25,003 nt of DNA from a virus, in IMG/VR virus record IMGVR_UViG_3300020185_000245, positions 1-25,003 of that record; one strand, given 5' to 3'. Both the position numbers and the translations under genes were made by a program. Shown here one piece after another: positions 1 to 25,003 of this stretch. The number at the start of each line of letters is the position of its first letter. Position 1 is the stretch's first letter. The notes below the pieces were generated by a model that made no database searches, had not been told where the DNA came from, and saw nothing but the letters and a program-made list of their open reading frames with translations.

Positions 1-8
1 ATTTCAAT

Positions 9-692
9 ATGACCGCTGAAGCCAAAGAAATTTTTAGAGAAAAAAAGGTAGTAAAAAATCCTATAAAGTTTAAAATTCAATTAAACGAAGAGCAAAAGGA
101 AGCTAAACAGTTGATCTTAGATAATACCATTACACTTTTAGCAGGTCAAGCTGGATCAGGTAAAACGCTATTAGCCTGCCAGGTAGCATTAGATGGTCTT
201 CTTAGAAGAATTTACACTAAAATTATTATTACCAGACCTACTGTAAGTAAAGAAGAAATAGGATTCCTCCCAGGTGATTTAAGAGAAAAAATGGATCCCT
301 GGGTTCAACCTATTTATCAAAATTTATTTATGTTGTATGATAAAGCTAAAGTTGAAAAACTTATAGCAGATGGTAAAATAGAAATTGTACCTGTATCATT
401 TATGAGAGGTAGAACATTTTTAGACTCATGTGTTATCGTAGATGAAGCACAGAATGTAACCCATGATCAAATGGAAATGATTACTACACGTTTAGGTCTT
501 CGTTCTAAAATGATGGTTTGTGGAGATGCCCACCAAACAGATCTAAAGAAAAAATCAGATTCTGGCTTTAAATTCCTATATAAAGCATCTCGTAAAGTAA
601 AAAATCTTGAAGCGATTACACTAACATCAAACCATCGAAACGAAATTGTAGAAGATTTACGCAGATATTATGAGGATTATCCCACCTTTTAA
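9..692 (+). CDS. phoH: PhoH-like P-loop ATPase
   Basis: This 227-residue protein is a phage PhoH-family ATPase, a family related to the helicase-like ATPases. The Walker A motif GQAGSGKT is at residues 46-53, the Walker B segment VIVDEAQN at 142-149, and a CGDAHQ sensor-like motif at 171-176. The length is normal for the single-domain phage form, which lacks the KH or PIN extensions of some bacterial versions. PhoH genes are common in marine phages, but their role in infection is unsettled: the link to phosphate stress comes from E. coli, and RNA-related activity has been proposed. The ATG lies only 8 bases from the window edge and no stop precedes it in frame, so a longer N-terminus cannot be excluded. 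It is the only apparently non-structural gene here and precedes the structural cluster. Confidence 0.93.
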   Translation: MTAEAKEIFREKKVVKNPIKFKIQLNEEQKEAKQLILDNTITLLAGQAGSGKTLLACQVALDGLLRRIYTKIIITRPTVSKEEIGFLPGDLREKMDPWVQPIYQNLFMLYDKAKVEKLIADGKIEIVPVSFMRGRTFLDSCVIVDEAQNVTHDQMEMITTRLGLRSKMMVCGDAHQTDLKKKSDSGFKFLYKASRKVKNLEAITLTSNHRNEIVEDLRRYYEDYPTF

Positions 693-706
693 TATTTATT
701 AAAAAA
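692..706 (+). promoter_or_regulatory. Recurring upstream AT-rich element (copy 1)
   Basis: The sequence ATATTTATTAAAAAA begins at the last base of the PhoH stop codon and ends three bases before the ATG at 710. It is a variant of the element (consensus near ATATTTATAACAAA) found before most non-overlapping genes here. Promoter or translation-initiation function is inferred from position and recurrence only. Confidence 0.5.
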
Positions 707-709
707 TTA

Positions 710-1027
710 ATGGCTTCAAGAACACCTTTTGAATGGGGAAACGCTAATTTTGCTTGGAATACAAATCCATTTGGAGCAAGACAAAGTAAAAACCCCTTTA
801 CTTGGGATGATTGTGCTTTAGTTGCAGAAGTATTAAGGGCAGGTAAAGCCTATGGTGAAGTTTTTAAAGATAAAAAGAAAAAGAAAAAGTTTATAAAACT
901 TATATGCCAAATTGAAGGTATAGAATATAAAGAAACTAAAGAGATAAAAAAAAGGCAAATACGTATTACGGACGTAGCCCTGGTTGCTAAAGAAGTATTG
1001 GGGGTTGATATTAAAATTGATATGTGA
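710..1027 (+). CDS. Hypothetical protein, small and lysine-rich
   Basis: I do not recognise this 105-residue protein. Its N-terminus is rich in aromatics and asparagine (FEWGNANFAWNTNPF near residues 7-21, then a second NPFTWDD near 28-34). A very basic stretch KDKKKKKKFIK lies near residues 53-63, and the C-terminal half looks like a small alpha/beta fold. No signal peptide or membrane segment is visible. It starts 17 bases after phoH behind a copy of the recurring AT-rich element. Its TGA stop overlaps the ATG of the next gene (TGATG at 1025-1029), so the two are probably translationally coupled. Its place ahead of fibre and neck genes fits a minor virion or head-associated protein, but that is a guess. 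Confidence 0.7.
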   Translation: MASRTPFEWGNANFAWNTNPFGARQSKNPFTWDDCALVAEVLRAGKAYGEVFKDKKKKKKFIKLICQIEGIEYKETKEIKKRQIRITDVALVAKEVLGVDIKIDM

Positions 1028-1599
1028 TGTATAAATTATTTACTGATAAAACAGAGCTCTTTGAGTGTAATATAAAACTGGAAGGTGCTTCTTTAAAAAA
1101 TAGTCATGCCCGTCTGCTAGTAGAATCTGATGACTTAAATCTTATGTTTAAGGGTACCATTAGCTCAACAGGTAAATGTCAGATCCCCATTAAAAAATTA
1201 AAAGGTCTTTTAGACGAAAATATTAAGGGTAATATTAAACTTGAAGTAATAGCAGATGATACTTATTTTACCCCATGGGAATCTAAGTTTACTGTAGATA
1301 CTTCACGAAAAATTACTGTAGAAGTTAAATCTCAACAAGACACTGAAGTCTTAACTGAATCAAAACCTGCAGTTTCTGTAAGTAATGTTAAAAATAGCGT
1401 GACTCTTCACGAAAGGGAACATATCATTACCCTACTACGGTTGTTGATCAAAGAAGATATTAATTTAGAAAACCTCTCAATTAAAAAAGATAAACTCAAC
1501 AATCTTGTTGGTACTTACTTACAAGAAAATGAAATTACCTCTAACCAAAAGGAAACAATCATTGAAGGAGTATTAACAGGGTTGTCCAAAATAGGTTAA
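1027..1599 (+). CDS. Hypothetical protein, beta-rich N-terminus and helical C-terminus
   Basis: This is an unrecognised 190-residue protein. I chose the ATG at 1027, which overlaps the upstream TGA, rather than the GTG one codon earlier at 1024. The first ~100 residues alternate hydrophobic and polar positions as in a beta-sandwich, including a segment with ESKFTVDTSRKITVEV. A serine/valine linker follows near residues 105-125. The C-terminal ~65 residues look helical (EREHIITLLRLLIKEDINL and after). The shape of a globular beta domain plus helical tail is compatible with a virion or scaffold-associated protein, but no family can be named. It ends one base before the large fibre gene at 1601 and probably shares its transcript. 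Confidence 0.7.
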   Translation: MYKLFTDKTELFECNIKLEGASLKNSHARLLVESDDLNLMFKGTISSTGKCQIPIKKLKGLLDENIKGNIKLEVIADDTYFTPWESKFTVDTSRKITVEVKSQQDTEVLTESKPAVSVSNVKNSVTLHEREHIITLLRLLIKEDINLENLSIKKDKLNNLVGTYLQENEITSNQKETIIEGVLTGLSKIG

Positions 1600-1600
1600 G

Positions 1601-4600
1601 ATGGCATTACCTGATTTAACAGGGCAAAATATAGAAAATACTTATCAAAGGGTATTACAAACAGACGGTACTATTATATATGATGGTACTGGATCTGTTT
1701 TTCTCCCTGTAAGTGCTTCCTATTCAATAACTGCTTCGTATGCTGAATATGCTGTATCTGCTTCTCATGAGATTGTAAAAGAAGTATCTTCTTCTTATGC
1801 TGATTATGCTAAAGAATCAGGATTAGCAACTTCATCTATATCTGCCTCTTATGCTTTAACAGCTTCTTATGCTTTAAATTCTCCCGATGTATTCCCATAT
1901 ACAGGAAGTGCTATAATTAGTGGTAGTTTAGTAGTTACGGGATCTACAGAAATACAATATTTAACAGCCTCAGGACTTAATTACCCTGCTATTGATGGGG
2001 ATGAAAAACAATTAATTACTACTGATGGGAGTGGTAATTTATTTTTTGATTGGGCCGATAGAACTAATTTAGATGTAAAAAATACTTCTGGAACTACATT
2101 AGCATTAGGAACTCCTGTATATATAAGTGGATTTCAAGGAGCTTCTATATTTCAAATTTCTCCTTCTTCTGCTTCGATATCTAGCTCAATGCCCGCAGTT
2201 GGAGTTTTAAGCCAAGAATTAGCTCCTAATGAACAAGGTCATGCTACCATATTAGGAGCTTTAAGAGGATATAACACTTCTTTATACTCAGTAAATGACA
2301 GTTTATATGTTGGAGAAGGAATTTTAACAAAAGACCGCCCTACAGGCTCAGCTTTAATCCAAAAAATAGCTAGAGTAGGTAATTCTCAAAATAATGGAGA
2401 AATTACTATTATAGGTGCTGGCAGAAGTAATGACGTACCCAACCTCCCCCCAGGTTATGCTTGGGTAGGGGGTAGCACTTGGAATGCGGTTGCAACTCCT
2501 ACATCATCATTTAATGAAGACCCATTCCCATATACAGGAAGTGCTGTAATTAGTGGTAGCTTAGATGTGACAGGAAATACCGCCTTCAATTCAGGTCTAG
2601 AAGTACATAGTGGGAATTCTTCGATGTATTTTGAAAGCGGCAGTAGTATAGCATCAGATGATGGTAAAATTTATATAGAATCCACAGGGGGCCCCTCTAA
2701 TATTTCTTTAAATAGAACAGACGGAGCACAATTATCCTTATTAGCAGGGGGAAGCTTTGCGGGGTTTTACTACCCTAGCAATAAAAAATTTGGTATACAA
2801 CCTATGTCTAATCCTGCTACGGCAACTAATTTCCCTTCGGCAACTAGTTTAGTATTAGATGGTGTCGGTAATGTGGGTATAGGAACCTCATCCCCAAGTA
2901 CTAATTTAGATGTAATAGGTAACACTAGAATAACAGGGAACATCACATCTTTAAGCTATATTACTGCCTCCACATACTACGGCGACGGCTCCAATCTCAC
3001 AGGTATTGAAACGGACCCATTCCCATATACAGGAAGTGCTATAATTTCGGGTTCATTTACAGTTACAGGCTCAATCATATCAACAGATACAGTAACAGCA
3101 GTAACGGGTTCATTCTCACACCTTAAAGGTAATTCACCTATAACGATTCAAGATCCTGTTACTTTCCAACATGCTCAAGGTTTAGATGTATTAGGAAATG
3201 CTACCATTCACAGTATAAATGAAGTTGAACTTCAAACTATATCGAAGGATATCAGCTATACTTCTAGCATAAATGTAACTGAAATCCCATCTTCAGTTAA
3301 TGGGATGATTATAGATTATAGATTAACAAACTTAAATAGTGGTTCTAGAGTAGGTACCTTTATGTATGCACACGATGGTACTGAGTTAAGTTATAACGAT
3401 TTGACTATACCTGGGGGTGGAATTGGTAGTGATCCTATATTAAGTGCTACATTAACAGGTAGTATAGTTAGTTTAGATATAGAAAATGCCGCTGGATTCA
3501 ACTTTACAGGATATGCTAAAAAGTTTAATAAATTAGGAGCCCCTATTCCTATAGCTAATCCTAATGCACCTATTCCTTTGTTAGATACTTATAATAACGC
3601 AGAAGCAGCTTTTTCATTAAGAAAATTATCTACCCTCCACACTGGAAGTGCTATTCGAGTTAGAGAAGATGGTTTTGATACCGAAATTGATATAGGATTT
3701 GACATAAATAATAATTTAGATACTAGCACTCTTTCAGCACATTGTGGTTCTAACAATGGATATGTAGTTACTTGGTATGACCAAAGCGGAAACAATAATG
3801 ATGCAACCCAAACTGCAGCAGCAAACCAACCCCAAATAGTTTCAAATGGTAACGTAATTTTTGAAGGGGGAAACCCTGCAATCCAAGGTACAAATTCATC
3901 AAAATTGTTACTCAACTCTACTATAGAACTCTCATCAGAATTTTCACACTTTACTTTATGTACAACTGTTGGTACTGATAACCCTTGGGGGGGTGATGCT
4001 AGTGGAGCAGAACAAACAACTTGGGTTTATTTTTCTAATATAAATACTAATTGGAGATTAATAAATTCTACAGGATTATATAGTTATAGTATCCCTAATA
4101 TCCCCGGAGGTACTTTAGTTTTACAAAATCATATTAGAAGTACTAATAATTCTACTCCTTTGTACTTAAATGGAGATATTACAAATTCACCAACAGTAAA
4201 TGGTACCTTTTATGTTAAAGTTATAATGGGATCAAATTGGTTTAATTATGCTGGTAGAGCTCAAGAAATTATTTTTTATAAATCTGACCAATCTTCTAAC
4301 CGTGAAGGTATTGAAACTAACATTAATACCCATTATAATATCTACGACACCGGCCTCCTAGCAGAATACTCCGGAGCAGCAGCAGCATACTCAGTACGTC
4401 AACTTACTACAGCATACACAGGCTCCGCTCTCCGCATCCGCGAAGACGGTACAAATACCGAAACAGATATCGGATTTGATTCGAATGGAGATTTAGATAC
4501 TGCTTCTATTGCTTCACATTGTGGCGCTAATAATGGTTTAGTTGTTACGTGGTATGATCAAAGCGGAAATGGAAATAATGCGACACAAAGTACTGTTGGA

Positions 4601-5125
4601 AACCAACCGAAGATTTATGACGGGACAACGGGCGTGTTGACAAGAAACGGTAAACCATATATTGATACAAGAACAAGCGGAACATTGCCAGTTTCATCTT
4701 TTGCAGGTAATGGAACTGCGGGAAGTTATTTTGCCGTGACAGATACATCAGGTGGGTTTATTGACCCTATGTTTGGAACGTATAATAATGGAATGCACGG
4801 CGAATATGGTATTTATCTACAAATAGTAAACGGCGGGCAATTCAGTGTAAACGCGGGCTACCCTTCAACATCTCGATTTATACTTTCGTATACAACTATT
4901 GACACAGTAAATGGTTCGGAAGCAGCAATACAAGGCGCAACAGCAAGTTCCTTTGCATCAACTGCAACAATAGTGAGACTTGGTGGAATTTCGGTGCGAG
5001 GCACTTCAGGTGTTAAGTATACAGGAGGTTTTATGTATGAAATTGTATTTTATGACAGCAACCAATCCGCCAACCGCACAGGCATTGAAACCAACATCAA
5101 CTCATACTTTAATATTTATTCATAA
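1601..5125 (+). CDS. Tail fibre-like protein with two arabinofuranosidase-like domains
   Basis: This 1174-residue modular protein is probably a receptor-binding tail fibre. In order: ASYA-type repeats at residues 38-93; three FPYTGSA(I/V)ISGS linkers at about 98, 309 and 474; a domain at ~156-290 ending in GAGRSNDVP and PPGYAWVG that I associate with phage fibres; a GVGNVGIGTSSP...LDVIG plus YYGDGSNLTGI module at 421-469; and two copies of a ~250-residue domain at about 660-915 and 918-1174. Each copy has AAFSLRKL or AAYSVRQL, IRVREDG or IRIREDG, TDIGFD or an equivalent, VVTWYDQSGN, and an IETNIN...NIY end. This resembles the GH54 alpha-L-arabinofuranosidase B catalytic (concanavalin-like) domain. 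Whether it is an active enzyme or only binds sugar cannot be decided by eye. The second copy begins with a GC-rich stretch unlike the rest of the gene. The start lies one base after the previous stop. Confidence 0.85.
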   Translation: MALPDLTGQNIENTYQRVLQTDGTIIYDGTGSVFLPVSASYSITASYAEYAVSASHEIVKEVSSSYADYAKESGLATSSISASYALTASYALNSPDVFPYTGSAIISGSLVVTGSTEIQYLTASGLNYPAIDGDEKQLITTDGSGNLFFDWADRTNLDVKNTSGTTLALGTPVYISGFQGASIFQISPSSASISSSMPAVGVLSQELAPNEQGHATILGALRGYNTSLYSVNDSLYVGEGILTKDRPTGSALIQKIARVGNSQNNGEITIIGAGRSNDVPNLPPGYAWVGGSTWNAVATPTSSFNEDPFPYTGSAVISGSLDVTGNTAFNSGLEVHSGNSSMYFESGSSIASDDGKIYIESTGGPSNISLNRTDGAQLSLLAGGSFAGFYYPSNKKFGIQPMSNPATATNFPSATSLVLDGVGNVGIGTSSPSTNLDVIGNTRITGNITSLSYITASTYYGDGSNLTGIETDPFPYTGSAIISGSFTVTGSIISTDTVTAVTGSFSHLKGNSPITIQDPVTFQHAQGLDVLGNATIHSINEVELQTISKDISYTSSINVTEIPSSVNGMIIDYRLTNLNSGSRVGTFMYAHDGTELSYNDLTIPGGGIGSDPILSATLTGSIVSLDIENAAGFNFTGYAKKFNKLGAPIPIANPNAPIPLLDTYNNAEAAFSLRKLSTLHTGSAIRVREDGFDTEIDIGFDINNNLDTSTLSAHCGSNNGYVVTWYDQSGNNNDATQTAAANQPQIVSNGNVIFEGGNPAIQGTNSSKLLLNSTIELSSEFSHFTLCTTVGTDNPWGGDASGAEQTTWVYFSNINTNWRLINSTGLYSYSIPNIPGGTLVLQNHIRSTNNSTPLYLNGDITNSPTVNGTFYVKVIMGSNWFNYAGRAQEIIFYKSDQSSNREGIETNINTHYNIYDTGLLAEYSGAAAAYSVRQLTTAYTGSALRIREDGTNTETDIGFDSNGDLDTASIASHCGANNGLVVTWYDQSGNGNNATQSTVGNQPKIYDGTTGVLTRNGKPYIDTRTSGTLPVSSFAGNGTAGSYFAVTDTSGGFIDPMFGTYNNGMHGEYGIYLQIVNGGQFSVNAGYPSTSRFILSYTTIDTVNGSEAAIQGATASSFASTATIVRLGGISVRGTSGVKYTGGFMYEIVFYDSNQSANRTGIETNINSYFNIYS
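3020..3148 (+). repeat. Duplicated fibre segment, copy A
   Basis: This 129-bp segment recurs at 5475-5603 in the next fibre gene with only three mismatches. It encodes the linker from FPYTGSAIISGSFTVTG through SFSHLKGNSPITI and is in the same reading phase in both genes. Confidence 0.95.
4345..4444 (+). other. GC-rich island at fibre domain junction
   Basis: By hand count this 100-bp stretch has 57 G+C, in a gene that is otherwise strongly AT-rich. Codons end in C or G far more often than nearby. It lies exactly at the join between the first and second arabinofuranosidase-like domains, which suggests the second domain was acquired by recombination. Confidence 0.7.
5112..5125 (+). promoter_or_regulatory. 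Recurring upstream AT-rich element inside the fibre gene end (copy 2)
   Basis: ATATTTATTCATAA occupies the last codons of the fibre gene and abuts the ATG at 5126. It matches the first nine positions of the recurring element. It also encodes the conserved FNIYS end of the domain, so the match may be coincidental. Confidence 0.3.
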
Positions 5126-5347
5126 ATGAAATATTATATCACAACTCCACAAATCGCGGAACTTATTTCTCGCAATGAAGCTCTAGAAAAAGGGTGTGGT
5201 CCGGTTACAAAATACTGGTGGTCTTGGATTACAGATTACTCTGACCCTACCCAAGCAGCACTATGCTTTCAAGATGATGAGGAAGTACCTTACCCAACTA
5301 CAGGCTCACTTCCTAGTAATTGGTACCCACCTGAACCCGAAGAATAA
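5126..5347 (+). CDS. Small hypothetical protein downstream of fibre
   Basis: This unrecognised 73-residue protein is acidic and aromatic, with KYWWSWITDY near residues 29-38, an FQDDEEVPYP segment near 48-57 and a proline/glutamate-rich C-terminus. The ATG directly abuts the stop of the 1174-residue fibre gene, and the gene ends seven bases before the second fibre gene. Small genes following fibre genes are often fibre chaperones or adaptors, and this position is the only argument for such a role. A pattern of conserved bulky residues and absence of in-frame stops supports coding, but the short length leaves some doubt. Confidence 0.6.
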   Translation: MKYYITTPQIAELISRNEALEKGCGPVTKYWWSWITDYSDPTQAALCFQDDEEVPYPTTGSLPSNWYPPEPEE

Positions 5348-5354
5348 AAATTAA

Positions 5355-6743
5355 ATGGCAAACGGATTACTCGCAAAAAACGGCTTAATTGTAACAGGTA
5401 GTGTTGAGGTACAAAACGCTGTTACCGCATCTACTTTTAGTGGAGATGGAAGTGGCTTGTCTGGAGTATCCGATTTCCCATATACAGGAAGTGCTATAAT
5501 TTCGGGTTCATTTACAGTTACAGGCTCAATCATATCAACAGACACAGTAACAGCAGTAACAGGTTCATTCTCACACCTTAAAGGTAACTCACCTATAACG
5601 ATTGAGGATTCTGTAACATTCCAAAGTAACGTTATAGGTATAACTCAATACCATAATAGATATCAAGTTGAGGCTGAAAATTACCGAAGTGGGTCAACTA
5701 CAACTACTGAATTTTATTATACAGCTCAAACTGAGGGAGATGGATTAGCTATAAGTGCTTCAAGTAATACTCCCGGAACAGGAAATATAATTAAAAGAAT
5801 TATATATCGTGCTGAATCTGCTTTACTAGATCCCAACGATTCTGGGTGGATTCAAGTAGAAGAATTAAATGATGATACTTCTTTTTTAGATGGAAAAACT
5901 GCTATAGTTAATTATATGAAAAACAGAACTGTTGGAACTTTACCTATGAGTATTAAAATGACATGGGAAGAACAAGCAGCAGAAGCTAGAATAGCTGACA
6001 TATACAGTAACGGGATTAAAGCAGCCTATTCTATTAGAAAACTTTCTTATAATGCAACTTCTAGTATGAGAGTTAGAAGATCCGATAATGTTGAAACCGA
6101 TATAGGTTTTGATGCAGATGGAAACTTAGATACTTCTACTTTAACTACTTTTGCAGGTACTTCTGATTGTTTTGTTGTTATTCTTTATGATCAATCCGGT
6201 AATAATCTCCACGCAGAAACCCCTACTTCAACAGCTACCTCTGATCAACCTACAATAGTTTCTTCTGGGGTAGTTTTAACAGGACAAAATGGGAAACCTA
6301 TTATAGATGGGACAGCTTATGGAGGACATATGTATATCTCTCCAACAATATCTCTTACTCAACCTTATTCTGCAATTGCTGTGGGTCAAGTTACTAATGC
6401 TTATGCAAACATTTTAACTAACATATTTAAAACAGGAAATGGGACCTATTCTATAGGGAATACTACGGTTGCCCTTACTGGATCTACAGCAGGGAATGGT
6501 CAATTATGGTTTGGAGCAATAAATGGTAGTAACAGTTATGGTTCAGTAAACCAAGGTATTAACCCCCAATTCGCCTCATCCCTCAACCCAGGTAATGTAG
6601 ATAGCTTAGCCATTACGAATCAAACTTATTGGAGATCAAGATTTAAACTCCAAGAAACTATATTATGGACTAACGATCAATATGCTGCCGGTAATGAAAC
6701 TGGAATCAAAAATGATATTAATGGGTATTATCAAATTTACTAA
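5355..6743 (+). CDS. Second tail fibre-like protein with arabinofuranosidase-like domain
   Basis: This 462-residue protein is a shorter relative of the upstream fibre. It begins with a short beta motif (VTASTFSGDGSGLSGV, residues 23-38), followed by the shared linker at residues 41-83 (129 bp, three mismatches to 3020-3148). A central segment (~85-205, containing TEFYYTAQTEGDGLAIS) looks like a separate beta module. A third arabinofuranosidase-like domain runs from about 212 to 462, with AAYSIRKL, MRVRRSDNVETDIGFD, YDQSGN at 278-283 and a terminal IKNDINGYYQIY. Like the other two copies, the domain is at the extreme C-terminus, where receptor-binding tips usually lie. Sugar binding is the safer inference than catalysis. 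The stop overlaps the next ATG (TAATG). Confidence 0.82.
   Translation: MANGLLAKNGLIVTGSVEVQNAVTASTFSGDGSGLSGVSDFPYTGSAIISGSFTVTGSIISTDTVTAVTGSFSHLKGNSPITIEDSVTFQSNVIGITQYHNRYQVEAENYRSGSTTTTEFYYTAQTEGDGLAISASSNTPGTGNIIKRIIYRAESALLDPNDSGWIQVEELNDDTSFLDGKTAIVNYMKNRTVGTLPMSIKMTWEEQAAEARIADIYSNGIKAAYSIRKLSYNATSSMRVRRSDNVETDIGFDADGNLDTSTLTTFAGTSDCFVVILYDQSGNNLHAETPTSTATSDQPTIVSSGVVLTGQNGKPIIDGTAYGGHMYISPTISLTQPYSAIAVGQVTNAYANILTNIFKTGNGTYSIGNTTVALTGSTAGNGQLWFGAINGSNSYGSVNQGINPQFASSLNPGNVDSLAITNQTYWRSRFKLQETILWTNDQYAAGNETGIKNDINGYYQIY
5475..5603 (+). repeat. Duplicated fibre segment, copy B
   Basis: This is the partner of 3020-3148, with 126 of 129 bases identical at an offset of 2455 bp. The near identity, including synonymous positions, indicates recent duplication or ongoing gene conversion. 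Confidence 0.95.
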
Positions 6744-7138
6744 TGAATTATATAATTATACTTCCTGAAGGAATCCTAAATTCAAAACAAAGAGCTAACA
6801 GAATAAGTGAAGAACTTTATAATATTACTTCTCCTATAGCTATTCAAAAAAACTATCAAAGGGGGGGAAAATTATTTAAAGTTATCTCACATCCTGATAA
6901 CACCCAACATGCTCTCCAAGTTAACCTTAATTATAACATAATTGTAAACCCTCAAGCAACTCTAGAAAAATTAACTTCATTATTCACAGAACTTACTGAA
7001 AACGAAATTAGAACACTTTCGGCTTATGTTCTTAATTCTAAAGAAGTGAGATTTGAAACTATTATTCCTAGTACTGTAACTGTGCATAATAGAGAATATA
7101 TGATTGAAAACGGGTGGTTTCCTGAGGATCCTTTATAA
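6743..7138 (+). CDS. Hypothetical protein downstream of second fibre
   Basis: I do not recognise this 131-residue protein. It begins MNYIIILPEG and appears to be a small soluble alpha/beta protein, with two short hydrophobic strands (YIIILP, NYNIIVNP) and a helix near residues 75-100 (LEKLTSLFTELTENEIRTLSAY). No signal peptide or transmembrane helix is evident. The ATG overlaps the fibre stop (TAATG at 6741-6745), which indicates translational coupling to the fibre. Like the 73-residue gene after the first fibre, it could be a fibre assembly factor or a minor structural protein, on position alone. Confidence 0.7.
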   Translation: MNYIIILPEGILNSKQRANRISEELYNITSPIAIQKNYQRGGKLFKVISHPDNTQHALQVNLNYNIIVNPQATLEKLTSLFTELTENEIRTLSAYVLNSKEVRFETIIPSTVTVHNREYMIENGWFPEDPL

Positions 7139-7231
7139 AGTATACCTTACTAATAAAGGTAACATTATGATAAATCCTAATGATACAGTTTTAATTGAGA
7201 TTAATTAAAGGTAAGAGTTATAAATTTTACC

Positions 7232-7246
7232 ATATTTATAACAAAA
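7232..7246 (+). promoter_or_regulatory. Recurring upstream AT-rich element (copy 3, best form)
   Basis: ATATTTATAACAAAA ends four bases before the ATG of the neck gene at 7251. It lies at the end of a 112-bp gap (7139-7250) that holds no convincing gene. The reverse complement contains TATAAATA, the T4 late-promoter core, but the genes here run the other way. Confidence 0.6.
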
Positions 7247-7250
7247 CAAC

Positions 7251-8408
7251 ATGCCCAATACTCCCATCTGGCCCGGTTCATCTTCATTTGCCCCGGGTGA
7301 AACACCATTCGGTTTTTATGATAGTGATACTGAATTTCAAACTGATGCTGATAAAGTAGCTGTATTTTGTGCTCGTCGTTTAGGATATCCTTTAACAGAT
7401 GTTGAATTACAAGATATTAGTTTTTACGCTGCGTTTGAAGAAGCAGTAACCACGTATGGTAATGAAGTATACGCTTTCCAAGCAAGTGAAAATTATCTTT
7501 CACTGGAGGGGTCATCAACAGGTTCACTTTTAAATTATAAGCTACAAAAACCAAATTTAGCAGGAGTTGTTCGTTTATCTGAACAATATGGTGAAGAAGC
7601 AGGTGTTGGTGGAACAGTAAGTTGGAAAGAAGGTAGCTTACCTTTAGTAAAAGGAACCCAAGAATATGATATGACTGCTTGGGCTACAGGCTCAGGCATA
7701 GAAGCAGGGGATTTAGAAATTAAACAAGTATTCTATGAATCTACCCCTGCAATTACAAGATATTTTGATCCATACGCAGGTGTAGGAAGTTCAGATGTGG
7801 GGGGATTATTAGATCAATTCGGATTTGGAGGTTTTTCTCCTGGTATTAATTTTATGATGATGCCTATCAATTATGATTTACAAATTCTTCAAGCTATTGA
7901 ATTTAATGATACTATCAGAAAATCTAATTTTAGCTTTGAATTAATAAATAATCAATTAAGAATATTCCCAATCCCTACTAAAACAGGAGATAAATTATTT
8001 TTCAAATACATCTTAAAATCAGATAGAAACGACCCTGTAGTATCAGGCAGTATGGGAGTAGGTGTAGTGACAGATGTTTCAACCGTACCTTATACCAATC
8101 CTACTTACTCCTATATTAATTCTATTGGTCGACAATGGATATTTGAATATACTTTAGCTTTATCTAAAGAAATGCTAGGATATGTAAGAGGAAAATACAC
8201 AACAGTACCAATCCCAGGAGCTGAAGTTACTCTTAATCAATCAGATTTAATAGCATCTGCTAATGAGGGTAAAGTTGCTTTAATTGAAAGATTAAGAGCA
8301 TACTTAGAAGAAACATCAAGAAATAGGTTATTAGAAAAGAAAGCAGCAAATGCCGAGTTTATACAGAAAGATCTTAGTGCAGCACCTTGGACAATCTTTA
8401 TAGGCTAA
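7251..8408 (+). CDS. Neck protein, T4 gp13-like
   Basis: This 385-residue protein probably forms part of the head-to-tail neck, equivalent to T4 gp13. The N-terminal part (ADKVAVFCARRLGYPLTDVELQDISFYAAFEEAV, residues 33-66) resembles gp13-type proteins of T4-like marine phages. The middle has beta strands and a glycine-rich loop (VGGLLDQFGFGGFSPG), and the C-terminal helix is charged. It is longer than T4 gp13 (about 309 residues). The identification rests on remembered family resemblance and on the following gp14- and gp15-like genes, matching the T4 order 13-14-15. The start follows a clear copy of the recurring element, and the stop overlaps the next gene as TAATG. Confidence 0.72.
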   Translation: MPNTPIWPGSSSFAPGETPFGFYDSDTEFQTDADKVAVFCARRLGYPLTDVELQDISFYAAFEEAVTTYGNEVYAFQASENYLSLEGSSTGSLLNYKLQKPNLAGVVRLSEQYGEEAGVGGTVSWKEGSLPLVKGTQEYDMTAWATGSGIEAGDLEIKQVFYESTPAITRYFDPYAGVGSSDVGGLLDQFGFGGFSPGINFMMMPINYDLQILQAIEFNDTIRKSNFSFELINNQLRIFPIPTKTGDKLFFKYILKSDRNDPVVSGSMGVGVVTDVSTVPYTNPTYSYINSIGRQWIFEYTLALSKEMLGYVRGKYTTVPIPGAEVTLNQSDLIASANEGKVALIERLRAYLEETSRNRLLEKKAANAEFIQKDLSAAPWTIFIG

Positions 8409-8920
8409 TGGCATTTTTCGGAAGACAAAGAGATGTAAACTTATTTACAACTGTTAATAGAGAGTTGTTGGGTGACATTGTTACTCAAGAGTGTGCATTC
8501 TACAAATACAGACTAGATCAAACTACTATAAACATTTATGGTGAATCTGCTGAAGATAAGTATTATGATGGTCCTACATTATTTAATTGCTTAATTGAAA
8601 GACAAAATCAAACTAACCCAATTGATGATATGGGTCTTCCTGATTTTGAATGGCCTATTACTTTTAAATTTTTACGTGAGGATTTACAGGATGCTAGTGT
8701 AGTACCTGAAGTAGGAGATATAATTTTATATTATGGTGGATATTATGAAATAGATAATACTAATGCTAACCAATTTGTTGTAGGTAAGGATCCAGATTTC
8801 CCTTATAACGTTAACCCACTCAACCCAGGATTAGAAATATTTGGATCTAATTTCTCTATAATCTGTGAAACACATTATGTTCCTGGAGATAAACCGGGTA
8901 TTAAAAGAGTAAGATTATAA
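8408..8920 (+). CDS. Neck protein, T4 gp14-like
   Basis: This is a 170-residue protein starting MAFFGRQRDVN. I chose the ATG at 8408, which overlaps the previous TAA as TAATG, over an upstream in-frame ATG at 8387 lying inside the gp13-like gene. The segment INIYGESAEDKYYDGPTLF followed by NCLIER resembles the conserved core of T4 gp14-type neck proteins, which join gp13 in the ring capping the tail attachment site of the filled head. It is shorter than T4 gp14 (about 256 residues). A GDIILYYGGYYEIDN segment gives a second beta-rich part. Order between gp13- and gp15-like genes supports the call. Confidence 0.7.
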   Translation: MAFFGRQRDVNLFTTVNRELLGDIVTQECAFYKYRLDQTTINIYGESAEDKYYDGPTLFNCLIERQNQTNPIDDMGLPDFEWPITFKFLREDLQDASVVPEVGDIILYYGGYYEIDNTNANQFVVGKDPDFPYNVNPLNPGLEIFGSNFSIICETHYVPGDKPGIKRVRL

Positions 8921-9843
8921 TGGCTACTAAAGGAAGAATACCAACACCAAAAACTCAAGCAGAAATTGCTAATGGGTTAATTGAACCTTTTGATACAACA
9001 AGAGGTAATCCAAATCAATCACAAGAACTTAATAGGGGGAATAAAAACTCCCTTAGAGATGATACTTCAAAACCATTCTCAGTAGGCATTAAAGACATAG
9101 ATGAATCTATAATGTACTACTTTGTAAATGTTATCAAACCTTTTGTAGTACAAAATGGACAGCGTATAGAAGTTCCTCTTGTTTATGGTTCACCTGAAAG
9201 ATGGAAAACAGTACAACGTGATGGGTATATGAGAGACCAAAGAGGTAAACTTATGTCTCCTGTCATTATGTTTAAGCGTAATACTTTAACTCCTATAAAG
9301 GGTTTATATAATAAATTAGATGCTAATCATCCTGTTAATGTAGCTTATACTCAAACTTCATATAATAGACAGAACGCTTACGATAAATTTAACATTTTAA
9401 ATAATAGGGTTCCTGTTAAAGAATTTAACACTGTAGTGGTACCTAACTATGTAAACATTACTTATAGTTGTATAGCTTACACTTATTATGTAGAACAATT
9501 AAATAAAATTGTTGAAGCTATGAATTATGCTGCTAACTCATATTGGGGGAATCCTGAAAGATTTAAATTTAAAGCAGATATAGATTCATTTACTACTATA
9601 ACCGAAGTTAGTGCTGGTAAAGAACGTACTGTTAGAGCATCATTTGATATAAACCTAAAAGGATACATCATACCAGATATCCCACAAAAGGATCTTACAG
9701 TAGATAAGAAACGCTTTAGCTACTCTCAGGTTGTTATTCAACAAGAAACTACAGCTAATCTAAATGATCTTAACGAAGCTCAGATAAATAAACCCATTGA
9801 TACTCGAAATCCTCAAAATACTGACACAAATATTTTCATCTAA
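8920..9843 (+). CDS. Tail completion or sheath-stabiliser protein, T4 gp15-like
   Basis: This 307-residue protein is likely the tail terminator that caps the finished tube and sheath and docks to the neck, as T4 gp15 does. The supporting segment is the central one: IDESIMYYFVNVIKPFVVQ, then IEVPLVYGSPERWKTVQRDG (about residues 78-97) and PVIMFKR, a layout resembling the gp15 pattern of a helix followed by VPVxYG. The C-terminal half is beta-rich and ends in a low-complexity Asn/Thr tail. The protein follows the gp13- and gp14-like genes with a TAATG overlap. A different tail-completion role is possible, and a profile comparison would settle this. Confidence 0.6.
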   Translation: MATKGRIPTPKTQAEIANGLIEPFDTTRGNPNQSQELNRGNKNSLRDDTSKPFSVGIKDIDESIMYYFVNVIKPFVVQNGQRIEVPLVYGSPERWKTVQRDGYMRDQRGKLMSPVIMFKRNTLTPIKGLYNKLDANHPVNVAYTQTSYNRQNAYDKFNILNNRVPVKEFNTVVVPNYVNITYSCIAYTYYVEQLNKIVEAMNYAANSYWGNPERFKFKADIDSFTTITEVSAGKERTVRASFDINLKGYIIPDIPQKDLTVDKKRFSYSQVVIQQETTANLNDLNEAQINKPIDTRNPQNTDTNIFI

Positions 9844-9864
9844 TGTTTTTTTAGAAAAAAGTTG

Positions 9865-9878
9865 ATATTTATAGCAAA
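9865..9878 (+). promoter_or_regulatory. Recurring upstream AT-rich element (copy 4)
   Basis: ATATTTATAGCAAA lies in the gap 9844-9912 before the coiled-coil gene and differs from the best form at one position. A second match at 9899-9912 lies nearer the start codon. Confidence 0.5.
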
Positions 9879-9898
9879 TAGTTACAACCTAAAATTTA

Positions 9899-9912
9899 AA
9901 TATTTATTAAAA
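9899..9912 (+). promoter_or_regulatory. Recurring upstream AT-rich element (copy 5)
   Basis: AATATTTATTAAAA directly abuts the ATG at 9913, giving the shortest spacing in the set. If it acts as a promoter, the transcript would be leaderless or nearly so for this gene; the copy at 9865 may be the functional one instead. Confidence 0.45.
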
Positions 9913-10167
9913 ATGAGTGAACAAATTAAGTTATCCCAAGAAGAATTAGATTCTATCAAACAGTTGCAAAACCAACAACAGGCTCTTATTGGCCAATTTG
10001 GTCAAATAGAATACCAAGTACAGTTGTTGGAGTTACAAAAAGACCAATTAGTGGAAACTATGGGTGAGTTGCAAAAAGAAGAAACAAAAACTGGACAAGA
10101 ACTAACACAAAAATATGGAAACGGAACGGTTGATTTAGAATCGGGAACGTTTACAAAAACGGAATAA
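9913..10167 (+). CDS. Small coiled-coil protein upstream of sheath
   Basis: This is an 84-residue protein. I chose the ATG at 9913 (MSEQIKLSQEEL) rather than an upstream TTG at 9862, because the upstream stretch is intergenic in character and contains two copies of the recurring AT-rich element. Residues 4-65 are a continuous charged helix with heptad-like leucine, isoleucine and glutamine spacing, so a coiled coil is likely. The end (KYGNGTVDLESGTFTKTE) looks like a small beta hairpin. Similar short coiled-coil proteins occur near sheath genes in related phages, to my recollection, without known function. A tail-assembly or sheath-associated role is only inferred. Confidence 0.75.
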   Translation: MSEQIKLSQEELDSIKQLQNQQQALIGQFGQIEYQVQLLELQKDQLVETMGELQKEETKTGQELTQKYGNGTVDLESGTFTKTE

Positions 10168-10168
10168 A

Positions 10169-10180
10169 ATATTTTAACAA
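10169..10180 (+). promoter_or_regulatory. Weak variant of recurring element before sheath gene
   Basis: ATATTTTAACAA ends nine bases before the sheath ATG at 10190. It matches the recurring element with a shortened centre. The sheath is a highly expressed structural gene, so an own signal is plausible, but the match is weak. Confidence 0.3.
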
Positions 10181-10189
10181 TATATCAAA

Positions 10190-12232
10190 ATGGCAGAACA
10201 AATAGTATCACCTGGAGTATTTACAAGAGAAAACGACCAGTCATTCATAACCCAACAACCTGTAGAAGTAGGAGCCGCAATCGTAGGCCCTGCTGTTAAA
10301 GGTCCTGTTGAAATCCCTACTTTAGTCACTTCCTATAGTGAATATGTGAATAAATTTGGTTCTACTTTTGTAAGTGGAGGTAGAGTTTATTCTTACCTAA
10401 CAGGCAATTCAGCATATAATTACTTCCAAAATGGTGGTAATACTTTATTAGTAACTCGAGTTACAACAGGTTCATTTACACCTGCAACAGCTTCTATTGC
10501 TAATGGAACTACTGTTGGTGATATAAGCACAATAAATTCACTTTCATCATCACTTTCAGGAATTGGTAACAATTATGATGCCGCCACTTTAACTGCTATT
10601 ACAGCCTCTTCTACAGATGGATCAGGTATTAATGCTACTTTTAATTTTACCTTTGCAGGTGGAGACGGTGCTTCTGGAGTTACAGCAGCTACTGCTGCAG
10701 CAGGAGGAAGTGGTTATGTTATTGGGGATACAATTACGTTTACCGCTGCTGAATTGAATAATGCTATAGGATCCGGTACAGGTACTGGAAACTTAGTATT
10801 AACTTTAGTTGCAGCCGATATTGCTGATAATCCTCCAAGTACTGCTGCTTTTAAATTAAAAACTATCTCTGAAGGTGCTATTATGAATAGTAATGGTACT
10901 TTAGGAAGTGACGGTCAATTATCAACAGGCACTGATGATAATGTTAGATGGGAAATCTCATTTGCAGATACAGGATCAGGCACATTTAATCTTTTGATTA
11001 GACAAGGTAATGATTTAACTAATGATAAAATTGTATTAGAAACATACGCAGGTATATCACTCGATCCTTTCCAAGACAATTACATTGCTAAAGTAATAGG
11101 TGATCAAAAGCAAGCCTTAGTTTCAGATGCTGATGGAAACAAGTATCTCGAAATAACAGGATCATATGCTAATAAGAGTAATTATGTTTATGTAGATGAA
11201 GTATCATCTCCAACTCCTAATTTCTTCAATAATATAGGCAATGCTGCTAGTGATGCATTTAAAGAATCCATCCCAGTTGTAGCAAGTGGCTCGTTTGCAG
11301 GTGCTATAGGAGCACTTACAGGATCAGAAGCAGCCTTATTTAATGAAAAAATTGATACTAATACTCAAGGCTTAAGAGCCGAAGATTATAGTGATGTGTT
11401 TAGTTTGTTAACTAACAACGATGAATATCAATACAACGTAATCACTGCTCCTGGATTGATCCACGGTGTAGCAGCACATACTGGCGTATTAAACACATTA
11501 ATATCTAATACCCAAAACAGAGGTGATGCAATTGCTGTAGTTGATCTTTCAAAATATGGATCTACTATAACTGGCACTACTAACCAAACTTCAGGCATTA
11601 ACTCTAGCTATGCAGCTTCATACTGGCCTTGGTGTCAAATTATTAATCCTGATACAGGAAAACAAAATTGGGTACCAGCTTCAACATTAATTCCAGGTGT
11701 TTTCGCCTTTACAGATAATGCAGCTGAACCATGGTTCGCACCTGCAGGTATTAATAGAGGTGGATTAGATACAGTAATCAGACCAGAAAGAAAATTACAA
11801 AGATCTCAACGAGATACTTTATATGAAAGTAATGTTAACCCAATTGCTAATTTCCCTGCAACAGGAACAGTAGTATTTGGTCAAAAGACACTACAAAAGA
11901 AAGCATCAGCACTTGATCGTGTAAATGTTAGAAGGTTATTAATTGCACTTAAGAGCTACATTGGACAAGTTGCTAACAACTTAGTATTTGAACAAAATAC
12001 AGCAGCAACAAGAAACAATTTCTTAGCCCAAGTAAACCCATACATGGAAAGTGTACAACAAAGACAAGGTGTTTACGCCTTTAAGGTAGTAATGGACGCT
12101 TCAAACAACACTCCTGATGTAATTGATAGAAATCAGATGGTAGGCCAGATTTTCTTACAGCCAACTAGAACAGCAGAATTCATAATTCTCGATTTCAACG
12201 TATTGCCAACAGGAGCTGAGTTCCCAGCATAA
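10190..12232 (+). CDS. Contractile tail sheath protein, T4 gp18-like
   Basis: This 680-residue protein is the tail sheath subunit that surrounds the tube and contracts during infection. The N-terminus (MAEQIVSPGVFTRENDQS, then AAIVGPAVKGPVEIPTLVTS) is the standard sheath opening. The C-terminal ~200 residues hold the conserved sheath core: PWFAPAGINRGGL, the LQRSQRDTLYESNVNPI segment, a VRRLLIALKSYI helix, NNLVFEQNTAATRNNF, and a final strand near AEFIILDFNV. Its length is close to T4 gp18 (659). A glycine-rich insertion with GGDGASG and GGSGYVIGDTITF at roughly residues 155-185 is probably a surface domain. The tube gene follows immediately. Confidence 0.93.
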   Translation: MAEQIVSPGVFTRENDQSFITQQPVEVGAAIVGPAVKGPVEIPTLVTSYSEYVNKFGSTFVSGGRVYSYLTGNSAYNYFQNGGNTLLVTRVTTGSFTPATASIANGTTVGDISTINSLSSSLSGIGNNYDAATLTAITASSTDGSGINATFNFTFAGGDGASGVTAATAAAGGSGYVIGDTITFTAAELNNAIGSGTGTGNLVLTLVAADIADNPPSTAAFKLKTISEGAIMNSNGTLGSDGQLSTGTDDNVRWEISFADTGSGTFNLLIRQGNDLTNDKIVLETYAGISLDPFQDNYIAKVIGDQKQALVSDADGNKYLEITGSYANKSNYVYVDEVSSPTPNFFNNIGNAASDAFKESIPVVASGSFAGAIGALTGSEAALFNEKIDTNTQGLRAEDYSDVFSLLTNNDEYQYNVITAPGLIHGVAAHTGVLNTLISNTQNRGDAIAVVDLSKYGSTITGTTNQTSGINSSYAASYWPWCQIINPDTGKQNWVPASTLIPGVFAFTDNAAEPWFAPAGINRGGLDTVIRPERKLQRSQRDTLYESNVNPIANFPATGTVVFGQKTLQKKASALDRVNVRRLLIALKSYIGQVANNLVFEQNTAATRNNFLAQVNPYMESVQQRQGVYAFKVVMDASNNTPDVIDRNQMVGQIFLQPTRTAEFIILDFNVLPTGAEFPA

Positions 12233-12249
12233 TAAGAATTAGAAATTGT

Positions 12250-12264
12250 AATATTTATAATAAA
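12250..12264 (+). promoter_or_regulatory. Recurring upstream AT-rich element before tube gene
   Basis: AATATTTATAATAAA ends eight bases before the ATG at 12273, in the 40-bp gap after the sheath. It is a near-consensus copy and suggests the tube gene can be expressed separately from the sheath. Confidence 0.55.
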
Positions 12265-12272
12265 ACACGACA

Positions 12273-12758
12273 ATGGCAGTATTAGATCCCAACGAAATAT
12301 TTTTCACCCCGTTTGAACCAAAACAAAAGAATAGATTTGTTTTGTATGTAGATGGATTCCCCGCTTACCTTATCAAAGGATTAGGAGCAGTAAAAGTCAC
12401 ACAAGGTACAGTTGAATTAAATCATATCAATGTTCAAAGATTTGTAAAAGGCAAAACTAAATGGGATCCAATCTCAATGACATTATTTGATGCGATCACT
12501 CCTTCTGGAGCCCAATCAGTAATGGAATGGGTAAGATTACACCACGAATCAGTAACCGGTAGAGATGGTTATTCTGATTTTTACAAAAAGGATATGACAG
12601 TAAATGTCTTAGGTCCTGTAGGTGATGTAGTTTCAGAATGGATCATTAAAGGTGCTTTAATAACCGATGCATCATTTGGTGATTACAATTATGATGAAGA
12701 AGGTGCTGTTGAAATCGCAATGACAGTACAACCCGATTATTGTGTGTTGAATTTCTAA
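12273..12758 (+). CDS. Tail tube protein, T4 gp19-like
   Basis: This 161-residue protein is the major tail tube subunit, which stacks as hexamers inside the sheath. Length matches T4 gp19 (163). Features typical of the family are the start DPNEIFFTPFEPKQKNRFVL, the strand LYVDGFPAYLIKG, the VELNHINVQRFVKGKTKWD segment, an ITPSGAQSVMEWVRLHHESVTGRDGYSDFYKKD block condensed over residues ~70-105, and the closing strands with GAVEIAMTVQPDYCVLNF. It immediately follows the sheath gene, the usual myovirus arrangement, and a strong terminator lies 21 bases downstream, consistent with an abundant transcript ending here. Confidence 0.93.
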   Translation: MAVLDPNEIFFTPFEPKQKNRFVLYVDGFPAYLIKGLGAVKVTQGTVELNHINVQRFVKGKTKWDPISMTLFDAITPSGAQSVMEWVRLHHESVTGRDGYSDFYKKDMTVNVLGPVGDVVSEWIIKGALITDASFGDYNYDEEGAVEIAMTVQPDYCVLNF

Positions 12759-12779
12759 TACAAGTCAAAATATATAAAG

Positions 12780-12806
12780 AAAGACGTACTTCGGTACGTC
12801 TTTTTT
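12780..12806 (+). terminator. Rho-independent terminator with UUCG tetraloop
   Basis: A perfect 10-bp stem (12780-12789 pairing with 12794-12803) closes on the loop TTCG inside a C(UUCG)G context, one of the most stable RNA tetraloops. The 3' arm merges into a run of six T (12801-12806), followed by further T-rich sequence. It lies between the tube gene and the next gene, whose own upstream element starts 11 bases later. Confidence 0.93.
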
Positions 12807-12816
12807 GTTTTATTAT

Positions 12817-12830
12817 ATATTTATATCAAA
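12817..12830 (+). promoter_or_regulatory. Recurring upstream AT-rich element after the terminator
   Basis: ATATTTATATCAAA lies directly downstream of the terminator and 19 bases before the ATG at 12850, the widest spacing among the good copies. Its location between a terminator and a start codon supports a promoter role for the element. Confidence 0.6.
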
Positions 12831-12849
12831 CAAATAAAGTTATTAATAA

Positions 12850-13587
12850 ATGAGTGAATTAAAATTTCCAACCGAAATGGTTGAATTGCCTTCAAAAGGC
12901 TTAGTTTACCCTGAGGAAAATCCTCTTTCAAGTGGTAAAATAGAAATGAAATATATGACGGCTAAAGAAGAAGATATTCTTACTAACCAAAACTATATTA
13001 ACAATGGAACAGTAATTGATGAATTATTAAAAGCATTAATTATAACTAAAATTAATTATAATGACCTAATCGTAGGAGATAAAAATGCTATTATGGTAGC
13101 AGCCCGTGTTTTAGGTTACGGTAAAGATTATAGTTTTACATATGAAGGAGAAGACCATACAGTTGATCTTTCCCAATTAGATAGTAAAGAGATTAATGAA
13201 AAAGACTTTACCAAAGGAAAAAATGAATTTTCTTTTACCCTTCCTACATCTGGAACTTTAATTACTTATAAATTATTGACCCATGGGGATGATAAAAAAA
13301 TAAATAACGAAATTAAAGGTCTTAAAAAATTAAATAAATTAGCCTCCCCTGAATTATCAACTAGACTAAAACATATGATTCTTTCAGTAAATGGTGATGC
13401 TGAAAAAAAATCAGTAAGGGAATTTGTTGATAATTATTTTTTAGCTAAAGATTCTAGAGCATTTAGGGAACACATAAAAACTACCCAACCAGACGTAAAT
13501 TTAAAATTTGAAATAGAGAGACCAGATGGTGATGTCAAGGATATTGACATTCCTGTCGGTATCACGTTTTTTTGGCCTGACCTCTAA
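12850..13587 (+). CDS. Tail assembly chaperone / baseplate protein, T4 gp26-like
   Basis: This 245-residue protein resembles the T4 base-plate family (gp26; Pfam T4_baseplate, from memory). The signature is near the N-terminus: MVELPSKGLVYPEENPLSSG (10-29), then IEMKYMTAKEEDILTN (31-46) and a DKNAIMVAARVLGYGKDY segment (77-94). It sits between the tube and the tape measure, where other contractile and siphovirus tails encode the gpG-type chaperone that coats the tape measure. Its last codons, ending FFWPDL, overlap the following frame at a T7 run, so a frameshifted longer product is likely. It follows a terminator and a copy of the recurring element, so it probably starts a new transcript. 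Confidence 0.82.
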   Translation: MSELKFPTEMVELPSKGLVYPEENPLSSGKIEMKYMTAKEEDILTNQNYINNGTVIDELLKALIITKINYNDLIVGDKNAIMVAARVLGYGKDYSFTYEGEDHTVDLSQLDSKEINEKDFTKGKNEFSFTLPTSGTLITYKLLTHGDDKKINNEIKGLKKLNKLASPELSTRLKHMILSVNGDAEKKSVREFVDNYFLAKDSRAFREHIKTTQPDVNLKFEIERPDGDVKDIDIPVGITFFWPDL

Positions 13588-13846
13588 TTATAGAAAACAA
13601 TTATTTTCTCATATTCATGAAATAGTTTTTCATGGCAAGGGTGGGTATGATTACTATACAGTATATAATATGCCTATATGGTTAAGGAATTTTACTTTTC
13701 AACAGATTAATGAACATTATCAAAAAGAAAAGGAGGCTTATGATAAATCAAATTCTAAAGGTAGCACTGTAATAGATAGAAGTGGTATTATAAAAAAATC
13801 ACCATCTTCAAGTAAAGAGTCAAAACCTAAACGAGCAACATATTAA
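13526..13846 (+). CDS. gp51-like downstream frame, probably expressed by +1 frameshift
   Basis: This frame is +1 relative to the gp26-like gene and overlaps it by 62 bases. Its nominal ATG at 13526 only gives an out-of-frame reading of the upstream gene's end, with no plausible start after it before the conserved part. From 13574 the sequence becomes protein-like: SNYRKQLFSHIHEIVFHGKGG, then YDYYTVYNMPIWLRNFTFQQ and a lysine/serine-rich tail. The HGKGG and YNMP motifs resemble T4 gp51-type hub assembly proteins as I recall them. Frame change at TTT-TGG (13570-13575) would give a 331-residue fusion, analogous to lambda gpGT. Alternatives are reinitiation, or a homopolymer sequencing error that split one gene. 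Confidence 0.72.
   Translation: MVMSRILTFLSVSRFFGLTSNYRKQLFSHIHEIVFHGKGGYDYYTVYNMPIWLRNFTFQQINEHYQKEKEAYDKSNSKGSTVIDRSGIIKKSPSSSKESKPKRATY
13567..13575 (+). other. Candidate +1 frameshift site
   Basis: Seven T residues are followed by GG. In the upstream frame they read TTT TTT TGG; a Phe tRNA in the P site could slip one base from UUU (13570-13572) to UUU (13571-13573) and then read GGC in the downstream frame. The upstream frame stops at 13585-13587, four codons after the slip. A -2 slip in the T run would give the same frame. Confidence 0.6.
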
Positions 13847-13851
13847 AATTA

Positions 13852-13877
13852 AAGGGGATACAATTTCGTATCCCCTT
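13852..13877 (+). terminator. Stem-loop between chaperone and tape measure genes
   Basis: A perfect 10-bp stem (AAGGGGATAC at 13852-13861 with GTATCCCCTT at 13868-13877) encloses a 6-base loop. It begins five bases after the gp51-like stop. No continuous T run follows, only TTAATATTT, so it may be a weak or partial terminator or an RNA-processing or stabilising hairpin. The recurring upstream element starts two bases after the stem. Confidence 0.65.
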
Positions 13878-13878
13878 A

Positions 13879-13893
13879 ATATTTATAACAAAC
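13879..13893 (+). promoter_or_regulatory. Recurring upstream AT-rich element before tape measure
   Basis: AATATTTATAACAAA follows the stem-loop immediately and ends seven bases before the ATG at 13901. It matches the best form of the element exactly. Confidence 0.6.
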
Positions 13894-13900
13894 AACTAGT

Positions 13901-16696
13901 ATGGGTTTAGAACAATCAGCTAAAGAAGCAAGAGCAGCAGCTAATGAACTAGAAGGTTCTTTTGGTGAATATAGAGATGCCCTGCGAGCTAGTAATGAAG
14001 CACTAGGTAACAAAATAAATAATATAAAAGAAGCTAGCTCTCTATATGGTCAATTAGATGGTCAATTACGAAAACTTCAAGATCAAGAAGAAGGAATAAA
14101 CCGCTTAAATGACCAACAACTTGAACAAATTAGAAGTAAAGCTAATTCACAAGTTGCAGAAATTCAAAGACGTGGTGAAGCCTTAACAGTAAGTAAAAAG
14201 GAACTTCTTTTAGATAAAAATAAAAAGGAATTACATGCGGGTAATGTTAGATTAAGACTTAACCAATTAGTTGCTACTAAACAAATTACTAAAGCCGAAG
14301 CTGAATTAATTGAAGCCACAAAACAAAACTTTAAAATAGAAGAAGAAGCTTTAGGTTTAATAGAAAAAGAAATTAGCCTTAGGGAAAGATCTAATAGAGC
14401 TTTAGGGGTTAGTGGAAAAATTTTAAAAGGAATTGAAAATAGCTTAGGGGATTTTGCTAAAGCTTTTAAATTAGATCAAGTTGCTAAAGATATGGAAAAA
14501 GCAGCTGATGAAGTTGCTAGATTAAACCAAAATTTTGGTAGAACTAGAGTTCTTATGGCTGGAATCAAATCAGCTGGTAAGGGTTTAGTAGAAACTATAA
14601 CAGATCCTACAGTTATTATAGCGGGTATTGCTAAATCATATAGTGAATATGAAAAAAGTGCAAGAGAAATAAGACAAGAAACAGGGGTATCAGCTGTAAC
14701 CTTAAGTAAAATGACCAATTCAGCTGGTACCTTTAATGATAGTATGGTATCATCTATTGATGCCGCTAAAACTATTGGTTCTCTTACAAAAGAAACCGGT
14801 ATGAATGTTGCCGCAACTTTTAGCTCTGATACTATTACAGCTGCTACTGAACTCACTACATTACTTGGGTTAGGTGCTGAAGAAACAGCTAACATGGCTT
14901 TAAGAGCTGAGGTATTTGGGGATGATTTAGGAAAAGCAGGAACACAAGCTGAGGGTATAGTACAAGATTTTGCAAACCAGGGTAAAGGAGCTGTAAACCT
15001 AAAGGCAGTTATGTCAGATGCAGGTAAAGCTTCAAATGCTTTATCTATGAGTATAAAAGGAGGTCAAGAGGGTCTTATAAAAGCAGCTGCGGGAGCTGCT
15101 GCCTTAGGTATTAATCTTGCTAAAGCAGAAGGAATTGCTGATAGTTTACTTAATTTCCAATCTTCTATTGAAGCTGAAATGGAAGCTGAACTCTTAACAG
15201 GTAAACAAATCAATTTAGAAAAAGCCCGAATGGCTGCTTTAAATAATGATATGGTTACTTTGACAGAAGAAATAGCCAATAATACCGAAATTCAAGCAGC
15301 ATTTTCCTCAGGAAATAGAATCCAACAAGAAGCTATTGCTAAATCTTTAGGAATGTCTAAAGATGATGTTGCTAAGATGATTTTGTTAAGTGAAAAAAAT
15401 AAAAACTTAACAGAGCAACAACGAGCAGATGCAGCAGGTATTACTATTGAAGAAGCAAAACGATTAGGAACCCAAGAACAAATTTCAAAAGCAATTGAAA
15501 AAATGACAGCAGCCCTTGCTCCGGCTCTTGGTATTTTTGCATCTCTTCTTGATAATAGTCTTGTACTTTATACTACTATGGCTGCTGTAGGAGCTATAAT
15601 ATCAGTAAAGATATTAGGAAGTGCTATTTCATTGGGTAAAGAGATGAAAAGTACTCTTAGCACTACTAAAGATATAGCAAAAAATCTAGCAAAAGGATTT
15701 GCAGGGGGCAAAGAAGGAGGGGGGATGTTAGGGGGTATAAAAGGAGCAGCAAAAGGACTAATGGGGGGAGAAGGAGATAAAGTAAAGTCCGCAGCTAATA
15801 GTACAAAAGGTATTAAAGGGGATCAAGGTAAAGGAGTAAAAGGATTTCTTAAAGGATTGGGGGATGGTTTAGCCTCTATAGGCAAACAAGCTGCAAATGT
15901 AATAAAAGGTGGTTTAGCATTAGGTATTGTAGGTGTTATTTTAGGGGGCTCATTTGCTTTAGCTATGAAAATGGTTGAAAATGTAGACCCCGTACAAATG
16001 ATAGCATTTTCTGCAGCTTTAGCTATATTTGGTACTACTGCTGCTTTAATTGGAAAATTAGGCTCTCAAGTAATGCAAGGTGCAGCTGCTTTATTAGTAA
16101 TGGGGTTGGCTTTAGTTCCTGCTGCATTTGCTTTTAGTTTATTAGAAGGATTAGACACAGATGCTCTTATAGCATTTTCAATAGCATTACCTTTATTATC
16201 ATTAGCAGCAGCTGGATTAGGATTAATTGCTCCTTTTATAATAGCAGGAGCAGCAGCAATTGGTGTATTAGGATTAGCTATGCTACCTTTAGCAGCATCT
16301 TTCCAAATGTTAAATGGGGTTGATTCTACAGGAGTAGTAACTAGTTTAGCTACATTTGCTGGGTTAGCCCCTGGGTTAATGTTAGTTGCTGCCTCTTTAT
16401 TTTCAATTGCAGGAGGATTAGGAGCAATGGCTATAGCAGGTATAGCTGCTCTCCCTGTAATGGCCGGTTTAATGGGTTTAGGGACAGTTGCTACTGGTAT
16501 ATCTTCAATTTTAGGAGGAGATGAAGAAGGAGGTGAAGAAGCTGCCCCTAAAAATAGTGATAATGCTATTTTAGCAGAAAAATTAGATCAAATGAATGCT
16601 ACATTAAATGCTATTTTAACTAAAGAAGGCACGGTTATGTTAGACAGCACAAAAGTAGGAACCGCTTTATCAGTAGGATCTTATAAATTACAATAA
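13901..16696 (+). CDS. Tail tape measure protein
   Basis: This 931-residue protein has the classic tape-measure design. Residues 1-210 are highly charged helices with coiled-coil character; residues ~210-540 are alanine-rich helical repeats of glycine, alanine and threonine; hydrophobic segments occur at ~535-580, ~670-690 and almost continuously at ~700-870 (for example LGIVGVILGGSFALAMKM and AALLVMGLALVPAAFAFSLL). A glycine/lysine-rich linker (~600-660) lies before them. The C-terminus has KLDQMNATLNAIL and MLDSTKVGTALSVGSYKLQ, an ending typical of phage tape measures. It would set tail length and be released through the tube at infection. With the usual ~0.15 nm per residue, the tail would be near 140 nm, an inference. 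It directly follows the chaperone pair, as expected. Confidence 0.92.
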   Translation: MGLEQSAKEARAAANELEGSFGEYRDALRASNEALGNKINNIKEASSLYGQLDGQLRKLQDQEEGINRLNDQQLEQIRSKANSQVAEIQRRGEALTVSKKELLLDKNKKELHAGNVRLRLNQLVATKQITKAEAELIEATKQNFKIEEEALGLIEKEISLRERSNRALGVSGKILKGIENSLGDFAKAFKLDQVAKDMEKAADEVARLNQNFGRTRVLMAGIKSAGKGLVETITDPTVIIAGIAKSYSEYEKSAREIRQETGVSAVTLSKMTNSAGTFNDSMVSSIDAAKTIGSLTKETGMNVAATFSSDTITAATELTTLLGLGAEETANMALRAEVFGDDLGKAGTQAEGIVQDFANQGKGAVNLKAVMSDAGKASNALSMSIKGGQEGLIKAAAGAAALGINLAKAEGIADSLLNFQSSIEAEMEAELLTGKQINLEKARMAALNNDMVTLTEEIANNTEIQAAFSSGNRIQQEAIAKSLGMSKDDVAKMILLSEKNKNLTEQQRADAAGITIEEAKRLGTQEQISKAIEKMTAALAPALGIFASLLDNSLVLYTTMAAVGAIISVKILGSAISLGKEMKSTLSTTKDIAKNLAKGFAGGKEGGGMLGGIKGAAKGLMGGEGDKVKSAANSTKGIKGDQGKGVKGFLKGLGDGLASIGKQAANVIKGGLALGIVGVILGGSFALAMKMVENVDPVQMIAFSAALAIFGTTAALIGKLGSQVMQGAAALLVMGLALVPAAFAFSLLEGLDTDALIAFSIALPLLSLAAAGLGLIAPFIIAGAAAIGVLGLAMLPLAASFQMLNGVDSTGVVTSLATFAGLAPGLMLVAASLFSIAGGLGAMAIAGIAALPVMAGLMGLGTVATGISSILGGDEEGGEEAAPKNSDNAILAEKLDQMNATLNAILTKEGTVMLDSTKVGTALSVGSYKLQ

Positions 16697-16701
16697 TTTT
16701 T

Positions 16702-16717
16702 AATATTTATAACAAAA
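16702..16717 (+). promoter_or_regulatory. Recurring upstream AT-rich element before baseplate cluster
   Basis: AATATTTATAACAAAA lies in the 29-bp gap after the tape measure and ends eight bases before the ATG at 16726. It would start the run of genes 16726-21476, in which no further copy is seen at the overlapping or abutting starts. Confidence 0.6.
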
Positions 16718-16725
16718 TAACAACT

Positions 16726-16950
16726 ATGTCAATTTTAAATTCTTTCACTGCCAACGGATCTATTCTCTCAAATTTGAATGGTCAACAAGGCCCCCAACCA
16801 GATTTTGCACAATCTAAACTACATGATGAGTACTCTATAAATGGTGACCCATTTGTAAAACAGCAACCATCACCATCAACCTTAAGTCTTAAAGGTATTA
16901 CACCTCCTGGGGCTTATAAAAATAATGCTCCTGAAGGTCGATCATTCTAA
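16726..16950 (+). CDS. Small hypothetical tail-associated protein
   Basis: This 74-residue protein is not recognised. It is polar and low in hydrophobic residues, with SILNSFTANGSILSNLNGQ at the start, DFAQSKLHDEYSINGDPF in the middle (about residues 26-43) and a proline/glycine-rich end (PSPSTLSLKGITPPGAYKN). It looks largely extended, like a peptide that threads along other subunits. It starts a transcript after a good copy of the recurring element and ends three bases before the next gene. Its placement between the tape measure and a tube-initiator-like protein suggests a minor baseplate component, without direct evidence. Confidence 0.7.
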   Translation: MSILNSFTANGSILSNLNGQQGPQPDFAQSKLHDEYSINGDPFVKQQPSPSTLSLKGITPPGAYKNNAPEGRSF

Positions 16951-16953
16951 TAG

Positions 16954-18774
16954 ATGCCTTTAGTAGACCTCAAAACTAATCTAAAATCCCTAAAATATGG
17001 GAATGACAGGTTAGGTAATGGAAGTAGTAGAGAACCCTTTATTACCGAACCTATACCTGAAGGGGATACCCCTGGGGCTTCTACAGACTTTCTTCTTAGA
17101 CAAGGAGCTATTAGAAATAGTGGTAAAGACGCTTCAAGATTAACACAACTTCTCTTTTCAACTACTAGAGGTCTATTATTCACCACAGGTAACCAACTTC
17201 TTTCTAGAACATCAGTAAAAACAGAAGCTACATTAGGTCCTGCATATGCAGGGGGTGCTATTAATCAAGGAGTTTATCTACCTACTTCTACAATAGCCCA
17301 ATCATTAGCTGGTTTTTCAGGTACCCATTTAAATTTATTAGGGGTTAATCCTGCTTCACCTACAGCAGGAGTTGTTGAAGGAGATTTATTCCCTGATGGA
17401 GGTCTTATTAGATATAGTAATGCTGTAAAACTAAACGAAAGTATTAATGAAAATCGATTAGTAGAATTACTTGATAGTAAAATTTTAGGAGGTAGACCTT
17501 CTGTAGTTTCTCTGGTTTCTCAAGATCCTTTAGAAATACTGTCATATGGGGGTGGTCCTGGATCAGTATTAGGTATAGGTAAAACTAAAATAAAAAGAAC
17601 AACTAACACTACAGGTATTAATGAATATGGTAATCCTGAAGGGGGATATAAAAAATTAGCTCAAACAAAAGCTAGTAATGCTAAAACATCTTTAGATTTA
17701 AGTAATTTATTAGGAGTTTCTAATGACTACTTTACATATTCTGAAATAAGCAATATACTAATCCCAGACCCTAATCCTGAAATTTTAGGTATAAACCCTG
17801 AAGATGGATCTCAATTAAAAAGATTTGGCCCCCAAGATGATAATAAGACATTAAGCACATTAGAAGATAGTGGAAGTCTTGTTAAAATCTCTAAAGAAAA
17901 TTCCCAAGTTAAAGTAGCTAATGCTAAAACAACCTTTAACCAAAACAACCCTTCGGGATCTTTAGATGCTATTACATATGGTGTTGCTAGTGATAATAAA
18001 ACAGTAACTTCTAAGACAGCATATGTTGGACCCATATCAGGTTCGTATTCTACTATTAATAATCAAAGAACTTATAATCTTAATCCTAATTTTAAACGTA
18101 ATAGGTATGGCAGTTTGGGTGCTCCTACTAACGGGAATAAACAGTACACTTATACGGGAGATAAATTTAATGCTACTAATACTAGTAAATTAAATACTTC
18201 TACTGAAAATAAAGCTCCTGATAATGATCAATTATTTAAATTTTATTTAAATTTAGTTGACCCTCAATCCCCTGGAACAAATAATTATTTATATTGGCAA
18301 GCATATGTTGATAATTTTAATGACCAAGTAGGAGCTGAATACGATTCATTTACTTACACAGGCAGAGGCTACCCTTCATATCGTTATAAAGGATTTACTA
18401 GATCCATTAGTTTAGACTTTACTATTGTAGCCACAACCCCAGATCAAATGATTCCTATTTACACTAAATTAAATGAATTAATTCAAAATTTAGCTCCAAA
18501 CTATAGTAGTAACGGTTATATACGTGGTAATTTTGTTAAATTAACATTTGGAGATTATCTTAACAACGTTCCGGGGATTATTAATGGTTTTTCAATAAAC
18601 CCAATATTTGAAGCTGGTTTTGATATAGGAGGAACAGAAGAAGAAAAAGCAAAAAATATTACATCTGGGAAACAATTACCAAAAGCAATAAAAATAAGTG
18701 GATTTAACTTTACCCCAATTGCTAGCAATGATAATAGATTAGTAAGTAGTGATAGTAAATTTATTTCATACTAA
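16954..18774 (+). CDS. Baseplate protein, possible tube initiator (gp48/gp54-like)
   Basis: This 606-residue protein has a long polar N-terminal half of low similarity to anything I recognise, then a compact C-terminal domain from about residue 425. That domain has NYLYWQAYVDNFNDQVGAEYD, TYTGRGYPSYRYKGFTRSIS, a LDFTIVATTPDQMIPIYTKL helix, YIRGNFVKLTFGDYLNNVPG and a closing INPIFEAGFDIG strand. This strand order resembles tube-like domains of tail-tube initiators, and in T4 genes 48 and 54 follow the tape measure gene 29. The specific homology is inferred rather than shown. The stop overlaps the LysM-like gene as TAATG, suggesting that the two proteins are made together. Confidence 0.58.
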   Translation: MPLVDLKTNLKSLKYGNDRLGNGSSREPFITEPIPEGDTPGASTDFLLRQGAIRNSGKDASRLTQLLFSTTRGLLFTTGNQLLSRTSVKTEATLGPAYAGGAINQGVYLPTSTIAQSLAGFSGTHLNLLGVNPASPTAGVVEGDLFPDGGLIRYSNAVKLNESINENRLVELLDSKILGGRPSVVSLVSQDPLEILSYGGGPGSVLGIGKTKIKRTTNTTGINEYGNPEGGYKKLAQTKASNAKTSLDLSNLLGVSNDYFTYSEISNILIPDPNPEILGINPEDGSQLKRFGPQDDNKTLSTLEDSGSLVKISKENSQVKVANAKTTFNQNNPSGSLDAITYGVASDNKTVTSKTAYVGPISGSYSTINNQRTYNLNPNFKRNRYGSLGAPTNGNKQYTYTGDKFNATNTSKLNTSTENKAPDNDQLFKFYLNLVDPQSPGTNNYLYWQAYVDNFNDQVGAEYDSFTYTGRGYPSYRYKGFTRSISLDFTIVATTPDQMIPIYTKLNELIQNLAPNYSSNGYIRGNFVKLTFGDYLNNVPGIINGFSINPIFEAGFDIGGTEEEKAKNITSGKQLPKAIKISGFNFTPIASNDNRLVSSDSKFISY

Positions 18775-19073
18775 TGGATAGATATAACAATATACCAATA
18801 CTTCGTACTCCTGCTGGAAAGAGATATAGGGCTAATACCAAATATCCCGAAATTCCTTTTAATAATAATGACATATACATTATAGCGGAACAAGGAGATA
18901 GGTTTGATTCATTAGCCTTTCAATATTATGGAGACACAAGTTTATGGTGGATAATTCCTGCAGCAAATCCCCGTTTTAAACCAAATAGTATTTATCCTGA
19001 AAGGGGTCACCAAATAAGAATTCCATCTAATGTGTCAGGCATCATAGAAGAGTATAATATTTTAAATCAATAA
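18774..19073 (+). CDS. Baseplate wedge protein with LysM-like domain (gp53-like)
   Basis: This 99-residue protein carries a LysM-like fold. The core is DIYIIAEQGDRFDSLAFQYYG (32-52, consensus for the first LysM strand and helix) followed by DTSLWWIIPAANPRFKPNSI and GHQIRIP (the second helix and last strand). The N-terminus LRTPAGKRYRANTKYPEIPF resembles that of T4 gp53-type wedge proteins. T4 gp53 is longer (~196 residues), so this is a minimal version. In phage baseplates such domains act as structural clamps rather than peptidoglycan binders. It is coupled to the upstream gene by TAATG and lies three bases before the hub-like gene. Confidence 0.75.
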   Translation: MDRYNNIPILRTPAGKRYRANTKYPEIPFNNNDIYIIAEQGDRFDSLAFQYYGDTSLWWIIPAANPRFKPNSIYPERGHQIRIPSNVSGIIEEYNILNQ

Positions 19074-19076
19074 GTT

Positions 19077-21476
19077 ATGGGAAAAATCGTTGGAGAAGTT
19101 TTTGAAGAATATGTTCAAAAACAAATTACTGTTAGACAAAATAAATTAGGTAATACAACATATGATAATGATCTTCTTACATATACTACAAGTAAAGATA
19201 GTTGGCTAAGGCTATCCTCAGGAGTAAATGTAGACCAAGAAAAACTTGCTAAACTTCCTAATATCCCTTTATCTGAATTCCCGGAAGGAAATTCTTTAGC
19301 TTCAAGCTATGTTTTGTTTGGGGGTGCAAACAATATTAATAAATCTTCTAAGCCTAAAGGAGGCCTTATAAGTACTTACACTGATTCAATATTAGCTAAT
19401 GCTTCATATGGATTCGATTCAACTGCGGATTATGGTTTAGTTCCTTTACCTGGAGTAACTTCTTTTAATATTAAACCTAAAAATAATGGCTCTATAACAG
19501 AAGGTGAAATTAAAATTAAATGTTATAATATCCAACAATTTGACCATATTGAATCTCTTTACCTAAGAATAGGATATACTTTATTACTAGAATGGGGACA
19601 TACAATTTATTATAGAGATGAAAATAATCTAGAAACTCAAATTACAGATAATACTGATAGTGTATTGCGAAAATTCATCACTGGAGATAAAGGAACTGAC
19701 ACTGACCCTCAATCCCACATTTTAAAAGAAATAGCAAAAGCTCGTAAAAAATCATCAGGCAATTACGATGCTGCAATAGGCCGAGTAACAAATTTTGATT
19801 GGAGTGTATCCCCAACAGGAGAATATGAAATTTCCATCTCAGTTATTTCTCCTGGAGCTATAATTGAATCTTTATCTGTCTCAGTTGTTCTCCCTAATAA
19901 AAGAAAGGAAGAAGGAGATGAAGAAGGAGAAGACAACACAGGAATAGTAGATCCTATAGAATCTACAACTATAGGAGGAATTTTATCAAGTTTTAAAAAA
20001 GTATTAAGTCAAGATTTTGGATTTTTGGGATCAATCCGTAAAGCAAAAACTGATTTAGGAGCTTTATCTGATATTTCTGATGAATCCGAAAATGGCAATA
20101 ATTTTGAATATTTCTATGTACCCAAATCTCTTACAAATGCTAATATTGCTACTGCTGCTTCTGTAGGCACAGGAGCTTTTAATGATCCAAAAAACCAAAC
20201 TAGCATACCCCCTAGAGAAATAGTTGCTATAGAACCTAAAAGCTTTGATTCAAAATCCGAAGATTCTGATTCTGATAGAGTGTTCTATGTAAAATTTGGA
20301 GCTTTATTAAGAATAATTCAAAATTTTCTTTTATTATATAATACTAATGAAATTAATAATCCTCCTATAATATCTATAGATTGGGATTATAATGATAATA
20401 AATGTTTTATACCTTTAACAGATTTATTTTCCTCAAATCCTTCAATTTGTGCTATCCCGTCTCGATTTAAATCATCATTTGAACGGAAAGGGTTCTTATA
20501 TGGTACTAATACTAAGAAAATAAATTTTACATCTCTTAATAACGTATTAGGAAAGGATTGGTTTGGAAAATCTGACTATGAATATAATTTTATGCATATC
20601 TATTTAGGTATAGATAATCTTTATTCTCTCCTTAGAAACACCATAAACAGTGAAGGTGAACTTGCTTTAATAGATTTTCTAACAGCTATATGTACAGGAA
20701 TTAATTCCTCTTTATCTAACCAAACAGAATTTACCCCTTTTGTAGATACTGACACTAACATACTCCACATAGTCAATAAAAGAAATTCAGACCCTATACT
20801 TGAGAAACCCTCAATTCCTTCTAAATTTCAAATTGGATACTTACACAATAATGGTGTTGAAGGTTTAAATGGTATTAAAATTGGTAGTTTTGTAAAAAAC
20901 GTATCGATAAAATCTACTCTTCCCCCTAACTTTGCAACTCAAATAGCCATAGGAGCACAAGCAAATGATACACAAACAGATTCTAATGCAACTCCCTTTT
21001 CTAATTGGAATATAGGATATACTGACAGAATTTTTCTTGAAAAACAATCCCCAAAAAGTAAAACAGTTGAAGAAGAAAATAAAGAAGCTGAAATAAACGA
21101 AGCATTTGCCAATACTGAATATAATGCTAATGAAGCCGCTTACCTTTATTCTAATTTTATATACGATGAAGATTTTACCAAATTATCTACAGACATAAAT
21201 AAATATTTTAAAAATGATAGTGCTGAAAAAATTCAATCTACACCTGGTTTTACAGCCCCTATTTTAATACCTATTTCTTTATCCCTTACATTAGATGGAC
21301 TTTCAGGAATGAAAATATTCCAAAAATATACTATTACTGATGATTTCCTCCCTCAAAGTTATAGAGATAATATTGAATTTATTATTAAAGGTATTAATCA
21401 CACAATTGATGATAATGGGTGGGTAACTAATATTGAGGGACAGTTTATGCCTAAAGCAAAAAGAAACAATTCTTAA
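19077..21476 (+). CDS. Large baseplate hub-like protein
   Basis: This 799-residue protein is probably a baseplate hub or central spike-complex component. The most telling segment is at ~117-180: ADYGLVPLPGVTSFNIKPKN, EGEIKIKCYNIQQFDHIESL and YLRIGYTLLLEWGHTIYY, a pattern seen in hub proteins of related metagenomic phages, as I recall. The C-terminal ~65 residues (SLTLDGLSGMKIFQKYTITD, IEFIIKGINHTIDDNGWVTN) resemble the closing beta domain of gp27/gpD-type hubs. An acidic linker (KRKEEGDEEGEDN) lies near residue 280. I see no lysozyme or peptidase motif. The protein follows the LysM gene and precedes a hypothetical baseplate gene; a non-hub structural role remains possible. Confidence 0.55.
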   Translation: MGKIVGEVFEEYVQKQITVRQNKLGNTTYDNDLLTYTTSKDSWLRLSSGVNVDQEKLAKLPNIPLSEFPEGNSLASSYVLFGGANNINKSSKPKGGLISTYTDSILANASYGFDSTADYGLVPLPGVTSFNIKPKNNGSITEGEIKIKCYNIQQFDHIESLYLRIGYTLLLEWGHTIYYRDENNLETQITDNTDSVLRKFITGDKGTDTDPQSHILKEIAKARKKSSGNYDAAIGRVTNFDWSVSPTGEYEISISVISPGAIIESLSVSVVLPNKRKEEGDEEGEDNTGIVDPIESTTIGGILSSFKKVLSQDFGFLGSIRKAKTDLGALSDISDESENGNNFEYFYVPKSLTNANIATAASVGTGAFNDPKNQTSIPPREIVAIEPKSFDSKSEDSDSDRVFYVKFGALLRIIQNFLLLYNTNEINNPPIISIDWDYNDNKCFIPLTDLFSSNPSICAIPSRFKSSFERKGFLYGTNTKKINFTSLNNVLGKDWFGKSDYEYNFMHIYLGIDNLYSLLRNTINSEGELALIDFLTAICTGINSSLSNQTEFTPFVDTDTNILHIVNKRNSDPILEKPSIPSKFQIGYLHNNGVEGLNGIKIGSFVKNVSIKSTLPPNFATQIAIGAQANDTQTDSNATPFSNWNIGYTDRIFLEKQSPKSKTVEEENKEAEINEAFANTEYNANEAAYLYSNFIYDEDFTKLSTDINKYFKNDSAEKIQSTPGFTAPILIPISLSLTLDGLSGMKIFQKYTITDDFLPQSYRDNIEFIIKGINHTIDDNGWVTNIEGQFMPKAKRNNS

Positions 21477-21479
21477 TCT

Positions 21480-21490
21480 ATATTTATTGG
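21480..21490 (+). promoter_or_regulatory. Recurring upstream AT-rich element, partial
   Basis: ATATTTATTGG lies in the 15-bp gap after the hub-like gene, one base before the ATG at 21492. Only the first nine bases match the element, and spacing is short. Confidence 0.35.
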
Positions 21491-21491
21491 T

Positions 21492-22091
21492 ATGCCATAT
21501 ATTCCCAAAAGTAGAATACAACCCAATTTATATACTGCTGGGAAAGACTATGTAATTAAAAACACCCTAGAACCCTACATCGGATATTATTATAGAATTT
21601 ATACGGGCCAAATCTTTACAGGTAAAAACCCTGATGACAAACCTAATTTCCTCTTAATCCCTCCACCTAATCAACCCATTCAGGTAAATCAAACCCAAGT
21701 TTTCATTAAAGATAACCTTGCAAATGAAAATTATAAGGCTTTAAAAGGAATTACTGGAAATAATTTAAGAAATAACCCTCAATTATTCTATACCCAACCT
21801 ACTGAATCTGATTACCAATTAGGTGAGTTTAGAAGATACTTTTGCAAAAAGAAAAACGAATTTATATACATTGAGATATCAAAATCAGACTATGATAATC
21901 TAGTTCAAAAATCCCCAACAATTAATTTTCAAATGTGGACTCCTTTCAATATTCCTTGGACATTGGTTGGAGAAGAGAAACAAGTATATTATATTAATCG
22001 TAATATAGTCTTTTTAAAAGAAAAAAATGAAAAATTCCACGGTTTGGGAAAATATCTTCAAGAAAAGTATTTAAGGTACTATAAGCCTTGA
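21492..22091 (+). CDS. Conserved-looking hypothetical protein, probable baseplate or tail component
   Basis: I do not recognise this 199-residue protein with certainty. It begins MPYIPKSRIQPNLYTAGKDY and contains YIGYYYRIYTGQIFTGKNPD (about 29-48), followed by NFLLIPPPN. I recall similar N-terminal patterns in proteins of related metagenomic phages, always near baseplate or fibre genes. The C-terminal part has a FRRYFCKKKNEFIYIEISKS segment and ends in a basic helix. No signal peptide or membrane helix is visible. Position between a hub-like protein and the giant fibre makes a baseplate or fibre-attachment role plausible. Confidence 0.7.
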   Translation: MPYIPKSRIQPNLYTAGKDYVIKNTLEPYIGYYYRIYTGQIFTGKNPDDKPNFLLIPPPNQPIQVNQTQVFIKDNLANENYKALKGITGNNLRNNPQLFYTQPTESDYQLGEFRRYFCKKKNEFIYIEISKSDYDNLVQKSPTINFQMWTPFNIPWTLVGEEKQVYYINRNIVFLKEKNEKFHGLGKYLQEKYLRYYKP

Positions 22092-22104
22092 ATATTTATA
22101 ACGA
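22091..22104 (+). promoter_or_regulatory. Recurring upstream AT-rich element before collagen-like fibre
   Basis: AATATTTATAACGA begins at the last base of the previous stop codon and ends 14 bases before the ATG at 22119. The core ATATTTATAAC is exact. Confidence 0.55.
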
Positions 22105-22118
22105 AGAACCACTAGTTT

Positions 22119-25003
22119 ATGGCACAAAAATTTATTATAGACAGAAACTTAGGAGCATTTTGTATTCCTTACAAGCTATCAAGTACCTCTACGGTTCCTG
22201 TTTCTGGAAGAATAAGTTTATATAACAGCCTAAAAGTAGCAAACGTTAGTAGAATTGATATAAACAAATCAGATCTATCTCGGAACGACTTATCGAATTA
22301 TTTAAATACTAGCAGTAAAGGCACTATAACACTGTATAGTAAAGAGTTTCCTACTAGCTATGCAATATTTTCTTATACATCTATAACAGAAAATTCTAAC
22401 TACGTAACTTTTAACCTTACACCAGGGGCAATTGCAAAATCTGAAAACATCCCTTTTTCATTAGAAGAAGAAGTGTGTTTGATGTTGGATTATAATGATG
22501 GAACTGGTGGACCTGGTGGAACATCTGGAACATCTGGTACTTCAGGTGATGGTACTTCAGGTACTTCTGGTACTAGCGGGCAAGATGGTACTGATGGTTC
22601 TGATGGTACCTCTGGTACTAGTGGTACTGATGGTTCTGATGGTACCTCTGGTACTAGTGGTACTGATGGTATTGATGGTTCAAGTGGCACATCTGGTACT
22701 AGTGGTACAGGAGGTGATTCAGGTTCAAGCGGTTCATCAGGCTCATCAGGTACTTCAGGTTCATCAGGTTCAAGTGGTACTAGTGGATCTTCAGGCTCAA
22801 GCGGTACCTCAGGTTCATCAGGCTCATCGGGTACTTCAGGTTCATCAGGTTCAAGTGGTACTAGTGGCTCATCAGGTTCTTCAGGTACTTCAGGTTCATC
22901 AGGATCTTCAGGTACATCAGGATCAAGTGGTTCATCAGGCTCATCAGGTACTTCAGGTTCATCAGGATCTTCAGGTACCAGTGGATCTTCAGGCTCAAGC
23001 GGTACCTCAGGCTCATCAGGTACTTCAGGATCATCAGGTACTAGTGGCTCAAGCGGTACTTCAGGTTCATCAGGTACTTCAGGTTCATCAGGTACTTCAG
23101 GATCTTCAGGTACTAGTGGCTCGTCAGGCTCATCAGGTACTAGCGGTTCATCAGGTACTAGCGGTTCCTCAGGTACTTCAGGCTCATCAGGAACATCAGG
23201 TTCAAGTGGTACCTCAGGATCATCAGGTACTAGTGGTTCATCAGGTACTAGCGGTTCCTCAGGTACTTCAGGCTCATCAGGAACATCAGGTTCAAGTGGT
23301 ACCTCAGGATCATCAGGTACTAGTGGTTCATCAGGTTCAAGCGGTACTTCAGGTTCATCAGGTACTAGCGGTTCATCAGGTACTAGCGGTTCCTCAGGTA
23401 CTAGCGGTTCCTCAGGTACCAGTGGCTCAAGCGGTACTTCAGGATCATCAGGTACTTCAGGATCTTCAGGTACTAGTGGCTCGTCAGGCTCATCAGGTAC
23501 TAGCGGTTCATCAGGTACTAGCGGTTCCTCAGGTACTTCAGGCTCATCAGGAACATCAGGTTCAAGTGGTACCTCAGGATCATCAGGTACTAGTGGTTCA
23601 TCAGGTTCAAGCGGTACTTCAGGTTCATCAGGTACTAGCGGTTCCTCAGGTACTAGCGGTTCCTCAGGTACTAGCGGTTCCTCAGGTACCAGTGGCTCAA
23701 GCGGTACTTCAGGATCATCAGGCACTTCAGGATCTTCAGGTACTAGTGGCTCGTCAGGTTCATCAGGTACTAGTGGTTCATCAGGTACTAGCGGTTCATC
23801 AGGTACTAGTGGTTCATCAGGTACTAGTGGTTCATCAGGTTCAAGCGGTACTTCAGGTTCATCAGGTACTTCAGGATCTTCAGGTACTAGTGGCTCGTCA
23901 GGCTCATCAGGTACTAGCGGTTCATCAGGTACTAGCGGTTCATCAGGTACTAGTGGTTCATCAGGTACTAGTGGTTCATCAGGTTCAAGCGGTACTTCAG
24001 GTTCATCAGGTACTTCAGGATCTTCAGGTACTAGTGGCTCGTCAGGCACCTCAGGTTCATCAGGTACTAGCGGTTCCTCAGGTACTAGTGGTTCATCCGG
24101 TTCAAGCGGTACTTCAGGTTCATCAGGTACTTCAGGATCTTCAGGTACTAGTGGCTCGTCAGGCACCTCAGGTTCATCAGGTACAAGTGGTTCTAGTGGT
24201 ACTTCAGGATCTAGTGGTACTTCAGGCCCACCAGGAAAACCAGGTAATAATGGTGCTTCAGGTACTTCAGGATCATCAGGTACTTCAGGATCAAGTGGTA
24301 CCTCAGGTTCATCAGGTACTAGTGGTTCATCAGGTACTAGTGGTTCATCAGGTACTAGTGGTTCATCAGGTACTAGTGGTTCTAGTGGTACTTCAGGATC
24401 TAGTGGTACTTCAGGCCCACCAGGAAAACCAGGTAATAATGGTGCTTCAGGTACTTCAGGATCATCAGGTACTTCAGGATCAAGTGGTACCTCAGGTTCA
24501 TCAGGTACTAGTGGTTCATCAGGTACTAGTGGTTCATCAGGTACTAGTGGTTCATCAGGTTCAAGCGGTACTTCAGGTTCATCAGGTACTTCAGGATCTT
24601 CAGGTACTAGTGGCTCGTCAGGCACCTCAGGTTCATCAGGTACAAGTGGTTCTAGTGGTACTTCAGGATCTAGTGGTACTTCAGGCCCACCAGGAAAACC
24701 AGGTAATAATGGTGCTTCAGGTACTTCAGGATCATCAGGTACTTCAGGTTCATCAGGTACTAGTGGTTCATCAGGTACTAGTGGTTCATCAGGTACTAGC
24801 GGTTCATCAGGTACTAGCGGTTCATCAGGTACTAGCGGTTCATCAGGTACCTCAGGATCATCAGGTACTAGTGGCTCAAGCGGTACTTCAGGTTCATCAG
24901 GTACTTCAGGATCTTCAGGTACTAGTGGCTCGTCAGGCTCATCAGGTACTAGCGGTTCATCAGGTACTAGTGGTTCATCAGGTACTAGTGGTTCATCAGG
25001 TAC
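22119..25003 (+). CDS. Giant collagen-like tail fibre, 3' end beyond the window
   Basis: This reading frame is open from the ATG at 22119 to the window edge, 961 full codons plus two bases. Residues 1-127 form a globular beta-rich domain (MAQKFIIDRNLGAFCIPYKL, KGTITLYSKEF, YVTFNLTPG) that likely attaches to the baseplate. From codon 128 onward the protein is Gly-X-Y for at least 834 residues, with X and Y mostly Ser and Thr. Early triplets include aspartate (GTDGSDGTS), there is one phase break (GTSGDGTS at 22536-22559), and three GPPGKPGNNGA islands occur at 24225, 24414 and 24684. Such regions form rod-like trimeric shafts in phage fibres. The receptor-binding C-terminus lies outside. A long proline/glutamate open frame on the opposite strand is a shadow of this repeat. 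Confidence 0.9.
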   Translation, partial: MAQKFIIDRNLGAFCIPYKLSSTSTVPVSGRISLYNSLKVANVSRIDINKSDLSRNDLSNYLNTSSKGTITLYSKEFPTSYAIFSYTSITENSNYVTFNLTPGAIAKSENIPFSLEEEVCLMLDYNDGTGGPGGTSGTSGTSGDGTSGTSGTSGQDGTDGSDGTSGTSGTDGSDGTSGTSGTDGIDGSSGTSGTSGTGGDSGSSGSSGSSGTSGSSGSSGTSGSSGSSGTSGSSGSSGTSGSSGSSGTSGSSGSSGTSGSSGSSGTSGSSGSSGSSGTSGSSGSSGTSGSSGSSGTSGSSGTSGSSGTSGSSGTSGSSGTSGSSGTSGSSGTSGSSGSSGTSGSSGTSGSSGTSGSSGTSGSSGTSGSSGTSGSSGTSGSSGTSGSSGTSGSSGTSGSSGTSGSSGSSGTSGSSGTSGSSGTSGSSGTSGSSGTSGSSGTSGSSGTSGSSGTSGSSGSSGTSGSSGTSGSSGTSGSSGTSGSSGTSGSSGTSGSSGSSGTSGSSGTSGSSGTSGSSGTSGSSGTSGSSGTSGSSGTSGSSGTSGSSGSSGTSGSSGTSGSSGTSGSSGTSGSSGSSGTSGSSGTSGSSGTSGSSGSSGTSGSSGTSGSSGTSGSSGTSGSSGSSGTSGSSGTSGSSGTSGSSGTSGSSGTSGSSGTSGSSGSSGTSGSSGTSGSSGTSGSSGTSGSSGTSGSSGTSGSSGTSGPPGKPGNNGASGTSGSSGTSGSSGTSGSSGTSGSSGTSGSSGTSGSSGTSGSSGTSGSSGTSGPPGKPGNNGASGTSGSSGTSGSSGTSGSSGTSGSSGTSGSSGTSGSSGSSGTSGSSGTSGSSGTSGSSGTSGSSGTSGSSGTSGSSGTSGPPGKPGNNGASGTSGSSGTSGSSGTSGSSGTSGSSGTSGSSGTSGSSGTSGSSGTSGSSGTSGSSGTSGSSGTSGSSGTSGSSGSSGTSGSSGTSGSSGTSGSSG
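22500..25003 (+). repeat. Collagen-like 9-bp coding repeat array
   Basis: The array is built of 9-bp units coding Gly-Thr-Ser or Gly-Ser-Ser, using all six serine codons. Perfect higher-order copies sit inside it: 23085-23246 equals 23445-23606 (162 bp, offset 360); 24186-24371 equals 24375-24560 (186 bp, near-perfect 189-bp tandem duplication); and 24099-24289 equals 24558-24748 (191 bp, offset 459). It runs off the window. Unit number may be wrong if assembled from short reads. Confidence 0.95.

Follow-up and report, generated by a model that had tools for sequence, protein, structure and literature searches.

In lambda, the tail assembly chaperones gpG and gpGT are encoded in the gene order tube - G - T - tape measure, and the long form is made by a -1 shift near the 3' end of G. 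Vladimirov, Gautam and Davidson are said to have found that several T4-like groups keep frameshifting and that T4 uses genes 26 and 51. Frameshifting between G and T is widely conserved, with T4 as an exception (Atkins et al. 2016, PMC5009743), and the gp51 of cyanophages and vibriophage was found to be without the first ~200 residues (Sullivan et al. 2010, PMC3037559). The T4-like chaperone genes were identified in 2022 by Vladimirov, Gautam and Davidson (Virology 566:9-15), going by the title cited in PMC12846349 (reference 76). To judge from that title, the frameshifting missing from T4 can no longer be treated as an open question, and the link between the T4 hub genes and the G/GT system, which the earlier note on this DNA had drawn, is correct but was already published by these authors. 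The two-form chaperone family and its connection to T4 are known; what appears to be new at the locus described here is the +1 direction of the shift and its site, conserved through a large phage group. A search of open-licence papers turned up no description of this clade and no account of a +1 site in the chaperone family.

The window is a viral DNA stretch of 25,003 nucleotides (IMG/VR record IMGVR_UViG_3300020185_000245, positions 1 to 25,003). Direct reading of its plus strand confirmed a first frame (ORF1) of 245 codons and a +1 frame that is open from before 13526 through 13846; counted from its ATG at 13526 to its stop at 13846, the latter overlaps ORF1 by 62 bases, as had been noted earlier. 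ORF1 ends in ATC ACG TTT TTT TGG CCT GAC CTC TAA, with a run of seven Ts at 13567-13573, and four sense codons separate TTT TTT from the stop, again as first described. Across the run, frame 0 reads TTT TTT TGG CCT GAC CTC TAA and the +1 frame reads ..GGC CTG ACC TCT AAT. The base skipped is likely T13573, with reading resumed at the GGC of 13574, and the functional part of the +1 frame (ORF2) runs from there (Table 1). The join FF|GLTSNYRK and all coordinates given for it in the earlier note proved correct. The predicted junction peptides of the window protein are DIDIPVGITFFGLTSNYR for a +1 shift and DIDIPVGITFFFGLTSNYR for a -2 shift, and the predicted C-terminal tryptic peptide of the short form, G, is DIDIPVGITFFWPDL. 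We infer that a programmed +1 ribosomal frameshift in one gene very probably yields two tail assembly chaperones, G and a long form, GT; the conserved frame offset, the site itself and the homology of both domains all support the joining of a gp26-like protein to a gp51-related domain that had been proposed.

Table 1. Features of the tail chaperone locus and its surroundings in the window
Feature	Position	Strand	Evidence
Tail tube protein (gp19-like), upstream neighbour	12273..12758	+	phrog_4542 tail tube, E 2.1e-27
Intrinsic-terminator-like hairpin in the gap between the tube gene and G	12777..12806	+	folding; comparable hairpins common in relatives
G (TAC-N, gp26-like), 245-aa short form of the tail assembly chaperone, C-terminus FFWPDL	12850..13587	+	phrog_150, profile-profile comparison, AF2
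+1 frameshift site TTT TTT TGG CCT GAC	13567..13581	+	sequence, conservation, codon controls
T (TAC-C), C-terminal domain of the long form in the +1 frame, 90 aa past the shift	13574..13846	+	32 homologues, hhalign, AF2
GT (TAC-NC, gp51-like), predicted 331-aa +1 frameshift product (P0001)	12850..13846	+	phrog_150 match into the T part
Downstream neighbour, a 931-aa protein, probably the tape measure	13901..16696	+	position, length, annotated relatives

The identity of the two domains was examined by profile searches and structure prediction. G matched phrog_150 with an E value of 1.5e-9, and its match to PF12322 (20.7 bits) was under the cut-off of 24.5. In hhalign, the G profile aligned with T4 gp26/gp51, P-SSM2 and others over 222 columns (99.5%, E 3.1e-22), and T aligned with a set made up of short cyanophage ORFs, which are T domains, and the T4 gp51 C-terminus (95.6%, E 1.3e-8). 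The joint T profile, which had the gp51 C-terminus among its rows, matched T4 gp51 at 9.8e-9. Among 32 homologues, T has an invariant P and R in YNMPxWxR. When the fusion was searched, GT residues 4-282 aligned with positions 10-272 of the 282 of phrog_150, that is, into the T part. Both T4 gp26 and T4 gp51 match PF12322 (8.8e-64 and 3.9e-52) and phrog_150, and of this pair only gp51 continues into the last part of phrog_150. The additional C-terminal domain is present in gp51 and absent from gp26, which makes gp51 the long form of the two and gp26 the short one. By sequence comparison, G is the counterpart of gp26, the predicted GT that of gp51, and ORF2 by itself that of the part which gp51 has and gp26 lacks; the matches of both the N domain and the TAC-C domain place the locus among the T4-like tail assembly chaperones. 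The earlier description of gp26 and gp51 as the two halves of a chaperone holds insofar as a gp26-like G is joined to a gp51-related domain, but gp51 is a paralogue of gp26 with an extra C-terminal domain and not a half. Modelled separately with AF2, G reached a pLDDT of 93 and T one of 78, with helices at residues 4-20, 27-31 and 35-61 of T. For residues 1-90 of G, HK97 gp13 (2ob9), a chaperone of the lambda gpG type, ranked first of 957 chains, with a weak match (Z 4.3, rmsd 3.6, 71 aligned); this modelled likeness may serve as a lead, its Z being too low to demonstrate a common fold. A Foldseek search with G returned no significant PDB match, no significant match was obtained for the fold of T alone, and sequence search found no solved relatives of gp51 or of the GT profile.

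Conservation was assessed on loci collected in separate ORF1 and ORF2 searches, some contigs being fetched by both; at least 160 loci hold both frames, and clustering at 90% identity gave at least 84 lineages. Among the matches listed, ORF2 lies in +1 relative to ORF1 at 159 of 160 loci (84 lineages), and in the lone exception, L117, which the script flagged as fused, the site is intact and an indel lies further upstream within G. The clade with the +1 site is abundant and takes in Flavobacterium phage immuto, which infects Flavobacterium sp. LMO8 and has the TTTCTTTGGCCTGAC site, and Microcystis phage Mel-JY01, two isolates that share the +1 arrangement. In a more distant, Mel-JY01-like set, the offset is +1 in 78/78 scorable loci; TTTTTTTGGCCT is kept in most of these, the next codon being free, and the variant CTTTTTTGGCCT still holds UUU then Y. 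The site is a homopolymer in metagenomic contigs, which speaks for a sequencing error or a recent mutation in a gene that is truly one frame. Since the isolates share the arrangement, however, this reading is already refuted, and the shared offset among the matches listed leaves it next to no probability; the fused homologue with six Ts that it predicts was not found in the clade among these matches.

The 15-nt site is nearly invariant, in contrast to codons elsewhere that are just as conserved but differ in their third base. Among the matches listed, the 84 lineages divide into 63 with TTTTTTTGGCCTGAC, 16 with TTTCTTTGGCCTGAC, one with TTTCTATGGCCTGAC, three with TTTTTTTACCCT(T/A)CC and one with TTTTTTTGGCCAGAC. 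In these lineages, TTT (F240) is used in 84/84, CCT (P243) in 83/84 and GAC (D244) in 81/81, against a mean share of the commonest codon of 0.65 (maximum 0.91) at 68 other conserved degenerate codons of G, a control that is internal to G and has the same phylogeny as the site. All the other conserved Asp positions of G have GAC as their minor codon. Part of the nucleotide invariance is explained by the site's coding for WP in frame 0 and for GL in +1, a dual role which itself implies translation of both frames. Beyond this share, the conservation of the site exceeds what protein coding requires.

A start codon of its own would allow T to be made as a separate protein, from 13526 or 13532 in the window. 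The window does have ATG, GTG, ATG and TTG codons in the +1 frame at 13526-13544, and the cyanophages, which are -1 relatives, conserve an ATG two bases past the G stop (19/19 lineages), from which a separate T protein is possible in that group. None of the window's start codons is conserved, however: among the matches listed, 36/84 lineages have no ATG, GTG or TTG between the upstream stop and the site in the T frame, and an ATG is present there in only 24/84 and absent from 60/84. The first start codon 3' of the site is typically 103 nt in, within the conserved domain. The +1-frame peptide 5' of the site is not conserved, and conservation starts exactly at GLT. Separate initiation is very improbable on this evidence, and among the matches listed no conserved start for the second gene was found in the clade. 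The earlier statement that the second frame has no credible start of its own stands, the four candidate codons of the window not being conserved.

In the proposed programmed +1 shift, the majority of ribosomes would keep to frame 0, their product being G (245 aa, ...ITFFWPDL), and a minority would slip one base forward on UUU UUU | UGG C. The peptidyl-tRNA-Phe would re-pair one base downstream with UGG waiting in the A site, or, in some relatives, tRNA-Leu on CUU would do so instead; GGC would be decoded next, and continued reading through the T domain would yield GT (331 aa, ...ITFFGLTSNYRK...). By analogy with lambda gpG and gpGT, G may form a coat on the tape measure protein, and the small number of GT molecules may recruit tube subunits through their T domain. 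Comparative genomics points to a short form here and, through a shift close to where the first frame stops, a long one.

The same two frames could be joined by a -2 ribosomal slip at the T run, which would give FFF|GLTS, one Phe longer. Such -2 shifts are known in Mu-like tail chaperones, which gives this reading a precedent, and in the window, as in most lineages, TTTTTTT lets the tRNA re-pair two bases back. But a C breaks the run in 17/84 lineages among the matches listed (TTTCTTTGG; TTT CTT TGG or TTT CTA TGG), and there -2 re-pairing is mismatched, whereas +1 re-pairing (UUU to UUC, CUU to UUU) is not. UUU then Y is kept in all of these interrupted runs, the first site codon is TTT followed by T or C in every lineage of the main set, and SP-15, GXN1 and CP21 keep UUU-Y without seven Ts. 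We consider a -2 slip improbable. The C-interrupted lineages, which lack an unbroken homopolymer, also speak against RNA polymerase slippage, in which mixed mRNAs, some encoding GT, would be transcribed from the run. The window offers seven consecutive Ts and, just 5' of them, a terminator-like hairpin (GATATTGACATTCCTGTCGGTATC, 13540-13563), but nearly all of the uninterrupted lineages have seven Ts or fewer and the hairpin is not conserved in relatives; polymerase slippage is highly improbable.

With the +1 ribosomal slip as the favoured reading, stimulatory signals were sought around the site. No conserved RNA structure was detected downstream, where the mean folding z of -0.7 to -1.0 is near that of control stretches, or upstream (mean z -0.47), and the hairpin at 13540-13563 was discarded as a stimulator on account of its lack of conservation. 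Some low-efficiency shifts of tailed phages and influenza virus seem to work without stimulatory signals (PMC5009743). About 26-33 nt 5' of the site, the 84 lineages show an enrichment of GAGGAGG-like Glu codons, and at one of these Glu positions the third base is G in about 68% of lineages, against a GAG background of 21% in the gene. A Shine-Dalgarno stimulator like that of prfB was rejected, these codons being too far upstream.

Across the T4 superfamily, other phages reach two forms by other means. In P-SSM2, S-PM2, HTVC008M, Cr30, phiM12, phiW-14, KVP40 and ACP17, T follows directly, in the -1 frame, on T TTT TTY, which falls at the same Phe-Phe pair as the +1 site. T TTT TTC is invariant in 19 cyanophage lineages, even though TTC is the less used Phe codon there (43 of 211), and HTVC008M has no start codon ahead of the conserved T region. 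Salmonella phage Vi01 has T in -1 with no early start and no canonical heptamer (GAA ATT TTC ATT TAA). Besides the clade, the +1 relatives are SP-15 (TTT TTT CAC), GXN1 (TTC TTT CGT) and CP21 (TTT TAC), each with UUU then Y. In Campylobacter phage CP21, it is the second phrog_150 gene (record position 94776 onward) that has T in +1, after ATA TTT TAC; this phage also has another G-like gene without T, and so combines paralogues with a shift. Two divergent genes are found in T4, Aeromonas phage 31 and an Acinetobacter phage, and a tandem pair in RB43; Pseudomonas phage PaBG, with tandem short and long phrog_150 paralogues, is an apparent separate two-gene case. On a tree of 30 G domains with poorly supported deep branches, the three strategies require 5 changes, compared with 13.4 for shuffled labels. 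Searches of viral contigs from the SP-15, RM378 and phiW-14 G proteins returned only those phages, the +1-clade profile had no match in CP21, PTm1, ACP17, PaBG or PAU, and phrog_150 had none in PAU or PTm1. The +1 extension of RM378 was not recognised by the T profiles and is assigned to T by its position only. We tentatively raise the possibility, on balance a doubtful one, that the Phe-Phe pair closing G is an old recoding site used both ways (one half of the T4 superfamily using U UUU UUY for -1, the other UUU YUU UGG CCU for +1), with the invariant UGG CCU (GAC) acting as a 3' stimulator of a new type for bacterial +1 shifts at sense codons.

The chaperone gene is expected to help in building a contractile tail. 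The order tube - G - T - tape measure is found in the window and in annotated relatives, and a tail sheath gene also neighbours the locus. The genes of immuto and SP-15 equivalent to the downstream neighbour are annotated as tape measure protein, and the 931-aa product itself had no family match in profile searches. A terminator-like hairpin 5' of G is present in 38/49 lineages compared with 4/50 for a control stretch inside G, and SP-15 has an annotated terminator at the matching position. This hairpin probably sets a lower mRNA level for the chaperone and the tape measure than for the tube. Another hairpin of terminator type lies 3' of T and ahead of the tape measure gene (13852-13877); by the same test, 5/47 lineages only have one there. 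Farther downstream, 22119-25003 encodes a long collagen-like protein of GTSGSSGTSG repeats that is cut off by the end of the contig, and the long antisense ORFs there are mechanical.

Natural +1 shift sites at sense codons have been described as 'notoriously difficult' to spot (Atkins 2016 review, PMC5009743), and these results add one that is strongly conserved. They also suggest that a -1 slip, a +1 slip and gene duplication are three ways in which a single chaperone family arrives at the same pair of proteins. In the immuto record (NC_055915), the T domain (6839-6949, gp038) is annotated as a 36-aa hypothetical protein and the long form is missing; many deposited genomes, immuto among them, thus lack the long form of an assembly protein that is expected to be essential.

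Compared with lambda gpG/gpGT, the locus has the same gene order and a long form predicted to result from shifting frame late in G, but the shift is +1 and not -1. No sequence similarity of G to lambda gpG or HK97 gp13 was found, and G is about 150 residues longer than the part matching HK97 gp13. With the T4-like chaperones (gp26/gp51; PF12322, phrog_150, phrog_634) it shares homologous G and T domains, and these too occur as two forms that share G, differ by T and are encoded near the tape measure gene. The cyanophages, Cr30, phiM12, phiW-14, KVP40 and ACP17 shift by -1 after T TTT TTY, whereas here the shift is +1 after TTT YTT TGG CCT, and T4, Aeromonas phage 31, the Acinetobacter phage, RB43 and PaBG have separate paralogues, whereas here there is one gene and a shift. 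The canonical -1 pattern X XXY YYZ does not apply, the offset being +1 at 159 of the 160 loci among the matches listed.

Known +1 sites include CUU_AGG_C of yeast Ty1, CUU_UGA_C of bacterial prfB, CCC_UGA of Listeria phage PSA and UUU_CGU of influenza PA-X. As at the site described here, these have a P-site codon able to re-pair one base on, followed by a codon assumed to be slow. Ty1 also resumes at GGC, and an abundant tRNA-Gly for GGC matters there (PMC5009743). The present site differs from them in its sense A-site codon UGG, the Phe-Phe pair before it and the invariant CCU after it, from prfB in having no Shine-Dalgarno at the prfB spacing, and from Ty1, prfB, PSA and PA-X in being used in a tail chaperone. 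A further likeness by description, a reported +1 shift in a tail gene, is with the haloarchaeal myovirus HSTV-2, whose tail-gene frameshift was reported to be very likely +1 (PMC5009743) and whose host belongs to a domain other than the bacterial.

Follow-up and report, generated by a model that had tools for sequence, protein, structure and literature searches.

The window analyzed here is a 25,003-bp sequence that makes up a whole IMG/VR virus record (IMGVR_UViG_3300020185_000245). Its last open reading frame encodes a protein whose reading as a long tail fibre is well supported, with a Gly-X-Y shaft that has almost no proline. On balance, the preferred reading is that the protein forms a trimeric tail fibre of great length, in which serines would be O-glycosylated by a phage enzyme, the sugars replacing proline as the stiffener. 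The parts of the fibre frame are:

22119-25001, + strand: fibre open reading frame, without a stop codon up to the final base of the record (25,003 bp)
22119..22493, + strand: N-terminal domain, aa 1–125, non-repetitive (from identity with relatives)
22494..22550, + strand: linker, aa 126–144, that holds the initial Gly-X-Y triplets and the one break in phase (from the translation)
22551..25003, + strand: unbroken Gly-X-Y shaft, mostly GTS/GSS, aa 145–961, ended by the contig end (from the translation and PF01391)
24225..24260, 24414-24449 and 24684-24719, + strand: three copies of the GPPGKPGNNGAS block, at residues 703–714, 766–777 and 856–867

In the translation, Gly-X-Y begins at residue 128, and one residue is missing at positions 143–145, which is the single phase break. 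Residues 128–961 amount to 834, in agreement with the initial annotation, which described at least 834 residues of Gly-X-Y with one early phase break, very little proline, and mostly Ser and Thr at X and Y. The unbroken run of 817 residues at positions 145–961 displays 273 glycines in uninterrupted phase and 272 full triplets. The X position is Ser in 134 and Thr in 123 of these (94% Ser/Thr) and the Y position is Ser in 255 (94%). Proline is confined to nine residues of the run, about 1% (1.1% of residues), all of which sit in the three GPPGKPGNNGAS blocks, and there are 11 charged residues in the 272 triplets. PF01391 matches the frame with 369.5 bits (HMM; gathering cut-off 27.2), thus the Gly-X-Y pattern is not due to chance, and both this match and the PHROG tail-fibre match are largely driven by composition. 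Neither the proline-rich X and Y positions nor the stabilizing charge of collagens is found, and the sequence is therefore classed as a Gly-X-Y shaft and not as a classical collagen. An antisense frame of 837 aa with PDEPLV repeats (22490..25003, – strand) was rejected as a gene, as it mirrors the codon use of the array. Comparable mirror frames occur in contig L020. No RNA families (at the gathering threshold) and no tRNAs are found in the window.

The fibre gene directly follows a tail/baseplate module that is syntenic with that of Flavobacterium phage immuto. Genes for sheath, tube, hub, tape measure and baseplate are all upstream of the fibre frame, and they include:

10190..12232, + strand: tail sheath (phrog_23, E = 2.8e-76; immuto sheath 52% identical over 87%)
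13901..16696, + strand: tail tape measure protein of 931 aa, homologous to the annotated tape measure of immuto (E = 2e-74)
18774..19073, + strand: gp25-like baseplate wedge protein (phrog_7145, E = 1.4e-10)
19077..21476, + strand: baseplate-region protein, homologous to immuto gp033, annotated as a carboxypeptidase (E = 1e-49)
21492..22091, + strand: 199-aa open reading frame directly upstream of the fibre, homologous to immuto gp032 (E = 2e-14) and to an open reading frame of Microcystis phage Mel-JY01 (E = 4e-11)

In L020 a 198-aa open reading frame occupies the position of the 199-aa frame. The location behind the tail module, the PF01391 and PHROG matches, and the full-length relatives with a tip that are described below all uphold the initial proposal of a long collagen-like fibre shaft. 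The collagen triple helix rises about 0.286 nm per residue. The 817 residues would then span about 234 nm, against a tail of about 140 nm from the 931-aa tape measure, which makes the comparison with tail length in the initial annotation a fair one.

The N-terminal domain is probably an attachment domain next to the baseplate. It has no Pfam match. The AlphaFold model of aa 1–125 shows a mixed beta fold (pLDDT 75, pTM 0.70), and a PDB fold search with it gives nothing at E ≤ 0.001. The identity of this domain to that of the window is 98–58% in 15 of 16 loci and 32% in the sixteenth, L046, where the domain copy lies between two GTSG stretches and is thus also used within a shaft.

Two relatives with the same N-terminal domain have complete fibre genes. 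One is 3116 aa long and is identical in two contigs, and a 3117-codon open frame is present in four contigs; the other is 2890 aa long and is identical in L044 and L045. The 3116-aa protein has 806 triplets (2418 residues), with a computed shaft of about 690 nm, and its Gly-X-Y runs are separated by four homologous inserts of about 80 aa. The distal tips of the two proteins are 45% identical where aligned. Pfam matches were found neither in the tip nor in one insert, PDB sequence searches with profiles of the N-terminal domain and the insert gave no match up to E = 1, and none of 50,697 phage records was matched in tblastn (E up to 0.01) by the N-terminal domain, the tip or one insert. The fold matches of the tip model are weak, i.e. 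the tailspike 6e1r (E = 9e-4), followed by galectins and T4 gp9 (E = 2e-3 to 1e-2). They are not relied on for the identity of the tip, as the model has a two-sequence input (pLDDT 69) and the other four models are at 28–36.

The contig end lies inside the Gly-X-Y array, thus 961 aa is the assembled part and not the gene length. The six closest relatives (L009–L014) likewise end within the array. The longest exact repeat within it is 191 bp, so a metagenome assembly cannot give a reliable number of copies. These contig ends and exact repeats are what would be expected if the array were largely a product of assembly or of DNA slippage, with the true protein either a short fibre or a low-complexity linker that lacks structure. 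Such an origin is very improbable. The 3116-aa and 2890-aa genes are intact and each is identical in two contigs, and the 3117-codon frame recurs in four. Every glycine is kept throughout the 817 residues in spite of free variation at synonymous sites, a pattern expected neither of slippage nor of a free linker. In the 760 codons from residue 202 on, a synonymous codon stands in place of the commonest one 208 times, compared with 21 amino acid departures from G-[S/T]-S, all of the latter in the three GPPGKPGNNGAS copies. Such a pattern suggests that the protein is under selection and is not a mark of DNA slippage alone.

Shafts without proline that are built of Ser and Thr are common in environmental phages; they account for 115 of the 120 pattern loci listed. 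A search of phage records with the shaft DNA gave 13 records, two of which were covered over more than 80%. In the uncultured 735-kb phage LR756501, a frame of 3488 codons holds 833 Gly-X-Y triplets, with Ser/Thr at 93% and Pro at 0.1%. As in the relatives of the window, a Ser/Thr shaft and a TibC-like domain (by tblastn) are found in one genome, but LR756501 differs in carrying several shafts, among them giant Ser/Thr shafts and, nearby, a proline-rich one of GPQ type. Among the 15 open-licence PMC papers with GTSGSSG-type strings, no title concerned phage fibres. The exceptional length claimed initially holds against characterized phage collagens, the collagen domain of the E. coli O157:H7 prophage side-tail fibres EPclA/EPclB being given as at most 322 aa (PMC3368898) compared with at least 817 aa in the window and 2418 in the relative. 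It does not hold among environmental phages, where nine of the 120 pattern loci listed have longer unbroken runs.

The X and Y positions are not equivalent. In 23,007 triplets of 125 open reading frames, Thr is found 11,867 times in X and 1,292 times in Y, and Asp 74 times in X and 939 times in Y. In polyglycine-II-like bundles Gly occurs at every third residue and a lack of proline is tolerated, as in this shaft, which could be such an assembly of polyproline-II strands running in parallel, perhaps with over three chains, and not a collagen triple helix. This fold is improbable, although no observation separates it from a triple helix. The X/Y asymmetry is accounted for no less well by a triple helix, and a PDB sequence search gives almost only collagens, which is expected from composition alone. 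A left-handed beta-helix (period 6) was set aside because only the Gly phase is strict and the Thr spacing is irregular, at two triplets or more.

Host-guest values rank triplets that have Ser or Thr in X and Ser in Y among the weaker formers of a triple helix. This bears on the view that the protein is an ordinary collagen-like fibre that is merely long, i.e. an unmodified triple helix held by its length, its end domains and cold water, with the glycosyltransferase of the relatives acting on host lipopolysaccharide or on another protein. EPclA/EPclB, with flanking domains of the PfN, PCoil and PfC types, likewise have a Gly-X-Y shaft between N- and C-terminal domains and are described as triple helical while unmodified (PMC3368898), and PF01391 does match the window's frame. 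Glycosyltransferases in fibre regions of pelagimyophages have been read as O-antigen modifiers (PMC7029224), and immuto and Mel-JY01 carry other PF00534 enzymes. However Pro, Lys, Glu and Gln abound in the prophage collagens (GPK, GPQ and GER triplets; PMC3368898), whereas the present shaft has about 1% proline and charge is nearly absent. Furthermore, the enzyme fits the TIGR04414 family far better than lipopolysaccharide heptosyltransferases and tracks Ser/Thr shafts. An ordinary collagen fibre is an unlikely account, if less so than the polyglycine-II-like bundle. Bacillus BclA and other bacterial collagen-like proteins also display long Gly-X-Y regions, mostly without hydroxyproline, and BclA is glycosylated (PMC8968730). 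The usual bacterial collagens are reported with 19–31% Pro in X and 32–48% Thr in Y (PMC8968730), unlike the Ser/Thr in X and Ser in Y of the present shaft, where Pro is nearly absent.

The enzyme is a 767-aa glycosyltransferase encoded 3.7 kb downstream of the complete 3116-aa fibre gene. Its C-terminal part matches TIGR04414, the family of TibC/Aah protein O-heptosyltransferases (BAHT), with 257.7 bits (cut-off 200). It matches the TibC structures 4rap/4rb4 with an E-value of about 8e-42, while lipopolysaccharide heptosyltransferases match at E = 0.2 or worse, which places it far nearer to the protein-modifying family. TibC modifies serines of adhesins that require hyperglycosylation, and modifies Ser and not Thr in the substrate peptide described (PMC4358343). 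Ser also dominates the shaft of the window. An alignment of the phage enzymes was made from 26 of 36 loci, near-duplicates left out. The Asp that corresponds to TibC D110, mutated to Ala in structure 4rb4 (PMC4358343), is present in all 25 phage sequences that cover the position. The four iron-finger cysteines, on which TibC depends for assembly and activity, are present in 18 of the 26 sequences and absent in eight. The eight form the clade nearest the window, including L370 and L371, and the nearest enzyme is therefore termed TibC-like and not BAHT. No shaft was found in the L370 and L371 contigs. The phage forms differ from TibC/Aah also in that they often belong to longer frames, for instance following a GT4 domain, and in having a phage fibre as neighbor in place of an autotransporter. 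Among the 10 papers listed of 25 open-licence PMC matches on such enzymes and phage fibres, TibC occurred only in a Laribacter genome paper. The window ends before any enzyme gene, and its own virus presumably carries the enzyme.

The TIGR04414 family is associated with Ser/Thr shafts. Among 43 fibre contigs of at least 20 kb that were not selected for the enzyme, it is present in 16 of 26 contigs with a Ser/Thr shaft and in none of 17 without (p = 2e-5), shaft status being judged from the locus with 6 kb flanks and not from the whole contig. Dereplication, which removes relatedness only partly, gives 13 of 19 compared with 0 of 10 (p = 4e-4), and clusters that include a contig ≥40 kb long give 11 of 14 and 0 of 7 (p = 0.001). 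The set leaves out the relatives of the window (L047–L055) and the shaft contigs L056 and L115; if the latter two are counted as enzyme-negative, the p values are 6e-5 (contigs), 0.001 (dereplicated) and 0.004 (≥40-kb clusters). From the pattern matches listed, 50 shaft-selected contigs ≥40 kb long were taken (leaving aside the duplicates L135, L151 and L159 and also L228, L238 and L239); 23 have a match above the cut-off and 27, which are fragments, do not. In the locus examined, five of these contigs hold no more than 20 Ser/Thr triplets. None of 14 control bacterial and archaeal genomes has a match above the cut-off.

In the 50,697 phage records, tblastn with the TibC-like domain matched four records (three distinct phages). 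Mel-JY01, where the shaft is 1.7 kb from the domain, and the 735-kb phage have Ser/Thr shafts, and there is one exception. The shaft frame of Mel-JY01, whose record names Microcystis elabens as host, lies at 2-3049 (+ strand) of locus L488. Neither a Ser/Thr shaft nor a TIGR04414 enzyme was found in immuto. No Ser/Thr shaft was seen in the enzyme-bearing LR756504, nor in the enzyme-bearing contigs G062, G063, G067 and G068 (in the 20–40 kb examined, and by strict pattern over the whole contig). In the enzyme-selected set, grouped into viruses, six of the 14 for which sufficient upstream sequence was available show none. The strict pattern is found in 1 of 17 sheath-selected and 4 of 12 enzyme-selected contigs of at least 20 kb; it missed known shafts (L375; G049), and the sheath-selected set (80 of 591 matches, mostly short contigs) is too small as a baseline. 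The enzyme is present in one of seven sheath-selected contigs tested, i.e. G049, where a Gly-X-Y frame rich in Ser/Thr but with interruptions (446 triplets, at most 23 in one run) is located 5.6 kb from it.

The presence of GT4/GT2 enzymes in general is weak evidence because immuto and Mel-JY01 have PF00534 enzymes as well. General glycosyltransferase matches lie within 10 kb of a shaft in 20 of 43 cases (10.5 expected) and, at the contig level, in 12 of 19 (6.2 expected, p = 0.004). This enrichment covers 34 of 40 contigs (G007, G008, G009, G011, G019 and G030 left out), with near-duplicate G014 matches and below-cut-off matches dropped, and the follow-up test of contigs with glycosyltransferase matches covers 18 contigs (G042 and the near-duplicates G009 and G014 left out). 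The enrichment cannot separate the shaft from fibre regions generally, so TIGR04414 was used instead.

In the preferred reading the gene would encode the protomer of a very long trimeric fibre that runs from the 125-aa N-terminal domain near the baseplate, through the almost proline-free shaft, to a distal, probably beta-rich tip. The tip is missing in the window because the contig breaks in the repeat, and it is present in the relatives. The glycines would lie hidden at the core of a polyproline-II-type bundle, which would most probably be a triple helix like that of collagen, and nearly every triplet would turn outward one Ser (Y) and one Ser/Thr (X). A phage-encoded TibC/Aah-type glycosyltransferase, with its gene in the tail-fibre region, would O-glycosylate the shaft serines, and the sugar coat would stiffen and protect a shaft otherwise too proline-poor to hold. 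O-glycosylation by a TibC-like enzyme that is encoded nearby in relatives is thus a new candidate for stabilization. A broader proposal is more doubtful, namely that widespread environmental tailed phages carry a fibre-plus-enzyme cassette, with fibres of up to about 0.7 micrometre in which a proline-free Gly-Ser/Thr-Ser triple helix is stiffened and shielded by dense O-linked sugars instead of hydroxyproline, the TibC-like enzyme being processive on the repeat.

Stabilization of proline-free Gly-X-Y phage shafts can now be tested, with Microcystis phage Mel-JY01 as a named isolate record. The array may also be why such contigs break, as it would split the assembly so that tail genes end up on one contig and the enzyme and replication genes on another. 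Such phage glycosyltransferases have been read as altering host lipopolysaccharide (PMC7029224). If the preferred reading is true, some of those near fibre genes modify the virion itself, and proline-free, sugar-stabilized collagen would be available for materials. Sugars may take the place of proline in keeping the fibre rigid, and such modification of the virion would have consequences for adsorption reach in dilute water, for protease resistance and for the immune visibility of virions.

The window spans an entire virus record of IMG/VR (25,003 bp) and contains the tail module of a myovirus: PhoH, sheath, tube, hub, tape measure, a gp25-like wedge and two more baseplate-region genes. Flavobacterium phage immuto is the nearest named phage by sheath (52% over 87%), and between the sheath and the ORF at 21492 the two share their gene order. 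The next open reading frame is the following.

22119–25001: fibre-shaft ORF, located after the ORF at 21492 and open at the contig end

The translated sequence displays 125 non-repetitive residues (the N-domain) and then Gly-X-Y from residue 128 through to the end. A phase break occurs at positions 143–145, and 273 glycines are strictly phased from residue 145 onward. Of the 272 triplets, 251 are either GSS (132) or GTS (119). Counted from residue 202, synonymous departures from the commonest codons are found in 208 of 760 codons; the amino acid departures from G-[S/T]-S number 21 positions. No glycine has been lost, though repeat duplication adds to the codon pattern. The protein sequence of the repeat is constrained. 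The initial annotation described a Gly-X-Y repeat with a single early phase break and very little proline, and this is correct because the glycines are phased, proline is rare (nine in the run, all within three copies of one block) and the departures from G-[S/T]-S are confined to these three block copies.

A scan of viral contigs with a degenerate GTSGSSG pattern gives at least 120 loci. Of the 120 listed, 115 code for 12 or more triplets of Ser/Thr-rich Gly-X-Y, with medians among those listed of 135 triplets and 0 proline; unbroken runs of 273 triplets or more are present in nine of those listed, the maximum being 843. A frame of 3488 codons in the uncultured 735-kb phage LR756501 holds 833 triplets. 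The length and composition of the window's shaft are therefore marks of a common class and not a freak of the contig. In 125 ORFs of the 120 listed loci (23,007 triplets) threonine occurs nine times as often in X as in Y, and Asp and Asn favor Y. Bacterial collagens are usually different, with proline in X and threonine in Y according to PMC8968730. No paper describing such a Ser/Thr shaft class was found in the open-licence PMC literature.

Within a single fibre cluster, proline-rich collagen frames of the GPQ type also lie close to Ser/Thr shaft frames of the GTSG type, at L361 (LR756501 385000–430000) and in contig G066 (102348–116874), thus one phage uses both chemistries. In genome contigs (loci L242–L360), 64 of the 119 pattern loci listed code for Ser/Thr-rich Gly-X-Y with 12 triplets or more, including Burkholderia lata L268; L262 and L288 exceed 300 triplets. 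These may be of prophage or cell-surface origin.

The assembled length of the window's run is a minimum or unreliable. This is due to an exact DNA repeat of up to 191 bp within the array and to the ends of the contigs, as the window and six close relatives (L009–L014; N-domain 86–98% identical) all terminate inside it. Two complete, more distant fibre types are known, whose N-domain is 58% identical. One is 3116 aa, identical in two contigs, and the same 3117-codon open frame is present in four; the other is 2890 aa, identical in loci L044 and L045. A related locus, L043 (IMGVR_UViG_3300007344_000263), has an in-frame stop at codon 233 of the shaft gene, which is intact in L044 and L045; the stop reflects either a defective copy or an error in sequencing. 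The 3116-aa protein has 806 triplets in five runs (each of at least eight), separated by four homologous inserts of ~80 aa, and the inserts of the 2890-aa type resemble these. The tips of the two types are related (45% identical where aligned), one having ~70 aa extra.

The rise per Gly-X-Y residue is ~0.286 nm, and tail length is ~0.15 nm per tape-measure residue. Computed from these values, the window's run is ~234 nm and that of the complete relative ~690 nm, versus a tail of ~140 nm. The proposal that the shaft is longer than the tail therefore holds at these values; the fibre is real, and its relatives (3116 and 2890 aa) exceed the length visible in the window.

The locus with the intact 3116-aa shaft gene displays the following downstream of that gene.

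Downstream of the shaft gene: ORFs of 240, 136, 87 and 725 aa that resemble fibre genes when inspected
3.7 kb downstream, after those four ORFs: 767-aa protein with an N-terminal GT4 domain (PF00534) and a C-terminal part that matches TIGR04414

TIGR04414 is the 'autotransporter strand-loop-strand O-heptosyltransferase' and is matched at 257.7 bits (cut-off 200). The best PDB sequence match of the 767-aa enzyme is TibC (E 7.6e-42), with LPS heptosyltransferases far behind (E 0.2). TibC hyperglycosylates autotransporters, and according to PMC4358343 its sites in a mapped peptide are serine, not threonine. Twenty-six phage sequences from 36 enzyme loci were aligned. The Asp equivalent to the TibC D110A site is found in 25 of the 25 that cover the position. 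Of the 26 sequences, 18 retain the four iron-finger cysteines and eight, including the window's clade, have lost them, which suggests that assembly may be changed in this clade. The TIGR04414 domain occurs in phage frames that range from about 300 to 1460 aa and therefore has different partners across phages; the frame in Microcystis phage Mel-JY01 (PP395634 4750–8430) is annotated as methyltransferase FkbM.

The TibC-like enzyme is associated with Ser/Thr shafts. Matches to the 767-aa protein at E <1e-60 are present in 16 of 18 shaft contigs, these having been chosen for a GT4 or GT2 hit. A fairer test takes 43 contigs, each 20 kb or longer, that were retrieved with the insert domain irrespective of enzyme content and classed by Ser/Thr triplets in the locus (at least 50 versus fewer than 20). 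TIGR04414 is above cut-off in 16 of 26 contigs with a shaft versus 0 of 17 without (Fisher p = 2e-5), and in 13/19 versus 0/10 when similar loci are clustered (p = 4e-4). Since shaft contigs are longer (median 59.8 kb versus 37.3 kb), the comparison was also made for clusters in which some contig reaches 40 kb (11/14 versus 0/7, p = 0.001). Two eligible shaft contigs, L056 and L115, were left out; counted as enzyme-negative, they give p = 6e-5, 0.001 and 0.004, and relatedness is only partly removed from all these values. When contigs of 40 kb or more are selected for a shaft, 23 of 50 exceed the cut-off and one falls just short of it. Not one of the 14 bacterial and archaeal genomes used as controls exceeds it, the E. 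coli rings falling below.

Ser/Thr shafts are present in 11 of the 36 enzyme-selected loci; many of the remaining loci start with the enzyme or a short distance ahead of it. When the loci are grouped into viruses by eye, a shaft accompanies the enzyme in eight of the 14 that have at least 5 kb upstream of it, in one case at a distance of 13 kb. Contigs G062, G063, G067 and G068 (L479–L485) have the enzyme and show no Ser/Thr shaft in the 20–40 kb fetched, nor by a strict pattern contig-wide; the enzyme there may have another substrate or a distant shaft. A TIGR04414-type domain is found in four of 50,697 phage records (E ≤1e-10), representing three distinct phages. In Mel-JY01 a Ser/Thr shaft frame of 1016 codons, which runs off the start of the record, lies 1.7 kb from the domain. 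LR756501, with a domain match, carries giant Ser/Thr shafts; the 636-kb phage LR756504, also with a match, shows no shaft pattern. Immuto has no shaft pattern and a weak match only to the GT4 part of the enzyme (E 2e-8). In Mel-JY01 (PP395634), the annotated CDS WWT39287 (L488:739–2298, minus strand) is antisense to the shaft frame (2–3049, plus strand), and a mirror open frame of the array seems to have misled the annotation.

The window contig stops before the expected enzyme position. Five short contigs of the same clade (L365–L369) begin in the enzyme or at most 1.1 kb before it and continue into replication-region genes of the full-length relative, with proteins mostly 83–100% identical. 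The metagenomes that yielded L365 and L369 (3300020165, 3300034407) also yielded shaft contigs L009 and L012. The five, known as separate contigs, look like candidate right-hand genome halves broken at the array. They were found through the enzyme and are therefore uninformative on the share of the clade that has it.

The N-domain follows baseplate genes in the window, and its model (pLDDT 75) has no clear fold match in the PDB. Judged by its composition the shaft is rod-like; in the relatives' fibres a separate domain, predicted to be beta-rich, forms the distal end. The natural reading is a tail fibre with its N-terminus proximal to the baseplate and a distal tip that is possibly receptor-binding. 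A 32%-identical N-domain copy is located between two GTSG stretches at locus L046 (9971–10366), and is thus also an in-shaft domain; the fibre domains are therefore modular.

Three chains would bury the glycines and leave the Ser of Y and the Ser/Thr of X facing outward as sugar acceptors. The enzyme may modify the nascent or folded shaft inside the infected cell, and the sugars, heptose as for TibC or another, would stand in for hydroxyproline or proline as stabilizer and shield. A worm cuticle collagen, with galactosylated threonine, is a parallel for sugar-based stabilization. Another is BclA, which is glycosylated according to PMC8968730. Tips and inserts are present in the relatives and proline is nearly absent, and the TibC-like enzyme is a plausible candidate answer to the problem of shaft stabilization. 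The phage Gly-X-Y fibre is of a known kind; the sugar modification system is novel, putative and as yet unproven. The window's fibre is one of many Ser/Thr shafts, and the proposed modification system is testable.
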